Assembly: GCF_003991195.1 (NCBI RefSeq)
Contig: NZ_RCWL01000009.1
Span: forward strand, 1 to 64,000
Origin: Gynurincola endophyticus
GTDB lineage: Bacteria; Bacteroidota; Bacteroidia; Chitinophagales; Chitinophagaceae
Direction: 5' to 3'
DNA: 64,000 nucleotides
The stretch's first letter is position 1. Each line of letters opens with the position of its first letter. The notes below the pieces were generated by a model. It saw nothing but the letters and a program-made list of their open reading frames with translations, made no database searches and was not told where the DNA came from. Both the position numbers and the translations under genes were made by a program. This document shows positions 1 through 64,000 of this stretch, in pieces.

Positions 1-687
1 AATTATGCATTCGATAATCCTATTCGCTTCATAGATCCGGACGGAATGATGCCATGGACAGACTATTATAATTTAAATGGACAAATGGTAAAGCATGTTG
101 ATGATGGTAGAGATGATAAGAAGATAGTATTAACCTTTAGTAAGAAACTTAAGCATGTTGATAAAGCTATTATTGAAGGATATGTTATAAATCATATTAG
201 TAACGATGATCTTAATAAAATGGATGATATCTATGATTTTGCTTTAAAAGATAAAACATATACCGAGCAAGGATTCTTATTAGGGCAAAACGGAAAGAGT
301 TCAAAAATAGTTACAGGTAAATCAGGTGGCGAAATGGACGAACACACTTGGCGTGAAGCCAGGGCTGATTTAAGATCAAAGGGAGATAAAGTTGCTTCTG
401 ATGTTCATTTGCATCCACTTTTATACAATAATAAGGGCGAAATAATTGAATCAGGATCTGCTGTACCTTCACCCACAGATCTTGATCCAAATTATAGCAG
501 AGGTTATACTCAGCCATCTATTATATTAGGGTTTAATGAGTATCAAGAACAATTGTATCCAGGGCAAATAATAGGAGTGTCTAAGAAAAGATATGATAAA
601 GTAATCGGTTTTTATAATACGCAAAAAACTATTCAACAGATTAATTACTTAGATTTTATAAAAGCGATCAAAAAAATTAATCAGTAA
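1..687 (+). CDS. RHS-repeat protein C-terminal end with JAMM/JAB-type toxin tip (5' partial)
   Basis: The reading frame is open from base 1, so the main RHS protein lies to the left and only its end is visible. The first residues (NYAFDNPIRFIDPDG) are the standard end of an RHS core, where the variable toxin tip begins. The tip contains HLHP followed about 20 residues later by SPTD. This fits the JAMM zinc-protease signature H-x-H...S-x2-D, with a possible upstream glutamate in GGEMDEH. JAB-like tips are known among Bacteroidota polymorphic toxins, where they are predicted to be peptidases, possibly of the deubiquitinase type. The gene overlaps the next one by one base, as toxin-immunity pairs often do. 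The RHS end is certain. The JAMM call rests on the motif and its spacing only. Confidence 0.8.
   Translation, partial: NYAFDNPIRFIDPDGMMPWTDYYNLNGQMVKHVDDGRDDKKIVLTFSKKLKHVDKAIIEGYVINHISNDDLNKMDDIYDFALKDKTYTEQGFLLGQNGKSSKIVTGKSGGEMDEHTWREARADLRSKGDKVASDVHLHPLLYNNKGEIIESGSAVPSPTDLDPNYSRGYTQPSIILGFNEYQEQLYPGQIIGVSKKRYDKVIGFYNTQKTIQQINYLDFIKAIKKINQ
287..345 (+). repeat. Direct repeat, copy 1 (inside the JAMM tip)
   Basis: These 59 bases within the toxin tip recur at 2939-2997 with one mismatch (C at 330, A at 2982). They encode the stretch just before and including MDEH of the tip. Confidence 0.9.
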
Positions 688-1241
688 TGAAAACTGTTCT
701 AAAAATATTGTTTATAATATTTTTCTCATTAAATTTTACTTATTGTAGAATTTATTACGATCATCAAGGAAATATAGATGTTTATGATAACTTGAAGTTT
801 AATTATAAAGTTGATTATAATGAATTTGAATATTTTGATAAGAATAGTATAGGTTTAACAGATAGGAAAATGTACAATACTTATTTTATTATCAAACTGC
901 CTAAAAAAATAGTTAATTGGATTCGATATGGAAATAATTTTTGGTTTGAGTATGAATCTAAACAAATTATATATATATACAATGAATATAAACACATAGC
1001 AGAAAATTCTTATCATTGGAGGTTAATAGATGTAGAGGATGAGGATGAGATTGACTTGTATATGTTTTACTATTGGGTAAATAAAAGAAAATATGATCAA
1101 AAATATTTATATAAGAAAAATAACTTCAGAGTTACAAAACTATATACTAATGGCAAATATAAAATATTGTTATTTAATATAAAGAAGAAAAACTACCAAT
1201 CTTTTTTAGACTATGCAAAAACTTTTGAAATTAAAGATTAA
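687..1241 (+). CDS. Putative immunity protein of the JAMM-type RHS tip
   Basis: I do not recognise the family of this 184-residue protein. It begins with a hydrophobic signal-like segment (residues 4-19) followed by Cys20, but the residues before the cysteine (FTY) make a poor lipobox, so a Sec signal or membrane anchor is as likely as a lipoprotein. The rest is rich in Tyr, Lys, Asn and Ile and very AT-rich, as is usual for immunity genes in toxin cassettes. Its ATG overlaps the stop codon of the toxin gene by one base, so the two are translationally linked. The immunity role is inferred from position alone. Confidence 0.6.
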   Translation: MKTVLKILFIIFFSLNFTYCRIYYDHQGNIDVYDNLKFNYKVDYNEFEYFDKNSIGLTDRKMYNTYFIIKLPKKIVNWIRYGNNFWFEYESKQIIYIYNEYKHIAENSYHWRLIDVEDEDEIDLYMFYYWVNKRKYDQKYLYKKNNFRVTKLYTNGKYKILLFNIKKKNYQSFLDYAKTFEIKD

Positions 1242-1325
1242 GTAAAAGGTTAGGTTTTTTTTAATAATATTTCTAAGGATCGTTGTTGTTCTTTTGGATT
1301 ACTCATCCACAGTATCAGCAGCCGT

Positions 1326-2144
1326 GTGATGGGTAAAATAGCAAATGCATATTTATACAACGGTAAAGAATTACAACACAAAGAGTTTAGTAATGGTAGT
1401 GGATTAGAGTGGTATGATTATGGGGCAAGAATGTACGACCCGCAGATCGGTAGGTGGAATCAGGTGGATCCATTGGGAGATGATAAGAAGCAAATATATT
1501 CATCTCCTTATTCTTATGTGATAAATAATCCTGTAAAGTATACAGATCCTACAGGTAAAATATGGCAGGATCCGGAAGAAGCCAGACGGCTTATTCGATT
1601 GATTGAAAATAGAATTACTGATTTAAACAATGAGATTAGTAAAATAGATAGAAAAATAGCAGCAGGTAAATTGAGCACAAGAAGATTAGATAGATTAACC
1701 AATAGAAGAGAGGAAGCGAACGAGAAAAAAGATTTAATGAGCCTGTCTGTGAAGGATATCAATATCTTGAGTGAATCAAAAGAAACTTTTAAGTTGTTTA
1801 ACTCACCCGATAGCGAAGGGTATAAAGGTGTCCGAAAAAACGAAAAAGGAGTGATTTTAATTGAAGGATCTACTGTGGCTGTTCAGTTACATGAAATCAG
1901 ACATATTGGTCAGTCGATTGAAAGTGAAGGGATGATCTTTAATAAAGATAATAGACTTATACTTTCTGGAATATATAAGGAACAAGGTACGAAGAATGAA
2001 ATAGAAGGATACAAAATTCAATTTGCCTATGATGGATCCTACCCAAATGGAGCCTCTACAATAAAACATATTAATCCAAATACATTATATGCTATCAGGG
2101 ATCAGCATGGAAATCTGGTTTATAAGCATCTAATGCCAAAATAA
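1326..2144 (+). CDS. Orphan RHS C-terminal tip with zincin-like HExxH toxin domain
   Basis: Residues 10-77 repeat the end of an RHS core (YNGKELQ, YDYGARMYDPQIGRWNQVDPLG, NPVKYTDPTG), but there is no RHS repeat region in front. The frame is open only from base 1254, after a stop at 1251, and the first start codons are GTG 1326 and ATG 1329. This is the form of an orphan tip cassette that is normally silent and can recombine onto a full RHS gene. A helical linker (residues 80-145) leads to a domain with HEIRH at residues 189-193, a zinc-metallopeptidase (zincin) motif. A lipoprotein gene follows after six bases. The RHS origin is clear, and the peptidase activity is inferred from the motif. 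Confidence 0.75.
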   Translation: MMGKIANAYLYNGKELQHKEFSNGSGLEWYDYGARMYDPQIGRWNQVDPLGDDKKQIYSSPYSYVINNPVKYTDPTGKIWQDPEEARRLIRLIENRITDLNNEISKIDRKIAAGKLSTRRLDRLTNRREEANEKKDLMSLSVKDINILSESKETFKLFNSPDSEGYKGVRKNEKGVILIEGSTVAVQLHEIRHIGQSIESEGMIFNKDNRLILSGIYKEQGTKNEIEGYKIQFAYDGSYPNGASTIKHINPNTLYAIRDQHGNLVYKHLMPK

Positions 2145-2150
2145 TCCTCC

Positions 2151-2906
2151 ATGAAAACTATGTATTCAATAATCCTTTTCTCATTACTATTACCAGCCTG
2201 TTTGGTTAATAAAAATAATTTAGAAATAGCTGATATTTCCGGAACCTATTTTTTAAAAACGAATAATGTGTTTCAAGCCTTCAGTGAAAATAATTACAGT
2301 TATATTGACCTTAAAGAAGATGGACGTTATGAACTATATAGAGGAGAGCATAGATTATTACCAATAGAATATTGTGAATTAGCTTCTCAAGGTAAATGGA
2401 AAAGAAAAATGAATAATATTATAGAAATAGATAGTAAAGATAGTTTTTTGGAAAAAAAAGGATATCAATATGATGTAGTGCAAGTAAATAAGGAGTCTCC
2501 AGATAGTGTTTATTTTGAGATTAACTTACAAGATAATATAGATGATGTGACATTTAGACTGTATATTAATAGTAAGATGAATAGTCCAATTTTTTTTAAT
2601 GGCGGTAGAGTTGTAATAGATAAACATGATATTTTAAACAAGTACTTTACTGAATTTAAACATAGAAATAATATTATTGATATTAGTATTAATGCTGACA
2701 CAAGAGGGGCAAGAGTTTATAGAAGTAGAACATCTTTTTATATAACAGTCAAAGATTTGTATTTCTCGGAGTATAATTATTTTACAATTAATTTTCCACA
2801 TTTTGACAGTTGCTTTTTCATGTTTGAACCATTTGAAAATGATTTTCTTCTTATAAACAAAAAAGGAGAACTGAATTGGTTAGGGGAAGTTTGGGTTAAG
2901 CAATAA
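2151..2906 (+). CDS. Lipoprotein, putative immunity protein of the orphan tip
   Basis: This 251-residue protein opens with a signal peptide and a good lipobox (LLPAC, Cys17), so it should be an envelope lipoprotein. The mature part has an AT-rich, Asn/Lys/Tyr-rich composition like the 687-1241 product and no motif that I recognise. It starts six bases after the HExxH tip, which suggests co-transcription and an immunity role. An envelope location would suit a toxin that acts in or passes through the periplasm. An unrelated lipoprotein carried along with the cassette is also possible. Confidence 0.6.
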   Translation: MKTMYSIILFSLLLPACLVNKNNLEIADISGTYFLKTNNVFQAFSENNYSYIDLKEDGRYELYRGEHRLLPIEYCELASQGKWKRKMNNIIEIDSKDSFLEKKGYQYDVVQVNKESPDSVYFEINLQDNIDDVTFRLYINSKMNSPIFFNGGRVVIDKHDILNKYFTEFKHRNNIIDISINADTRGARVYRSRTSFYITVKDLYFSEYNYFTINFPHFDSCFFMFEPFENDFLLINKKGELNWLGEVWVKQ

Positions 2907-2938
2907 TCTAATTACCTGAATATTTATATACTTGATAA

Positions 2939-2997
2939 AAAACGGAAAGAGTTCAAAAATAGTTACAGGTAAATCAGGTGGAGAAATGGACGAACAC
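2939..2997 (+). repeat. Direct repeat, copy 2: remnant of a JAMM-type RHS tip
   Basis: The 58/59 match to 287-345 sits in non-coding DNA behind the second lipoprotein gene. The similarity stops abruptly at both ends. It is best read as the scar of another copy of the JAMM tip lost by recombination. Confidence 0.85.
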
Positions 2998-3053
2998 CCC
3001 TCACTCGCGCCGGATTGTATCCGGTGTGAATAGAATAATACTTTTCAACTGAA

Positions 3054-3089
3054 AAAATCTGATCAGTTAATATTAACTGATCAGATTTT
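3054..3089. terminator. Perfect 36-bp palindrome, likely bidirectional terminator
   Basis: Two 18-base arms (AAAATCTGATCAGTTAAT and its exact reverse complement) meet without a spacer. The A-tract and T-tract at the ends give a U-run on either strand. It lies between the toxin genes (plus strand) and panB (minus strand), the place for a shared terminator of convergent transcripts. The stem is unusually long and AT-rich. Confidence 0.7.
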
Positions 3090-3119
3090 ACCACTGATCA
3101 TTTATTGGAAGCTTTAAAT

Positions 3120-3204
3120 CTTCATCAGCGCAGATCTGCGCGATGAAGTTACTGAATTAAAGAACTTATCTGCATCTGCGTTATCTGCGTGATCAGTTGA
3201 TTCG
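3120..3204. repeat. Intergenic ATCTGCG-type repeat with inverted repeat
   Basis: Bases 3120-3148 form an imperfect palindrome (CTTCATC, GCGCAGATCTGCGC, GATGAAG with one bulged A). ATCTGC follows at 3168, 3174 and 3183, and a GATCAGTTGATT end echoes the neighbouring palindrome. Similar ATCTGCG arrays are, to my knowledge, scattered between genes of Bacteroidota; no function is evident. Confidence 0.6.
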
Positions 3205-3234
3205 TTAATGGCTAAAAAGTGAACTCAGAATAGT

Positions 3235-4050
3235 TTAATACTGCTCAGACTCACTCGGAAAACTTCTCGCTTTTACATCACTCACATATTTTCCTACCGC
3301 ACCTACTACCTGATCATGCAGGTCTAAATACTGACGTAAAAAACGAGGTTTAAAAGTATTGTTCAATCCTAACATGTCGTGCATTACCAATACCTGGCCG
3401 TCGCATTGATTACCCGCACCGATACCTATGGTCGGAATCAACAGGCTCTTCGATACCTCAGCAGCTAAAGTAGCCGGAATCTTTTCCAGTACCACAGCAA
3501 AACAACCGATTTCTTCTAATAGTTTAGCGTCAGACTTCAGCTTGTTCGCTTCAGCTTCTTCTTTAGCGCGTACACTGTAAGTACCGAATTTATAAATAGA
3601 CTGAGGTGTTAACCCGAGGTGGCCCATTACAGGAATACCTGCATCAACAATTCTCTTAATAGATTCTGCTATTTCTGCACCACCTTCAATTTTTACGGCG
3701 TGGGCACCGGTTTCTTTCATAATCCGAATGGCACTGGCCAAGGCTTCTTTAGTATTACCCTGGTATGATCCGAACGGAAGGTCTACTACTACTAAAGCTT
3801 TTGAAACCCCTCTGATTACGGAAGCGGCGTGATAAATCATCTGGTCTAATGTAATGGGTAAAGTCGTTTCATGACCGGCCATTACGTTCGAGGCAGAATC
3901 ACCTACCAGAATAGCATCAATTCCGGCCTCGTCAATTAACCGTGCAAATGAATAATCATAGGCTGTTAACATAGAGATCGGCGTACCCTCCTGCTTTAAT
4001 TTTAGTAAAGTATGAGTAGTGACTCTTTTGATTTCTTTATTTACCGACAT
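3235..4050 (-). CDS. panB: 3-methyl-2-oxobutanoate hydroxymethyltransferase
   Basis: Cytoplasmic enzyme of pantothenate and coenzyme A synthesis. It transfers a hydroxymethyl group from methylene-tetrahydrofolate to ketoisovalerate, giving ketopantoate. The length of 271 residues is normal. Visible family marks are [13 protein letters not shown], the metal-binding [16 protein letters not shown] and HAVKIEGG segments, the catalytic glutamate in VLEKIPA, and [17 protein letters not shown] near the end. The start at 4050 ([19 protein letters not shown]) gives the expected short N-terminal lead. It is the last gene behind ppk1 and ppx on the minus strand, 39 bases after ppx, and probably shares their transcript. 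Confidence 0.96.
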
Positions 4051-4089
4051 TGTAAGTAATTAAAATGAATAAACTATAGTGAAGCAAAA

Positions 4090-4980
4090 TTAAGCTTTTG
4101 AATGTATCTGAGCATATAAATGTTGAATCAGCCCGTCTGCCAGACCGATCTTAGGTACATAAATTTCTTCTATATCAGCCCATTTCATCACTTGTGTATA
4201 AATTTGAAGAGCGGGAACAATCACGTCTGCACGGTCTTCCCTTAACTTGTACAAGCGGATCCGATCTTTCATAGATACTGCAGAAAGCTCTTTGTAGTAG
4301 TCGTTTAATAACTGACGGGGGAGTGGTTTTCCTTCTTTTCTTTTAGATAAAGAGAAGATTTTATTGATATTACCACCGGAGCCGATCGCAATCGTTCCTT
4401 TGGTTTTGTAGAATTTTGTAATCCGGTTCACATACGATTCCATCTCATTCCACAAGGAGTCTTCCACCTGATTTTTTAATAACCGGATTGTACCGATATT
4501 AAAGGAACGCTGAAACTTCAGTTCGCCCTGCGCAAAATAAGTTAACTCGGTACTACCTCCGCCTACATCAATATACAAATAACCCAACTCATTATTCATG
4601 TATTCCGCAATATGGTTTTCATAAATAAGTGTGGCTTCCGTATCACCCGAAATAATCTCAATCTGTATATTGGCTTCGCGGTGAATCGCTTCTATGATTT
4701 CTGGTGAATTTTTAGCATCGCGCATAGCCGAAGTTGCAGCTGCAGTAACATGCTCCACCTGATATGCATCGAGTAGATTTCTGTAGGCCTTCATGGTCGA
4801 TAAGATCATTGACCTTCTGATCTCACTGATTTCCCCCTTTTCAAATACATCAAATCCTAAACGTAAAGGAACCCTTACCAGATTTAATTTTTGAAACTGA
4901 GGCATACCCATTTCTTCCTGAACTTCCACAATCAATAATCTGGCCGCATTACTCCCAATGTCTATTGCTGCTAAACGCAT
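4090..4980 (-). CDS. ppx: Ppx/GppA-family exopolyphosphatase
   Basis: This 296-residue cytoplasmic enzyme of the actin-fold ASKHA superfamily removes terminal phosphate from polyphosphate, or from pppGpp in GppA members. The phosphate-binding motifs are in place: AIDIGSNAARLLIVEV at residues 5-20, YIDVGGGSTEL in the middle and AIGSGGN further on. It lacks the C-terminal domains of the roughly 500-residue E. coli proteins and belongs to the short class. Its start lies two bases after the ppk1 stop, so synthesis and breakdown of polyphosphate are coupled in one operon. Polyphosphate is the more likely substrate because of that linkage, although pppGpp hydrolysis cannot be excluded. Confidence 0.92.
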   Translation of the reverse strand: MRLAAIDIGSNAARLLIVEVQEEMGMPQFQKLNLVRVPLRLGFDVFEKGEISEIRRSMILSTMKAYRNLLDAYQVEHVTAAATSAMRDAKNSPEIIEAIHREANIQIEIISGDTEATLIYENHIAEYMNNELGYLYIDVGGGSTELTYFAQGELKFQRSFNIGTIRLLKNQVEDSLWNEMESYVNRITKFYKTKGTIAIGSGGNINKIFSLSKRKEGKPLPRQLLNDYYKELSAVSMKDRIRLYKLREDRADVIVPALQIYTQVMKWADIEEIYVPKIGLADGLIQHLYAQIHSKA

Positions 4981-4982
4981 AG

Positions 4983-7079
4983 TTATAACGATCGAATCAC
5001 TTTATCTGCTGGTAATGGAATTGTTTTCTTCTGTTGAAGGTACTGATAAATTTCGACTTGCGAACGGATCGCATTGCTTTTGTCGGCAGCTACATATTCA
5101 TTACTAAGCTCATTATCCAGTATTCTCGCCTTAACATTGTCTTGCAACTGAATATTCAGGATGTTTTTGAGTACCTTTTTGATATCAGGGTCGTTGACCG
5201 GACAAGTAATTTCTACCCTATGGTCAAGGTTTCTGACCATCCAGTCGGCCGAAGAAATATAGATCTGATGTTTACCGCCATGATGGAAGTAAAATACTCT
5301 GGCATGCTCCAGGTATTCATCAACTATACTAATAGCCTGAATCGGATATTTAAATTTCGGGTTTTCAGAATACATACAGAAAATACCGCGCACAATCAAC
5401 TTCAGGTGTACGCCAGCTTTTGCCGCTTCCTCCAGTTTGGTAATCAGTTGCTCGTCTGATAAAGAGTTTACCTTGATAATAATCGATGCGGCTTTACCGG
5501 CTTTTGCCGCCTTGATTTCCTGGTTAATATGTTTTACCAGTACCGTACGAAGTTTAGTAGGGCAAGGTACCAGTGTAGAACAAGACTGCAGATGTTTTAA
5601 TCCTGTTTTCGGATTTTCAAGATATTTAAAAACAGCATCCACATCAGTCATTATTTTTTTATTCGCTGTTAATAAACAATGGTCGCCGTAAATATTAGAA
5701 GTTTTTTCATTGAAGTTACCGGTACTTACAAAACCATAACTCACAAACTGACGATTGTGCTTACGCTTGATGATACATAATTTGGCATGTACTTTTTGAT
5801 TCGGAATAATCGGTATCACCGTGATGCCTTCTTCTTCGAGTCTTTCTTTCCATTCTAAATTTGCTTCCTCATCAAAACGTGCGCGCAACTCTAACATCAC
5901 ACTCACTGATTTACCATTACGGGCTGCATTGATCAGTGCATTGATCACCTTTGAGCTGGATGCTAACCGGTAGGCCGTCATTTTAATCGACGTTACATTC
6001 GGGTCAAAAGCAGCTTCGCGTAATAAATCAATCACTGAGTTGAAAGAGTTATAAGGAAAATTCAACAGAATGTCGCGTTGAAAGATCACATCGGTAACCC
6101 GCAACGAACTTTTCAGATAGGGGTGAACAAAAGGTTTTTTACGTTCCCCTTTTTTGGGAAACACATCCGGAAAATCCATAAAATGTCTGAAGTTGTGAAT
6201 CCTTCCTCCCGGAATGACACTCTCGTTACGGTTGATCTTTAATTTTCTTAAAAGAAAATCAAGCAAACCGTCGTCGATGTCTTTATCATAGGCAAACCGA
6301 ACAGGCTTCCCTTTACGGCGATTCTTTAATCCCTTTTCGATTTTTTGAACAATGGTCGTAGACAGGTCATTGTCCATATCAATTTCTGCATCTTTCGTTA
6401 CTTTAAATACCCACGACTGATATTTATCGTATCCGAAATACGAGAAAATACTTTTTAAATTATAACGGATAATATCTTCCAGAAGAATAATGTTATGGTG
6501 GCCGGGTGTATTCGGTAATTTTACAAAACGGCCAACAATTTTCGAAGGAACTTCAATCACTGCATACTTCCTTTTTTGAGTGGCATTTCTGCTCGTCATC
6601 AATACGCCCAGGTATAAAGACTTGTCTCGGATATAAGGAAGTTCTTCAAGATCTTCAATCATCAGCGGAATAATATTCGAACGTACTTCCTCCTCAAAAA
6701 AGTTTATCACAAACTTTTGCTGATCCCTGTTGAGTTGCTTTTCAGTTAATAAGTGAATATGATTGCGGTTCAATTCGTTTTTTAATTGTTCCCAAACTTT
6801 GTTAAATTGAATTTGTTGCTGAATTGAAACCTGTTGAATCTGATCAAGAATAGATTTAGGATCATATTCAAGGTGCATGTTTTTAATCTTACTGCCCATC
6901 TCCACCATTCTGTTTAAAGTGGCCACACGCACTCTGAAAAATTCATCCAGATTGTTAGAGAAAATACCCAGAAATCGAATTCTTTCTTTTAGCGGTACAG
7001 AGGTGTCTTTTGCTTCCTGTAAAACCCTTTCATTAAACGAAAGCCAGCTCAGGTCTCTCGGAATAATCGATTTCTTCAT
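4983..7079 (-). CDS. ppk1: Polyphosphate kinase 1
   Basis: A 698-residue enzyme that polymerises the terminal phosphate of ATP into polyphosphate. The four-part PPK1 architecture is visible: an N-terminal helical domain (IPRDLSWLSFNERVLQEA, SNNLDEFFRVRVA), a head domain, and two phospholipase-D-like catalytic domains. The first catalytic domain has KVHAKLCII, carrying the histidine that is autophosphorylated in the family, and STGNFNEKTS. The second has YLEHARVFYFHHGGKHQIYISSADWM and NLDHRVE. It is the first gene of the ppk1-ppx-panB group. The upstream region (7080-7375) is shared with the divergent GDPD gene. Confidence 0.97.
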   Translation of the reverse strand: MKKSIIPRDLSWLSFNERVLQEAKDTSVPLKERIRFLGIFSNNLDEFFRVRVATLNRMVEMGSKIKNMHLEYDPKSILDQIQQVSIQQQIQFNKVWEQLKNELNRNHIHLLTEKQLNRDQQKFVINFFEEEVRSNIIPLMIEDLEELPYIRDKSLYLGVLMTSRNATQKRKYAVIEVPSKIVGRFVKLPNTPGHHNIILLEDIIRYNLKSIFSYFGYDKYQSWVFKVTKDAEIDMDNDLSTTIVQKIEKGLKNRRKGKPVRFAYDKDIDDGLLDFLLRKLKINRNESVIPGGRIHNFRHFMDFPDVFPKKGERKKPFVHPYLKSSLRVTDVIFQRDILLNFPYNSFNSVIDLLREAAFDPNVTSIKMTAYRLASSSKVINALINAARNGKSVSVMLELRARFDEEANLEWKERLEEEGITVIPIIPNQKVHAKLCIIKRKHNRQFVSYGFVSTGNFNEKTSNIYGDHCLLTANKKIMTDVDAVFKYLENPKTGLKHLQSCSTLVPCPTKLRTVLVKHINQEIKAAKAGKAASIIIKVNSLSDEQLITKLEEAAKAGVHLKLIVRGIFCMYSENPKFKYPIQAISIVDEYLEHARVFYFHHGGKHQIYISSADWMVRNLDHRVEITCPVNDPDIKKVLKNILNIQLQDNVKARILDNELSNEYVAADKSNAIRSQVEIYQYLQQKKTIPLPADKVIRSL

Positions 7080-7255
7080 ATGTTCTTCATGTTAAGTCTT
7101 GAAATTAAGTAATTTATATATAGGTAAATAGTATTGAGTTGTTAAATTCCAATGAATTTCTGAGAAACGGAAGAAGCAGAAAAAAATTGAAAAAAAAGTT
7201 TGAATTTTAAAAAAATAAAGTAGCTTTAACCTGAAATCTATTATTAAACAGTATT

Positions 7256-7273
7256 TGTTTAATCGTTTAAATA
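7256..7273. promoter_or_regulatory. LacI-family operator upstream of the first GDPD gene
   Basis: TGTTTAATCGTTTAAATA is an interrupted palindrome centred on CG at 7264-7265, the usual form of LacI/CcpA-type operators. It closely matches the site at 8320-8341 in front of the lacI gene, which ties the GDPD gene at 7376 to the same regulator. A weaker relative (TTAATCGTTT) lies at 8226-8235. The site is about 45 bases upstream of the likely promoter, so activation or looping is as possible as simple repression. Confidence 0.65.
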
Positions 7274-7317
7274 AGATTGCTACGATTGATTATGAAATTG
7301 TTATGAATTGAATTAAT

Positions 7318-7349
7318 ATTGAATATATACTTTTATTGATTCAACTTTG
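7318..7349 (+). promoter_or_regulatory. Possible Bacteroidota-type promoter of the first GDPD gene
   Basis: CAACTTTG at 7342-7349 resembles the -7 element TAnnTTTG, and ATTG at 7318-7321 stands roughly where TTTG is expected, with 20 bases between. The match is partial. The GDPD start codon follows at 7376. Confidence 0.35.
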
Positions 7350-7375
7350 TAACCCGAACCAAAACAATTCGCTAT

Positions 7376-8218
7376 ATGAAAAAGCTCTGCTCCTTCATCC
7401 TGATCCTGAGTTTGCTGGCCTGTTCTAAAGGTGGAGATTCTCCCGAACCTCCCGTTGTAGGCCCTCCGGAACCAACTCCGCAAACACCCAACAACAGGGT
7501 AGTTGCACATCGTGGTGCCTGGAAGGAATTCGGCTTTCCCTATAACTCAATGGCTGCGTTTAAAAAAGCTATTGAAATCGGAGTATTTGCTTCTGAATGC
7601 GACGTACAACTTACAAAAGATAAAAAAGTGATTGTTTATCACGACGAAACCATCGGTGGTAAATATTTTAAAGATGTGAACTATTCCGAGATTCAAAACC
7701 TCACCCTTGCCAATGGCGAAAAACTACCCACACTCGAATCTTTCTTAGACGAATTACTGAAACATAAAACCACTTTATTGTGGATTGACATCAAATCTCT
7801 AACCGATAATGCCGGCGGTAATAGCTGGGGAGTAGAATGCGCAAAAGCCGTAGCAGCTACTGTTGCTCAAAAAAATGCAGCATCTTTTGTACGTGCTATA
7901 GTAGGGCGTAAAGAAGTGTTGGATGCAAGTATTGCCGCTTCTAAAGGTACTTACGAGCATGGATACATGAATATCGACTGGACGCCCACTCAATTCACCA
8001 ACGCAGGATATAACTGGGCAAACTTTACTTATACCAAATACTATACAAACGCAAATACACATAATGCCGCGTTGATACAGCAATATAAAAATGCAGGACT
8101 CAAATTAAGTGTGTACACGGTAGATGATGCAGTAGCAATGGATTGGTTTATTGCACAAACGGATATATTTGCGATCACTTCTAATAACCCGTTTGCACTT
8201 TTACAAAAGCTTAAATAA
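7376..8218 (+). CDS. Glycerophosphodiester phosphodiesterase, lipoprotein (GDPD 1)
   Basis: The 280-residue product starts with a lipoprotein signal (LLAC, Cys16) and a Pro-rich linker, so it should be anchored in the envelope. The GDPD TIM barrel follows with VVAHRGAWKEFGFPYNSM, ECDVQLTKDKKVIVYHDETI, and LWIDIK later on. These supply the HR...ExD...H catalytic set of the family, which hydrolyses glycerophosphodiesters to glycerol-3-phosphate and an alcohol. It has its own LacI-type operator upstream and precedes the lacI gene in the same direction. Two further GDPDs lie in the operon that follows, so it is probably the first enzyme of the same pathway. The true alcohol moiety is unknown. Confidence 0.9.
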   Translation: MKKLCSFILILSLLACSKGGDSPEPPVVGPPEPTPQTPNNRVVAHRGAWKEFGFPYNSMAAFKKAIEIGVFASECDVQLTKDKKVIVYHDETIGGKYFKDVNYSEIQNLTLANGEKLPTLESFLDELLKHKTTLLWIDIKSLTDNAGGNSWGVECAKAVAATVAQKNAASFVRAIVGRKEVLDASIAASKGTYEHGYMNIDWTPTQFTNAGYNWANFTYTKYYTNANTHNAALIQQYKNAGLKLSVYTVDDAVAMDWFIAQTDIFAITSNNPFALLQKLK

Positions 8219-8319
8219 TACAGGGTTAATCGTTTGGTAATAGTATGATCATATTGCCGTCGTAATCTTGCAACGATTTTATTATTCAGATTATTTGATT
8301 AAGTTATTTTTTACGGATA

Positions 8320-8341
8320 TTTGTTTAAACGATTAAACAAA
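8320..8341. promoter_or_regulatory. LacI-family operator directly before the lacI gene
   Basis: TGTTTAAACGATTAAACA (core 8322-8339) sits in a 22-base palindrome with 10 of 11 paired positions, centred on CG at 8330-8331. It ends eight bases before the ATG of the LacI-family gene, which suggests autoregulation and control of the whole operon that follows. Confidence 0.75.
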
Positions 8342-8349
8342 CCTATTTT

Positions 8350-9369
8350 ATGAGAAAGAAAACATCAATGAAAGATATTGCAGCTCAGCTCGGTGTTTCC
8401 ACCGCATTGGTGTCGTACGTTCTGAACGACAAATATCCTGATCGCATTAATGCCCATACGGCGCAGAAAATTCGTGACCTGGCTGCTGAGCTGCAATACC
8501 AGCCGAACCAGATCGCGAAAAGCTTAAAAAACGCAAAAACATTTACCATCGGGTTGATTATAGCCGATATCTCGAACTTATTCTACTCAAGCATCGCACG
8601 TGTGATTGAAGATGAAGCTAAACTGCATCAATACAATGTGATTTTCGGTAGCGCTGATGAAAATCTTACCAAGTTCGAAGAGTTGCTGAAAGTTTTTGTA
8701 AGCCGGCAGGTTGATGGAATTATCCTCGCCTCCCCGGAAGGTTCTGAGTCTTGTTTTCAGTTTCTCACCGAAAGAAATATTCCTTTTGTGGTGATTGACC
8801 GTTTTTATCCGAATCATAAAGACGTGAATGCTGTTTTCATTGACAACTATAAAGCTTCCTTTGAAGCCATTGAACACCTTTCACAACAAGGATTTAAAAA
8901 TACCGCACTTGTTACACTCGCTTCCAAACTCCACCACTTACAACTCCGTACAAAAGGTTTTGAAGATGGAGCGAAGCAATTTCAAAATAATATTTGTCCT
9001 ACCATCCTGGAAATACCCGAAGATATTTTAAGTGAAGAAGTAGAAAAACGGATACTTCAATTGCTGAAGAACCGGAATGATATAGACTCTGTTTATTTCA
9101 CCACGAACAAAATTGCCATTGAAGGATTAGCGGTTTTAGCTAAATATAAAATTGCCGTACCGCACGACGTGGGCGTGATTTGTTTCGATGAAGCGGATGC
9201 TTATAAAATCTTCAATACATCCATTACCTATATAAAACAACCCCTGAGGCAGATCGGACATGAAGTTGTTGAGCTATTGATGTCATTAATGAATGGCAAT
9301 AAGTTGAACAAACATATAATGTTAGATACGACACTCGTGGAAGGCAACTCCTCCAAAATGTTTTGCTGA
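8350..9369 (+). CDS. LacI-family transcriptional regulator of the GDPD/SusCD/ABC locus
   Basis: This 339-residue protein has an N-terminal LacI helix-turn-helix (residues 6-50: SMKDIAAQLGVSTALVSYVLN, followed by the hinge-helix segment NQIAKSLKNAKT). A periplasmic-binding-protein-like effector domain follows (FTIGLIIADISNLFYSSIARVIEDEA onwards). It opens the catabolic operon, with susC 38 bases downstream. The palindrome directly before its ATG and the similar one at 7256 are the natural targets. The effector is unknown; a sugar, polyol or phosphorylated product of the pathway is the obvious guess. The ATG at 8350 places the helix-turn-helix at the usual distance from the N terminus. Confidence 0.93.
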   Translation: MRKKTSMKDIAAQLGVSTALVSYVLNDKYPDRINAHTAQKIRDLAAELQYQPNQIAKSLKNAKTFTIGLIIADISNLFYSSIARVIEDEAKLHQYNVIFGSADENLTKFEELLKVFVSRQVDGIILASPEGSESCFQFLTERNIPFVVIDRFYPNHKDVNAVFIDNYKASFEAIEHLSQQGFKNTALVTLASKLHHLQLRTKGFEDGAKQFQNNICPTILEIPEDILSEEVEKRILQLLKNRNDIDSVYFTTNKIAIEGLAVLAKYKIAVPHDVGVICFDEADAYKIFNTSITYIKQPLRQIGHEVVELLMSLMNGNKLNKHIMLDTTLVEGNSSKMFC

Positions 9370-9407
9370 TACGGTACGTAGCTAGCCCCAAACTTTTATT
9401 CATCAAC

Positions 9408-12400
9408 ATGAAAGCGAAAAAGTTAAAAACTCGGACGGCAGCTCCACTAAGTGGAATGTTATTAATGTTATTGCTGAATGGAGAGGCTTCAGCCAATAAC
9501 GACTACCGGTACAAAATGAACCCGGCAGCCAACCTAACCACACACGGTTTTGCAAATTGGTTGCAAGACAAAAAACTATCAGGAAAAGTAAAAGATGCAG
9601 CAGGTGAACCTATATCAGGGGCTACTGTATTCTTTAAAAGCGACCCCAAAAAAGTGTATCAGACCGATACAAACGGGGTGTTCTCTGTTCCGTTTACCAA
9701 AGACGGTGATGTACTGGTCATTACCAGTGTAGGAACAAAATCACAAGAGCTCGTAATCAGCGGTGAGCAGCTTTTCATGGATATTTTCATGGAAGCTAAG
9801 GCTGCCGACCTGGATGAAGTAGTGGTGGTTGGATATGGTACGCAGCTAAAAAGAAAAGTAACCGCTGCCGTTGGAAAAGTAGAAGGAAAATCATTAGAAA
9901 GCTTGCCAATTAACTCTTTGGGCGACGGGTTAAAAGGAAAGGTAGCCGGTATGAATGTATACACTACCGATCAGCAACCCGGTGAAAACCCCAGCTTCCG
10001 TATTCGTGGTGGTTCTTCTATTAACCAGACCAATGCGCCCATTGTTGTAGTTGACGGTGTGGTGCGTGATTTAAGCGGTATCAACCCGAATGATATCGAA
10101 TCAATTGAAGTATTGAAAGATGCGGCTTCTGCTGCTATTTACGGAGCCCGCGCCTCCAATGGTATCGTAATGGTGACTACAAAACGGGGCGTTTCTAAAA
10201 AACCTCAGATTTTGTTTGAATCATCTGCAGCACATCAGTCTCCTGCACAATTGTTCGACCTGATGAATGCAGAAGATTATTTAAGATATATGCGCCCGGC
10301 TATTGCTGAAGGTAAATATCCCCAACGCAACTTCCAGAACGGATTCTCTACCAGCTCTGCTAATACAGACGCTTCTATGTGGAGTACCAGATACCTTCAA
10401 CCCGGTGAAACCGTACCGGCAGGATGGAAGTCTATGCCGGATCCTCTCGACCCTGCAAAAATTTTAGTATTCGAAGACAATGATTTCCAAAAACGTTTTT
10501 TTGATAACTCTACCTGGACAAACCATTATGTTGGTATCAACGGTGCCAGCGATGTGGTAAAATATAACGCTTCTGCCGGTTATACCAATGACGGCGGTAT
10601 CGGTATCGGAACCAGCTATGAAAGATTCACCATGAGAGGTAATATGGATATTAAAATTACCGATCGGCTGAATTTTATGACCAGTTACGATTATGCACAC
10701 ACTGAATTGGAAGATTACCCGGGAAATAAAAGAAACTCTGTACAAAGAGGACTTTCAACACCTTTTACTCACCGGCTTTATAACGTGGCTACCGGCTTAC
10801 CGGAAAAAGGATACAACGGATCTACTCCGACACCTGACTGGTATGAGTATTATTATGACAGAAGTCAGACGACCAAACGAAATACGATTTCAGCGAGACT
10901 GAATTATCAGCTGAATAAAAAATTGTCGTTTACCGGTATGTTGACGAATTTCAACCGCCATACCCGCGGATACAATTTCCAGAAGGCCAATGAATATGTA
11001 GGACTACGCGAAACCAATGAGTCGTTTTCAGAGTTGAATCGATTAAACCTGCAGGCATTTGCCAATTATAAAAATAAATGGGGCAACCACAATTTCGAAG
11101 CCGTGATCGGTACCGAATATATGAAAGACAGAAACAATGCTTTTGCGGCTTCTGTTACCGGTGCTGCATCTGACAAAGTACCTACCTTAACAGCCGGCGC
11201 TATCCCGGGTATGCCGACGTCAGGAAGAACCAGCGAAGTACTGATTTCTTATTTCACACGTCTGAACTATGACTACAAAGACCGTTATCTGCTCAGCTTT
11301 ACCATGCGTGCAGACGGGTCTTCAAAGTTCCTGGGTGATAATGTATGGGGCTATTTCCCCGCCGCATCGGCAGGATATATCATTTCTGAAGAAGACTGGT
11401 GGAAGAATGCTGACTTCAGTAATGTTGTTAACAGCTTCAAGCTGAGAACTTCTTATGGTTTAACCGGTAATAATTCTATCGCACTTTTTGATGCCCAGGG
11501 TAATTATTCTACTTCAGGACGGTATAACGGTGCATCGGCAATTATTACCTCCACCATGCCAAATCCAACCCTGAGATGGGAAACCACCCAACAGTTAGAT
11601 ATTGGTTTTGACGCAGGGTTATTCAATAACAGAATCAACTTCGGGGTAGATTATTTTAATAAAATCACCAATGATTTATTATTCAATCAACCTTTACCAA
11701 ATACGTCAGGGTATTCTACTGTAATGATGAATATCGGTAAAGTAAAATACTACGGGTTAGAATTCCATATTTCATCAACCAATATTGCTACTAAAAACTT
11801 TACCTGGACGACCAACTTCAATTATGGTTATGTAATGAACCAGGTATTGAAACTTCCTGAAAACGGAAGAGATAAAAACCGTATCGGTGGTGTGGCACTG
11901 GCAGATGGAACTGCTTTTGGCGGTATTGCCGAAGGAGAAAGATTATTCCGTATTTACGGTTATGTAGTGGATAGAATTTTAGAAACACCTGCACAGGCAG
12001 CAGGAGCTATGTATGATGCACAATCGAATGGATTCAGCAATACAGACGGATTGTCAATTACCGGCCGTAAAAACGTAGGTGATTACGAATGGGTGAACAG
12101 ACCGGGTTCTTCTTTGAGAAACGGCGAAGACCAGATCAATGCAGAAGACCAGTTTTTGTTGGGCTATACTATGCCGCATACAACCGGGGGTATTACCAAC
12201 AACTTCCAGTATAAAAACTGGACACTGAACGTAGCAATGGATTTTGCACTCGGACATACCGTGCAAAATTACCTGCAGGAACGTTACTTTATGGGAACCT
12301 TCAATTACAATTATAACCTCACCAATGAGGTAAAAAAAGCCTGGACCCAACCCGGCGATAATACACCTTATGCTAAATTCACTGCTAACGATGCTGATGA

Positions 12401-12680
12401 CGGTAGCAGAAACTATTCAAGAGTGTCGAATGTTTTCAGTGAAAAAGGTGATTACCTGTGTTTAAGAGATGTTACACTGGCTTATCAGTTACCACAAGCG
12501 TTCTTAGCTAAATACAAGATTAAGAACGTAGTGGCTTATGTATCCGGCCAGAACCTTCATTACTTCACAAAAGTAACAGGAGTTGCTCCTGAAATGGGTA
12601 CCGGTTCTACTTATGATACCGACTATAACCCATATCCTGCTTCAAGAAGAGTAGCATTAGGTTTAAAAGTGACTTTATAA
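9408..12680 (+). CDS. SusC-type TonB-dependent outer-membrane transporter
   Basis: The protein has 1090 residues. I chose ATG 9408 (MKAKKLKTRTAAPLSG) because it gives a signal peptide; an upstream in-frame start at 9363 would overlap lacI and precede the signal with 15 odd residues. After the signal come a carboxypeptidase-regulatory-like domain (SGKVKDAAGEPISGATV), the TonB plug with the SusC marks VVVGYGTQ and RIRGGSSINQTNAPIVVVDG, IESIEVLKDAASAAIYGARASNG, and a 22-strand barrel ending in VALGLKVTL. It forms the outer-membrane channel with the SusD-like lipoprotein encoded 19 bases downstream. The substrate is inferred from neighbours to be a phosphodiester-linked polyol or sugar oligomer. 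Confidence 0.96.
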   Translation: MKAKKLKTRTAAPLSGMLLMLLLNGEASANNDYRYKMNPAANLTTHGFANWLQDKKLSGKVKDAAGEPISGATVFFKSDPKKVYQTDTNGVFSVPFTKDGDVLVITSVGTKSQELVISGEQLFMDIFMEAKAADLDEVVVVGYGTQLKRKVTAAVGKVEGKSLESLPINSLGDGLKGKVAGMNVYTTDQQPGENPSFRIRGGSSINQTNAPIVVVDGVVRDLSGINPNDIESIEVLKDAASAAIYGARASNGIVMVTTKRGVSKKPQILFESSAAHQSPAQLFDLMNAEDYLRYMRPAIAEGKYPQRNFQNGFSTSSANTDASMWSTRYLQPGETVPAGWKSMPDPLDPAKILVFEDNDFQKRFFDNSTWTNHYVGINGASDVVKYNASAGYTNDGGIGIGTSYERFTMRGNMDIKITDRLNFMTSYDYAHTELEDYPGNKRNSVQRGLSTPFTHRLYNVATGLPEKGYNGSTPTPDWYEYYYDRSQTTKRNTISARLNYQLNKKLSFTGMLTNFNRHTRGYNFQKANEYVGLRETNESFSELNRLNLQAFANYKNKWGNHNFEAVIGTEYMKDRNNAFAASVTGAASDKVPTLTAGAIPGMPTSGRTSEVLISYFTRLNYDYKDRYLLSFTMRADGSSKFLGDNVWGYFPAASAGYIISEEDWWKNADFSNVVNSFKLRTSYGLTGNNSIALFDAQGNYSTSGRYNGASAIITSTMPNPTLRWETTQQLDIGFDAGLFNNRINFGVDYFNKITNDLLFNQPLPNTSGYSTVMMNIGKVKYYGLEFHISSTNIATKNFTWTTNFNYGYVMNQVLKLPENGRDKNRIGGVALADGTAFGGIAEGERLFRIYGYVVDRILETPAQAAGAMYDAQSNGFSNTDGLSITGRKNVGDYEWVNRPGSSLRNGEDQINAEDQFLLGYTMPHTTGGITNNFQYKNWTLNVAMDFALGHTVQNYLQERYFMGTFNYNYNLTNEVKKAWTQPGDNTPYAKFTANDADDGSRNYSRVSNVFSEKGDYLCLRDVTLAYQLPQAFLAKYKIKNVVAYVSGQNLHYFTKVTGVAPEMGTGSTYDTDYNPYPASRRVALGLKVTL

Positions 12681-12699
12681 TTTATTAATTGAAAGTATT

Positions 12700-14163
12700 A
12701 TGAAACTGAAATATATAATTCCGGTAATAGTTGGCTTATCACTGGTTGCTTGTCATAAAGATTTAGACATTCCGCAAAATAGCCAGCTGGTTTCAAAAGA
12801 TATGTGGAAAGATGAAGCGGATGCTGTGGCTGCTGTAAGGGGGGCACATAGTTTAATGCGTACTGCTTTTAGTCAGGGGCTGGTATACTGGGGCGAATAC
12901 AGAACCGGTTTATGGGGGCCTGGTAACCACGGTGGTTTAACTCAGGCAGAAAGAGATCAGGTGTATCAAAGCTCTATGAACTCAACCCACACACGTGCAG
13001 ATTGGGAACAATTGTACAGAACCATCAATATGGCGAATCTTATTTTGAAGTATACGCCTGATATTAATTTTGTATCTGCCGCTACTCAAAACGAAATGAT
13101 GGCAAATGCCTATTTCATCAGAGCAAATTGTTATTACTGGATTGCCCGTATCTGGGGAGATGCTCCTTTAGTTTTAGAAGGTACCGAATCACCCACTCAA
13201 AACCTGTTTCCTTCCCGTGCACCTGTGGCACAGGTACTGGCACAGGTAGAAAGTGATATTCAGGCAGGAATTGAAACCATGCCCGCCAATATTACCAGCA
13301 GAAAGCAGGCATCCCTGGCTTCTTTAAATATGCTGAAAGCCGATTATTCTCTTTGGATGTATAAAGTTCGCAACGCCGGCCAAAACTATCTGACCGCTGC
13401 TGAAACTGCCGTTACTGCGGTTAAATCATACGGCCACCTGGCTTTAAGTGCCAGTTATGCAAACGTTTTTAACGTGGCTACCGAAAGTGGTACTGAAATC
13501 ATTTATGCCTGGAACTATCAGCAGGAAGAATATACCGGTGGTTATCCGGCCGATTACCAGTTCAACTCTGCTACTGTAACTGCTGCCTATCATTTCAATC
13601 CGGTAGTAGTAGGAACAGGACAACAATGGACTTTCTATACCAACGCTTATGGAAATATTCTGAAAGAGGTTCCGGCAGATACCAGACTGCTCACCAACTA
13701 TCAGACCTTCCACGATCCTCAGATGAATCAAACCTTCAACTTTACCAATAAATACAAAGGTTCGTGGATCAATAACACACTGGTGCTGGATGCCGATATC
13801 ATTCTCTACCGTCTAGCAGATGCTTATATGTTCGATGCTGAAATCAAATTGTATAATGATGATATCCCCGGAGCTATACAAGCCGTTAATCTGGTGGTAA
13901 AAAGAGCGTACGGAACAGATAATTATTACTCTTTGTCGCAAACTCCGGCAGACGCTAAAGCAATTATTGTAAAAGAAAGACTGAAAGAATTTCCTGCTGA
14001 AGGTAAGTTATGGTGGGACCTTATCCGCCTGGATGCTGTATTTGATTACAACACACATCTGGCTGCAAAACAAGGACAACCCAATATTCTTTTATGGCCT
14101 TTAAGTAATAATTCGATTAATGATAACCCGAACTTAGGTGGACAAACACCGGGCTGGAATTAA
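12700..14163 (+). CDS. SusD/RagB-family substrate-binding lipoprotein
   Basis: A 487-residue surface lipoprotein with signal peptide and lipobox (LVAC, Cys18). The SusD family is recognisable from MWKDEADAVAAVRGAHSLM, the YFIRANCYYWIARIWGDAPLV helix pair, ILYRLADAYMFDAEI and the C-terminal VKERLKEFPAEGKLWWDLIR. It is the lid and binding partner of the SusC channel encoded just upstream. Its aromatic-rich binding face would set the specificity of the locus. It is followed by another surface lipoprotein after 19 bases. Confidence 0.96.
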   Translation: MKLKYIIPVIVGLSLVACHKDLDIPQNSQLVSKDMWKDEADAVAAVRGAHSLMRTAFSQGLVYWGEYRTGLWGPGNHGGLTQAERDQVYQSSMNSTHTRADWEQLYRTINMANLILKYTPDINFVSAATQNEMMANAYFIRANCYYWIARIWGDAPLVLEGTESPTQNLFPSRAPVAQVLAQVESDIQAGIETMPANITSRKQASLASLNMLKADYSLWMYKVRNAGQNYLTAAETAVTAVKSYGHLALSASYANVFNVATESGTEIIYAWNYQQEEYTGGYPADYQFNSATVTAAYHFNPVVVGTGQQWTFYTNAYGNILKEVPADTRLLTNYQTFHDPQMNQTFNFTNKYKGSWINNTLVLDADIILYRLADAYMFDAEIKLYNDDIPGAIQAVNLVVKRAYGTDNYYSLSQTPADAKAIIVKERLKEFPAEGKLWWDLIRLDAVFDYNTHLAAKQGQPNILLWPLSNNSINDNPNLGGQTPGWN

Positions 14164-14182
14164 TCTCTAAACTATAGATACA

Positions 14183-15574
14183 ATGAAAAATATTCTATTA
14201 TATACATGTACGTTTGCAGCATTGCTCACAGGTATGGTAGCTTGTGATAAAATTGCAGCAACTGATGATGTACCACATACTCAAAGCGCACGTTTAACCG
14301 TACAGGACACACTGGTAAAAGTACCGGCAACAGCAGGAGTGGCTTCGAATATCGTAGTCGTTTCAGGTGATAACAAAAACTGGAATGTTACCAGTAATGA
14401 TTCATGGATCAAAGTTTCAAAAGGACAAACGAATACCAATGGTGTAACCGAATCTACAGTAGAAATTGCTGTTGAAGCAAATACTTATTATTCACGCTAT
14501 GGATCTGTAACATTAACACTGGAAGGATCATCTGCATCCAGAACTTTCAGAGTATTACAGGAATCGGCATTGGGTGACCCTTATATTACTATTGGTGATA
14601 ATAATCAACTCAATATCAGAGCAGCTCAATTAGACACTGCATTGACTGTTTCAACCAATCAATCAGTATATGAGGTAAACACCGAAGCTTCATGGATTAC
14701 TTTTACTAAAACAGCGAATCAGTTAACTGTTCATATTGCAGAAAATGAAGGACTGGTATCAAGAGTTGATTCTTTTACAGTGGTAGCAGGTACAACACCG
14801 CATATAGCAACTACCAAAATTGTTATTCGTCAGGCTAAACCCGACTCTGAAGATGAAATTACCATCAACGGAATTGAATTTGTGCGGGTGAAAGCAGGCA
14901 GCTTCTTTATGGGGGCACAAAATACCAATGCCGGCGGAACCAACTACTACAGCGCAGCTGCAGCTAATCAGATGCCGGTACACAAAGTAAATATTACCAA
15001 AGATTTTTATATCGGAAAATATGAACTTACCCAGGCCCAATATCAGGCTGTAATCGGGTCTAACCCTTCTTCTACCAAAGGGCTCAACAATCCGGTAGAA
15101 ATGGTTGACTATAACGAGGCCGTAAACTTTACCAGTCTGTTATCGCAACAGGTGGGCGTTACTTTCCGTTTACCAACAGAAGCCGAATGGGAATATGCCG
15201 CAAGAGGTGGTAGTGCATCACATCAGTTCATCTATTCAGGTTCAAATAATCCGCTGGAAGTGGCCTATCACTTTACTACAGGCGGAACAGAACGCGCTGA
15301 TGAAATTACCAAACCCGTTGGTTCTTATTTACCAAACTCTTTGGGTATTTATGATATGAGCGGAAACGTTTATGAGTGGTGTTTGGATAAACAGGTTAGT
15401 TACACTGCTGCCGAAAAAACCGATCCGGTTGGAACAACCGGTAACAACATTCTTCGCGGCGGCAGTTGGTACCACAATGCAGCTTCACAGGCAGTGAGTT
15501 ACCGTGGTAGCAATTCAGCCGACTTTAAAAGAGCTTATTTAGGTTTCCGCATTATTTACGTTCCCGAACAATAG
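14183..15574 (+). CDS. BACON-BACON-SUMF1/FGE-fold lipoprotein without catalytic cysteines
   Basis: The 463-residue lipoprotein (MVAC, Cys21) has two BACON-like immunoglobulin-type repeats (about residues 35-130 and 130-220: NDSWIKVS and EASWITF mark them). A formylglycine-generating-enzyme fold follows from about residue 230 (EFVRVKAGSFFMGA, YELTQAQYQAVIGSNPS, RLPTEAEWEYAARGG, GIYDMSGNVYEWC, ILRGGSWYHNA). In true sulfatase-modifying enzymes the segment after RGGS carries the catalytic cysteines; here it reads WYHNAASQAVSYRGS, without cysteine. It is therefore more likely a surface-binding or structural component than an oxidase. BACON domains often bind glycans or mucin-like material, and its place after SusD suggests an SGBP-like role. 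Confidence 0.85.
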   Translation: MKNILLYTCTFAALLTGMVACDKIAATDDVPHTQSARLTVQDTLVKVPATAGVASNIVVVSGDNKNWNVTSNDSWIKVSKGQTNTNGVTESTVEIAVEANTYYSRYGSVTLTLEGSSASRTFRVLQESALGDPYITIGDNNQLNIRAAQLDTALTVSTNQSVYEVNTEASWITFTKTANQLTVHIAENEGLVSRVDSFTVVAGTTPHIATTKIVIRQAKPDSEDEITINGIEFVRVKAGSFFMGAQNTNAGGTNYYSAAAANQMPVHKVNITKDFYIGKYELTQAQYQAVIGSNPSSTKGLNNPVEMVDYNEAVNFTSLLSQQVGVTFRLPTEAEWEYAARGGSASHQFIYSGSNNPLEVAYHFTTGGTERADEITKPVGSYLPNSLGIYDMSGNVYEWCLDKQVSYTAAEKTDPVGTTGNNILRGGSWYHNAASQAVSYRGSNSADFKRAYLGFRIIYVPEQ

Positions 15575-15578
15575 TATC

Positions 15579-16364
15579 ATGATGAAAAAAATGATTTTTA
15601 TTAGCCTCGTTTTATTGAGCGGCCTCCAACTGTCTGCTCAAATGGGTTGGAATGGAGTAGTAGCCCATCGAGGAGGTATTTATAACGATCCGGCTATTCC
15701 TGAAAATTCTATTGCGGCGCTGAAAAAATCAATCGAACTGGGATGTTATGCTGCAGAAATTGATGTACACCTCACCAAAGACCTCGTGCCTGTCGTTTTT
15801 CATGACCATGAATACAATGGTATGCACGTTGAAAAAGTTACTTATAATGATTTAAAAGGAATCAGGCTCTCCAACGGAGAGCCGATTCCTACTTTAGACC
15901 AGTATCTTAAAGTCGTAATGAACGATCCGAAAATCAGGTTATGGATAGATCTCAAACGCTCACAACTCGAACCTGAACGAAACGTTCTGCTGGCTCAATA
16001 TGTAGCACAGGTAATACAACAAAACTTTGCAGAAAAAAGAGCTGAAATCATTGCACCAATGTTTGACGCTATGATAAGAATAAAACAAATTGCTCCGCAG
16101 GTAAAGTTATATTACATTGGAGTAGATAAAACACCCGGAACGCTTAGGAATCTGGGGTTCGATGGTGTTAATCTCAGCTATAAACGGTTCGATAAAGAAT
16201 ACAGTATCACAGAAACAATCGCTGCCGGATTATACGTCGGAGCATATGTGATAGATGACCCCGTTGAAATGGAAAAACAAATTAAAAATGGGGTTCATTT
16301 TATTACTACCAATAAACCTGAAGTGCTGATTCAGGTGATTGAAAAATTAAAGAAAAAACTTTAA
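15579..16364 (+). CDS. Glycerophosphodiester phosphodiesterase, secreted (GDPD 2)
   Basis: The 261-residue protein has a signal peptide (MMKKMIFISLVLLSGLQLSAQ, cut after AQ likely) and no lipobox, so it is probably periplasmic. The GDPD signature is complete: VVAHRGGIYNDPAIPENS, AAEIDVHLTKD, VVFHDHEYNGM, LWIDLK. It differs enough from the other two GDPDs of the locus to suggest another substrate or cleavage position. It lies four bases after the BACON/FGE gene and 22 bases before the binding-protein gene. It could therefore release the sugar or polyol that the ABC importer then takes up. Two start codons (15579, 15582) are equally possible. Confidence 0.9.
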   Translation: MMKKMIFISLVLLSGLQLSAQMGWNGVVAHRGGIYNDPAIPENSIAALKKSIELGCYAAEIDVHLTKDLVPVVFHDHEYNGMHVEKVTYNDLKGIRLSNGEPIPTLDQYLKVVMNDPKIRLWIDLKRSQLEPERNVLLAQYVAQVIQQNFAEKRAEIIAPMFDAMIRIKQIAPQVKLYYIGVDKTPGTLRNLGFDGVNLSYKRFDKEYSITETIAAGLYVGAYVIDDPVEMEKQIKNGVHFITTNKPEVLIQVIEKLKKKL

Positions 16365-16386
16365 CTCTCTTATAAATTGAAGCTGA

Positions 16387-17403
16387 ATGAGGAATCTGTT
16401 GTTTTATGTTTGGATAAGCCTTGGTTTCTTCGCAGGATGTATTCCGCCCGGCGAAAAAAATAAATCGGCTGCAAAAGCCAATACTGAAGTAGGTTATGCT
16501 TCTGTAAAAGATCTGTCGACTGTTAAAGTCGGCTATTGTACTCCGTCATTAGATGCTTCTTTCTATGTTGCTTTGGAAAATGCAGTTAAAAATACTGTTC
16601 TGGCTTATGGAATGCAATATCTTACTACTGACGGACAAGCTGATATTGCCAAACAGGTCATAGCTGTGGAAGATCTGCTCGCAAAAGGAATTGATGTGCT
16701 CATTCTGAACCCGATTGACCCACAGGCATTGACTCCCATCGTAAAAATGGCACGCGAACAGGGTGTGGCAGTTTTTGTGGTAGATAGTTATATTGAAGAA
16801 GAGGCGCCATATATTTCTGCTGTAGTGGCAGATAATCAGATGAATGGTGAACTGTTAGGAGCCTGGATTATTAAAAATATTAAAACCGATCTGAATATCG
16901 CTGTTATCAGCGGTAATCAGGGTAACCCGGTAGGTAGAGAAAAACGATTGGGTTTTATTCGCGGACTGGCAGATACCCAGTTACACGGTTCCGGTAAAGT
17001 CAATTTCAAAATAGTAGCACAAGGTTGGGGCGGCTGGACGAATAATGGCGGCTTAAAAGCAATGGAAGATATTCTGGTAGCACATCCATACATTAATGTG
17101 CTCTTTGCAGAAAATGATGCCATGGCAATGGGGGCACTCAAAGCCATCAGAGAAATGAATTTGCAAAGTAAGATTACCATTGTAGGATTTGACGGACAAA
17201 AAGATGCTTATGAGTTACTCAACAATGGTCAGTATGGCGCTACTGCACAAAACAGTCCTGCTATATTGGGTAAAACTGTTGTTGAAACTGTTGCCAGGTA
17301 TTTAAATGGCGAGGAAAATATCAAACGCATCACTTACACACCGTCGGTTTTGGTAGAACGCAGTAACGTTGCTCAGTTCTACGATCCTAATTCATTATTC
17401 TAA
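16387..17403 (+). CDS. Sugar ABC transporter substrate-binding lipoprotein (RbsB-like)
   Basis: This 338-residue protein has a lipobox (FAGC, Cys18) and the Peripla_BP_4 fold of ribose/galactose-type binding proteins: VKVGYCTPSLDASFYVALENAV, LILNPIDPQALTPIV, VFVVDSYIEEEAPYISAVVADN, FAENDAMAMGALKAIRE and ITIVGFDGQKDAYELL. In a Gram-negative cell it would be tethered in the periplasm and hand substrate to the permease encoded two genes on. Ribose-type ABC importers are less common in Bacteroidota than SusCD plus MFS systems, so their pairing here deserves note. The ligand is probably a free monosaccharide or polyol. Confidence 0.92.
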   Translation: MRNLLFYVWISLGFFAGCIPPGEKNKSAAKANTEVGYASVKDLSTVKVGYCTPSLDASFYVALENAVKNTVLAYGMQYLTTDGQADIAKQVIAVEDLLAKGIDVLILNPIDPQALTPIVKMAREQGVAVFVVDSYIEEEAPYISAVVADNQMNGELLGAWIIKNIKTDLNIAVISGNQGNPVGREKRLGFIRGLADTQLHGSGKVNFKIVAQGWGGWTNNGGLKAMEDILVAHPYINVLFAENDAMAMGALKAIREMNLQSKITIVGFDGQKDAYELLNNGQYGATAQNSPAILGKTVVETVARYLNGEENIKRITYTPSVLVERSNVAQFYDPNSLF

Positions 17404-17413
17404 ACCACCTGCT

Positions 17414-18907
17414 ATGATTGAAATTAATGGTGTTGCAAAAGCATTCGGAGGTGTAAAAGCACTCAGAAATGTGAACCTGCAAATAAAAGCCGGTGAAATT
17501 CATGCACTGCTGGGTGAAAATGGTGCCGGTAAGTCTACCCTTATGAAAATCCTTTCAGGAGCGCTCGAAAGAGATAACGGAACCATCCATATTGATGGAG
17601 AACCCGTTCATTATAAAACCACACAAGGTGCCCGTGAAAAAGGTATAGGGATGATTTATCAGGAGTTTTCACTGGTTCCTGCACTTACTGTAGCAGAAAA
17701 TATATTTCTGCACCAATTAAAAAAGAAAACCCTTATTAACTATAAACAGCTTCAGCAAGATGCTGCAAAGATTATTCACGACATCGGGTTTAACCTGGAT
17801 GTCAGAAAACCTGTATATCAGCTAAGCGTAGCGCAACAACAGGTAGTGGAAATTGCAAAAGCATTGACTGCTGACGTAAAAGTTTTAATCCTCGACGAAC
17901 CATCAGCGGTGTTAGGGCCTGCCGAAATTGTTCATCTTTTTGCCACACTTCGAAAATTAAGAGACAGAGGTGTTGCCCTCATTTATATTTCGCATCACCT
18001 GGAAGAATTATTTGAATTGTGCGACCGTGTTACTATTCTGAAAGACGGCCGCTCCGGTGAAACCTTTAATATTGCCGGTACTTCCCGCGATCAGCTGGTG
18101 GCTGCTATGTTAGGACGCAGCCTGAATACCATGTTTCCCGATAGAAACCATATTACTCATCCCGAAAATGCATTGAATTATCAATTTGATAATATCAGCC
18201 TCTTCCAAAAAACACCGGTGAACTTTAATTTAAAAGCAGGTGAGATTTTAGGTATTGGCGGATTGGTGGGCAGTGGCCGAACCGAATTGCTCCGGACTAT
18301 TTTCGGAGCTGATAGTCAGTCGAAGAAAAGCGTAATCGCCGGATCTGAAAAATTAACCTTGAAGAATCCGAAGATTTCCATTCTGGAAGGTTTCGGAATG
18401 GTACCCGAAGACCGAAAAAAACACGGTGGTTTATTGTCACTGTCGATCAGAGAAAATATCAGTCTGGCAAATCTTCACCAGATTGCCAATAAATTCGGAT
18501 TCATAGATGCCGGCCGCGAACGATCAGTGGTCAATGAACTGGTAAACCGGTTACAGATTAAACTCGGTTCGGTCAACGATCCGCTTTCTTCTTTAAGCGG
18601 CGGAAATCAGCAAAAAGTAATTTTGGCAAAATGGTTAAATATTAATGCCAATGTATTGCTGATTGATGAACCAACCAGAGGGGTTGATGTAGGGGCCAGA
18701 GCAGAAATTTATCAGATTATTCATGAACTGGCTTCAGAAGGTCTGGCTATCATAATGGTTTCTTCTGATTGGGAAGAATTAATGGGATTGTCTGACCGGA
18801 TTCTGGTAATGCGCGAAGGGCAGATAACCATTGATCTTCCCCGCAAAGATTTTGAAGAAGAAACCCTTATCCGTTACGCTATCGGCGCTCACCAAACAAA
18901 CGCTTAG
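17414..18907 (+). CDS. Sugar ABC importer ATPase, two fused nucleotide-binding domains (RbsA/MglA type)
   Basis: The 497-residue protein has two ABC domains in tandem. The first has Walker A GENGAGKST, the variant signature LSVAQQQVVEIAKAL and Walker B VLILDEPSAVL. The second has a degenerate Walker A GLVGSGRTELL and a good signature LSGGNQQKVILAKWL with LLIDEPTRGVDVGAR, typical of ribose/galactose/xylose importers. I chose ATG 17414 (MIEINGVAKAF), ten bases after the binding-protein stop; an in-frame start at 17369 would overlap the upstream gene. The permease gene follows after three bases. Confidence 0.95.
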   Translation: MIEINGVAKAFGGVKALRNVNLQIKAGEIHALLGENGAGKSTLMKILSGALERDNGTIHIDGEPVHYKTTQGAREKGIGMIYQEFSLVPALTVAENIFLHQLKKKTLINYKQLQQDAAKIIHDIGFNLDVRKPVYQLSVAQQQVVEIAKALTADVKVLILDEPSAVLGPAEIVHLFATLRKLRDRGVALIYISHHLEELFELCDRVTILKDGRSGETFNIAGTSRDQLVAAMLGRSLNTMFPDRNHITHPENALNYQFDNISLFQKTPVNFNLKAGEILGIGGLVGSGRTELLRTIFGADSQSKKSVIAGSEKLTLKNPKISILEGFGMVPEDRKKHGGLLSLSIRENISLANLHQIANKFGFIDAGRERSVVNELVNRLQIKLGSVNDPLSSLSGGNQQKVILAKWLNINANVLLIDEPTRGVDVGARAEIYQIIHELASEGLAIIMVSSDWEELMGLSDRILVMREGQITIDLPRKDFEEETLIRYAIGAHQTNA

Positions 18908-18910
18908 AAA

Positions 18911-19840
18911 ATGACTACTATTAAACAAAAATTTATAGAATATAATACACTGATCATTTTTATAGGAATGATCATACTTTCAGCCTGTTTGTCAAACTCT
19001 TTCTTCACTGCTAATAATCTTTCCAACCTGCTACGGCAGGTGGCTCCGGTAGGTATCATCAGCTTTGGTATGCTGCTGGTTATATTAACCGGCGGAATTG
19101 ATTTATCAGTGGGATCTATTGTTGCGGCAATGGGGGTGGGGTTTGCTTTATTGTCTTATGAAATATACTTTCCCTGGGCTTTTTTACTTACACTCGTGAT
19201 CAGTGCCGGCATCGGAATGCTCTCAGGTTACCTGATCGCCTATCAGAAAATTGCCCCGTTCATCGCAACACTGGCTTTGATGACAATCGTGCGCGGACTT
19301 GGTTATCTTTTTTCTAAAGGAGCACCCGTTAATATCGGTCACCATTCAGCTGCATTACTCAATCTCGGCGCAGGAGATATCTTCGGAATTCCTTATGCAG
19401 GTATAATTCTGTTAGTGATTTTCGCACTGATGTTTGTTGTACTCAAATACAATGTATTCGGCAGAATTGTAATGGCCATCGGAAGTAATGAAGAGGCAGT
19501 ACGCTTATCAGGTATCAATGTCAGCAAATACAAGTTTTTTGTTTACGTGATTATCGGCTTGCTTTCAGGCCTGGCAGCTTTACTGATGGTTTCACGTACC
19601 GGCGTCGGCTCACCGAATATCGGTATCGGAATGGAACTGGATGTGATTGCTGCTGTGGTGATTGGCGGGGCCAGTTTATCAGGAGGAAAAGGTTCGATCG
19701 TAAATACGCTGTTAGGAGTATTAATTCTCGGAATGATCGGAAATGTGATGAACCTGCTCGATATCACCTCCTACCTGCAACAGGTAATTAAAGGAGTGAT
19801 TATCCTGCTGGCAGTAGTTTTTCAACGATATCAAAAATAA
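18911..19840 (+). CDS. Sugar ABC importer permease (RbsC-like)
   Basis: A 309-residue, very hydrophobic inner-membrane protein of the BPD_transp_2 family with about eight to ten membrane segments. Family marks are ISFGMLLVILTGGIDLSVGSIVAAMG, FIATLALMTIVRGLGYLFSKG, the cytoplasmic loop AIGSNEEAVRLSGINVSKYKFFVYVI, and VIAAVVIGGASLSGGKGS. The single permease would form a homodimer that pairs with the fused ATPase upstream. The next gene starts three bases after its stop, so uptake and oxidation of the substrate are tightly linked. Confidence 0.95.
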   Translation: MTTIKQKFIEYNTLIIFIGMIILSACLSNSFFTANNLSNLLRQVAPVGIISFGMLLVILTGGIDLSVGSIVAAMGVGFALLSYEIYFPWAFLLTLVISAGIGMLSGYLIAYQKIAPFIATLALMTIVRGLGYLFSKGAPVNIGHHSAALLNLGAGDIFGIPYAGIILLVIFALMFVVLKYNVFGRIVMAIGSNEEAVRLSGINVSKYKFFVYVIIGLLSGLAALLMVSRTGVGSPNIGIGMELDVIAAVVIGGASLSGGKGSIVNTLLGVLILGMIGNVMNLLDITSYLQQVIKGVIILLAVVFQRYQK

Positions 19841-19843
19841 TTT

Positions 19844-21322
19844 ATGATGACAGTGCTGAACAGAAAAGTTGCAGAACAGAAAAAAGCTTGTATCAATAAT
19901 GCTACTCAAAACGGAATTGTTCATTTTGGTGTGGGAGGATTTCACCGCTCGCACCAGGCATATGCAATTCAATTATTAATAGAACAATTTCCGGAACTGA
20001 CAGGTCAATGGAGTATCTGCGGTGTCGGAATTATGCCAAATGATAAAATATTAATCGATTTTATCAGAAAACAGGATCATCTGTATGCTCTGAAAATGAG
20101 CGATCACCTCGGCAACGAGCAGGTGAAAATCATCAGCTCTGTTAATGAAGTATTGTTTGGTCCTGAAAACCCACAGGCGGTGATTGAAAAAATAGCTTCC
20201 GCTACTTCAAAAATCGTCAGCTTTACCATTACGGAAGGAGGTTACAATATTAACGAAACTACAGGTGAATTCAATTTGCTGCATCCTTCTATTCAGGCCG
20301 ACCTCAATAAAAACAATGCCCCGGTCACCGTATTCGGTTATGTTGCCCGCGCTATTGCTCTGCGAAAAGAACGGAATCTGCCCCCGTTTACTTTGTTGTC
20401 GTGTGATAATGTGCAGGAGAACGGCGAAGTACTGGAAAAAGCAGTGATGAGCTTTTTAAAAGCCTATGATTCAGAATTGGTATCCTATGCAAAAGAAAAA
20501 ATTTCTTTTCCGAATAGTATGGTTGATAGAATTACACCGGTTACTACACCCGCAGACAGAGATCAGTTTGAAATTACGCACGGGTATCGTGATGAAGCCC
20601 TGGTGGTCAGCGAACAGTTTTTTCAATGGGTGATTGAACGCAAAGTACCCGGCGATTTTCCTCCGTTAGAGAAAGTTGGAGTAGAAGTGGTAGATGATGT
20701 TCGTCCTTACGAAAAAATGAAACTCCGTATTTTAAACGGCGGACACAGTCTAACCGGATTAATAGGAAAAGCATTGGGATATGAATATATCCACGATGCT
20801 GTGCTGGACGAAGATATTGCCGGAATTTTTCTTCAATACGATCTGCAGGAAGTAATTCCTTCATTAGAACCAATTAAAGGTACCGACTTTCGTAAATATT
20901 ACGAACTGATCAGAGAAAGGTTTAGTAATCAAATGATTAACGATAGCACAAATCGTATTATCGGCCATTCTACCGCTAAAATTCCCAAGTTTGTTTTACC
21001 GGTTATTGAATATCAATTAGAACAAAAGAAAAGTTGCCGGTTCGCTGCTTTAATAATAGCTGCCTGGTGGTGGTATCTTGATCAGCACTATTCAAATAAT
21101 AGTATAGATACGATCGACGACGATTACAAGCATGTTTGGAAAGAAAAATTTGATCGTGCGTCAGGAGATACCTTTACTGCATTTATTCAGAATGAAGAAG
21201 TATTCGGAAAACTCTCTTCAAATGTTGTTTTTGCAGACACATTACAACCACTGGTACGGCTCATTCAACAAGAAGGAATGCGGGCGGCCTGCTCTTTCAC
21301 CTTAAAAAACTCAGCTGGATAG
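19844..21322 (+). CDS. Mannitol-dehydrogenase-family polyol (or hexuronate) oxidoreductase
   Basis: The 492-residue cytoplasmic enzyme belongs to the polyol-specific long-chain dehydrogenases, which include mannitol 2-dehydrogenase, arabinitol dehydrogenase and fructuronate reductase. The N-terminal Rossmann part shows GIVHFGVGGFHRSHQA and FTITEGGYN. The catalytic signature K-x4-N-x2-H is intact at Lys293, Asn298 and His301. No uronate isomerase or mannonate dehydratase is nearby, whereas a PfkB kinase follows, so oxidation of a polyol such as mannitol or arabinitol to its ketose fits better than the fructuronate route. The exact substrate cannot be read from the sequence. The start is ATG 19844 or the next codon, ATG 19847. 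Confidence 0.88.
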   Translation: MMTVLNRKVAEQKKACINNATQNGIVHFGVGGFHRSHQAYAIQLLIEQFPELTGQWSICGVGIMPNDKILIDFIRKQDHLYALKMSDHLGNEQVKIISSVNEVLFGPENPQAVIEKIASATSKIVSFTITEGGYNINETTGEFNLLHPSIQADLNKNNAPVTVFGYVARAIALRKERNLPPFTLLSCDNVQENGEVLEKAVMSFLKAYDSELVSYAKEKISFPNSMVDRITPVTTPADRDQFEITHGYRDEALVVSEQFFQWVIERKVPGDFPPLEKVGVEVVDDVRPYEKMKLRILNGGHSLTGLIGKALGYEYIHDAVLDEDIAGIFLQYDLQEVIPSLEPIKGTDFRKYYELIRERFSNQMINDSTNRIIGHSTAKIPKFVLPVIEYQLEQKKSCRFAALIIAAWWWYLDQHYSNNSIDTIDDDYKHVWKEKFDRASGDTFTAFIQNEEVFGKLSSNVVFADTLQPLVRLIQQEGMRAACSFTLKNSAG

Positions 21323-21326
21323 GATT

Positions 21327-22199
21327 ATGAAAAATATTGAAATTGTATGTTTTGGAGAAGTACTTTGGGATAATTTAAAAGAAGGCAGACGACTCGGCGG
21401 TGCTCCGCTAAACGTTTGTTATCATCTGAATAAAAGAGGTATTCCCAGTGCCATCGTTTCTCAGGTCGGAAATGATAGTAATGGAAGCGATATATTAAAT
21501 GAAATTGACCAACTGGAAATCGACCGCACTTTTTGTACGGTATCTGAAAGTAAACCGACTTCCACAGTTGAAGTACATATCATCGACGAAAAAGTGACCT
21601 ATGAAATAGTAGAAGATGTGGCCTGGGATCATATTCCTTACACTGCCGAACTCGAAAATGCAGTGGGCGGCGCAGAAGTCTTATTGTTTGGAAGTCTGGT
21701 TACTAGAAACAGTGTTTCAAGAAATACTTTATTCAGATTACTACCTGCGGCAAAGTATAAAGTATTTGATGTAAATATGCGGCCTCCGTTTTATACAAAA
21801 GATCGGATTGAAGCTTTAATTAAAGTTTCTAACCTGTTAAAAATGAATGAAGAAGAATTGTTTGTTTTGTGCGATTGGTGGCAAATTGAAGTAAAAGAAG
21901 AAGAACGAAAGTTAAATACGATTTTAAATCAATTCGAATCGTTGGAGGCCATTATATTAACCAAAGGTGCTGAAGGAGCCAGCTATTGCAGCAGGGATAT
22001 CTATCTTTCCGCACCCGCACAAAAGGTTCAGATTGCTGATACGGTTGGCAGTGGCGATGCGTTTCTGGCTTCTTTCCTGGCCAGTAAACTTCAGGGAATA
22101 CCCGTTGAAGAGGCACTAAAAAGCGCAATCGTGTTATCAGGCTTTGTTGCTACGCAGGCCGGCGCTTGTCCGCCATACGAACTGGCTGAAATTTATTAA
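21327..22199 (+). CDS. PfkB-family carbohydrate kinase (fructokinase-like)
   Basis: A 290-residue cytoplasmic kinase of the ribokinase/PfkB family. The first signature region (RRLGGAPLNVCYHLNKRG) and the C-terminal anion-hole motif DTVGSGDAFLASFLASKL with the catalytic base Asp244 are intact. GEVLWDNLKEGRRLGGAPLNV is the opening common to bacterial fructokinases. It would phosphorylate the ketose made by the dehydrogenase encoded four bases upstream, for example fructose to fructose phosphate or xylulose to xylulose phosphate. Fructokinase is the best guess; the family also covers adenosine and other sugar kinases. Confidence 0.88.
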   Translation: MKNIEIVCFGEVLWDNLKEGRRLGGAPLNVCYHLNKRGIPSAIVSQVGNDSNGSDILNEIDQLEIDRTFCTVSESKPTSTVEVHIIDEKVTYEIVEDVAWDHIPYTAELENAVGGAEVLLFGSLVTRNSVSRNTLFRLLPAAKYKVFDVNMRPPFYTKDRIEALIKVSNLLKMNEEELFVLCDWWQIEVKEEERKLNTILNQFESLEAIILTKGAEGASYCSRDIYLSAPAQKVQIADTVGSGDAFLASFLASKLQGIPVEEALKSAIVLSGFVATQAGACPPYELAEIY

Positions 22200-22226
22200 A
22201 TAGAGAACCCTTAAATAATTGAAACA

Positions 22227-23093
22227 ATGAAAAAGCTATTGTTGAGTGCCGTGATTGGTCTGTTAACAATGAATGGATGGGCGCAGGATTCATTACATCG
22301 CGTACAGGTGAAAAACTTTTCCCAATTAAAAGAATACTTCCGTTATGACGATTCAAAACCGGTAATAATATCCGGGCACCGAGGTGGAATGTTACCCGGT
22401 TATCCCGAAAATAGTATCGAGGCGATGGAAAAAACATTGACTCTTCTGCCGTCGTTCTTTGAAATAGACCCGCGTCTTACAAAAGATAGTGTGCTGGTAT
22501 TAATGCACGATGAAACCCTCGACCGGACCACCAATTTCAAAGGAAAAATCGGCGATTATACCTGGGCTGAACTACAGAAAGCCCGCTTGAAAGACCGGAA
22601 CGGCCATCTTACCAACTATAAAATTCCGACCCTGAAAGAAGCTTTAGACTGGGGGAAAGATAAAACGATCTTTAACCTGGATAATAAAAAAATTCCCTGG
22701 AGCAGATATGTAGACCTGTTGAAAACAAATGATTATCCGAATATCGTATTAAGCGTACGGTCGATGGAAGAAGCGCTCTACTATTATGAGCGACTGGATA
22801 ATGTGATGTTTTGCGTAGCAATTTTCAATCAGAAGCAATTGAACGATTTTATAAAAACAGGTATTCCTTTCGACCGTTTGATCGCTTATGTCGGCCTGAC
22901 GATGCAGGAAGAGCAAATGTCACTTTATAAATACCTGAGAAGCCGCGGATCGATGGTATTTGTGTCGATACATCCTACGCAAGACAAGAAAAAAACAGAT
23001 CTGGAGAAGGTAAAGGGATATTCGGAAGAATTAATGAAACGCCCGGATATTATAGAAACAGACTATCCTGCGTTATTTGTTAATGGAAAATAA
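22227..23093 (+). CDS. Glycerophosphodiester phosphodiesterase, secreted (GDPD 3)
   Basis: The last gene of the operon encodes a 288-residue protein with a signal peptide (cut near WAQ-DS). The GDPD set is present: IISGHRGGMLPGYPENS, FFEIDPRLTKDSVLVLMHDETLDRTTNFKGKI, and later LDNKK in place of the more usual DIK strand. The DETLDRTT continuation is typical of classical glycerophosphodiesterases, more so than in GDPD 1 and 2. Three diverged GDPDs with three different export signals in one regulon suggest stepwise cleavage of a polymer or of several related phosphodiesters outside the cytoplasm. Confidence 0.9.
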   Translation: MKKLLLSAVIGLLTMNGWAQDSLHRVQVKNFSQLKEYFRYDDSKPVIISGHRGGMLPGYPENSIEAMEKTLTLLPSFFEIDPRLTKDSVLVLMHDETLDRTTNFKGKIGDYTWAELQKARLKDRNGHLTNYKIPTLKEALDWGKDKTIFNLDNKKIPWSRYVDLLKTNDYPNIVLSVRSMEEALYYYERLDNVMFCVAIFNQKQLNDFIKTGIPFDRLIAYVGLTMQEEQMSLYKYLRSRGSMVFVSIHPTQDKKKTDLEKVKGYSEELMKRPDIIETDYPALFVNGK

Positions 23094-23396
23094 GAAAAAA
23101 AGCCGATATTTGCAACCCCGAAGGAGAATTAAGAATGGCTAGTGGAGAATGAAGAGGGGAAAGTGGCGAATGAAATGTGGTAAAAAATGGTAGCCACCTA
23201 AGTATTTGTATATTAAGAAAATAGATTATATAATTTTGTGTTTGGGTTCGGCGGGAAAGGTTAAAGGTCGTGCTTGAGTCTTTTTCGAACCGGAATATGT
23301 GGATAACCCGGAATACACATAACAAAAAGGAACTTATAAACCAACTGTTTGTAATTCACAGGTGTGGATAAGTTCTGAAAAAAAGTGTGAATTTCC
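23094..23396. other. Intergenic stretch before rpmB
   Basis: About 300 bases without a gene. The part from 23120 to 23190 is purine-rich with loosely repeated GAATGA/GAGG words, and the rest is AT-rich. I see no convincing terminator for the upstream operon here. Confidence 0.5.
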
Positions 23397-23427
23397 TTTG
23401 TTATTTAATTATATTTCCCGACCTTTG
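23397..23427 (+). promoter_or_regulatory. Bacteroidota-type promoter of the rpmB operon
   Basis: TTTG at 23397-23400, exactly 19 bases, then GACCTTTG at 23420-23427 matches the consensus TTTG-N19-TAnnTTTG with one change (G for the first T). Transcription would start near 23434, shortly before the rpmB ATG at 23450. Confidence 0.75.
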
Positions 23428-23449
23428 CACTCCTAAATTTTTAGAAGTC

Positions 23450-23686
23450 ATGGCAAGAGTATGTCAGGTAACAGGTAAAGCGCCGATCACAGGTCACCAT
23501 GTTTCCCACTCAAATATCAAAACCAAACGTCGTTTTCTGCCTAATTTGCAGACTAAACGTTTTTACTTAGCCGAAGAGGATAAGTGGATTACTTTGAAAG
23601 TTTCTGCTGACGGTATCCGTACCATCAACAAGCGTGGGTTGTATACTGTAGTAAAAGAGTTGAGAGCTCAAGGCGAAAAAATCTAA
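23450..23686 (+). CDS. rpmB: 50S ribosomal protein L28
   Basis: The 78-residue protein of the large ribosomal subunit begins [21 protein letters not shown] and contains [14 protein letters not shown] and RTINKRGL, the L28 signature. The start at 23450 is chosen because it gives the canonical N terminus and sits just behind the promoter; an earlier in-frame ATG at 23387 lies upstream of the promoter itself. It is followed by rpmG after 22 bases. This L28-L33-DUF4295-FtsY order is conserved in many Bacteroidota. Confidence 0.97.
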
Positions 23687-23708
23687 TTAACGTCAAAAGT
23701 TTATAACA

Positions 23709-23891
23709 ATGGCAAAGAAAGGTAACAGAGTGCAGGTTATTCTTGAGTGTACCGAACACAAAAACAGCGGTATGCCAGGTACCAGCAGGTATATTACTAC
23801 CAAAAACAAAAAGAACAATCCAGAGCGCTTAGAGCTTAAGAAGTTCAATCCGATTCTTAAAAAAGTGACTGTTCACAAAGAGATCAAGTAA
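23709..23891 (+). CDS. rpmG: 50S ribosomal protein L33
   Basis: A 60-residue protein of the large ribosomal subunit, with [44 protein letters not shown] and a Lys-rich end. It lacks the four cysteines of the zinc-binding L33 class, so it is the zinc-independent form usual in this phylum. It is co-transcribed with rpmB. Confidence 0.97.
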
Positions 23892-23998
23892 TTGAGCTAT
23901 TGGGTGCGCTAAGGCAACAGAAGTAAGGAATACTGGTGAACGAGTGTATTGCCAGTGCATTCCATAATCAAATTAACATATTTCAAATTAATTGAATC

Positions 23999-24169
23999 AT
24001 GGCAAAACAAGCGAAAACCGCGATTAAAAAAGACCAGAAAGCTGCTGCTGAAGCAAAAAACTGGACTAAAGTAATCAAAGCGGTACGTAGTACAAAATCG
24101 GGTGCCTATACTTTCAAGGAAGCTATTGTGCACAAAGACAATGTTAAAGACTTTTTAGCCAAAAAATAA
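23999..24169 (+). CDS. DUF4295 small basic protein of the L28/L33 operon
   Basis: A 56-residue lysine- and alanine-rich protein (MAKQAKTAIKKDQK at the start, DNVKDFLAKK at the end), too short for many gene finders. DUF4295 proteins occur only in Bacteroidota, almost always directly after rpmG and before ftsY, which is exactly the context here. The strong basic charge and the neighbours point to a ribosome-associated protein, but its role is, as far as I know, not established. A terminator hairpin follows 25 bases after its stop. Confidence 0.92.
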   Translation: MAKQAKTAIKKDQKAAAEAKNWTKVIKAVRSTKSGAYTFKEAIVHKDNVKDFLAKK

Positions 24170-24194
24170 TTGGATAGTAAGTACTTATTATCAT

Positions 24195-24222
24195 AAGCTG
24201 TTCCTTCCCGGAACAGCTTTTT
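24195..24222 (+). terminator. Rho-independent terminator after the ribosomal protein operon
   Basis: AAGCTGTTCC (24195-24204) pairs perfectly with GGAACAGCTT (24210-24219) around a five-base loop, followed by a T-run. It separates the ribosomal genes from ftsY. Confidence 0.88.
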
Positions 24223-24337
24223 GTATTTGGAGTCAGTTGATACCTCATTTTATCAATCGATTGATGTGCCGCCAGCCTATTCTTCCTCCACATATAACCA
24301 ATATTGTTTATCTTGCAGTTACAAACAAAGCGACATT

Positions 24338-25300
24338 ATGGGTTTCTTCGATAAGCTTTTCGGAAAAAAAGAAAAAGAATCATTAGATCAGGGACTGGAA
24401 AAGACCAAGTCAGGCTTTCTGTCAAAGCTAACCAAAGCGATTGCCGGAAAAAGTACTGTAGATGATGAAGTGTTGGATAATCTGGAAGAAGCACTCGTTA
24501 CTGCCGATGTGGGTATTGATACGACCGTTAAAATCATTGAACGTATCGAAAAACGTGTAGCCAAAGATAAATATATTAATACCAGTGAGTTAAATCAGTT
24601 GTTACAAGAAGAAATTGCTGATTTACTCGTTGCTCCGCCTCCCCACCTCAATTATACCTTTGCATCTGAAATGCCTAAAAAGCCTTATGTAATTTTGGTT
24701 GTTGGAGTGAATGGAGTAGGTAAAACCACTACGATCGGAAAACTCGCTTATAATTTTAAAAGTGCCGGTAAATCTGTTTTACTCGGTGCCGCAGATACCT
24801 TCCGCGCAGCTGCAGTTGATCAGTTAACCATCTGGAGTGAAAGAGTAGGAGTGCCGATTGTGAAACAATCAATGGGATCAGATCCGGCCTCTGTGGCTTT
24901 TGATACAGTACAAAGTGGTGTGGCCCGTGGCTCTGATGTTATTCTTATTGATACCGCAGGACGCTTACACAATAAAGCTCATTTAATGGAAGAGCTTTCT
25001 AAAATAAAGCGGGTAATTCAGAAATTTATTCCCGATGCACCACATGAAGTATTATTAGTCTTAGATGGTTCTACCGGCCAGAATGCTTTGGAACAAGCCC
25101 GTCAATTCACCGCTGCTACTGATGTTACATCGCTGGCAATTACGAAACTCGACGGAACTGCAAAAGGTGGAGTAGTATTGGCTATCGCGAATCAGTTTAA
25201 AATTCCGGTGAAGTTTATCGGGGTAGGCGAAAAAATGGAAGACCTCCTGGTTTTTGAGAAGCACGAATTTGTGGATAGTCTTTTTAGCCTGAACAAATAA
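24338..25300 (+). CDS. ftsY: Signal recognition particle receptor FtsY
   Basis: The 320-residue SRP GTPase docks ribosome-SRP complexes at the inner membrane for co-translational insertion. N domain: residues 1-100 (MGFFDKLFGKKEKE; EALVTADVG). The G domain has VVGVNGVGKTTTIGKLA (G1), DTFRAAAVDQL (G2), LIDTAGRLHN (G3), ITKLDGTAKGG (G4) and IGVGEKMEDLLVF near the end. It lacks the long acidic A domain of E. coli FtsY, as is normal in this phylum. The start at 24338 gives the conserved MGFF N terminus; upstream in-frame codons run back into the terminator. Confidence 0.96.
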   Translation: MGFFDKLFGKKEKESLDQGLEKTKSGFLSKLTKAIAGKSTVDDEVLDNLEEALVTADVGIDTTVKIIERIEKRVAKDKYINTSELNQLLQEEIADLLVAPPPHLNYTFASEMPKKPYVILVVGVNGVGKTTTIGKLAYNFKSAGKSVLLGAADTFRAAAVDQLTIWSERVGVPIVKQSMGSDPASVAFDTVQSGVARGSDVILIDTAGRLHNKAHLMEELSKIKRVIQKFIPDAPHEVLLVLDGSTGQNALEQARQFTAATDVTSLAITKLDGTAKGGVVLAIANQFKIPVKFIGVGEKMEDLLVFEKHEFVDSLFSLNK

Positions 25301-25330
25301 CCACTTGTCTGATTGAAATAATTTTATAAT

Positions 25331-25369
25331 AAAGAGATTACTCAGCGTATTGCCGGGTAGTCTCTTTTT
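25331..25369 (+). terminator. Rho-independent terminator after ftsY
   Basis: AAAGAGATTACTC pairs with GGGTAGTCTCTTT around a loop near 25350, and a T-run follows. It lies between ftsY and the convergent amidohydrolase gene and probably serves ftsY. Confidence 0.75.
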
Positions 25370-25396
25370 CTATAATAGTCTCAGACAAGATGGACG

Positions 25397-27124
25397 CTAT
25401 TGAATAAAATAAACTTTACTGATTTTATTGTTTTCGATGTGATAGATAGCAATGGCTTCAAAAAAATTACCATTCACCCGTACCCGCTCTTTGTCAATAA
25501 CAATATTACCTTGCGCAATACGTCCTGTTAATTCACAATGTAAATCAGGCGTACTCTTAAACATCTGCTCATAAATGCCGCGCATTTGTTTTTTTCCTTT
25601 TGCCAACAGTTTGTCTGGATATTGATAAATCTCTACTTCCTCTGCATATGGCTCTAAAAAAGCATCAATATTTTTTAAATTATACGCGTTCAGTTGCCGC
25701 TGCGCCAGGTCTTCAGGAGTATCTTCCAGTAATTCTGCAGGCGTATGCACTTTTCCTTTTCTGATAACACGGTTTATTCTGGTAATATTTTCTATCTTCT
25801 CAACAGGATTCGCCTCTAACAAAATTAGATCGGCTTGTTTACCCACGCTAATTGTTCCGGACACTTTATCCTTACCCAACACTTTTGCACCGTTCAGAGT
25901 GGAGGCAGTCAGTATCTGCCAGTTACTCATTCCGCTTTTAGACATTGCCTGTAATTCACTGATGTAAGAAGACGTGTGCAGGGTGCCGATATTTCCAGCA
26001 TCCGTACCGGTAGCTATGATGACACCTGCATCTGATAACAGTTTTAAATTAACCGCTCTGATTGAATCTGCCGAATGAAGGTATCCGGCCATTTGTTCTG
26101 AACTTCTTTTATAATTATTTACCAGTAATGTATCTGAAAGATGTTGAAGGTCTGATAAAGATCCTAACTGATAAGGGTCTGATGAAAGTAATTGCTCGTT
26201 ACTAAACCGGTGTTTTTGTGCGAAAGTGGTAATATAATTGTTGTGCACAATCAGCGTAGGAGAATAGATAATGTTATTTTTTTTCAGTAGCTGAATAAAA
26301 TCCTTATCTACCACTTCATCTTCTACGCTATGTACCAGAAAATCAGCTCCGCTTTCTACCGCCAGTTGAGCTGCTATGCGTTGCGTAGTGTGAATCGCCA
26401 CTTTTAAATGATGCTTATGAGCTTCATCAATGGCAGCTTTTACCATTGGGAGATTTTTACGGGCACTGGCTTCTACTCCAAGTTCATCTTCGGTGGTGAT
26501 AAACCATATTTTAATAAAATCTGGTTTATAGGGGAGTTGTTTGCGTACCCCTTCAACAGCGTCTTGTGCAGATTGAATGAGTGTAAAAGGACTTTCATTG
26601 CCTGTATTTTTATAAATAGCCGGTTCGTAGGTAGTGAGAAGTGGTCCGGTAATGGAAATCTCCGGTGCAAAATCTTTTCCTCTGAAGTTATTCGCCTGTT
26701 CAAGAAAAGAATAGCTGGAGCCTACATCAATTACCTGTGTAATACCCTGGCGAAGATACCTGCGTAAAACTTTTTCCATCTGCTGATGTGCATAGCTCAA
26801 TTCTTTGTGGTGTGGTATATATTTTTGAAGGTCTATTACATCCGGACGTGTATAGAGCCCGCCATTTTGAAAAAAATGAATATGTGCGTCAGTTAAACCT
26901 GGCAAAAGATACTTTCCGGATCCGTCAATCACGGTAGCTCCGGCCGGAATTTTTATTTTATTCACCGGTTGAATAGCAGTGATCAATTCTTTATCGATCA
27001 CTACAGTCATACCCGGTAATATTTTTTGTAGGGCAACATCAGCCACGGCAACATTGGTGATGTAGGTTTGGCTTTGCAGTTGAGAACCGGCCAATACCAG
27101 AAAGAGTAGTAGAATATATTTCAT
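25397..27124 (-). CDS. Secreted amidohydrolase fused to a SnoaL/NTF2-like domain
   Basis: The 575-residue protein has a signal peptide (MKYILLLFLVLAGSQLQSQ). I chose this start (27124) over one 64 codons earlier because it places the signal at the N terminus. The body is an imidazolonepropionase-like amidohydrolase with metal-binding DAHIHFF, VAIHTTQ, FLVHSVED and IIATGTDAGN, able in principle to hydrolyse amide or ester bonds of dipeptides or cyclic amides. The last 110 residues (from about EDLAQRQLNAYNLKNIDAFLEPY) form a SnoaL-like NTF2 fold (HCELTGRIAQGNIVIDKERV). Such fusions occur in Bacteroidota; the substrate is unknown. The gene stands alone on the minus strand. Confidence 0.85.
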   Translation of the reverse strand: MKYILLLFLVLAGSQLQSQTYITNVAVADVALQKILPGMTVVIDKELITAIQPVNKIKIPAGATVIDGSGKYLLPGLTDAHIHFFQNGGLYTRPDVIDLQKYIPHHKELSYAHQQMEKVLRRYLRQGITQVIDVGSSYSFLEQANNFRGKDFAPEISITGPLLTTYEPAIYKNTGNESPFTLIQSAQDAVEGVRKQLPYKPDFIKIWFITTEDELGVEASARKNLPMVKAAIDEAHKHHLKVAIHTTQRIAAQLAVESGADFLVHSVEDEVVDKDFIQLLKKNNIIYSPTLIVHNNYITTFAQKHRFSNEQLLSSDPYQLGSLSDLQHLSDTLLVNNYKRSSEQMAGYLHSADSIRAVNLKLLSDAGVIIATGTDAGNIGTLHTSSYISELQAMSKSGMSNWQILTASTLNGAKVLGKDKVSGTISVGKQADLILLEANPVEKIENITRINRVIRKGKVHTPAELLEDTPEDLAQRQLNAYNLKNIDAFLEPYAEEVEIYQYPDKLLAKGKKQMRGIYEQMFKSTPDLHCELTGRIAQGNIVIDKERVRVNGNFFEAIAIYHIENNKISKVYFIQ

Positions 27125-27590
27125 GGAGGAGGTTTTGATTTTGAGATCAATGCTGTTTATCGGTTCTGAGACATCGAAAGAAGGGGCGTTTTTATAAGGA
27201 GGCGGTACCAGAAAGTTAAGTTTTATTTTATACAAATTCTTGTAAGAGCCGGTATTTATTCTTGTAAGATTGGGGAAGGAAAAGCTTTTAGCGGTTTTGG
27301 GTATATAAGCAGTCAAGTGTCTTGTAAGAAGCTTATATTGAGTTGTTTAAGTATATACCATTAAAATGGTATGGGGGTAATGCTTTGTTTTTTCATTTTA
27401 AAAAACGAATTTCACTTCATCATTAAGCCTCGTTTTTATGAAAATTTGAAGAACAGCAGACCGTAATAAGCGTGTCAACTTATTACAGCTGCCCGGGGTA
27501 CTTGATAATGTAGAATTGTAGTTCAGTGCTTATACCTGTTACGTCACAAAAGAGAGATCGAACTTTTAGTATTATAAACCTACCAGACAA
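27125..27590. other. Intergenic stretch between the amidohydrolase and saccharopine dehydrogenase genes
   Basis: About 460 bases upstream of the amidohydrolase gene. I see no gene or RNA here; it should hold the promoter of the minus-strand amidohydrolase gene, but no clear TAnnTTTG match was picked out. Confidence 0.5.
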
Positions 27591-27619
27591 AAGAATCCCC
27601 AACAACGTTGGGGATTCTT
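27591..27619 (-). terminator. Rho-independent terminator of the saccharopine dehydrogenase gene
   Basis: AAGAATCCCCAAC (27591-27603) and its perfect complement (27607-27619) enclose a three-base loop. On the minus strand a TTTTG run follows. It begins five bases after the stop codon of the minus-strand gene. Confidence 0.88.
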
Positions 27620-27623
27620 ATTA

Positions 27624-28940
27624 TTATGATTTTTCCTCAGTAAAAGAAATTCCAAATCGTTCCAGTTCTTCCAGTACCGGTTCGTAAATTTCAGGAATCG
27701 TAGGAATGTGTAAGCCTGTAACGGCGATAGAACCTTCCAATATTTTAACGGCGGCAATTGCCAATGGCATACTAACTGTTTTGGCCATAGCTGTATGCGC
27801 TTCGTCTTCACCGGCTACTACTAATGAGGCAGTCACTTTTTCGTGTTTACCCTCCAGTAAATATTCAATTTCATGTACCATAATGATCAGGTCTTTGTCG
27901 CCGGCAGATAGTTTAAGTTTTGTCTCCAGTACAAATTCCATTACATCGGTTGCAGTTCCTTTTTCGAATGGGATAAGCGTGTTTTGGTCTTCAAAACCCA
28001 GATACAACAATTGTTTTGTCAATACTTGATCGGTGTTTTGCCGAAGGCTTGTCCATTGATTCCAGTGGCCGTTTTTTTCGAGATGAGATTGAAAAAACGT
28101 ACCCAGACTGGTTTGTTGGAAGGTGTATTGGTGTGTATCGTCGGTTAATCCCCATTCGATCATTTGCTGCCATCCTGAATTATAATCAGGTTTTCGTAAA
28201 GTGGTACGAACAAAGTTTTGAACGGTAGGAATTTTATAGATATCTATGTAGGAAATAGAATCGCGGTTGGCATACCAGGCGTAATCGCCCCAGCCATTAA
28301 CGGGTAAAACCGGACTGTTTTTGAAAAGTTCAGCATAGGGGAGTTGTGTTTGTTTTCCGTCTTTTAAGAAAACAGCTCCAGCCTTACCGGCATTTACCAC
28401 ATTACGCGGATTCCAGGTTATTTTATAATGCCATGGGTTATTGTCACTATCGGGATGAATCAATCCACCACAATGCGAGTAGAAGCTTTGGATGCTTCCA
28501 CCTTTTGCTTGTATATCGTGAATCAGTTTCATTGCACTCATGTGATCAATACCGGGATCAAGTCCCATTTCACATAGGAACAGCAGTCCCTTTTCCTCGA
28601 TTTCGGGAATCAGGGATTTCATCTCATTGTCAACATACGATGCTGTTAACAGGTTTTTCTTATGGGCAATACATACCTCTGCCACTCGCTGGTGTAGCGC
28701 GTGCGGCATCATGGAAATTACAATCTGGCAATCGTTAACTAAGGCGCTTAATTCGGTAGTGTTGGTAACGTCTAAAGCAACGGCTTTAGAGCGGGTAGGG
28801 TTTTTGATCTTTTGTGCGGCAAGTGCGGGTTGGCCATCTGCAACAATCAGGTTCCAACCTCTTTTGGCCACTTCTTCTGAAAGGTACTCGATCAGATAGA
28901 TAGATGATTTGCCGGCACCGATAACTAAAATAGTATTCAT
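27624..28940 (-). CDS. Saccharopine dehydrogenase family protein (Lys9-like)
   Basis: A 438-residue cytoplasmic oxidoreductase. The N-terminal Rossmann fold reads ILVIGAGKSSIYLIEYL; ALDVTNTTELSALVNDCQIVISMMPHALHQ, LLTASYVD, FLCEMGLDPGIDHMSAMKLI and SFYSHCGGLIHPDSDNNPWHYKITWNP follow, all typical of saccharopine reductase and its relatives. The family links lysine and glutamate semialdehyde in lysine breakdown or synthesis; some members act in polyamine synthesis. No other lysine gene is adjacent, so the pathway cannot be fixed. It is transcribed alone with its own terminator. Confidence 0.88.
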   Translation of the reverse strand: MNTILVIGAGKSSIYLIEYLSEEVAKRGWNLIVADGQPALAAQKIKNPTRSKAVALDVTNTTELSALVNDCQIVISMMPHALHQRVAEVCIAHKKNLLTASYVDNEMKSLIPEIEEKGLLFLCEMGLDPGIDHMSAMKLIHDIQAKGGSIQSFYSHCGGLIHPDSDNNPWHYKITWNPRNVVNAGKAGAVFLKDGKQTQLPYAELFKNSPVLPVNGWGDYAWYANRDSISYIDIYKIPTVQNFVRTTLRKPDYNSGWQQMIEWGLTDDTHQYTFQQTSLGTFFQSHLEKNGHWNQWTSLRQNTDQVLTKQLLYLGFEDQNTLIPFEKGTATDVMEFVLETKLKLSAGDKDLIIMVHEIEYLLEGKHEKVTASLVVAGEDEAHTAMAKTVSMPLAIAAVKILEGSIAVTGLHIPTIPEIYEPVLEELERFGISFTEEKS

Positions 28941-29016
28941 TCCAATGTTATTTACAATCGCTAATAGGTGATATGCAAATTACGAAATGGAATTCTATTA
29001 TTTTAGTAATCAACAA

Positions 29017-29337
29017 TTAATTCATGGCAGTTTTTAATTGAACCACGCCTAGTTGAGTAATTTGTCCCTGTCGAACAATCGTGTCGAATATCAGGTCTTC
29101 ATAAGGCGGCTCGGCATTGATGATAATCTTCCAGTCTCCCGGATTTACAGTAAAAGAAAAGCTTCCATCATTCGGCATGAACCTCAGGGAATCCATTCCG
29201 TGAACGGCCCATACCTGGTTGGCTTTTTCAGAGGGTTGGATAGTGCCTTCTAATTTCGAATCCTGGTAAATGCGAAATGCGTGCAACCCAGCAACCGCAA
29301 TAATGACTGCGATTAACGTAGCAACGGTCTTTTTCAT
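29017..29337 (-). CDS. Small secreted protein with carboxypeptidase-regulatory-like fold, hypothetical
   Basis: A 106-residue protein with an N-terminal hydrophobic segment (MKKTVATLIAVIIAVAGLHAF), either a signal peptide or an anchor. The rest (KLEGTIQPSEKANQVWAVHG, GSFSFTVNPGDWKIIINAEPPYEDLIFDTIVRQGQITQLGVVQL) has the beta pattern of CarboxypepD_reg/CNA-B-like domains, which in this phylum often sit on surface proteins. No catalytic residues are visible. It is a single gene on the minus strand, upstream of and divergent from gyrA. The function is unknown. Confidence 0.7.
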   Translation of the reverse strand: MKKTVATLIAVIIAVAGLHAFRIYQDSKLEGTIQPSEKANQVWAVHGMDSLRFMPNDGSFSFTVNPGDWKIIINAEPPYEDLIFDTIVRQGQITQLGVVQLKTAMN

Positions 29338-29643
29338 AGTGCTAGTTTAAATTTACCTCGTAAGTTTTGAAACTCAATTATCTACGGTGAGAAAAACGAA
29401 AGATATATACTCAAGTTATATGCCAAAGGCTGATGGGAAGGGATATTTTAGTAAAAATAGTGAATTAGTAACTTAATAACAAAAATAAATGACGAAAAAA
29501 AGTAATAGGTTGAGCGAATTCACAAAAAGTTAAAAAGGATCTCCGTTGAGGATTAAACCAAATGGTGTATTAATTGTTAAAAAACAAGTAGATAAAAGTG
29601 AATAAAGTATCTGAAATTTAAGCTATTTTTCAACTTTAAAAGT
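29338..29643. other. Divergent intergenic region before gyrA
   Basis: AT-rich spacer of about 300 bases between a minus-strand gene and gyrA. It must hold promoters in both directions, but apart from the gyrA -7 element nothing stands out. Confidence 0.5.
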
Positions 29644-29651
29644 TAGATTTG
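29644..29651 (+). promoter_or_regulatory. gyrA promoter, -7 element
   Basis: TAGATTTG matches TAnnTTTG of the Bacteroidota housekeeping sigma factor and lies 40 bases before the gyrA ATG. The -33 TTTG is not conserved at the expected place. Confidence 0.55.
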
Positions 29652-29691
29652 CAACCCTGTATTTCCAATAAAAAGATAGGGATTTTAGAAA

Positions 29692-32280
29692 ATGAGTATG
29701 GAAGATAATCAAACACCACAGGCAACAAACGATCAAAATCGAATTGTGCCGATTAATATTGAAGCCCAGATGAAACAGGCATACATTGACTATTCAATGT
29801 CTGTTATTGTTGGTCGTGCTTTACCGGATGTTAGAGATGGGTTTAAACCGGTGCATCGCCGTATCTTATTTGCGATGAGTGAACTGGGTATCAACTCTAA
29901 TAAACCGCATAAAAAGTCAGCTCGTATCGTAGGGGAGGTGCTGGGTAAGTATCACCCGCATGGTGACAGCTCAGTGTATGATGCAATGGTGCGTATGGCG
30001 CAAGAATGGAATATGCGTTATCGACTGATTGACAGCCATGGTAACTTTGGTTCTCAGGATGGTGACGGCCCGGCGGCAATGCGTTATACAGAAGCGCGTT
30101 TGCAAAAGATGGCTGAAGCAATGCTGGAGGATATAGAAAAAGATACAGTAGATTTTCAAAATAACTTCGACGATTCATTAGAAGAGCCGACTGTATTACC
30201 TTCCCGTTTACCTAACCTGTTATTAAACGGGTCAAGTGGTATCGCAGTAGGGATGGCCACCAATATAATGCCGCACAACTTAACCGAAGTAATCGACGGT
30301 TGTATCGCTTATATTGAAAACCGTGATATTACTCCTGATGAAATGATGCAGCATATCAAAGCGCCGGACTTCCCGACGGGCGGTATCATTTACGGAATGG
30401 AAGGTATCAAAAATGCCATGCATACAGGTAGAGGCAGGGTTGTACTCAGAGGTAGAGTAACAGTAGATGTAAAACCAAGCGGCAGAGAACAACTGATCAT
30501 TACGGAAGTTCCTTATCAGGTAAACAGAGATGCCCTGTGTAACAGAATCGGCCAGCTGGTAACGGATAAAACCATCGAGGGTATTGCCCACATCAATAAC
30601 GAGTCTAATAATAAAGAAGGTACCCGTATTGTAGTGGACTTAAAACGCGATGCCATTGCGAACGTTGTATTAAACCAGTTATTTAAATATACCGAACTTC
30701 AAACCTCTTATGGTATTAACAACGTTGCGTTGGTAAAAGGCCGTCCGAGAACTTTGAATGTAGTGGATATGGTTCGTGAGTTTGTGGAATTCCGTCACGA
30801 AGTGGTGATTCGCAGAGCTCAATACGAACTGAAAGAAGCGCAGAAAAAAGCGCATATCTTACAAGGATACCTGATTGCTTTAGATCACTTAGATGAAGTA
30901 ATCAGTTTGATCCGTAACTCTCCGAACCCGGAAGCTGCAAAAGAAGGTTTAATCAATGCAGGATGGGGATTGGATGAGATTCAGGCAAAAGCCATTTTGG
31001 AATTACGTCTTCAACGTTTAACCGGTATGGAGCGTGATAAAATCAAAATGGAATTTGATGAGCTGATGAAATTAATTGCTCATTTAACAGAATTGCTGAG
31101 CAATGAAGGCATGCGTTTCGATCTGATCAGATCCGAATTAAACGAGATTAAGGAAAAATTCGGCGATGAAAGAAAAACAGAAATTACGCTGCTGGATGAT
31201 GAGTTGAATATCAAAGATTTAATTAAAGAAGAGGATGTAGTAATAACCATTTCTCACTTAGGTTATATCAAACGTACTTCTGCTACTGAGTATAAATCTC
31301 AAAGAAGAGGTGGTAGAGGTGTGATCGGAGGCAGAACCCGCGAAGAAGATTATATCGAACACCTGTTTGTAGCTTCAACACACCATACGCTTTTATTCTT
31401 TACAGAGGGCGGTAGATGTTATTGGTTAAATGTGTACCAGATTCCGGAAACAGATAAAGGTGCAAAAGGAAGACCGATTCAGAACCTGATTCAGTTAAAT
31501 CCTGGTGATAAGGTAAAAGCAATTATCGACATTGCTGATTTACAGGATACCGAATATGTAAAGGCAAGAAGTATCGTGTTATGTACCAAAAAAGGTATTA
31601 TTAAGAAAACTGCACTGGAAGATTTCAGCCGTCCGCGCCAATCCGGTGTAAATGCCATCACCATTGTTGATGGAGATGAATTGCTGGAAGCACGCCTGAC
31701 CAATGGTAACTGTGAAGTGATTATGGCTGTAAAAAGCGGTAGGGCTATCCGTTTTCCTGAGGAGAAAGTACGCGAAACAGGCCGCGGAGCGATCGGCGTA
31801 TCAGGAATTGAGGTAGATGATGACCAGGATGCAGTTATTGGTATGATATGTGTAGATAGAAGTGATAAGGATCGTACTGTATTGGTTGTGAGTGAAAAAG
31901 GTTATGGAAAACGTACTCCTGTAGATGAATATCGTATCACAAACCGTGGAGGAAAAGGAGTAAAAACTATTTCGGTAACAGAAAAAACAGGTAAATTAGT
32001 AGGAATTTTGGATGTATTGGGAAGCCAGGACCTGATGATTACCTGTAAGAGTGGTATGACGATTAGAATGCCGGTAAAAGGTATCAGTGAATTAGGTAGA
32101 GCTACTCAAGGGGTAAAATTGATAAGATTAGAAGAAGGCGACAGCATTGCAGCGATCAGTAAAATTGATGAAACAGAAGACGATGAGCCAATTGCAGATG
32201 TAGAAAACGGTGAAAATCCAAACCCTACTGAGCTAAACGATAATCAGGACACAAGCGAAAATAGCGCTTCAACTAATTAA
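29692..32280 (+). CDS. gyrA: DNA gyrase subunit A
   Basis: The 862-residue subunit carries the breakage-reunion domain and the DNA-wrapping C-terminal domain of gyrase, which introduces negative supercoils. The active tyrosine is in AAMRYTE. The quinolone region [20 protein letters not shown] has serine and aspartate at the positions equal to E. coli Ser83 and Asp87, the drug-sensitive residues. The GyrA box (SQRRGGRG) marks it as gyrase rather than topoisomerase IV. An acidic tail ([19 protein letters not shown]) ends the protein. Start is ATG 29692 or ATG 29698. A TPR gene follows after 22 bases. Confidence 0.97.
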
Positions 32281-32302
32281 AGATTTTAAACTTAAGAACA
32301 CA

Positions 32303-33682
32303 ATGAAAAGAGTATTACTAACAGTATTGCTCGCTGGATCCACTTATGCTGGTTTACACGCACAGAAATTAGAGAAAGCGAGATCTTTATTGAAAAATGA
32401 CAAGCTGAATGAAGCTGTTAACGAAATAAATAACTTCCTGGCGGTTGAAAAAAATGCCGCCAATGCAGATGCATGGTTTACTAAAAGTAAAATCTACCTT
32501 GCATTAGCTAAAACAAAAGAAGGTGCTGAGAAAAATGCAGCAATGGAAAGCGCTGAAGAATCTATTATGAAATATTTAGATCTTCAGAAAGACATTAAAG
32601 ATTCTACTAAGAAAAACTTGATGTTGATTGCAGAAAACAGTGCTACATTAGCCGAGTTATATTCTAACTATTCTCAGGCCGGAGCCAGTTTCTATAACAG
32701 CGGTAATTTTAAAGATGCTTTCGTAAACTTTGATAAAGGGTTGAATATTGTGTCTGTAATGTACGATAACGGTTTAACCGATATCGCATTAGATACAACA
32801 GGCCGTTTATTCGCAGGTATTTCTGCTGAAAAAGCTAACCTGAAAGACGAAGCAGCAAAACAATACAACGAAATCGTTAAGCATAAAGCTACAGGCGACG
32901 ACTTCGATCAGATTTACAAATGGGTAGTAGAATACTACGCAAGTAAAGATGATGAAGAAAACCTGTTCAAAACCATCGCTATCGGTAAAGAGGTATTCCC
33001 TGCTGACGAGTGGTGGGATCTGTTTGAGTTGGAATTCTATACAGATAGAGGAGAGTTCGACAGAGTATACGATACATATGAAAAGTTAATCGTAGCAAAA
33101 CCTGAAGAGTCTTCTTACAAATTCAACTACGCGATTACTTTGTATGAAAACAACTATTTGGAGAATGTTCTTCAACGTCCTGCAGGTTGGCAGGAAAAAT
33201 TAGAGAAAGCTGAAAAATTATTCAAAGAGTTTCCTGAAAGCGATAAAAACTATATCAGTGCTCAGTTGATGATCGGACAGTTGATCTACAATAAAGGGGT
33301 TGACAAAGCGAATGAAAACAGAGAAATTCGTCCTGAACAAGGAAAACGTTTAACACCTGAACAACAAAAGCAGAAAGATGAATTAAAAGTTCAGACTGCA
33401 GCTCAGTTCGACCAGGCTTTACCTTATTTCGAAAAAGTAAGCTCTTTATTAGAGCCTAAAGGTAAATTAGAGCCTCAGGAGAAAGCAATCTTAAAAAGCA
33501 GCTTAGATATCACTACATTAATTTATGAAGATAAATTAATGACGGCTGAAACTAAACAGGCAGACCTGGAAAACAAAAAACAAGCTGCTGCTGCAAAAGC
33601 AATGGATGCTGAAATCAAAAAATTAAGAGAGAAAGTAGACGCTTTAACCGTTAAATATAACAACGTAGATAAAGATCACTAA
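32303..33682 (+). CDS. Secreted tetratricopeptide-repeat protein
   Basis: A 459-residue protein with a signal peptide (cut near LHAQ) and TPR-like helical repeats throughout (KARSLLKNDKLNEAVNEINNFLA, ASFYNSGNFKDAFVNFDKGLNIV, YEKLIVAKPEESSYKFNYAITLYENN, ALPYFEKVSSLLEPKGKLEPQEKAI). The last 60 residues (DLENKKQAAAAKAMDAEIKKLREKVDALTVKYNNV) form a probable coiled coil. TPR proteins of this type act as scaffolds in the periplasm or outer membrane. It lies 22 bases after gyrA and ends at a strong terminator, so it is co-transcribed with gyrA, a common arrangement in this group. The specific role is unknown. Confidence 0.85.
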   Translation: MKRVLLTVLLAGSTYAGLHAQKLEKARSLLKNDKLNEAVNEINNFLAVEKNAANADAWFTKSKIYLALAKTKEGAEKNAAMESAEESIMKYLDLQKDIKDSTKKNLMLIAENSATLAELYSNYSQAGASFYNSGNFKDAFVNFDKGLNIVSVMYDNGLTDIALDTTGRLFAGISAEKANLKDEAAKQYNEIVKHKATGDDFDQIYKWVVEYYASKDDEENLFKTIAIGKEVFPADEWWDLFELEFYTDRGEFDRVYDTYEKLIVAKPEESSYKFNYAITLYENNYLENVLQRPAGWQEKLEKAEKLFKEFPESDKNYISAQLMIGQLIYNKGVDKANENREIRPEQGKRLTPEQQKQKDELKVQTAAQFDQALPYFEKVSSLLEPKGKLEPQEKAILKSSLDITTLIYEDKLMTAETKQADLENKKQAAAAKAMDAEIKKLREKVDALTVKYNNVDKDH

Positions 33683-33702
33683 TCTTATATTGATGATACC
33701 TG

Positions 33703-33737
33703 AAAAGGGCTGACCATTACTTTTGGTCAGCCCTTTT
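33703..33737 (+). terminator. Rho-independent terminator after the gyrA-TPR operon
   Basis: AAAAGGGCTGACCA (33703-33716) pairs perfectly with the segment 33724-33737, which ends in a T-run. It starts 20 bases after the TPR stop codon. Confidence 0.92.
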
Positions 33738-34035
33738 TGTTTGACAGTGGAAAATGGGGAATGAGGAAAGTGCTTGTATCCGACCACCAACAATCCCTTA
33801 CCGGTGCAGAAAATGTCATGAATTTGCATTATTCCGGCAATTTGAATTTTTAACAAAGACCCGTATTACTGCCCGATTTCCTTCAAAGCCAGTTGCAAAA
33901 AGGTTCACTCAATCTGCAAAAATTATTATTCACATCGTGTGGGTAAAACATCAAAAAAAAGGAGCTCAGAATTTTTACATTTGTATTAGTCCTTTAGATT
34001 TATAAGATAATTAACCACTATAATATTTACACATC
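33738..34035 (+). promoter_or_regulatory. nrdB upstream region with -7 element at 33976
   Basis: About 300 bases without a gene. TACATTTG at 33976-33983 fits TAnnTTTG and lies 52 bases before the nrdB ATG at 34036. I did not find a clear NrdR box pair. Confidence 0.5.
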
Positions 34036-35010
34036 ATGGGTATTTTCGACAAAAGAATCTCGTATAAGCCTTTTGAGTATCCTGAGGTGATGCAGTATAC
34101 AGAAGCGATTAACAAAGCTTACTGGGTACACTCTGAGATCGATTTCACAGCGGATGTTCAGGACTTCCATTCGCACTTGAGCCCGGCAGAAAAAAATGCC
34201 GTAAAAAGTGCGTTGTTGGCCATTGCGCAGATTGAGGTAGCTGTTAAGTCATTTTGGGGAAACCTGTATCATCATATGCCGAAACCGGAATTCAATGGGC
34301 TCGGGGCAACGTTTGCAGAATGTGAGTTCAGACACTCAGAAGCATATTCACGTTTATTAGAAGTATTGGGCTATTCAGACGAGTTTGAAGACATCATCGA
34401 AGTTCCGGTGGTGAGCGAGCGAATTGCTTATTTAACAGAGGCGTTGAGTAAGGTAAAATCAAACGATCCGAAAGAGTACACCATGTCATTGGTGTTGTTC
34501 TCTATCTTAATTGAAAATGTGAGTTTATTCAGCCAATTTGCTATTATTCTTTCATTTACACGTTTTAAAGGGTTGATGAAAAATGTGAGCAATATTATTG
34601 CCTGGACTTCAGTAGACGAACAAATACACGCCAATGCCGGTATCTATATCTTTAATACCATTAAGAAAGAGAATCCGGGTATGATCGATGAAACTTTCAA
34701 AGCCGACATCGTTCGTATGGTAAAAAAGTCAATCGAAGTGGAAGAAGCGATCATCGACTGGATTTTCAGAGAAGGAGAGTTAGACAATATTAAAAAAGTT
34801 GAGCTGGCTAACTTCATGAAAGTACGTACCGATGACAGTTTAAAACAAATCGGTTTTGAACCTTTGTTTAACGTTGACCAGTCAAAAGGTAATGCACTGC
34901 AATGGTTCGAGGAAGAAGTTTTCGCTAACAGTATGGATGACTTCTTTGCAAAACGTCCGGTAGACTATACTAAGTTTGATAAAAGTATTTCTGCAAACGA
35001 CTTATTCTAA
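34036..35010 (+). CDS. nrdB: Class I ribonucleotide reductase, small (beta) subunit
   Basis: The 324-residue ferritin-like subunit houses the metal cofactor that starts ribonucleotide reduction. Ligand motifs are in place: ECEFRHSEAY (Glu-x2-His with the radical tyrosine four residues after the histidine), LIENVSLF and SVDEQIHANAG (Glu-x2-His). The C-terminal tail ends SISANDLF, the part that docks on the large subunit. There is no N-terminal ATP-cone, which some Bacteroidota beta subunits carry. The large subunit gene follows 33 bases on. The metal type (Fe or Mn/Fe) cannot be told from sequence by eye. Confidence 0.95.
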   Translation: MGIFDKRISYKPFEYPEVMQYTEAINKAYWVHSEIDFTADVQDFHSHLSPAEKNAVKSALLAIAQIEVAVKSFWGNLYHHMPKPEFNGLGATFAECEFRHSEAYSRLLEVLGYSDEFEDIIEVPVVSERIAYLTEALSKVKSNDPKEYTMSLVLFSILIENVSLFSQFAIILSFTRFKGLMKNVSNIIAWTSVDEQIHANAGIYIFNTIKKENPGMIDETFKADIVRMVKKSIEVEEAIIDWIFREGELDNIKKVELANFMKVRTDDSLKQIGFEPLFNVDQSKGNALQWFEEEVFANSMDDFFAKRPVDYTKFDKSISANDLF

Positions 35011-35043
35011 ATTAATACATTCACCATCTATATATCAAAGGTT

Positions 35044-36741
35044 ATGAGCAATACAGTTTTGCCGTTATTTGAAGATCCGCAAGTGGAGCAATTCACCGAA
35101 AAACTTTGGTGGAAAAACGAAGAAAGTGAGGCAGTTTTAAACAGAGGCTACCTGTTGAAAGGGGAGTCTGTGGAAGGCGCAATTGAAAGAGTATGTGAAG
35201 CAGCAGCAAAGCGATTGTTCAGACCTGAGTTGAAGGAAGCTTTTCTGGAAATGATTGAACGCGGCTGGATGAGCCTTAGTTCTCCCATTTGGGCAAACAT
35301 GGGTACCGAAAGAGGTTTACCTATCTCTTGCTTCAACGTGCACGTTCCTGATAATATCGAAGGAATTACTCATAAACTCGGTGAAGTGATCATGCAAACA
35401 AAAATTGGTGGAGGTACATCCGCTTATTTTGGTGACCTGAGATCACGCGGTGCTGCCGTTACCGATAATGGTAAATCAAGTGGTGCCGTAAGCTTTATGC
35501 GTTTATTCGATACTGCAATGGATACCATTTCTCAAGGTGGTGTGAGGAGAGGAGCATTCGCTGCTTATCTGGATATTGACCACGATGACATCGAAGAGTT
35601 CTTAAAAATTAAAGATATCGGTCACCCGATTCAAAACCTTTTCTTTGCTGTGTGTGTACCGGATTACTGGATGCAGGACATGGTAGAAGGGGATATGAAA
35701 AAGCGTGAAATCTGGGCCAAAGTATTACAAAGCCGCCAGGAAAAAGGCTTACCGTATATTTTCTTCTCTGACAATGTAAACAGACAAAAACCACAAGTAT
35801 ATAAAGATGCGAATCTGCGTATCAATGCTTCTAATCTTTGTTCTGAAATTATGTTGCCTTCAACAGAAGACGAATCGTTCATCTGTTGTTTATCATCAAT
35901 GAACCTCGAGTTATATGATGAGTGGAAAGATACAGACGCGGTTAAGCTGGCTATTTATTTCCTGGATGCAGTATTGCAGGAATTTATTGCAAAAACAGAA
36001 GGTAATCACTACCTGGCATCTGCCAATAAATTTGCTAAACGTCACAGAGCATTAGGCTTGGGCGTATTAGGATGGCACTCGTATTTACAGAAGAATATGA
36101 TTCCTTTTGAAGGAATGCGTGCTAAACAATTAACCAACGAAATTTTCAAAAACATTCGTGAAAAGGCTGACAAAGCATCACGAGAGTTGGCGACTATTTA
36201 TGGCGAACCTGATTTGTTGAAAGGATACGGTTTACGCAACACTACTTTATTAGCCGTTGCACCGACAACTTCTTCATCAGCGATTTTAGGACAAACCTCA
36301 CCGGGCATCGAGCCTTACGCATCCAACTATTACAAAGTAGGTTTATCGAAAGGTAACTTTATGCGTAAGAATAAATATTTGCGTCAGTTATTAGAAGAGA
36401 GAAAGCAGGACAATGAGGATACCTGGCGTTCAATTATGCTGAACCACGGAAGTGTGCAGCATCTGGATTTCTTAACCGAGAATGAAAAAGATGTATTTAA
36501 AACATTCAAAGAAATCTCTCAGTTAGAAATTGTACAACAAGCATCTATTCGTCAGAAATATATTGATCAGGGGCAGAGCTTAAACCTGAACATTCCGTCA
36601 AACCTTCCGGTAAGAGATGTAAACAAACTTACCATTGAAGCCTGGCAGTTAGGCATTAAAGCTTTGTATTACCAACGTAGCCAGTCGGTAGCGAAAGAAA
36701 TGGTAACGAACCTGGTAAACTGTAAATCTTGCGAAGCGTAA
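35044..36741 (+). CDS. nrdA: Class I ribonucleotide reductase, large (alpha) subunit, short form
   Basis: The 565-residue catalytic subunit is much shorter than E. coli NrdA (761). It lacks the N-terminal ATP-cone and starts almost at the barrel. Catalytic residues are all there: PISCFNV (redox cysteine), NLCSEIMLPS (Asn-x-Cys-x-Glu), ICCLSSMNL (partner cysteine), the double tyrosine in GIKALYYQRSQ, and the CxxC tail NCKSCEA for re-reduction. Substrate-specificity loops (SGAVSFMRLFDTAMDTISQGGVRRG) are conserved. With no ATP-cone in either subunit, overall activity would not be switched off by dATP in the classical way. It forms an operon with nrdB and ends at the terminator at 36821. Confidence 0.95.
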   Translation: MSNTVLPLFEDPQVEQFTEKLWWKNEESEAVLNRGYLLKGESVEGAIERVCEAAAKRLFRPELKEAFLEMIERGWMSLSSPIWANMGTERGLPISCFNVHVPDNIEGITHKLGEVIMQTKIGGGTSAYFGDLRSRGAAVTDNGKSSGAVSFMRLFDTAMDTISQGGVRRGAFAAYLDIDHDDIEEFLKIKDIGHPIQNLFFAVCVPDYWMQDMVEGDMKKREIWAKVLQSRQEKGLPYIFFSDNVNRQKPQVYKDANLRINASNLCSEIMLPSTEDESFICCLSSMNLELYDEWKDTDAVKLAIYFLDAVLQEFIAKTEGNHYLASANKFAKRHRALGLGVLGWHSYLQKNMIPFEGMRAKQLTNEIFKNIREKADKASRELATIYGEPDLLKGYGLRNTTLLAVAPTTSSSAILGQTSPGIEPYASNYYKVGLSKGNFMRKNKYLRQLLEERKQDNEDTWRSIMLNHGSVQHLDFLTENEKDVFKTFKEISQLEIVQQASIRQKYIDQGQSLNLNIPSNLPVRDVNKLTIEAWQLGIKALYYQRSQSVAKEMVTNLVNCKSCEA

Positions 36742-36820
36742 TAATATTTGAAACTATGACCAACCAACCAACAATTTAATCTGTATCGGCTTGGAAACAT
36801 GTACTCGTAGTGAAAATGCT

Positions 36821-36857
36821 AAAAGCGGCTGATTCGAAATGAATCTGCCGCTTTTTT
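36821..36857. terminator. Bidirectional terminator between nrdA and the DinB-like gene
   Basis: AAAAGCGGCTGATTC (36821-36835) pairs with GAATCTGCCGCTTTTTT (36841-36857) with one internal mismatch. It has an A-run on one side and a T-run on the other, so it can serve both convergent genes. Confidence 0.85.
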
Positions 36858-36881
36858 AATACAGCGGCTGAAATAATTATG

Positions 36882-37379
36882 TTAAATAGAAACGATATGG
36901 TATTGTCGTAAAAGTTTGATGGTAATACCTATTTGTCCGAGATGATACAGGTCGTGGTGGATGAGTCCTTCAATCAGGAATTTGAACTGATATCCGTCTT
37001 TATAATAATTTTCCAGAAAGGAGTCGTCTTTATCTTTGATCAGTTCAATCAGATCAGCTGCACTTTTAAAGAAGTCTGCTTTTAATTGTTCCCATCCGAT
37101 TGCTTTCAATTGTTCATTGGTTCTCCAGTTATCCGGACTTTCCACTGTCAGAGTAGAAGGTTCATTTCTCAGCTTTTTAATACTTTCAGAGCGCCAGATC
37201 TGTACGTGGGCGAGTAGTTCGGCCACGCTGTGTATTTCCGGAATAGGGCGTGCAAAAGCTTGTTCGGGGCTGATCTGGTCGATTTTCTTCTGAAAGCTCT
37301 CATCGAGCCAGTTTTCCTGATCCTGAATGTCAATAAATTGTTCTATAATGTTCTGAATCAATACATTATTCTTATTCAT
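36882..37379 (-). CDS. DinB/YfiT-family putative metal-dependent protein
   Basis: A 165-residue four-helix-bundle protein. The DinB_2 pattern is seen in SVAELLAHVQIWRSES and GLIHHDLYHLGQI, giving the three histidines that bind a metal in this superfamily. Members transfer thiols (such as bacillithiol) or act in damage responses, and most have no assigned reaction. I chose ATG 37379 (MNKNNVLIQN) because the 21 codons upstream form an unlike hydrophobic lead. It is the last gene before the accessory island to the right. Confidence 0.85.
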   Translation of the reverse strand: MNKNNVLIQNIIEQFIDIQDQENWLDESFQKKIDQISPEQAFARPIPEIHSVAELLAHVQIWRSESIKKLRNEPSTLTVESPDNWRTNEQLKAIGWEQLKADFFKSAADLIELIKDKDDSFLENYYKDGYQFKFLIEGLIHHDLYHLGQIGITIKLLRQYHIVSI

Positions 37380-38046
37380 ATGGATAAAAACTTTAAGTGG
37401 AATACCTGATATAATTGAAAATTTGATAAATCGGAATATCAATGTCCGGTTAATTCAAATAAAAGCAATTTGAGTGGGTAAAGCAAATACATTCTAATAA
37501 AGAATTCAGAATACCGGATAAATAAAGGCGGCGAATAACTTGAGGTGGATTGGTTTTGTTTGGATGAAATGAAAATGAATAACTAAGTACTAAGTAGGTG
37601 ATGTGCAAAGACGATGATAGTTTAAGATAGTAGCAGTGAAACGGGGTATTCAGTGATATGGAGTAGAAACTAGTTATTTCGTAAATAATCTATTTAACAT
37701 AATATAAATTATAAGTAATTTATAAATAATAATTGAGTCTCTGGTTAGCCGGATTTCAAATGATTTACAGGCAGACAATGTGATTTTATAAAGACTGAGA
37801 TCATCTTAATTATTGGGGATCTCGCCAGGATATTATTTATTAAACTTTTGCTGAACCGTTAATAATCAACAGTGATGCTAAAATCACATAGATATGGTTT
37901 TCCGTAAAATTTATTTCGACTATTGATATAAGTTTGATTATAGTCAAAAATTTTGTGTAGAAGTAAGTTGGGTAGCCTATTTACTAAATAATTAATATAT
38001 TACACTAAGACGGCTTTCTTATTGAATTAAATTGTGACTGTAATGA
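37380..38046. other. Long AT-rich intergenic region at the left edge of the accessory island
   Basis: About 670 bases with stops in all frames and no terminator or tRNA visible. Composition turns clearly AT-rich compared with nrdA. I see no direct repeat that matches the region before acnB, so no attachment site can be claimed. Confidence 0.55.
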
Positions 38047-38451
38047 ATAAAAGATTCCCGGTTTAATCAAATCTATACATTTAATAAACGTTGCCTCGAA
38101 ATACTGGGCATCAAGCAGTATGCATTCGCTTATGAGTTGGGTGACGACTGGAACCAGCAAAAAATATCGCTCCTGGAACAGAAAGAAACCGTTGAGCCCG
38201 CCCTACTCCAAGAGGTAGCCCGTATTTTAAAGTTCCCGGTTGAGCTCTTTAGTACTTTTAATGAAGATCAGCCGGTGAATATTGTTAGGAATACATTTAC
38301 CGATAGTTTCAACGATAGCAAAAATGCTTTTGCTTCTTATAATAATTGCACATTCAATCCTCTCGATAAAATGGTTGAGCTGTATGAACGTATGCTCCGG
38401 CAGCAAAAGGAAATGATTGAGAAGCTGGAGAAGTTGATTGAAAAGAAGTAA
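38047..38451 (+). pseudogene. XRE-type regulator lacking a proper start (truncated or alternative start)
   Basis: The frame from 38047 reads through an XRE helix-turn-helix (CLEILGIKQYAFAYELGDDWNQQKISLLEQKETVEPALLQEVARILKFP), then a variable middle and a C-terminal coiled coil (MVELYERMLRQQKEMIEKLEKLIEKK). Relatives in this phylum carry an ATG and about ten more residues before the helix. Here two stops (38041-38046) precede the frame and no ATG exists upstream of the helix. The only early start would be TTG 38137, which would remove the first helices. It may thus be a decayed regulator, or use a rare start codon. It opens the island and might once have controlled the genes that follow. Confidence 0.7.
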
Positions 38452-38473
38452 ATGAACCTTAAAATTCACCTTA

Positions 38474-38899
38474 ATGTATTGGAGTACAGTCTTAGATCAC
38501 TTTGAACGAGAACATTACTTTGTGAATGGTTTAACTATTCCCTTCATTATTGGTTCAAGAACAATTTTAGAGCCTGATGAACCGATACAATCAATTAACG
38601 AACTATTTGCAGACATCTTGAAGTCGGACTGTTATGTTCAGGTTCTAAAATGTGACTGGATCGGTGAATATGTATTTAGATTATCAAACAAAGCAACACA
38701 GGATATATATGGAGGTTTTGATAACATAGTGGTGATTGACGATTCATTTCCTAATGCTACATGCTCTGCAGACGTCATAACAACTCTTGAAAATCGATAT
38801 ACTAAATTCATTGAAGCAGAAAAATACTCTTGGATAGATGGTGATTGGCAAAAATTTTCTAACGAAATTGATCTGCCAAGACTTAACGAAATTAATTAA
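38474..38899 (+). CDS. Hypothetical protein, 141 residues
   Basis: I do not recognise this protein. It is soluble, acidic and rich in aromatic residues (MYWSTVLDHFEREHYFVNG, CDWIGEYVFRLSNKATQDIYGGFDNIVVIDDSFP), with no signal peptide or catalytic motif visible. It starts 22 bases after the XRE frame and ends 31 bases before the DUF5343 gene, so it is probably part of one transcript with the DUF5343-HEPN pair. A small regulatory or antitoxin-like role would fit the context, but nothing in the sequence proves it. Confidence 0.6.
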   Translation: MYWSTVLDHFEREHYFVNGLTIPFIIGSRTILEPDEPIQSINELFADILKSDCYVQVLKCDWIGEYVFRLSNKATQDIYGGFDNIVVIDDSFPNATCSADVITTLENRYTKFIEAEKYSWIDGDWQKFSNEIDLPRLNEIN

Positions 38900-38930
38900 C
38901 CTAACATACAAAACTAAATTTCTACGACAT

Positions 38931-39569
38931 ATGGCTGCTGATATACCTTATATGAATGCTCCCGGCTCAATCGGAAAGATTCTCGATAAAATTAAAGAAG
39001 CCAGTACACCTGAAACCTTTAGCCAAGATTTTTTAAAAACTAAATTGGGCTTTAATGGAGGAAATTATTTGACGTTTATTCCTTGGGCAAAGAAAGCTGG
39101 ACTTGTCAATAGTGATGGTACACCAACAAACCTTTATAAACAATTCAGAAATCCAGCAACATCAGGGAAAAGCCTAGCTATTGCAATAAAACAAGCATAT
39201 AGTGAGTTGTTCTCGCGTAATGAATATGCTAACGAATTAGACAAAAAAGCTTTCAAAGGGCTTGTGATGGAATCCACTGGGGAAGCTCATGATTCTAAGA
39301 AAGTTGAAAATATTGTTTCTACTTTCTTTAATGCCAAAGCCTTAGCAGACTTCAATCCAACTCCAGACAGTAAAGCTGAAGAAAAACCAAAGGAGAATGA
39401 ACCAGAACGAAAATCTCAAGAATTATCGTCTCACTCCTCTTTCCAACCACATAAGCAAAGAAGTATTGGTTTGAACTATACCATAAATCTAGTTTTGCCG
39501 AAAACAGATGATCCTGCAATTTTCAACGCCATATTCAAATCATTAAAAGAAAATTTGCTCAATGATTAA
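38931..39569 (+). CDS. DUF5343 protein, partner of the HEPN protein
   Basis: The 212-residue protein matches my knowledge of the DUF5343 pattern: PYMNAPGSIGKILDKIKEASTPETFSQDFLKTKLGFNGG, FIPWAKKAGLVNSDGTPTNLYKQFRNPATSGKSLA, LFSRNEYANELDKKAFKGLVMESTG. The first 140 residues look like winged-helix DNA- or RNA-binding repeats. A charged linker (residues 145-180) leads to a small C-terminal beta segment (IGLNYTINLVLP...IFNAIFKSLKENL). I start it at ATG 38931; an in-frame ATG at 38838 lies inside the upstream gene. It overlaps the HEPN gene by eight bases, so the two are translationally coupled and likely act as a pair. Confidence 0.8.
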   Translation: MAADIPYMNAPGSIGKILDKIKEASTPETFSQDFLKTKLGFNGGNYLTFIPWAKKAGLVNSDGTPTNLYKQFRNPATSGKSLAIAIKQAYSELFSRNEYANELDKKAFKGLVMESTGEAHDSKKVENIVSTFFNAKALADFNPTPDSKAEEKPKENEPERKSQELSSHSSFQPHKQRSIGLNYTINLVLPKTDDPAIFNAIFKSLKENLLND

Positions 39570-40149
39570 TACCGATATTGAATCTAAGATAAGGCTCTTC
39601 ACGTTGGCTAATTCGCTTACAGAAAATTGTTTGGATAGAGTTGAATCTGAATTAAGAGTTGACTTAGGTCGAAAAGAAGTAGTCGAAATTAAAAGAAAAG
39701 ATTATTATCTGCAATTCAATGCCGATTTCAGAAAAGAGGCAAAAGAAATGGCAGAACATTACGAGATATTCTATTGCTTAGAAAGATCTATCAGAGCGTT
39801 AGTGGTTCAATTAATGCAAGAAGAATATGGCGACAATTGGTGGGACTTAAAAGTTCCCCCCGCAATTAAAACAAATGTTGACAATAACATGAACAGAGAA
39901 GCAGAATCTGGGTTTACGCAACGTTCTGAAAAGAAAATTGACTACACAACTTTTGGAGAATTGGGGCAAATAGTTTCGGGAAATTGGACAGCATTTGATG
40001 ACTTATTCAAAAACTCAAGAGCCTTTCAAAAAATTATGACAAGTCTAAATCTACTTAGAGGTCCTATCGCTCATTGCTGTCCTTTGGCTGAAGACGAGAT
40101 TGTAAGATTAGAGATAACAGTGAAAGACTGGTTTAGGTTAATGGAATAA
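39562..40149 (+). CDS. Swt1-like HEPN protein, putative RNase toxin
   Basis: The 195-residue protein is all-helical. In its last third it has LRGPIAHCCPL, which gives the HEPN active-site motif Arg-x4-His (Arg166, His171) followed by helices as in Swt1-type HEPN domains (DEIVRLEITVKDWFRLME). HEPN domains are RNases widespread in toxin-antitoxin and abortive-infection systems. The gene overlaps the DUF5343 gene by eight bases. The pair is a plausible toxin-antitoxin or Abi module with HEPN as effector and DUF5343 as sensor or neutraliser; that division of work is inference. Confidence 0.8.
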   Translation: MINTDIESKIRLFTLANSLTENCLDRVESELRVDLGRKEVVEIKRKDYYLQFNADFRKEAKEMAEHYEIFYCLERSIRALVVQLMQEEYGDNWWDLKVPPAIKTNVDNNMNREAESGFTQRSEKKIDYTTFGELGQIVSGNWTAFDDLFKNSRAFQKIMTSLNLLRGPIAHCCPLAEDEIVRLEITVKDWFRLME

Positions 40150-40200
40150 ATAAAAGTTATCAAGACTCCAAGCCCACCAACCACCCCAAATTTTACTTTT

Positions 40201-40240
40201 CACATTAGTGATGTTTTGAGGCACATTGTGTATAATTAGG
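40201..40240 (+). repeat. 3' cassette repeat, copy 1 (after the HEPN gene)
   Basis: A 40-base segment 52 bases behind the HEPN stop codon matches 41431-41470 at 33 of 40 positions; the core GGCACATTGTG-Y-ATAATTAGG is nearly exact. GGCAC here can pair with GTGCC at 40242-40246, followed by TTTT, so this copy may also act as a terminator. Confidence 0.7.
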
Positions 40241-40298
40241 GGTGCCTTTTGATCTTTCCGTATATTATTCAAGCTATTAATGCTATTGTCACCCTAGT

Positions 40299-41378
40299 AT
40301 GAAGATAAAAAACATTGCCTGTAACCTAATTTATAATAACGGAGATGAAGATATATATGTCGGCTTCAAAGGAAGATGCGACATTCAAAATATTATTTAT
40401 AATGTAGAGTTTGATAAGGGTAGATGGTGTAGCCAGTCTCAGTGTTCGTGCAGGCAGTTCTATAATCGAGGATTTATAGGTGATATTCTGGAATTTCCGT
40501 GTAATGAGAGTGCGCTCTTTGCCAAATGGAAATGGAACCCTGGATACGAGTTTAAAACAGATAAGCCTTTTCGCATTCTTAATTCCGGTGCTGATAAAAT
40601 AGCTGTTTTAACAACTCGATTTCCACACAGTCCGGAAAGTGAACGAAAGATCATTGGATTTCTCAAAATAAAGAGCATACTAAATGAACACGAAGTTGTA
40701 GCAGCGGAAGAACAAAGCTTGCGATTATCAAAAGATGAAGCTTCAGAGCTAAATTTCTGGAATTACCATAGAAATGACAAAAGTTCGACACCGATGTGGC
40801 GGCAAGGTAGATTTAGATATTTAGAAGATTTACAAGTAGCAGCCATACTTCATGACTTAAGGGATATTGTCCAAAATGAAACGACACAATCAATGATCGC
40901 AAATATCATTGAAACGGACTTTCCAGAGTTTTCCATTTCAAGACCTATGGTCAACGGAGCGCTAAATGAAAAAGTTGTAAAGAGAACTTTGTTAAGGAGA
41001 AAATATGGCAAGGGTGGAGAAAGCCTAGAACATAAAAGACTTAAAGAATATATTGCTAACCATCCTGAAGTTATCCTGATCGATAAAACTGAGGTTAAAG
41101 CTTATCTCGAGCATCCTTATCTCTCTGGAGATTTGGTTGATATTCTTTTTGAACCTCAACAAAAAGGGGTAAATAACATAGTAGTAGAAATTGAGCTTGA
41201 TAATGTAGAACCTGGAATTCATCAAGTGATTAAGTATAGAGCTTTAAGATGTGCCCAGCTCGGATTTGTATTAAACGATGAAAGAGTAAAAGCTGTAGTG
41301 GTTGCATGGAAATTTAAAGAATCAGAAAAGGAACTTTGCAGAAAATATGATATAGACTTTTTTGAAATAAAAATATAG
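40299..41378 (+). CDS. Predicted PD-(D/E)XK nuclease-like protein with N-terminal cysteine cluster
   Basis: A 359-residue protein in two parts. Residues 1-60 hold a cysteine group (WCSQSQCSCRQF, with more cysteines before and after) that may bind zinc. From about residue 240 (GESLEHKRLKEYIANHPEV) the chain looks like a restriction-endonuclease fold: GDLVDILFE with Asp281, then VVVEIELDN with Glu297 and Glu299, and Gln/Lys-Tyr-Arg on the next helix (HQVIKYRALRCAQ). This fits Asp-x(n)-Glu-x-Glu, a variant of PD-(D/E)XK. It may be a nuclease of a defence system; no methylase is adjacent. The function is inferred from the motif alone. Confidence 0.6.
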   Translation: MKIKNIACNLIYNNGDEDIYVGFKGRCDIQNIIYNVEFDKGRWCSQSQCSCRQFYNRGFIGDILEFPCNESALFAKWKWNPGYEFKTDKPFRILNSGADKIAVLTTRFPHSPESERKIIGFLKIKSILNEHEVVAAEEQSLRLSKDEASELNFWNYHRNDKSSTPMWRQGRFRYLEDLQVAAILHDLRDIVQNETTQSMIANIIETDFPEFSISRPMVNGALNEKVVKRTLLRRKYGKGGESLEHKRLKEYIANHPEVILIDKTEVKAYLEHPYLSGDLVDILFEPQQKGVNNIVVEIELDNVEPGIHQVIKYRALRCAQLGFVLNDERVKAVVVAWKFKESEKELCRKYDIDFFEIKI

Positions 41379-41430
41379 AGCTATGCGGCTTCGTCGCTCC
41401 AACACTCTTCCCATTCTACACCTTCCTTCT

Positions 41431-41470
41431 CACATTAAAGACATTGTAAGGCACATTGTGCATAATTAGG
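41431..41470 (+). repeat. 3' cassette repeat, copy 2 (after the PD-(D/E)XK gene)
   Basis: Matches 40201-40240 (33 of 40) and again lies 53 bases behind a stop codon. It runs straight into the GC-richer, structured segment 41471-41580. Confidence 0.7.
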
Positions 41471-41580
41471 GCATGTCCCCTACCCGGCTGCACGGCCATT
41501 TCGGTGCGGGGTACGATAATAATTTTCCAAGCAGCCGTTCAGGAGTCGGGCTATCCGCTGCCATCCTGACGCTTGGCTTT
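41471..41580. ncRNA. Candidate structured RNA or mobile-element-derived element
   Basis: This segment is clearly more GC-rich than its surroundings and has nested helices. CCAAGC (41527-41532) pairs with GCTTGG (41571-41576), and inside it TCAGGA (41539-41544) pairs with TCCTGA (41564-41569). GCAGC (41531) can pair with GCTGC (41557) as an alternative. The left part has TACCCG facing CGGGGTA and GCAC facing GTGC. From memory, GGGCTATCCGC-type sequences recur near mobilisation genes of Bacteroidota, which I cannot verify here. The strand is uncertain. Confidence 0.45.
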
Positions 41581-41767
41581 TGGTTAGTACAAAGCACTAA
41601 AAATGATGCTATGTATCCAACATGGTAAATATGTTTTAAAGACTTACATATGTAAATTACCCGTACTTTACCGGATTTTTTGTAACTTCCAATTCATAAA
41701 AAAGAATGAATCTGCTTCAGCTTTCATGAATTTAATTTGTGGTAAATTCGAAATTTAATTACTACCA

Positions 41768-42097
41768 ATGACTGATATTGAAGAACTTATAAGCGATTTG
41801 ATACATTTTCGAAACGAGCGGGATTGGGAACAGTTTCACAATCCTAAAGACTTGGCGCTGGCCATTAATATAGAGGCTGGCGAACTGCTGGAGCTTTATC
41901 TCTGGAAGAACGCAGAAGAGGCTAACGTAGAAAAAGTAAAGGAAGAGCTGGCCGATATTTTGTCTTTTGCGTTGCTGCTGGCTGATAAATATAAGCTAGA
42001 TGTAAAACAGATCGTTCAGGAAAAAATCCGTAGAAATGGAGAAAAATACCCGGTAAGCAAAGCCAAAGGAACAGCTAAGAAGTATGATGAACTATGA
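41768..42097 (+). CDS. MazG-like nucleotide pyrophosphohydrolase
   Basis: A 109-residue all-alpha NTP pyrophosphohydrolase. The metal-binding pattern is visible: INIEAGELLELYLW (Glu-x2-Glu) and VKEELADILSFALLLADKY (Glu...Asp), as in MazG and small dCTPase-like enzymes that hydrolyse NTPs or dNTPs to monophosphates. Its stop codon overlaps the start of the large helicase-nuclease gene (ATGA, four bases), so the two form a translationally coupled pair. In a defence setting a MazG enzyme could deplete nucleotides or remove modified ones. The start at 41768 gives the usual length. Confidence 0.9.
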   Translation: MTDIEELISDLIHFRNERDWEQFHNPKDLALAINIEAGELLELYLWKNAEEANVEKVKEELADILSFALLLADKYKLDVKQIVQEKIRRNGEKYPVSKAKGTAKKYDEL

Positions 42098-44301
42098 GTA
42101 CAGTCTTCCCTGAAATATTGATAGATATATCGGAGCCTTACTCTTTTAGCAAGGAGGGGCTTGAGCAGATAAAACAAAACCGTTGGGCCAAAAACCAATG
42201 GCCGCTTGTGTATTTTATAGATAGCAAAAGGAAAAAAAAGAAATGTTACATTGGTGAATCTACCCATGCCATAACGCGCATCACCAGCCACCTTGCCAAT
42301 AAAAAAAAAGCCGTTCTGGACCAGATACTACTGATTGGTAGCGACTGGTTCAATAAATCGGCTACACTTGATATAGAGTCGACTCTCATCCGCTATATGT
42401 CGGCTGAGGGCAGCTATGATCTGATGAATGGCAACTATGGACTAAAAACACATAATTATTACGAACGAAAAATATACCACGAAGTATTTAGCCGGATATG
42501 GCAACAGCTGAAAGAACGGCAGGTAGTACGCAGCTCCCTGACGGATATTGAGAACTCACAGATATTTAAATACTCTCCTTACAAATCGCTGAACGAAGAT
42601 CAATACAGATCATTGCTCGAAATACTGGACGGTCTTACCACTAAACAATCAAACAGGATATTTGTAAAAGGAAGCGCAGGTACTGGTAAAACCATACTGG
42701 CTACTTACCTGATGAAACTGCTGAAATCGGATATAGGTGCTATAGAGAATGAGGAAGAGCTGGATAGCAGCAATGGTACTTTGCGGGAAATACGCTACAT
42801 CAGGCAGTTTCAACAGCAATATCCCAATGCTCGGATTGGGTTGGTGATCGCGATGGATTCACTGCGTGCCACGCTAAAAGATGTATTCCGTAAGATGCCC
42901 GATTTAAACTCAAGTATGGTCATTAGTCCCTCCGATACGTTTAAGGGTTCAAAATACGACCTGCTGATTGTAGACGAAGCACACCGATTACGGCAATACA
43001 AGAATATTAGCTGGAGGGGCCCATTCAAAAAGAAAAATAAAAAACTAGGGCTTGATAATACAGGCACCGAGCTGGATTGGATATTAAGCAACAGCAAGAA
43101 CCAGATATTTTTTTACGACCGTGACCAGGAGGTACGTCCTTCGGATGTAGCTGAAAGCCGTTTTCTCGATCTGCTGAAGAATAAGGCGACGCTAAAGCTA
43201 AAGCTCCATTCGCAAATGCGGGTCATGGGCGGATCTGACTATATTTCCTTTGTAGATGAACTACTACACCTGAAGCTGGAAACAGCAGCACAATTTGAAG
43301 TGGATGAGTATGAGTTGAAAGTGTTCGATTCCATTATTGATATGCGAAATATGATACAGGAAAGAGAACAGGAATATGGCTTATGCCGTATGATCGCAGG
43401 TTACTCCTGGTCTTGGTCTTCCAAGAAAGATAAAAAGGCAATGGATATAGAGATTGAGGGCATTCATTTTCAATGGAATCAGGTAAACCGCGACTGGATC
43501 AATTCGGATACTGCAGTAAACGAGATTGGTTGTATTCACACAACTATGGGTTATGATCTGAATTATGGTGCTGTCATATTCGGACCGGAGATTAGTTATA
43601 ATTCTGCTAAGCAATGCATTGAAGTTGATCCCGATCAGTATCATGACAAATATGGTAAACAGGGAGTTGATGGTAAACAGCTGAAAAAATATATCATCAA
43701 CATTTACAAGAATATGATGTATCGGGGTATTCGGGGTACATTCGTGTATGCCTGTGATGCGGAACTACGTGAATATTTGAAGCAGCATATACCTGTATAT
43801 GGTGTTAAGCCTCCTGCATTGAAAATATTATCTAAAGAAGAGGCTCACGGGAATAATCGTGCCGTTGCCTTTATAGATATTTTGGCAGCAGCGGGCAGCT
43901 TCAGCGATAACCAGCTTCCGGCACAACAGAAATGGATAGAACTACCCAACGATATTAAGGATAGAGATAATCATTTTGTCTGTAAGGTAGTAGGCGAATC
44001 TATGAATAAGAGAATTAAAAATGGGTCTTATTGCTTGTTCCGGCGCGATACCAGCGGAAGCCGTGAAGGAAAAATTGTACTAGTTCAAAGCACAGCGATA
44101 CAGGATGCAGATTTCGGGTCTGGTTACACTGTAAAAGAATATCATAGTACTAAATATATAAGCTCCGAAGAATGGCGCCATGCATCCATTACACTGAAGC
44201 CTTTGTCTGATGACCCTCGCTATCAGGATATTGAGTTGTTTGAAGATGATTTACAGTCTTTAAAAGTAATCGGTATTTTCAAAAACGTAGTGATATTTTA
44301 A
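42094..44301 (+). CDS. GIY-YIG nuclease / DUF2075 helicase / S24 autopeptidase fusion
   Basis: The 735-residue protein joins three modules. Residues 37-100 form a GIY-YIG-type nuclease (VYFID at 39-43, CYIGES at 51-56, Arg62 in the following helix, a later Glu in DIEST). Residues 185-590 are a DUF2075/Schlafen-type helicase-like P-loop ATPase with GSAGTGKT (193-200), LLIVDEAHR (Asp294, Glu295) and IGCIHTTMGYDLNYGAVIFGPE. Residues 595-735 are a LexA-like S24 peptidase with Ser636 in VVGESMNKRI and Lys681 in YTVKEYHS. AAAG at 598-601 places an Ala-Gly bond 35 residues before Ser636, the spacing of UmuD and LexA self-cleavage sites. It is coupled to MazG by a 4-base overlap. The role in defence is inferred. 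Confidence 0.88.
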   Translation: MSTVFPEILIDISEPYSFSKEGLEQIKQNRWAKNQWPLVYFIDSKRKKKKCYIGESTHAITRITSHLANKKKAVLDQILLIGSDWFNKSATLDIESTLIRYMSAEGSYDLMNGNYGLKTHNYYERKIYHEVFSRIWQQLKERQVVRSSLTDIENSQIFKYSPYKSLNEDQYRSLLEILDGLTTKQSNRIFVKGSAGTGKTILATYLMKLLKSDIGAIENEEELDSSNGTLREIRYIRQFQQQYPNARIGLVIAMDSLRATLKDVFRKMPDLNSSMVISPSDTFKGSKYDLLIVDEAHRLRQYKNISWRGPFKKKNKKLGLDNTGTELDWILSNSKNQIFFYDRDQEVRPSDVAESRFLDLLKNKATLKLKLHSQMRVMGGSDYISFVDELLHLKLETAAQFEVDEYELKVFDSIIDMRNMIQEREQEYGLCRMIAGYSWSWSSKKDKKAMDIEIEGIHFQWNQVNRDWINSDTAVNEIGCIHTTMGYDLNYGAVIFGPEISYNSAKQCIEVDPDQYHDKYGKQGVDGKQLKKYIINIYKNMMYRGIRGTFVYACDAELREYLKQHIPVYGVKPPALKILSKEEAHGNNRAVAFIDILAAAGSFSDNQLPAQQKWIELPNDIKDRDNHFVCKVVGESMNKRIKNGSYCLFRRDTSGSREGKIVLVQSTAIQDADFGSGYTVKEYHSTKYISSEEWRHASITLKPLSDDPRYQDIELFEDDLQSLKVIGIFKNVVIF

Positions 44302-44677
44302 CTTTCAGCATTCTCGTCCGAACCTTAGATAGCAGCAGCATCTATTTTCCCGAATATTGAGATCGAAGCACGTTTGTTAATGAAAACTTACGCAATATCA
44401 GCTGTATCTTTTACTCATTACGTTCCACAAAAGGATGCCGCTATTATCTCTCACACACTCAAAATAACTAAAGCCCCCTACCCTGCAAAATCTCCGCAAC
44501 CCTTACATGGAATTGTTTTAGAAATAAACATTTTCTTTTTCTCCCTCTTCAAAAAATAAATACCAAAGCTATATTAACATAATACAAATACATTATAGGC
44601 TTATTATATGATTAAAACTGATTAAATGGTTATAATGATTTTGATCTTTTATAAATAATCTTAATCATATCAATCTG
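44302..44677. other. Intergenic stretch with AATCAT-like repeats
   Basis: About 375 bases between convergent genes. The right part (44600-44700) is very AT-rich with repeated words TTAATCAT, AATCATAT and GATTAAA, partly running into the end of the GxxExxY gene. An open frame at 44374-44559 is not convincing. No terminator is obvious. Confidence 0.5.
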
Positions 44678-45076
44678 TTAATCATTTGAATCATATAAAT
44701 TGTATGTAAGCCGCTTAAACTTCAAACTCTTTTCACCAAAATTAATCAGCAAACCGATCTCAACTTTATAAGCCTTCAGGTATCCGAACGTCTGAGCAAA
44801 ATGATAATCTTCCAAACTTGACCTGGCCTTTAGCTCAACACAAATCAAATCTTCTACGAGAAAATCAACGCGTTGGGTACCGATAAACAAGTCCCTGTAA
44901 TAAACGCGCATTTCAAATTCCCGTTTAAAATGAATTCCTGCTAGCTCCATTTCGATTTGCAAAGCCCGTTGATAAATCACTTCATGGAATCCGCTACCTA
45001 GTCGTTTATGCACTTCCATTGCACAGCCAATGATGCTGCCGGTTAGTTTTGAATGTTTGTATTCGTCTTTGATCAC
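44678..45076 (-). CDS. GxxExxY protein (PD-(D/E)XK-like, PDDEXK_3)
   Basis: The 132-residue protein carries the family's name motif in GSGFHEVIY and the nuclease-like core RVDFLVEDLICVELKA (Asp...Glu-x-Lys), followed by FAQTFGYLKAYKVEIGLLINFG. Such proteins are frequent and mobile in Bacteroidota and related phyla; their function is not known to me, though the fold suggests nuclease ancestry. It is a lone gene on the minus strand with short AATCAT-rich repeats around its 3' end. Its presence marks this region as accessory. Confidence 0.92.
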   Translation of the reverse strand: MIKDEYKHSKLTGSIIGCAMEVHKRLGSGFHEVIYQRALQIEMELAGIHFKREFEMRVYYRDLFIGTQRVDFLVEDLICVELKARSSLEDYHFAQTFGYLKAYKVEIGLLINFGEKSLKFKRLTYNLYDSND

Positions 45077-45201
45077 ACAGATATATACGATCTGAGTACA
45101 ATTATAGATTTAATGGCTTAAGTTCCTAGATGTATTTATCCTAAAATGACGTTTTTATATTTAATAATTGTAAATTAGTATTGAACCCATATCTAAAGAA
45201 T

Positions 45202-46026
45202 ATGGAAATATTGGATAAAATACTGAGTATTAATCCCAATTATGTTATAATCGCTCTACTGGCGGTTTTCTTTACACTGGAGCAGCTCTCCGGAACGCCC
45301 TTTTCATTCAAAAAAAGAGGCCATCACCTGTTTCAGAATATGCTTTTTCAAATCACACTGGTCCTTTTAAATATCTTTTTCGTTTCTATACAGGTTTATT
45401 GCATTGAGTGGTTAAATGATCATCAAATCGGACTACTATATTTTGTAGCACTCCCCTTCTGGATAAAGTTATTATTGAGTGTGATGTTGTATGATTTTAC
45501 TACCTACTGGATACACCGGGCATCTCATAAAATTCCATTATTATGGCGCTTACACCGGGTGCATCACAGTGATACGACAATGGACTCTTCTACTACTTTC
45601 CGGTTTCATCCGTTAGAGTTGATTCTGATTTACCAAACTGGAAATATCATAACTGCCGGAGTATTCGGAACAGATGTAACTTCAATGGCATTATACTATC
45701 TGATCATTTATGTTTTCTTCTTTTTTGAACACTCCAATCTGAAATATCCTAGCTGGTTAAACCATACGCTCGGACTTCTTTTTGTAATGCCCGATCATCA
45801 TCGGGTGCACCATCACCAGGAACAATTTTATACCGACTCAAACTTCGCTGATATTTTTATTATCTGGGACAGAATCTTCGGTACCTATAAATTTATTCCA
45901 TCTACCGAAGTAAAATACGGATTGAAAGAATTTGAATCCGAAGGAAAACAGAGTTTTTGGTATTTGATGAAAAGTCCGTTTATAAGTATTGGAAAAGGAA
46001 AATCGGATAATCTTGAGCCGGATTGA
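45202..46026 (+). CDS. Sterol desaturase / fatty acid hydroxylase family membrane protein
   Basis: A 274-residue integral membrane di-iron enzyme. Hydrophobic segments near the N terminus are followed by the histidine boxes WIHRASHKIPLLWRLHRVHHSD and, near the end, DHHRVHHHQE, together giving the eight-histidine pattern that binds two irons in FA_hydroxylase proteins. It would hydroxylate or desaturate a lipid in the inner membrane. I prefer ATG 45202 (MEILDKILSINPNYV) to an in-frame TTG at 45181. It is not an obvious defence gene; it stands alone between the GxxExxY gene and vsr and may be either a resident of the ancestral chromosome or cargo. Confidence 0.88.
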   Translation: MEILDKILSINPNYVIIALLAVFFTLEQLSGTPFSFKKRGHHLFQNMLFQITLVLLNIFFVSIQVYCIEWLNDHQIGLLYFVALPFWIKLLLSVMLYDFTTYWIHRASHKIPLLWRLHRVHHSDTTMDSSTTFRFHPLELILIYQTGNIITAGVFGTDVTSMALYYLIIYVFFFFEHSNLKYPSWLNHTLGLLFVMPDHHRVHHHQEQFYTDSNFADIFIIWDRIFGTYKFIPSTEVKYGLKEFESEGKQSFWYLMKSPFISIGKGKSDNLEPD

Positions 46027-46566
46027 AGTTAATGTCATAAAATTAAGAATTGCTCAATGGTTCAAACTATAGTTTTAGATTATCAATATAACTAGTTGTC
46101 CTTTCTCGCATTTTACGTTGGCCCACCCCCTATTTAAACGCCAAAACTTTGCAATCGATTGTATATCAATAATATATGTTAATTTTGTTTATTTTGTCTT
46201 AAAGCGTATAGCACAATAGCTTGAATTTATGTTTTTGCTCTTAATTTTTTGGACTGTAGAATTAGCAGAATTTGCGATAAAATACAGATATCTCTTGTTT
46301 ATGGAAATCCTTATAATTTTCCGTAAAAATATCACGTAATTTATGGGTATTATAAGACTATACCTGTTAGCTAATCTTCATAAAAAATTATAAATTTGGG
46401 TTATGAGATATAATAAAACTTGTTGAAAATCAAGATATAGTGTATCGTATCTAATACTTTCAATACCAAAGAAGGAAAAAGTAGTTGGTATTTTGCGAAA
46501 GAATAAACAAATAACAATAAGAGAAGATTAGAAATTGATAAAAATCAAAATATTCCTGTTGTAAAA
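46027..46566. other. AT-rich intergenic region upstream of vsr
   Basis: About 540 bases without a credible gene or RNA on either strand. It should contain the promoter of the vsr-dcm operon, but no strong TAnnTTTG match was picked out. The composition is among the most AT-rich of the window. Confidence 0.5.
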
Positions 46567-46986
46567 ATGACTGATGTACACTCAAAATCCGTAAGGAGTT
46601 TTAATATGAGTCAGATCAAGGGAAAAGATACGAAGCCGGAAATGATAGTACGGAAATATCTTTTTTCTCAAGGTTTACGCTTTCGTTTGCATAAAAAGGA
46701 ATTACCGGGCAAACCCGATATTTGCTTACCTAAATATAAAACAGTAATTTTCATTCACGGGTGTTTCTGGCATGGCCATGTGGGGTGCAAATATTATGTT
46801 ATACCCAAAACAAGAACTGATTGGTGGCTGAATAAAATTAATCGGAATATTGAAAATGATATTAAAGCAACTTCAGAGTTAAGGAAAATGAGGTGGAATG
46901 TTATAGAGATTTGGGAATGCCAGCTAAAAAAGGCAAACTTGGAAGAAACATTGGAAAATTTATTAAAAGAAATAAAAAGTTATTGA
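46567..46986 (+). CDS. vsr: Very short patch repair (Vsr) endonuclease
   Basis: The 139-residue nuclease nicks T:G mismatches that arise when methylated cytosine is deaminated at Dcm-type sites. The whole family pattern is visible: VRSFNMSQIKGKDTKPEMIVRKYLFSQGLRFRLHKKELPGKPDI, then VIFIHGCFWHGHVGCKYYVIPKTRTDWWLNKINRN and RWNVIEIWECQL. The catalytic Asp is in KPDI and the zinc-binding and catalytic His/Cys residues are in the HGCFWHGH segment. It lies eight bases before the cytosine methyltransferase gene, the classical pairing, and opens the four-gene cluster that follows. Confidence 0.95.
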   Translation: MTDVHSKSVRSFNMSQIKGKDTKPEMIVRKYLFSQGLRFRLHKKELPGKPDICLPKYKTVIFIHGCFWHGHVGCKYYVIPKTRTDWWLNKINRNIENDIKATSELRKMRWNVIEIWECQLKKANLEETLENLLKEIKSY

Positions 46987-46994
46987 AATTCAAT

Positions 46995-48254
46995 ATGTCC
47001 AGGAAGTTTACTTATATTGATTTGTTTGCTGGCGCCGGAGGATTGTCTGAGGGGTTTGTAAGAGCAGGGTTTGAGCCTGTTGCTCACGTAGAAATGGATA
47101 AAGCAGCCTGTTTCACTTTGAAAACTCGTATTGCTTGTCATTATCTGAAATCTACAAACCAATATGAGCACTATGTGTCTTATCTTCAAGGGATGACTTC
47201 TCGTGAGGAGTTATATAATAAAATTCCCCAGGATCTTCTTAATTCCGTTATAAATCTTCCTATTGGTGGAGAAAATAACAATACTATACATAAGAAAATA
47301 TTAAACCTACTGAAAGGTAGAGCTGTAGATCTGATTATAGGTGGTCCCCCCTGCCAGGCTTATTCATTGGTAGGAAGAGCGAGATCAGCTAGCGGAATGA
47401 AAGGAGATAAAAGAAATTATCTGTATGTTCAATATGCAAGATATCTTGAAACGTATCAACCTAAAATTTTTGTTTTCGAGAATGTCATTGGACTATTATC
47501 TGCGGGTAATGGAAAGTATCTTGAGAATATGAAAAAGCTTTTCGACAAAAAGGGTTATGAAATCAGATTGTTTAATGTTGAGGCTGTCAATTTTGGTGTG
47601 TTGCAAAATAGAAAGAGAATTATAATTATTGGGTGTAAAAAAGGACAGAATATTAAAATACCTGACTTGGGGGATATTCAAAAAATTGCTACATGTACTG
47701 TATCGGATGTTTTGAGAGATTTACCTAGCGTTATTGCAGGTCAGAATACACCTAGAAGTATGCGATATGAAGATAAATCAAATATTTATCTGACAAATAC
47801 TTTCATTAGAAATGGAATTGATATATTAACTCAGCACTCACCGAGACCTCATACTTTGCAGGATAAAGAAATATATAGAATTGCTGTTCAAAAGTGGAAT
47901 ACTAAACGGGAAAGATTAAATTATAATGATTTACCTGAAAGGTTGAAAACCCATAAAAATCGTTCATCATTTTTTGATAGGTTTAAAGTCGTAGCTTCAG
48001 ATGAACCATGTTCGCAAACAGTAGTTGCGCATATAGCAAAGGATGGTCATTATTACATTCACCCGGATATTGAGCAGAACCGTTCGCTTACTGTGAGAGA
48101 AGCTGCACGTCTTCAATCTTTTCCTGATGATTATTTTTTCGAAGGAGTAAAAGACGGCTTAGCAAGAACACCTGCATTTAAACAAATAGGCAATGCTGTA
48201 CCTCCTTTGATGGCGTATGAGATCGCAAAAAAAATTCGGAAATTGCTTTCGTAA
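46995..48254 (+). CDS. dcm: DNA (cytosine-5-)-methyltransferase
   Basis: The 419-residue C5 methylase has FAGAGGLSEGFVRAGF (motif I, AdoMet binding), GGPPCQAYSLVGRAR (motif IV, Cys120 the nucleophile), FENVIGLLS (motif VI), NFGVLQNRKRIIIIG (motif VIII) and LTVREAARLQSFPDDYFF to QIGNAVPPLMAYEIAKKI (motifs IX and X). The target-recognition region lies between residues 235 and 340. The recognition site cannot be read. I start it at ATG 46995 (MSRKFTYIDLFAG), since an in-frame start at 46893 lies inside vsr. No ordinary restriction enzyme gene is adjacent, so the nuclease partner must be sought in the two genes that follow, or the methylase acts alone. Confidence 0.95.
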   Translation: MSRKFTYIDLFAGAGGLSEGFVRAGFEPVAHVEMDKAACFTLKTRIACHYLKSTNQYEHYVSYLQGMTSREELYNKIPQDLLNSVINLPIGGENNNTIHKKILNLLKGRAVDLIIGGPPCQAYSLVGRARSASGMKGDKRNYLYVQYARYLETYQPKIFVFENVIGLLSAGNGKYLENMKKLFDKKGYEIRLFNVEAVNFGVLQNRKRIIIIGCKKGQNIKIPDLGDIQKIATCTVSDVLRDLPSVIAGQNTPRSMRYEDKSNIYLTNTFIRNGIDILTQHSPRPHTLQDKEIYRIAVQKWNTKRERLNYNDLPERLKTHKNRSSFFDRFKVVASDEPCSQTVVAHIAKDGHYYIHPDIEQNRSLTVREAARLQSFPDDYFFEGVKDGLARTPAFKQIGNAVPPLMAYEIAKKIRKLLS

Positions 48255-48354
48255 TACTAGTCACTATAAGGTAAAACTTTAGGTTAATATAAAACGAACT
48301 TTTAGTTTTTAAATTTTCGTATGATATAAATCGAAAGATTTGAAGAAATTACTT

Positions 48355-51300
48355 ATGGAAAAATATAGCTGTTTTAAGTGTCCCGCCGCCAATGATTATT
48401 CGCTAAAAGCATTGACTGACGCATGTCCTGTTTGTAGTTTGCCCTACGGATTTCCACTGGAATATTATCCTTTGGAAATAGGAGGAATTGAAATTATAAA
48501 ACCCTTGGCCAGAGGATTTTATGGAGCAACTTTTATAGGGGAACAATCTTTTTTTGGCAGTAAAGTCAAAAAAGTAATCAAGATAATTCCCGTTGAATTA
48601 TACAAAATTCAGAAAAAAGACTTTAGGGAAGAATGCAAAAGCCATTTTGATCTTTCACAAAATTCAGATCATATTGTAAAACTTGATCCTAATATATACC
48701 ATGATAATATTCCTATAAAGTTTAGCAATCGGGAAATCATAAATTGTCATGTTGTAGGCCTTGAATATCTTGAGGGTGTGACTTTAAAGGAATACATTCA
48801 GCAGGACACACATGTTCCACCGAGAACAATAGCTCAGATTGCCATAGATCTTATTACACTTTTACAGGAATTAAGAATTAATGAAACATATCATAACGAC
48901 TTACATCCTGGTAACATAATTATAGAATCTCTTTCTGACTCAAGGAAAAGATTTAATGAGATTGATGAGAACATAAAGGTTGTTGCTATTGATTTGGGTT
49001 CGCTAAACCAAAAAACCAAAAGTAATGACGATAGTGATCGTACAGGCGACTTGCACTGGATAGGGCAATGTTTAAATTTATTAAGCAGAAAAATAACGGA
49101 TAAGCTTGATAAATATACTCCAAAAGACTGGAGGTTGGCATTTCTGCTGGAAGAAAAGGCTGATTTTTTGAAACCAGAAATACTTCATCAAAGGCCCATT
49201 ACTTATAAAGATCTTATAAATCAGATAAGGGATACATACCATCAACACACTAATCCCTGGCAACAAGAGTTAGTATTAAAAAGTTTTGATGACGCTGTAA
49301 ATGCTCAATCTCTCAGCCCCTGGCACGTTTCATCTTTATTTGTTGATAAAGACAATGCATGGGCGAAAAAGATAAGTGTTAAAGGGCCTCAGGTAATTAC
49401 GGGCATGCGGGGATGTGGAAAAACTATGTTATTGAGAGCGTTAGAATTTCACGCCAGACTAATGCCGCAAAATGGTGATGAAAAAGATTCTCCCAATAAC
49501 GTAATCGAACGTCTTATGAGCTCGTCAGAAAGGTATATCGGCTTATATATTTCGTGTGTAAAACTACTTGATTTCAACGCTTTAAAAGGGAGTGAGTATA
49601 AAGAGATATTTGAGCCTTACTCCAAACTTCTGATTGGTTTTGCTATACAGGCAATACACTCTATTAGACATCTGAAAGATTTAAAACCTGACGTAGTAAG
49701 AAATGACTATCATCTGTCTATTGCCAGTACATTGGCATATTTAATTAATCAGGGAGAAGAACTTACACAAATCACTAGTGACTATGATTTGGAAAACAAA
49801 CTCAAAAAATACTTAAACTCACTAAGCGACGGTCAGGATATTCATAAAATTAATATTCACCCTAAGATTGCATTTCCACAGTTAGCGGAGTCAATAAAAA
49901 AGTCATCAGAAGTCTTCGCCCAATCTCATATATACTTTCTTTTGGATGACGTATCCACAAGGTATCTTAATGATAACAATATTATTAAGCTAATCTCTGA
50001 GTTACTGTTCCAAGATGAAACATGCGCTTTTAAATTTACAACTGAGGCACAGACTCTTGAAATGGTTATTATGGCACCAGGAAGCACTTCTCAAGCTAAA
50101 ATTGGACGAGATTATTCAATTTTTGACTTGGGAGAAGAAGTAAACCGGATCATTCATGAAGACCATCATGAAGGCCAAAAGTTCGTCGAGGATATCCTGC
50201 TGAAACGCGCAAAATACTTTCCTTTACATCCTCAGAATCTTACCCCTTCCCAAATATTAGGAGATGAAACATTGATATCTATAGCTGAGAATATTGTAAA
50301 GGAAGAAAAAGCGTCGCAGAAAAAAGAGCTATATCATGGGATTTCAGCACTAACTGCAGTATGTGTCGGGGATTTGGGAGATGTAATAACATTGTATGAA
50401 TTGATTCTTAAAAGATCATCATCTCCCGCTTTTAGAGGATATCCTATTGATCCCAAAATACAGAACTCATGCTATCTTCAATTATGTAATTCAAGGTTAT
50501 ATGATCTCAACCGGAGAGACACCCGGTATCTTGATTTTGTAGAATCTTTTGCTGATGCCTCGCATCACCTGCTTATACAATCTGCTATAAGACGATCGAA
50601 GAACAAAAGCGACCGGCTCAGGCAATACACATCAATATTTATTAATATTACGCATGGAGATAAAGATGAACAATATAAGCAGGTAAGGAAACTCATTGAT
50701 GCCGGAATTTTCAATTTACAGGGAGGACCAGAAGCGTCAAGAACAAATCGCCAAGGGCTGAAACCACAGCAACAATTTAAACTTGTTTTCCGGAAGTTAT
50801 ATGGAGTAAGTAAACATATAGGACTTTCCAGCTCAGACAGATTTGAGTTATCAGGTAAACCACTTGAAGAGTGGCTTAACAATCCTAAAAACGGAAAGAA
50901 TATTCTTATTAAAAATCTGAATCCAATTCCTGAAGACCAGCTTTCAAAGCTTCTTGAACAAACTGAATTAAAAGAAGCAGTTTCATCCGGTAAACATGAA
51001 TCTCGTAAGCAGCAATTACTTCCTTTCCATGAAGAAGAACAATCTCACATAGTGGATGAAAATATTGATGACTTCAATTTCATCCACGAAAAATTACCTT
51101 CTATTGCCAAAATTCAAAGAAATGACTTCAATAATCTTCAGATAGACATTGCAATTATAGGATTAGGGTTTGAAGATGCAACATTAAACTCTGCAAAAGA
51201 AATATGTAAACTTAATCCTAAGAAAGTCATATTCATTAGGTTTGAAGAAGTTGGTCATTCAGAAGAGATACTAAAAGAATTCGATGCATTAGAAAGCCAG

Positions 51301-52056
51301 CAGAAAACTATTTTGCCTCCGGAAGATTTCCTGAGCGTTATTTCAGAACTAGAAAACAAAATTGTACTATGTGATGTAACCGGACTTCCCAAGGGTGTAA
51401 TGTTTAATTCTATACGTACAGCATGTCTTAAAAATAAATCCTTTTTTATTTCACTTACTGCTCCAGAATTTGAATATCCTCTTGATGAAGATGTCGATAA
51501 GTTTCTAAAAGCTAGTTCTGACAGTGATTCATCTCTGTTACTTCAGCAAATGTCCTCCATTCAGAAAGGAGAAACGGGGCCTTATTCTCTCATAAATCTA
51601 TTGCCAAACTATACAAATATTTCTGAGCCCAGGGTGTTGCTTGCTTTTGCTTCTGCTAAGCATGAAAGACTTTACACACTTCTTGACGAGCGTGATTATG
51701 AACAAATAAGTGTTTTGGTAACGAATGGAGAATCACCTAGAGAGAAATTAGCACGGACCTCTGCAGAATTTTCCTTACGGAAGTTTAATTCAGCAGTTAT
51801 CCATTATCTTGATGAGAATAATTTATCTGACATTTTGGAGCAAATGTCAAAAGACTATTATACTTATTTTATAAAAAATAACTTTCCCTTTGAACTGGGT
51901 CTTACAGGGAATAAAGTTGAAACTGTTGCTGCAGCAATATTTTCTTCTGTTTTTAAAGTCTCCCAATGCTGGTATGTGAAACCAGAAAAGTGGGATACCG
52001 AGAAATTTTCTAAAGGTTCCAGCGATTTTAGTATTATCCAAATCAGAATTAAATAA
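48355..52056 (+). CDS. Zinc-ribbon / protein-kinase / P-loop ATPase giant protein, predicted defence sensor
   Basis: The protein has 1233 residues from ATG 48355 (a TTG at 48340 would add five). Modules in order: a zinc ribbon (CxxC at 6-9 and 24-27); a Ser/Thr-kinase-like domain (loop ARGFYGATFIGE, Lys76 in VIK, HNDLHPGNI at 180-188, Asp213 in DLG), so all key catalytic residues are kept; a P-loop ATPase with GMRGCGKT (350-357) and YFLLDDVS (Asp531-Asp532); a long helical part (570-880); a Rossmann-like region from about 925 (DIAIIGLGFEDATLNSAKEI, KIVLCDVTGLPKG); and an end with LGLTGNKVETVAAAIF, which reminds me of CARF-like nucleotide sensors. I do not know a named family for the whole. 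It sits 100 bases after dcm and 51 before the GHKL gene. Confidence 0.75.
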   Translation: MEKYSCFKCPAANDYSLKALTDACPVCSLPYGFPLEYYPLEIGGIEIIKPLARGFYGATFIGEQSFFGSKVKKVIKIIPVELYKIQKKDFREECKSHFDLSQNSDHIVKLDPNIYHDNIPIKFSNREIINCHVVGLEYLEGVTLKEYIQQDTHVPPRTIAQIAIDLITLLQELRINETYHNDLHPGNIIIESLSDSRKRFNEIDENIKVVAIDLGSLNQKTKSNDDSDRTGDLHWIGQCLNLLSRKITDKLDKYTPKDWRLAFLLEEKADFLKPEILHQRPITYKDLINQIRDTYHQHTNPWQQELVLKSFDDAVNAQSLSPWHVSSLFVDKDNAWAKKISVKGPQVITGMRGCGKTMLLRALEFHARLMPQNGDEKDSPNNVIERLMSSSERYIGLYISCVKLLDFNALKGSEYKEIFEPYSKLLIGFAIQAIHSIRHLKDLKPDVVRNDYHLSIASTLAYLINQGEELTQITSDYDLENKLKKYLNSLSDGQDIHKINIHPKIAFPQLAESIKKSSEVFAQSHIYFLLDDVSTRYLNDNNIIKLISELLFQDETCAFKFTTEAQTLEMVIMAPGSTSQAKIGRDYSIFDLGEEVNRIIHEDHHEGQKFVEDILLKRAKYFPLHPQNLTPSQILGDETLISIAENIVKEEKASQKKELYHGISALTAVCVGDLGDVITLYELILKRSSSPAFRGYPIDPKIQNSCYLQLCNSRLYDLNRRDTRYLDFVESFADASHHLLIQSAIRRSKNKSDRLRQYTSIFINITHGDKDEQYKQVRKLIDAGIFNLQGGPEASRTNRQGLKPQQQFKLVFRKLYGVSKHIGLSSSDRFELSGKPLEEWLNNPKNGKNILIKNLNPIPEDQLSKLLEQTELKEAVSSGKHESRKQQLLPFHEEEQSHIVDENIDDFNFIHEKLPSIAKIQRNDFNNLQIDIAIIGLGFEDATLNSAKEICKLNPKKVIFIRFEEVGHSEEILKEFDALESQQKTILPPEDFLSVISELENKIVLCDVTGLPKGVMFNSIRTACLKNKSFFISLTAPEFEYPLDEDVDKFLKASSDSDSSLLLQQMSSIQKGETGPYSLINLLPNYTNISEPRVLLAFASAKHERLYTLLDERDYEQISVLVTNGESPREKLARTSAEFSLRKFNSAVIHYLDENNLSDILEQMSKDYYTYFIKNNFPFELGLTGNKVETVAAAIFSSVFKVSQCWYVKPEKWDTEKFSKGSSDFSIIQIRIK

Positions 52057-52107
52057 TAGGTCCGTTACCCATCACCAAATTAATCACTGGATTTTGAAAC
52101 TATTTTT

Positions 52108-53970
52108 ATGAACAATACCTTAACTCTTAAATTCGACCCTAATACAATAGAACACTTAGGTATATCACTATATTCAAAGCTACCTAGTGTCCTATCCGAG
52201 CTCGTTTCAAATTCCTGGGATGCCGATGCAGATAAAATAAGCATACATTTCTATGACCGGGATGGTAAGAAAGAGATTGTGTATAAGGATGATGGTGTGG
52301 GCATGAGCTTTGACGAATTAAACGATAAGTTTCTATTAATTGGTCGTAACAGAAGAAAAGATCCCCAAGAGAGAATAACACAGAAAAGTCGACCTGTTAT
52401 AGGTAAAAAAGGGTTAGGAAAGCTATCAGTATTTGGAATATGCGATGTTATTGAAATCGAATCAGTTCAAAATGGGAAAAGAAATTACTTCCAGATGAAA
52501 CTGATGGATATCAAATCAAGCAATGGTTCATACAATCCAACCTTATTATGCCCTAAGGATTCTCAGACTGATAAAGCAAATGGAACTACATTACACTTAA
52601 AATCAATAAGGAGAAAATCAGGGTTTGACTTGACAGATCTGGCAATAAGTTTGTCAAAGAAGTTCTTAATTTTTGATATCTTAAAACTTGAAATGAGCTT
52701 AAATGATGGCGAATTAACTATAGTAACTAACGAGTTAAAGTTTGCCTCTTTTGAGGAGCAATTCAGATGGCCTTTTCCTAATGAATTAGATGCAGAGTAT
52801 GAGAACCATCTTAACGTAAAAGGCTTTGTAATTACAACTTTGACACCAATTAAAGACACTGAGATGTCTGGTATTTATTTGGTATCGCGGGGGAAAATTG
52901 TTAATACAGCAAGCTTTTACGGATTGAGAGATAATGATCAGTTCCATTCATATGTAACTGGATATTTAGAAGTCGACTTTATTGATGATTTTGATGAAGA
53001 TGTAATATCTACTGACAGGCATTCTCTGAATTGGGAGAATGATAAGACCAAAGAATTGCAAGTATACCTTCAAAATGTAATACGCAAAATTGGAAATGAG
53101 TGGAAGAAAAAAAGAGCAGAAGTAAAAAAGGTTGATATAAAAACCGAAACAAATTTAGATATAGACGAATGGCAGATGAAACTCCCTACATATGAGCGGG
53201 ATTTAAGTGAAAGAATCATTCGTCCTATTCTTACCAATCCAAGATTAGAAACGGATAAATCCAGTGAGATAATCAAAAATGTTATTGATAAATTTGATAA
53301 TAGTACATTCAAAGAATATGCTGATAAAATATCTGGCATATCGAGTGAAGATCAATTACCGGAATTGTTACATTTAATTGAAGATTGGAAAGCCATAGAG
53401 TCTAAACAGTTTAGAGATATTTCCGTCTCAAGAGTTGAGGTTATAAAACAGTTTGAAGAATACCTTGATAATGACACGAAAGAAGTTCCTACATTACATA
53501 ATTTCCTGAAAAAGTTTTCTTGGTTATTAGATCCCAGAATTTTAGAGTTTAAAGATGAGGTTAGATATTCGCAGTTACTAAAAGAAACTTATCCTGATGA
53601 GCTTCTTGAAGAAAAAGATAGAAGAATAGATTTTCTCTGTAGTAATGCCTTGGGCGAAATACTATATGTTATAGAGATAAAACGGAGCAGTTACGAGGTG
53701 GACCTAAAGGCGATAGACCAAGCTTTTGCCTACAAATCATTTTTGGTGGAGAAATACGCATCACAAACTGGGTTTTCAAAAGTTGTTTGCTTCGTGGTAG
53801 GAGGCTCTAAATCTGGAGAAACTGTATTTAAAAATAGAGAAATTAACTATTATAATGCAGGTGATGTATTTGTGAAAACATACGTTGAACTATTAGAACA
53901 ATCTAAGGAATATCATAAAGAATTTATTGATGCTTATGATTCTCATACTTTAAGTGGCAAGAAAAAGTAG
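52108..53970 (+). CDS. GHKL ATPase (MutL/MORC-like) with C-terminal PD-(D/E)XK nuclease
   Basis: The 620-residue protein has an N-terminal Hsp90/MutL-type ATPase: Glu31 and Asn35 in ELVSNSWDADA, DDGVGM (61-66) and GKKGLGKLS (99-107). After a transducer-like middle and helical linker (350-480), the C-terminal part is a restriction-enzyme fold with RRIDFLCSNALGEILYVIEIKRSS (Asp508, Glu523, Lys525: Asp...Glu-x-Lys) and a following helix with AIDQAFAYKSFLVEKYA, resembling Shedu-type (DUF4263) nucleases. MutL/MORC-like ATPases linked to cytosine methylases and Vsr are known from comparative genomics of restriction systems. It is thus the best candidate for the cleaving subunit of this cluster. Activity is inferred. 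Confidence 0.85.
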   Translation: MNNTLTLKFDPNTIEHLGISLYSKLPSVLSELVSNSWDADADKISIHFYDRDGKKEIVYKDDGVGMSFDELNDKFLLIGRNRRKDPQERITQKSRPVIGKKGLGKLSVFGICDVIEIESVQNGKRNYFQMKLMDIKSSNGSYNPTLLCPKDSQTDKANGTTLHLKSIRRKSGFDLTDLAISLSKKFLIFDILKLEMSLNDGELTIVTNELKFASFEEQFRWPFPNELDAEYENHLNVKGFVITTLTPIKDTEMSGIYLVSRGKIVNTASFYGLRDNDQFHSYVTGYLEVDFIDDFDEDVISTDRHSLNWENDKTKELQVYLQNVIRKIGNEWKKKRAEVKKVDIKTETNLDIDEWQMKLPTYERDLSERIIRPILTNPRLETDKSSEIIKNVIDKFDNSTFKEYADKISGISSEDQLPELLHLIEDWKAIESKQFRDISVSRVEVIKQFEEYLDNDTKEVPTLHNFLKKFSWLLDPRILEFKDEVRYSQLLKETYPDELLEEKDRRIDFLCSNALGEILYVIEIKRSSYEVDLKAIDQAFAYKSFLVEKYASQTGFSKVVCFVVGGSKSGETVFKNREINYYNAGDVFVKTYVELLEQSKEYHKEFIDAYDSHTLSGKKK

Positions 53971-54080
53971 TTGTATCTGAGGAAAAAGTGGCTTCAACAT
54001 AAAATCTATTGGATTTATTTTTAACTTGGGGATAAAGAGACGAATCATATCTTTTCAAATAGAAATAATGTTTGAGAATA

Positions 54081-56093
54081 ATGGAAAAAAATTTATTATA
54101 CATACAAATTAATGAAAATACTCTAAATAAAGGTATTATTAAAGAAATTAAAAAATATTCAAGTGAAAATCCAAGGGATCAAATATACGTTATCAATGCT
54201 CCTTTAGGGGATAAAAAATATTCCTATTCATATCAAGAAAGCACAATTGTTATTTTATCTCCTAATCATAAATTATTATTTGTTGATTTAGAGGGAGATG
54301 ACGAAAGATTTAATGAGTTTTGTGATGATTTTTTGGAAGACCTAAGTTCAATATCTGATAAATATGATTATAAGAGGCATATTGGTAGACCCAGAGCATG
54401 GAAAGAAAATAATACTATTCAAATTTATAATTATGAATATGAATCTATTGAGCTCTTATTTGAGAATAATCGATTAAATTCTCCAGATCTAAAAAGAATT
54501 AGTGAATTAATAATATCTCTTTTAATTGGCAGTATAAATGATATCGCTAGAGTAGGTGCAGTCGTCCCTGAGACTTTGTTGGAAAAAGTCAAAAAGAATA
54601 TAATTCTTTTTGATGGTGAGCAAACTCGGTTTATTTACAAAGAATTTAATAAAAAGTCTGTTTCTATTCAAGGATTATCTGGAACAGGTAAGACTGAGTT
54701 GCTTTTGCATAAACTTAAAGAGATTTATACTTTAGATGATAAAAGTAAAATATTTTTCACCTGTCATAACATAACACTTTCAAACAATTTAAGAGAACGC
54801 GTTCCTCATTTTTTTAACTTCATGAGAGTAGAAAAACAAATCGAATGGAATAAAAGATTGTGGGTTTCCCATGCGTGGGGATCTAAAAACCAACCAGATT
54901 CAGGACTTTATAGTTATTTATGTAATTTTTATAATGTTCCTTTTCTTAGATATAATAATAGTATTCAGAATAATTACGAAACGATATTTACTCAGATATT
55001 AGAAGTGGTAAACTCAATTAAATCAACAGATTTTAAATTTGCATTTGATTATATTTTGATTGATGAAAGACAGGATTTTCCGAAGATTTTTTTTGAACTT
55101 TGTGAAAAAGTTGCAAGAAAGAAAGTGTATATAGCAGGAGATATATTTCAGGACATTTTTGAAAACACCGACGAAACTGAATTAGAAGTTGATATTGTTT
55201 TAAATAGATGTTACCGGACAGATCCAAGGACATTGATGTTTGCGCATGGAGTAGGACTGGGATTATTTGAAAAAAGAAAACTTAATTGGTTTTCGGATAA
55301 TTATTGGAACGCAATTGGATATGAGGTTGAGAGAAGACGTGATAGATTAATACGATTACATAGAGAACCAATCAGGAGATTTGAAAACTTGAGTACAGAA
55401 GATTTTGAAAGTGTTATTATACGTGGGTCGAATTATATAGATGATGTTATTAATATTATATCTGATCTTATAAAAGTTCATAAAGATTTAAAACCTGATG
55501 ATATTGCAATTATTATATTGGAGGAAAATAGGAAAAATATCTATGATTATATTGATAAATTAATTATTACTGTTGAGAAGAAATTAGGTTGGAGTGCGAA
55601 TAGAGTCTATGAGAATAAGAGTAAAGTCCCTGGGACGCTTTTCATATCGAACCATAATAATGTAAAGGGACTTGAGTTTCCATTTGTAATTTGTTTAACG
55701 GCTGCGATTAAAGACACATACAAATATCGAAATATTCTTTATACGATGCTAACAAGGTCTTTTATACAATCGTATTTGTTAGTTGATGATAAAAAAGGAG
55801 TTGATCAAAATAGAGAAGGGCTTGATATAATAAATAAACATTGCTACATTCAAACTATTGAACCTTCTTCGATGGAGAAAAAAGAAATTGTAAACAAATT
55901 AAAAAAGTTTATTCAAAATAGTGAAAATATTTCTTATGATGATTTTATTAAAAAAATATTTGATGAATTAAATGTGCCTAAATCTTATAGAACAAAGCTT
56001 ATTAATGCTTTATTAAATACTGATTTTGATAAATTTGACAAGGATAAAACTGTAAAGTTTATCAAGGCAAACATTGAATTTTATAGCTCATGA
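54081..56093 (+). CDS. UvrD/Rep-like SF1 helicase of a two-gene defence-like module
   Basis: The 670-residue protein has about 170 N-terminal residues of unknown type, then SF1A helicase motifs: QGLSGTGKTELL (198-205, motif I), DYILIDERQDF (Asp328, Glu329; motif II), AGDIFQDIF (motif III), NRCYRTDPRTLMFA (motif IV), SNHNNVKGLEFPFVICL (motif V) and YTMLTRSFIQSYLL (motif VI). I start it at ATG 54081 rather than at an in-frame TTG at 54072. It is much more AT-rich than the dcm cluster, and 110 bases separate them, so it was perhaps acquired separately. Its stop overlaps the start of the next gene (ATGA), which marks the two as a unit. Confidence 0.88.
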   Translation: MEKNLLYIQINENTLNKGIIKEIKKYSSENPRDQIYVINAPLGDKKYSYSYQESTIVILSPNHKLLFVDLEGDDERFNEFCDDFLEDLSSISDKYDYKRHIGRPRAWKENNTIQIYNYEYESIELLFENNRLNSPDLKRISELIISLLIGSINDIARVGAVVPETLLEKVKKNIILFDGEQTRFIYKEFNKKSVSIQGLSGTGKTELLLHKLKEIYTLDDKSKIFFTCHNITLSNNLRERVPHFFNFMRVEKQIEWNKRLWVSHAWGSKNQPDSGLYSYLCNFYNVPFLRYNNSIQNNYETIFTQILEVVNSIKSTDFKFAFDYILIDERQDFPKIFFELCEKVARKKVYIAGDIFQDIFENTDETELEVDIVLNRCYRTDPRTLMFAHGVGLGLFEKRKLNWFSDNYWNAIGYEVERRRDRLIRLHREPIRRFENLSTEDFESVIIRGSNYIDDVINIISDLIKVHKDLKPDDIAIIILEENRKNIYDYIDKLIITVEKKLGWSANRVYENKSKVPGTLFISNHNNVKGLEFPFVICLTAAIKDTYKYRNILYTMLTRSFIQSYLLVDDKKGVDQNREGLDIINKHCYIQTIEPSSMEKKEIVNKLKKFIQNSENISYDDFIKKIFDELNVPKSYRTKLINALLNTDFDKFDKDKTVKFIKANIEFYSS

Positions 56094-56776
56094 AGACTTT
56101 ATTTCAAATAGAGATAAATTTAGCTTCGAAAAAAGTTTTTTTTCCAGAAGAACGTATTAAAAATAAATATAAGATTTTGGAAATACTTTTGGAAGCATGC
56201 AGATATATTATTTACAGTGAGAAAGAAAAAAAAGTGCGAGGAAGTTGTAAAATGATATTGAACACTGATAAAATGAAAAGAATATTCTTTATAAGTGAAT
56301 ATAAGATGTATTCAATCGTTTTTCCATTTAATATTCATTATGATGGTAGAGAGACGATTATCAGTTATAAAAATATTATCGATATTGATTCACGAGTAAT
56401 TACCACTTTATTAAGTATTATAAAATCTCCAGTTGCTTATAGTGAAAATTGCCTAGATTTTATCGATCCGGTTTTAGAATCAGAGGAAGATGGTAAAATA
56501 AATTACTGGCCAATATTAAGAGATTTAATTTTTATAGAAGAAGGTTACTTGAGATATGATAGGGATCTAAAAGGATATCAAGAGGCACTTGAAAATGAGC
56601 AGCAACATAGACATCCTTTGAATCATATTGATATTTTTTATACTAATCAAGCAACATTTAAACTTGGACTTGAACAGGAATGTTTGGAGGTTGATTTTAT
56701 TGATACGTTAGATTCTAATACAAACTGCAAATATTTAAAATCGGTCAGTTCGGCTAAGAAATCCCCCAAAAAATGA
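56090..56776 (+). CDS. Unknown partner protein of the SF1 helicase
   Basis: I do not recognise the family. The 228-residue protein has a mixed alpha/beta look, no signal peptide or membrane segment, an Asp/Glu/Tyr-rich middle (CLDFIDPVLESEEDGKINYWPILRDLIFIEEGYLRYDRD) and a C-terminal block QQHRHPLNHIDIFYTNQATFKLGLEQ whose His-Pro-x3-Ile-Asp pattern looks like a conserved functional site. It starts in the stop codon of the helicase gene (ATGA overlap), is equally AT-rich, and is the last gene of the island before acnB. A role as effector or substrate-recognition partner of the helicase is inference from coupling. Confidence 0.65.
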   Translation: MKTLFQIEINLASKKVFFPEERIKNKYKILEILLEACRYIIYSEKEKKVRGSCKMILNTDKMKRIFFISEYKMYSIVFPFNIHYDGRETIISYKNIIDIDSRVITTLLSIIKSPVAYSENCLDFIDPVLESEEDGKINYWPILRDLIFIEEGYLRYDRDLKGYQEALENEQQHRHPLNHIDIFYTNQATFKLGLEQECLEVDFIDTLDSNTNCKYLKSVSSAKKSPKK

Positions 56777-56929
56777 ATAATAGTGTTTTTTAAGAGTTAG
56801 TGGGTTAAGAAAATATAAAGTATAATAAATGTTATAATATGTTGAATGAAATTTTAATATCATAATTTTCATGTACATTTTCTCTGATATTATCTCATTC
56901 CCCCCCTTCCCACTATTAAATATATTTCG

Positions 56930-56937
56930 TAATTTTG
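56930..56937 (+). promoter_or_regulatory. acnB promoter, -7 element
   Basis: TAATTTTG is an exact match to TAnnTTTG and lies 47 bases before the acnB ATG at 56985. A clear TTTG is missing 19 bases upstream, where TTCC stands. Confidence 0.6.
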
Positions 56938-56984
56938 CGTTCTAAGAATAACTAATAATCCCTTCTAGAACAAAAGGTTAATTT

Positions 56985-59783
56985 ATGACCAGATACAATG
57001 ATTATCTTAAGCAGATTGTAGATAGAGAAGCACAGGGACTACACGCCCTACCCATCGATGACGCAGAACTGATGTACGAAGTAATAGAACAGATCAAAGA
57101 TGAAACCCATGAACACCGTAACGATTCACTTAATTTCTTCATTTATAACGTTTTACCGGGAACTACGAGCGCTGCCCGCGTAAAAGCTAAGTTCCTGAAA
57201 GATATTATTCTCGGCGATGCCAACGTACCTGAAATCTCTACAGACTTCGCCTTCGAACAACTTTCACACATGAAAGGCGGCCCGTCCATCGAAGTACTGC
57301 TGGATATCGCCCTGGGTGAAGATGCTCTCCTCGCTAAAAAAGCGGCAGAAGTACTCAAAACACAGGTTTTCCTCTACGACGCAGATACCGATCGTCTGGC
57401 AGAAGCCTTTAAAAATGGTAGCGCCATCGCGAAAGAAATTCTCGAAAGCTACGCCAACGCTGAATTCTATACCAAATTACCCGATATTCCTGAAGTAATT
57501 GAACTGGTAACTTTTGTTGCCGGTATCGGTGATATATCCACAGACTTACTGTCTCCCGGTAGTGACGCACACTCCCGCTCTGACCGTGAACTGCACGGAC
57601 AATGTATGTTCGAGCACAACAAAGAACAACAAAAACAATTACGTGCGCTGAAAGAACAAAATCCCGACAAAACCGTCATGCTGGTAGCTGAAAAAGGTAC
57701 CATGGGAGTAGGTTCTTCAAGAATGTCCGGCGTAAATAACGTGGCACTCTGGATTGGTAAACCTGCCAGCCCTTATGTTCCATTTGTAAATATCGCTCCG
57801 GTAGTAGCAGGAACCAACGGTATCTCTCCGATTTTCCTGACCACCGTTGGCGTAACCGGCGGTATCGGTATCGACCTGAAAAACTGGGTGAAAAAGTTAG
57901 ATGAAAACGGTAAACTGATCGTTGATGCAGACGGACAACCAGTTTTGGAACAAGCGTATTCTGTTGATACAGGTACATTCCTTACTATTAATACAAAAAC
58001 CAAAAAACTCTATAAAGACGGACAAGAAGTGATGGACGTCAGCTCAGCTTTTACTCCTCAGAAAATCGAGTTCATGAAAGCCGGTGGCTCCTACTCCATC
58101 GAGTTTGGTAAAAAACTGCAAACCTTCGCCGCCACTACCTTAGGTATCACCGCGCCGAAAGTATTTGCGCCTTCTAAAGAAATTTCTATTGAAGGACAAG
58201 GCCTCACCGCCGTTGAAAAAATATTCAATAAAAACGCTGTAGGAACTTCAGGCGCTACCCTGCACGCCGGTTCTTATGTTCGCGTAAAAGTAAATATCGT
58301 AGGTTCTCAGGACACCACCGGGTTAATGACCGCTCAGGAACTGGAAGCAATGGCTGCTACTGTCATTTCTCCGATCGTAGATGCAGGTTATCAATCAGGT
58401 TGCCACACCGCCTCTGTTTGGGATAGTAAATCTCAACAGAATATCCCGAGACTGATGAAGTTCATGAATGACTTTGGTCTGATCACAGCCAGAGACCCTA
58501 AAGGGGAATATCATTCAATGACTGACGTCATCCACAAAGTACTGAATGACCTTACCATCGACGACTGGGCAATCATCATTGGTGGTGACTCACATACCAG
58601 AATGTCGAAAGGAGTAGCTTTTGGAGCAGATTCCGGTACCGTTGCACTGGCACTGGCTACAGGTGAAGCTTCTATGCCGATTCCTGAATCAGTAAAAGTA
58701 ACTTTCAAAGGTGCTATGCAACCTCACCTCGATTTCCGCGATGTGGTGCACGCAACCCAGTTACAGATGCTGAAAGCATTTAAAGGTGAAAACGTATTCC
58801 AGGGAAGAGTGATCGAAGTACATATCGGTACTTTATTGTCTGACCAGGCATTTACCTTCACTGACTGGACAGCCGAAATGAAAGCAAAAGCATCTATCTG
58901 TATTTCTCAGTCAGATACACTGGTGCAATCACTGGAAATCGCGAAAGAGCGTATCCAGATCATGATTGAAAAAGGTATGGACAATGAGAAACACGTATTG
59001 CAAGGGCTGATCAATAAAGCGGATAAACGTATTCAGGAAATTAAATCTGGTGAGAAATTACCTTTAGCACCTGATGAAAATGCTAAATACTACGCAGAAT
59101 TTGTAGTGGATCTCGATGCGATTGATGAACCAATGATCGCTGACCCTGACGTAAACAATGCTGACGCGTCAAAAAGATACACACACGATACCATTCGTGA
59201 CCTCACTTACTACGGTGGTGAGAAACATGTTGATTTAGGTTTTGTGGGATCTTGTATGGTGCACAAAGGTGATATCAAGATCGTTTCGAAAATGCTGAAA
59301 AACTTAGAAGAGCAATACGGTAAAGTGGAGTTCAAAGCTCCTTTAGTAGTGGCTGCTCCTACTTATAATATCATTGATGAACTGAAAGCGGAGGGGGACT
59401 GGGAAATTTTACAAAAGTATTCCGGTTTTGAGTTCGACGATGCTGCTCCTAAAATTGCTGCACGTACGGAATATGAGAAAATCTTATACCTGGAGCGTCC
59501 GGGTTGTAACCTGTGTATGGGTAACCAGGAAAAAGCCGCTAAAGGTGATACCGTAATGGCCACTTCTACCCGTCTCTTCCAGGGACGTGTAGTAAAAGAC
59601 TCTGATCGCAAGAAAGGAGAATCATTACTGGCATCTACTCCGGTGGTAGTTCTTTCTGCTATCTTAGGAAGAACACCTACTATCGAAGAATATAAAGTGG
59701 CTGTAAAAGGTATCGAGCTGACTCAGTTCGCACCGCCGGTGAAGAATATGAGCACCGCTCCTGCACATCAGGTTTCGTTCTAA
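56985..59783 (+). CDS. acnB: Aconitate hydratase B (2-methylisocitrate dehydratase)
   Basis: The 932-residue iron-sulfur enzyme of the citric acid cycle converts citrate to isocitrate through cis-aconitate. It has the AcnB order: an N-terminal HEAT-like domain (residues 1-160), a swivel domain (GTMGVGSSRMSGVNNVALW) and the catalytic domains. The cluster cysteines are in VGSCMVHKGD and ERPGCNLCMGNQ; YQSGCHTASVWDSK, IIIGGDSHTRMSKGVAFGADSG and TSTRLFQGR are further family marks. Length and motifs are normal. It is a core gene that closes the accessory region, with codon use and GC clearly different from the helicase module to its left. A strong terminator follows. Confidence 0.97.
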   Translation: MTRYNDYLKQIVDREAQGLHALPIDDAELMYEVIEQIKDETHEHRNDSLNFFIYNVLPGTTSAARVKAKFLKDIILGDANVPEISTDFAFEQLSHMKGGPSIEVLLDIALGEDALLAKKAAEVLKTQVFLYDADTDRLAEAFKNGSAIAKEILESYANAEFYTKLPDIPEVIELVTFVAGIGDISTDLLSPGSDAHSRSDRELHGQCMFEHNKEQQKQLRALKEQNPDKTVMLVAEKGTMGVGSSRMSGVNNVALWIGKPASPYVPFVNIAPVVAGTNGISPIFLTTVGVTGGIGIDLKNWVKKLDENGKLIVDADGQPVLEQAYSVDTGTFLTINTKTKKLYKDGQEVMDVSSAFTPQKIEFMKAGGSYSIEFGKKLQTFAATTLGITAPKVFAPSKEISIEGQGLTAVEKIFNKNAVGTSGATLHAGSYVRVKVNIVGSQDTTGLMTAQELEAMAATVISPIVDAGYQSGCHTASVWDSKSQQNIPRLMKFMNDFGLITARDPKGEYHSMTDVIHKVLNDLTIDDWAIIIGGDSHTRMSKGVAFGADSGTVALALATGEASMPIPESVKVTFKGAMQPHLDFRDVVHATQLQMLKAFKGENVFQGRVIEVHIGTLLSDQAFTFTDWTAEMKAKASICISQSDTLVQSLEIAKERIQIMIEKGMDNEKHVLQGLINKADKRIQEIKSGEKLPLAPDENAKYYAEFVVDLDAIDEPMIADPDVNNADASKRYTHDTIRDLTYYGGEKHVDLGFVGSCMVHKGDIKIVSKMLKNLEEQYGKVEFKAPLVVAAPTYNIIDELKAEGDWEILQKYSGFEFDDAAPKIAARTEYEKILYLERPGCNLCMGNQEKAAKGDTVMATSTRLFQGRVVKDSDRKKGESLLASTPVVVLSAILGRTPTIEEYKVAVKGIELTQFAPPVKNMSTAPAHQVSF

Positions 59784-59804
59784 GAATGTATTTTTATAAT
59801 AGTG

Positions 59805-59837
59805 AAAGGAGCTAACTAATCAGTTAGCTCCTTTTTT
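59805..59837 (+). terminator. Rho-independent terminator after acnB
   Basis: AAAGGAGCTAACT (59805-59817) pairs perfectly with AGTTAGCTCCTTT (59822-59834), four-base loop, then a T-run. It begins 21 bases after the stop codon. Confidence 0.93.
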
Positions 59838-60131
59838 ATGCAATAGAATTGAAACATGAAGGAAATGAAGATAAAAAGGGAGTGAAAGACCCGAAACCCG
59901 TGGTGGGTGTCTCCACCCACCGCAAAAAAGACTCAATCCGTTTCATGTATGCTATATTCAAAGCCTTTCTTCTTTACCTTCATCCCTTCATTTCCTTCAT
60001 GTTTCCCATTGTATTTTATAAATATTAATAAGTAAGGCGTCAGCAAAACAATCTTCTTAATTCCTTAATGTGAATTACTATCATCTCTGTAACATTCCCC
60101 ATTTTCCTGCGTCTTTACTCTAAACACTACT
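59838..60131. other. Intergenic region with a GGTGGGTG hairpin
   Basis: Bases 59902-59909 (GGTGGGTG) pair perfectly with 59914-59921 around TCTC, giving a GC-rich hairpin followed by GCAAAAAAG. It may be an intergenic repeat. The rest of the stretch is AT-rich, with AAGGAAATGAAG-like purine tracts whose complement recurs near 59990. No gene is seen. Confidence 0.5.
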
Positions 60132-61343
60132 ATGAGAATAAACGACGCCCTCTACTCTATTCGAAAACCATTTACTTTTTTTGTATTTTCTGTCTGCCTG
60201 TTTTCCCTTACAAATGCGCAGTCGCTAACGCCTGATCAGTTTATTGATGATCTGAATCACTTCAAAAAAGAACTCCCGCAACGACATAAAAACCTGTATG
60301 CAAAAATCTCTGAAGCTGATTTTCTGCGGAAAGTGGATGCAATCGCCCAAAAAGCCAATACCCTCAATAATGAAAGTTTCGAAATAGAACTCTACCAACT
60401 CATCAAAGAAATCGGTGATGAACATACCCGCCTCGAACCCGCTTACAAAACTATCTATCCGGTTAGTTTTGATTTTTTTAAAGAAGGAATATTTGTGACA
60501 GGTACAAATGCTGAAAATGCCGGCTTACTCTATAAACAACTGAATGGAGTGAACACTAAATCAACCAAAGACATTCTTGATTTGGTAAAGACGATTGTGA
60601 AAGACGATAATGCTTCTTATTTTGATGTATACTTTCAGCAGTTTATCAATAATCCCCGCGTTTTAAAAGGACTCACCATTACTCCTGACGACCTAAAAGC
60701 AACATTTCTGTTAGATCAGCAAAAGGCAATACTAAGCGCAGTATCTAAGGAAGCCTACAAACCTGCGGTGAAACCGGATTTGCTGCGTTTTAAACGTTCA
60801 GAAAACTATTGGTTCGAACTGATCAATAACGGAAAAACGCTGTATTTCAATTATCAGGAATGCCGTGAGGAAGAAGATAAACCTTTCGCTGATTTTACAA
60901 ATGAACTTTTCGCCTTAGTAGAAAAGGCAAAACCTGAGAAAATCATCATCGATCTGCGGAATAATATGGGTGGAAACTCAGGAATTATCCATCCATTTAT
61001 GGAAAAATTGAAAAAAAGTCATCTCAATAAAAAGGGGAAGCTTTTTGTGTTAATCGGCAAATCTACCTTCTCCTCTGCCCTCATGAATGCCGTTGAACTG
61101 AAAAGAAACTACCACTCGATTCTTGTAGGTGAATCTACCAGCGGAACGGTAAACCATTACGGTGAAGTAAGAGGGTTTACTTTACCAAACTCTCAGCTGG
61201 TAGTCGGTTATTCTACCCGCTTCTGGGAAGTATGGAAAGGATACGACGGACCACTCAGGCCTGATGTTAAAGTGGAATATTCCATTCATAACTTCAGGAA
61301 AAATATCGATGAAGGCATTGCTTATATTTTAAAACAACCCTAG
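60132..61343 (+). CDS. Secreted S41-family peptidase-like protein
   Basis: The 403-residue protein has an N-terminal signal segment (FTFFVFSVCLFSLTNAQ). Its C-terminal half shows the tail-specific-protease fold: LYFNYQECREEED, KIIIDLRNNMGGNSGIIHPFME, FVLIGKSTFSSALMNAVELK and LVGESTSGTVNHYGEVR. Ser in TFSSA is the likely nucleophile of the S41 family. No PDZ domain is obvious. It would act in the periplasm or outside the cell on unknown peptides. The gene end overlaps the end of the convergent gene at 61340 by four bases. Confidence 0.85.
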   Translation: MRINDALYSIRKPFTFFVFSVCLFSLTNAQSLTPDQFIDDLNHFKKELPQRHKNLYAKISEADFLRKVDAIAQKANTLNNESFEIELYQLIKEIGDEHTRLEPAYKTIYPVSFDFFKEGIFVTGTNAENAGLLYKQLNGVNTKSTKDILDLVKTIVKDDNASYFDVYFQQFINNPRVLKGLTITPDDLKATFLLDQQKAILSAVSKEAYKPAVKPDLLRFKRSENYWFELINNGKTLYFNYQECREEEDKPFADFTNELFALVEKAKPEKIIIDLRNNMGGNSGIIHPFMEKLKKSHLNKKGKLFVLIGKSTFSSALMNAVELKRNYHSILVGESTSGTVNHYGEVRGFTLPNSQLVVGYSTRFWEVWKGYDGPLRPDVKVEYSIHNFRKNIDEGIAYILKQP

Positions 61344-62035
61344 TCTTTTTTGATCAGATTGTTCTCAAAGAGCAGTTGTTTCCCATACGATTCAATGGCC
61401 TCTTCTTGTCTCTGAAAACATTCAGCGAGTAGCTTGAGGTTATTGGTGTATTTTAATACATGCAATAAAAGTTGTTTTTCAATATGCGACCACGGCTGCA
61501 ATGCTCTTGGATATTTTTCTATGACCGTGTTAGGCTGTTCGGGATGATTTTTTGTTCTGTAGATAGCCAGTTTCTGTACAGCCCTTTGTAATGAAAGAAC
61601 ATCATTTGCTGAAAAGTTATTGAAAATTTTTTCTTCAAAAAAGCTGATGTTTTTCCACGGTTCCGGTACCGGAGTAAGCTTCACTTTCTCAATCAGCTGA
61701 AGATGTTCCGGTTTATTGAAATAATGTTGGAAATAATCCAGTAGTTCAATTTTGCTATAGATACCGATGTACTTTCCATACAAGTGATGTGAGGTAATAG
61801 CTTCACTTTTAAATGCAGAAGAGGTTAGAAAAAAACTTGCATATAAACGATACCTCGGAGCTACTCCCAGTTGTACAAAAAGTTGTGTGATTTCATTGAT
61901 TTCTTTTTCAGGAATAGATATGTCTGGAGGATTGGAAACCATATTATTAATAGCATCTCTTCTTTGTTGAAAATCTGCTGCTGCAGAAGCTGATAACTGC
62001 AACCTTTTGTTTAATTCTATTGACATATTTTTCAT
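61340..62035 (-). CDS. Hypothetical protein, 231 residues
   Basis: I do not recognise this family. The product appears soluble and mostly helical, without signal peptide, with aromatic and Gln-rich stretches (LYASFFLTSSAFKSEAITSHHLYGKYIGIYSKIELLDYFQHYFNKPEHLQLIEKV, WSHIEKQLLLHVLKYTNNLKLLAECFQRQEEAIESYGKQLL). ATG 62026, three codons inside, is an equally good start. It is a single gene on the minus strand, and its stop overlaps the stop region of the S41 gene by four bases, so the two convergent transcripts must run into each other. Confidence 0.65.
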   Translation of the reverse strand: MKNMSIELNKRLQLSASAAADFQQRRDAINNMVSNPPDISIPEKEINEITQLFVQLGVAPRYRLYASFFLTSSAFKSEAITSHHLYGKYIGIYSKIELLDYFQHYFNKPEHLQLIEKVKLTPVPEPWKNISFFEEKIFNNFSANDVLSLQRAVQKLAIYRTKNHPEQPNTVIEKYPRALQPWSHIEKQLLLHVLKYTNNLKLLAECFQRQEEAIESYGKQLLFENNLIKKD

Positions 62036-62505
62036 GTATTAGGTGTGTTCAATGTAAACGACTTTATACAATTAGTCAGTAGGATAATGGAATAATTACC
62101 TCAATCGAGGTCATTGGTAAAATAACTAATTATACAAAGAATGATTACTATACGGGGTAAAAAAGTTTAACAATAAGGTCGATTTTAGGCTGTTTGATGG
62201 CGTTATTTAGTAGATATGCTGAAATGCCTTAATATGTGTTATGAAATAAGCAAGAGAGTATTGTTTCGTTTTGATGTTATTGCCTGTATGAACCGCCACT
62301 GATTGATGCGGGATGAGGATACTTCTAACCTTAAAAAGGGCAAACTATTTAAATAGCAATTGAAATAAATTATGTTTATGAGCTGTGTATACCGGAAGTA
62401 TCACCTCTAACCGAAAACAGATATGCTTTGAAGGTGGTGGAACTTTGATTGTAGCGTATTACCGTAAAATTTAATATTTTGCAATTATAAAAATCCTCAC
62501 ACATT
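62036..62505. other. Intergenic region between divergent genes
   Basis: About 470 bases, AT-rich, with promoters expected in both directions. A stretch at 62477-62484 (ATATTTTG) resembles a -7 element for the META-domain gene. No gene, RNA or repeat was recognised. Confidence 0.45.
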
Positions 62506-62976
62506 ATGAAGAAAACTCTTTTTATGATTGCGATGGCTGCTGCAATAGCTGCCTGTAACGATTCGGGTACAGAAAATAATGCAGATAAACCTGCTGATAG
62601 TAATGCGCTGCAAACAGCAGCAAAACCGGAAGATCTTTTAAATAAAGATTGGAGGCTGAAAGAACTCAATGGTTCTTCTATTGTTTTAGATACCACTTTT
62701 CCCAACTACCCGCACATGAAATTTGAAAACCTGACGAATGTAGGTGGTAACCTGGGCTGTAATGGTTTTGGAGGAAATGTCAGCGTAGGCGGAGCCGATA
62801 GTATCACTATTTCTCAGGTGGTATCTACTCAAATGGCTTGTCCGAACCTGGATATCGAAAACCGCTTCAGAGAAGCTTTGGAAAATACTAAAACCTATCG
62901 TATTGATGGTAATACATTACTCCTGAACAATGATAAAAAAGAAGTAATCGCTAAGTTAGAAAATACCAAAAATTAA
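62506..62976 (+). CDS. META-domain (HslJ-like) lipoprotein
   Basis: The 156-residue lipoprotein has a lipobox (IAAC, Cys17), an Asn/Ala-rich linker and one META domain: WRLKELNGSSIVLD, HMKFENLTNVGGNLGCNGFGGNVSV, ISQVVSTQMACPNLDIENRFREAL and YRIDGNTLLL. META/HslJ proteins are small envelope proteins linked to stress or antibiotic tolerance; the fold has conserved cysteines in GCNG and MACPN, both present. It is a single gene with its own terminator. Confidence 0.92.
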   Translation: MKKTLFMIAMAAAIAACNDSGTENNADKPADSNALQTAAKPEDLLNKDWRLKELNGSSIVLDTTFPNYPHMKFENLTNVGGNLGCNGFGGNVSVGGADSITISQVVSTQMACPNLDIENRFREALENTKTYRIDGNTLLLNNDKKEVIAKLENTKN

Positions 62977-63004
62977 TAATTGATTTATAATTTAATTATA
63001 GTGT

Positions 63005-63038
63005 ATGGATCATGCTGTTTTAAAAAAGCATGATCCAT
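63005..63038 (+). terminator. Rho-independent terminator after the META-domain gene
   Basis: ATGGATCATGCT (63005-63016) pairs perfectly with AGCATGATCCAT (63027-63038) around a ten-base loop, and a T-rich tail follows. It may also serve the convergent gene at 63062. Confidence 0.85.
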
Positions 63039-63061
63039 ATTATTTTTATGCTATTGATGAT

Positions 63062-63448
63062 TTATTCTAATCTTTTCAGACGGAAAAGCAGTTGCTGAAT
63101 AGCTTCCTGCGCATCATCAATTATGGATTGTGAAAAAGATTCAGGAAATAATTCTTCCCTGCGGTCTTCAATGTGCTGATATACACTCTCTATATGTTCA
63201 ATATAATTTTTGGGACGGCTTGTTTCAGGTATTACAATGTTTAAAGTTCCTTCCAGTGCAAAAGTGGTTTCTACGAGCCGGTCGGTAATGTCTGCCAGTG
63301 AATCGATTGCCTGATCTAATGAAATATGCGCTTCATAACTACCTTTTCCGGTAATTGACCAGTGAATGAGTTTTAAAGAATTACGAAAAGAGATAAACTC
63401 TCCTAAAAAGTCGGCTACTGCTGTTTTGTTTTGTTTGGTATTGGCCAT
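63062..63448 (-). CDS. Dps/ferritin-like helical protein (DUF5856-like)
   Basis: The 128-residue protein is predicted all-helical. Its first helix pair (FRNSLKLIHWSITGKGSYEAHISLDQAIDSLADITDRLVET) resembles the Dps/ferritin pattern in which a His-Trp helix is followed by an Asp/Glu-rich helix. The residues are not enough to prove a ferroxidase site. Proteins of this size, called DUF5856, are known from phages and some bacteria. It is followed on the same strand by nothing in this window and preceded by the DUF2945 gene 47 bases upstream, so the two may be co-transcribed, perhaps under stress. Confidence 0.65.
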   Translation of the reverse strand: MANTKQNKTAVADFLGEFISFRNSLKLIHWSITGKGSYEAHISLDQAIDSLADITDRLVETTFALEGTLNIVIPETSRPKNYIEHIESVYQHIEDRREELFPESFSQSIIDDAQEAIQQLLFRLKRLE

Positions 63449-63495
63449 TATTATACTGTTTTATTAATTGTAAATAATTAGTATCTCCTGAACTG

Positions 63496-63705
63496 CTACA
63501 GTTTGGTAAGCGCAGTTCCTTTATGTGCTGCTATATGGCCTGTTTTACTGCTTTTAATTTCATATTGCGGGTCTTCTTTCGTAGCATGATGCGTGTATCC
63601 CTTATAATCAAAGTCCTGGGTATGTATTTTTATGATGGTTCCCGAAACCCTTCCAGCTTCGGAGTTCCAGCTTACCCGATCTCCTACTTTGAATTTGGTG
63701 GCCAT
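63496..63705 (-). CDS. DUF2945 / Hva1-TUDOR-domain small protein
   Basis: The 69-residue protein matches the DUF2945 pattern: FKVGDRVSWNSEAGRVSGTIIKIHTQDF, then HHATKEDPQYEIKSSKTGHIAAHKGTALTKL. It is a small beta-barrel of SH3/Tudor type, often encoded near stress genes in bacteria and fungi; the biochemical role is not known to me. The start at 63705 gives the standard length. It lies upstream of the Dps-like gene on the same strand. Confidence 0.92.
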   Translation of the reverse strand: MATKFKVGDRVSWNSEAGRVSGTIIKIHTQDFDYKGYTHHATKEDPQYEIKSSKTGHIAAHKGTALTKL

Positions 63706-64000
63706 AAAAAGATTTTTCGTTTAACAAATGTTACGATTAAGCCCGTAAATTACCCGCACCGCTGGTAGATATCCTGACATGGACTGATTTTCTTACAGTT
63801 ATGAAATAAAACACTTAATAAGTGTTCTTGTATAAATGATACTGCAAAGAGCATGCTCATGCTTACATCCTATGAATACCCGGCTAAAATGTTATTATGG
63901 GAATCGGGATATCACTTTTTTTGTTCAAAAAGTCCTACACATTATAAAAGTAAGTATACTATCTAAAGCCGAAAATGGTATGCCGAAACCAGTTGATATA
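63706..64000. other. Right-end intergenic region
   Basis: About 295 bases to the end of the window with no gene I can support. It contains the upstream region of the DUF2945 gene. Confidence 0.4.

Follow-up and report, generated by a model that had tools for sequence, protein, structure and literature searches.

The window, a 64,000-nucleotide stretch of Gynurincola endophyticus DNA (positions 1 to 64,000 of contig NZ_RCWL01000009.1), carries four plus-strand genes in tandem (46567–53970), present as open reading frames for Vsr, Dcm, a 1233-residue protein and a GHKL ATPase just as the original prediction had them. We read these genes, with about even confidence, as a HgiDII/BbrUII-type restriction-modification system of Vsr, Dcm and GHKL nuclease with a built-in, methyltransferase-anchored module of CARF6, kinase and AAA parts, in which the kinase would be a signal-triggered second-line effector and not a dedicated licence for cutting. 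The domains, the conserved catalytic residues and the association of the genes are established. Of the proposal that this was an undescribed restriction-like system, the methylase-linked restriction locus stands and the word undescribed does not, most of the locus being of known kinds.

A restriction-modification operon with a GHKL nuclease

The vsr gene (46567–46986, + strand), for a very-short-patch mismatch endonuclease, scored 141.8 bits against the TIGR00632 cut-off of 97.85 (Pfam Vsr, E = 7e-35), and dcm (46995–48254, + strand), for a C5-cytosine DNA methyltransferase, scored 182.2 bits against the TIGR00675 cut-off of 100.65, so both of the original enzyme assignments exceed curated thresholds. 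The dcm frame is open from a GTG at 46893; we took ATG 46995, the start that matches the relatives' start, and not that of the listed ORF. Among the best 25 of the 64 PADLOC matches for dcm, the DrmMII model came highest (PDLC02649, 561 bits). dcm lies upstream of the GHKL gene in the same operon, separated from it by one gene. Other defence-like genes in the island are an STM2767/STM2766 pair and a DUF5343/HEPN pair; the former, which lies downstream, was excluded as a part of the system because the ORF lists of two related loci (L011 and L012, compared by eye) have other genes there.

Judged by sequence, the GHKL gene (52108–53970, + strand; 620 aa) encodes a full-length relative, not a member, of the BbrUII/HgiDII restriction enzymes, because its match to NF050001 over residues 6–612 reached 329.5 bits and the equivalog cut-off is 550 (PADLOC REase_II PDLC03419, E = 1.1e-44). 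The earlier statement that no ordinary restriction enzyme is present is contradicted by this gene, itself such a relative. Its AF2 model matched the ATPase modules of MORC3/MutL (Z up to 18.7), a comparison that barely probed the nuclease end. That end (53425–53967, + strand), of PD-(D/E)XK type, carries R506-x-D508 ... E523-x-K525, and the Asp508 named at the outset was correctly chosen: Asp508 and Glu523 are invariant in 8/8 aligned proteins, the window's included, and E-x-K is found in 7/8. Sequence gave no support to the label Shedu-like, as the three Pfam families (E ≤ 0.1) and three PADLOC models (E ≤ 0.01) matched include no Shedu model, and Pfam offered for the nuclease only a weak HSDR_N_2 (E = 0.0025). 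Cutting of unmethylated DNA by the GHKL protein, as had been proposed, is very probable from its family; M.HgiDII is given, in the relevant portion of PMC5867850, as a 5mC methylase of GTCGAC.

We examined 26 loci with GHKL homologues and without the kinase protein (present in 0 of the 26), and a C5-methylase gene adjoined in 25, so Dcm plus GHKL, with or without Vsr, looks self-sufficient. The ratio overstates the number of independent cases because many of the 21 viral loci among the 26 are near copies by their matches (L017–L022 with L026; L023–L025; L033–L034). In one locus (L030) the methylase match starts about 1 kb past a partial GHKL match, and the sole locus with no methylase match (L031) is cut by the contig end.

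The kinase-AAA-CARF6 protein

The large gene (48355–52056, + strand; 1233 aa) encodes a protein of zinc ribbon, Ser/Thr-type kinase, ORC/CDC6-like AAA and CARF6 parts, with a PADLOC CARF6--CARF_STK_AAA score of 1851.9 bits that covers positions 1–1185 of the 1187 in the profile. Zinc ribbon, kinase and P-loop ATPase had all been recognised correctly, and the supposed Rossmann-like end is the CARF6 region. The combination had been thought new; the same zinc ribbon-kinase-AAA-CARF-wHTH family was described in 2014 (Makarova et al., PMC4012209, in the section that bears on it), and a PADLOC model exists.

In the kinase domain (48487–49104, + strand), assigned from Pfam Pkinase (E = 2e-6; 27.8 bits, below the gathering score of 31.7), alignment and motifs, D182, N187 and D213 are invariant in 4/4 aligned proteins, the window's included. 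The same holds for the zinc-ribbon cysteines C6, C9, C24 and C27, which are absent from a distant relative (L013). The AAA domain (49294–50538, + strand; PF24389, E = 1.4e-24, 87.2 bits, cut-off 27) has the P-loop GMRGCGKT, whose internal Arg is likewise kept in 4/4, and the Walker B motif LLDD. Numbered from 48355, kinase Asp182 and P-loop Lys356 had been rightly identified, and both are invariant in the four aligned proteins.

The CARF6 region comprises the C-terminal 329 aa (51067–52053, + strand) and was assigned from PADLOC, an AF2 model and VIA-align. The model is confident only in its first half (about residues 20–130), the second falling below pLDDT 50. Foldseek returned a mixture in which methyltransferases, Dot1L and E1 enzymes appeared alongside Cam1 and Csm6; re-ranking of these same matches by VIA-align set the CARF rows apart, with CARF proteins at all of ranks 1–35 (Z 10.0–7.1; 17 rows with Z > 8) and the first non-CARF fold at Z 7.0. 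The modelled structure thus points to a CARF fold at the C-terminus. A PDB sequence search with the region gave nothing useful, no Pfam wHTH was found beside the CARF part, where the model is below pLDDT 50, and the idea of two tandem CARF domains was dropped after comparison of the halves (internal-repeat probability 0.2%). The second half of the L014 relative has a weak CARF_Card1 match (E = 0.0023). A CARF family name is by itself no proof of nucleotide binding, which here is putative.

Relatives of the large protein and their neighbours

The kinase-AAA-CARF protein is rarely seen and is known here from seven loci: the window, L011, L012, L013/L045, L014, L047 and L058. The CARF_STK_AAA profile found it in 2 of 395 genomes of the phylum (E ≤ 1e-30, the window's own included), in 1 of 395 of the class (1e-20, the window's own) and in 1 of 293 of the family of the L011 genome (1e-20, the L011 genome), samples that overlap and yield thin counts. 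At E ≤ 1e-3 it matched 13 of 59 genomes, its own included; the other 12 were left uncounted because their alignments were confined to the profile's kinase segment. Viral contigs and phage records yielded no relatives, whether of the large protein or of its AAA part. Plasmid searches yielded L014 and L047, and additional ones no further locus; a Nonomuraea plasmid record was excluded at 12% of the query covered.

Each of the six relatives was recovered by a search with the large protein or a part of it, and not by way of a methylase, and in 7/7 loci a DNA methyltransferase lies at most one ORF away. The large protein itself occurs fused or as two or three genes. The restriction partner varies: HgiDII-like in two loci, MZA, NaeI and Mrr in one each, and none recognised in two (L013 and L058, by eye on ORF lists). 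In Chitinophaga chungangae (L011) the window's gene order recurs with one gene extra, at 62–77% identity: all four genes plus a phosphorylase gene follow one another with consecutive overlaps, the large and phosphorylase genes lying between dcm and the GHKL gene, and the large gene overlapping the latter by 4 bases. The genes are therefore not always apart, and the association proposed for them stands. In L012 an MZA system, with MzaB, C, D and E, follows a dcm-phosphorylase-kinase block; vsr relatives in L011 and L012 are 62–64% identical.

PF01555 methylases (E ≤ 1e-8) number 1 in the window genome, away from the locus, 7 in G132, 4 in G444 and 1 each in G443 and G311; the G311 match is distinct from the L058 methylase (47.2 bits, cut-off 26.7), which that count missed. 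One of the seven in G132 adjoins its large gene, and the methylase near the L013 large gene is less telling because N6/N4-methylases match seven times in that genome. At 3/7 loci there is a gene for a pyrimidine-nucleoside phosphorylase or ThyX. The gene set can do without the phosphorylase: neither the window genome nor the Loktanella plasmid gave a match, and the L013 genome has a distant one (44.6 bits) away from the locus. Close relatives of it were found in 0 of 390 genomes at E ≤ 1e-60, a count that shows little.

Sister loci in which a different enzyme replaces the kinase

A PF24389 search gave five new loci, two of which (L057, L059) do not fit. In L055, L056 and L057 the kinase gives way to a calcineurin phosphoesterase or PRTase-CE gene, after which come genes for an ORC/CDC6-like AAA protein and a CARF6-like protein. 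The Pfam families PF24390, PF24408 and PF24389 (PRTase-CE, calcineurin and ORC-CDC6-like) are ones that we take to stem from Nicastro et al. 2023. A methylase lies one gene further in L055 and L056. The third gene of L055 resembles CARF6 only weakly (E = 9e-5 at a fixed Z of 1000) and matches no Pfam family; a C5 methylase is also present in this locus, three ORFs past the AAA gene. L057 has no adjacent methylase; a D12-type methylase lies about 3 kb away on the opposite strand, beside its own neighbour gene. In L059 no methylase or CARF-like neighbour was recognised.

Function of the large protein

The ligand, the attachment to DNA, the kinase's target and the order of the steps are our inference, as follows. 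Dcm would mark host DNA and the GHKL nuclease would cut unmarked DNA, while the ORC/CDC6-like AAA part may keep the large protein bound to DNA or complexed with the methyltransferase. A nucleotide-type infection signal, perhaps a breakdown product of DNA or RNA, would be detected by the CARF6 region, and its binding would switch on the kinase, which would act on proteins of the cell or the phage once restriction by itself has failed. That the large protein adds a second defence layer, triggered by a signal, to the marking enzyme is probable because a methyltransferase adjoins in all seven loci found. The domain identities, CARF fold, invariant residues, swapped restriction partners, sister loci and kinase-less GHKL-dcm loci argue for the same reading. 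Against it count the gene between dcm and GHKL in the window and L011, a position equally compatible with restriction being controlled directly, the Pkinase score below gathering, the poorly modelled second half of the CARF region, the small number of loci, the many methylase matches in the L013 genome, L057 with no adjacent methylase, and two usual cyclic-nucleotide makers that were not found. Searches for the latter, confined to these two enzymes and to genomes other than those of L047 and L058, found the Cas10 palm domain in 0/5 and the SMODS nucleotidyltransferase in 0/4 genomes or records, and so a known cyclic-oligonucleotide source is missing.

In the original prediction the kinase-ATPase detects infection or licenses the cut made by the GHKL protein, perhaps by phosphorylation; the rival weighed here combines both roles. 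The position of the kinase gene, directly between dcm and GHKL in the window and, with the phosphorylase and the 4-base overlap, likewise in L011, favours this idea, but it is weakened because GHKL and dcm occur without the kinase (methylase beside 25/26) and the kinase protein accompanies unrelated nucleases or none recognised; we consider such licensing unlikely. The large protein might instead be a scaffold or regulator of the methyltransferase, comparable to BrxC and the PglW kinase of BREX, that directs where modification occurs or makes restriction depend on the modification state. Methyltransferase adjacency in 7/7, the PF24389 domain and the account of BrxC as an ORC/Cdc6 scaffold, in the part of PMC12839542 that treats it, fit this role, but C5 methylases pair with GHKL nucleases where the large protein is missing and no BREX model was among the matches listed for the window proteins tested, so that we regard it as doubtful. 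A chance passenger of the defence island, lying in the restriction-modification operon, would sit well with the island's two other defence-like gene pairs; it is disfavoured as very improbable, however, since L011 keeps the order and its genes overlap, and since the window genome has just one PF00145 methylase (E ≤ 1e-10), which adjoins the large gene; in G443 and G444 the same is true of 1 of 2 and 1 of 1 PF00145 methylases, respectively.

Beyond the second-line kinase in this operon, we tentatively suggest a modular immune class: a fixed core of methyltransferase, ORC/CDC6-like AAA and CARF6 with a swappable effector slot (kinase, calcineurin phosphoesterase or phosphoribosyltransferase), grafted onto complete, unrelated restriction systems. 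The form in the window, built on an HgiDII-like system, would be the one with the kinase, which would be directed at the cell and triggered by a nucleotide signal whose origin involves neither Cas10 nor a SMODS-type cyclase. The neighbouring phosphorylase or ThyX might make, remove or exploit that signal. The methyltransferase link may already be in print (Makarova 2020 or Nicastro 2023). If the reading is right, a CARF sensor is tied to restriction-modification and not to CRISPR, in genomes where searches for two of the usual makers of second messengers came up empty, and the locus would be a clear test case for self-DNA marking coupled to a second, signal-triggered layer of defence. Because natural split and fused forms exist, together with the swap of kinase, phosphoesterase and phosphoribosyltransferase, the roles of the parts can be tested singly.

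Comparison with known systems

Membership of several defence systems was considered and rejected. No MzaC, D or E was found in the ten window proteins scanned, and the GHKL protein is weakly MzaB-like at 21.5 bits, so that the likeness to MZA is that of a GHKL protein in an anti-phage system. For MADS, the MAD6 kinase scored 15.4 bits against a cut-off of 460; for BREX and DISARM, no BREX or other DISARM model was among the matches listed for the other nine window proteins; and for Shedu, sequence models gave no match. With BbrUII/HgiDII systems the window shares a GHKL-nuclease restriction gene and a C5 methylase gene, and differs in its sub-cut-off score and its extra kinase-AAA-CARF gene.

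Neighbourhoods of GHKL/paraMORC type, in which GHKL ATPases stand with C5 methylases and Vsr (Iyer 2008, PMC2292703; Bellieny-Rabelo 2021, PMC8011034), are alike in all three components; the Ser/Thr kinase-AAA-CARF partner of the window is not mentioned in the portions of these papers that concern them. The CARF_STK_AAA family (PDLC01925; PMC4012209) agrees over its whole length, with zinc ribbon, kinase, Arg-bearing P-loop and C-terminal CARF, but its 2014 description includes a wHTH, none being identified in the window protein, and makes no mention of a methyltransferase neighbour in the text concerned, whereas the window copy is joined to a Vsr-Dcm-GHKL operon. The PRTase-CE/calcineurin/ORC-CDC6-like loci share the ORC/CDC6-like AAA and CARF6-like partner, with a methylase one gene further in 2/3, and carry a phosphoesterase or PRTase where the window carries a kinase.

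The four-gene locus and its restriction module

According to the ORF listing, four plus-strand genes lie in a row at 46567-53970 of the window, as originally predicted, in the order vsr, dcm, large kinase protein and GHKL, with gaps of 8, 100 and 51 bases (stop to start codon, starts as chosen here). Vsr and Dcm both exceed curated cut-offs, confirming their assigned identities, and the best start of the third gene, ATG 48355, gives 1233 residues. Asp182 and Lys356 of this protein had been correctly named and are invariant across four aligned proteins (the window's counted), and the GHKL protein keeps Asp508 in all eight sequences aligned.

In NCBIfam the GHKL protein is a relative of the BbrUII/HgiDII restriction enzymes, its residues 6-612 scoring 329.5 bits against a cut-off of 550, and PADLOC assigns it to type II restriction enzymes. 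Its predicted structure (mean pLDDT 77) resembles the ATPase modules of MORC3 and MutL (Z up to 18.7) in a fold search that barely covered the nuclease end. We sampled 26 kinase-free loci with a GHKL homologue, from 21 viral contigs and 5 of 40 plasmid-collection records. The kinase protein occurred in none of these 26, a C5-methylase match adjoined the homologue in 25 and vsr was present in 2; annotation placed a methylase beside the GHKL gene in all four annotated records among the five from plasmids. NF050001 was the top family for all six kinase-free GHKL proteins scanned, one of them above its cut-off. Since methylase and GHKL occur without the kinase in the sampled loci, Dcm and GHKL, with or without Vsr, are a restriction-modification system of known kind that does without it. 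Passages of two publications already describe GHKL ATPases with C5 methylases and Vsr (PMC2292703, PMC8011034). In one kinase-free locus (L040, 5475-8048), dcm, GHKL and vsr matches are adjacent, with the GHKL match spanning query residues 5-389 only.

Other genes of the window were also annotated. Directly downstream, at 54072-56776, lies another named pair, distinct from the locus: a Helicase STM2767 family gene (NF053713, 863 bits, cut-off 550) and behind it, with an overlap, a gene of the STM2766 family (232 bits, cut-off 70). Its position is occupied by other genes in L011 and L012, the closest relatives described below. An overlapping DUF5343 and Swt1-like HEPN pair at 38838-40149 matches PADLOC candidate PDC-M34A/B. 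At 41768-44301, a MazG-like gene overlaps that of a 735-residue protein that begins with a weak GIY-YIG match, continues with a Schlafen-group-3 helicase and ends in an S24 peptidase-like part, which looks an unusual fusion.

The large protein follows the methylase

The large protein matches the PADLOC CARF6 profile CARF_STK_AAA along its entire length. A structure prediction of its CARF region, built from three sequences, was confident in the first half only; CARF proteins (Cam1, Csm6, Can1, Can2, Csa3, Cad1 and ring nucleases) filled VIA-align rows 1-35 (Z 10.0 to 7.1), ahead of the first non-CARF fold (Z 7.0), and Foldseek by itself was less clear.

We recorded the protein in seven loci, and in all seven a methyltransferase lies at most one ORF from it, whether fused or split. 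All four genes recur in the same order in Chitinophaga chungangae (L011, 77%), with a phosphorylase gene between dcm and kinase and every gene overlapping the next. In a Prolixibacteraceae MAG (L012, 72%), three genes separate vsr from dcm, which is followed in turn by phosphorylase, kinase protein, MzaB, a DUF2971 gene and MzaC, D and E. The phosphorylase of both loci is related to pyrimidine-nucleoside phosphorylases (3h5q, E 7e-24; TIGR02644 at most 109 bits, under its cut-off of 409) and has no match in the window genome. In L012, a KaiC-like ATPase gene with two PF06745 stretches (4987-7551) lies between vsr and dcm, and the anti-phage MZA genes with the DUF2971 gene (PADLOC candidate PDC-S31) occupy 13692-22133, immediately behind the dcm-phosphorylase-kinase block.

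A Loktanella plasmid (L014, 34%) has the kinase protein, with a metallophosphoesterase gene upstream, then one ORF, a C5 methylase and NaeI (Pfam 4e-55). A distant Bacteroidota-phylum protein (L013, also recorded as L045; 107.8 bits) lacks the zinc cysteines, is overlapped by an N6/N4-type methylase and has apparently housekeeping genes on either side. On a Bradyrhizobium plasmid (L047), a Mrr-type nuclease, an ORF and an N6/N4 methylase precede kinase, ORC/CDC6-like AAA and CARF6-like genes, three consecutively overlapping genes in the same domain order; thyX (9103-10026) stands immediately behind them. The seventh locus (L058) has an N6/N4 methylase, a fused kinase-AAA gene and a separate CARF6-like gene.

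Between the window and L012, dcm (67% identity) and the kinase protein (72%) are conserved whereas the nuclease module is entirely different, so the large protein goes with the methylase rather than the nuclease. PF00145 methylases (E ≤ 1e-10) number one in the window genome, one in that of L012 and two in that of L011, and one per genome adjoins the large gene. The single adjacency in L013 counts for less because its genome carries seven N6/N4-methylase matches.

Sister loci and the role of the kinase

The AAA family PF24389 matched in 7 of 385 genomes of the phylum: the window's, that of L013 and five new ones. Among the latter are L058 and three loci with an AAA gene followed by a CARF6-like gene, which scored 180 bits (L056) and 207 bits (L057) with CARF6 models and was only weakly alike in L055. 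In profile comparison, these three genes matched the CARF regions of the seven loci at E 1.4e-13 with a probability of 98.1%; unrelated proteins, five in all from the window and L055, gave no score. The fifth, L059, did not match the pattern. Ahead of the AAA gene lies a calcineurin phosphoesterase in L056 and L057 and a PRTase-CE gene in L055, with a methylase one gene beyond in L055 and L056 and none at the corresponding position in L057. The phosphoesterase, ORC/CDC6-like AAA and CARF6-like genes are consecutive at 6974-11786 in L056, immediately downstream of a D12-type methylase, and at 7692-11706 in L057. Near the latter, a minus-strand D12-type methylase adjoining a gene with DUF6996, DUF6997 and DUF7226 (2525-4682) is possibly a separate restriction-modification pair.

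The original prediction had the kinase-ATPase sense infection or license the cut by the GHKL nuclease, perhaps by phosphorylation. The kinase, linked to the methylase-associated AAA and CARF, occupies the position held in sister loci by phosphoesterase or PRTase-CE genes, which we take to be predicted nucleotide-attacking effectors, and no restriction enzyme was recognised near it in L013 and L058 when ORF lists were judged by eye. Together these observations make it more likely, from gene arrangement, that the kinase would be a second-layer effector set off by a signal than a switch of the nuclease. Our search for a source of cyclic oligonucleotides covered the Cas10 palm and SMODS domains at loci other than L047 and L058: the former was absent from all five genomes or records (L014 represented by its plasmid; controls matched 6/14) and the latter from all four searched (controls matched 4/14).

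Comparison with known systems

The kinase-ATPase partner, originally thought new, belongs to a family represented in PADLOC (CARF_STK_AAA) and in the pertinent section of Makarova et al. 2014 (PMC4012209). That section describes a small family with zinc ribbon, kinase, AAA ATPase with a P-loop arginine, CARF and wHTH; the window protein shares the zinc ribbon, kinase, AAA and CARF, and its P-loop reads GMRGCGKT. The parts and families of the locus are already known, and what is documented here is their methylase-anchored, modular and recurrent association in seven loci, for which the mechanism is a proposal.
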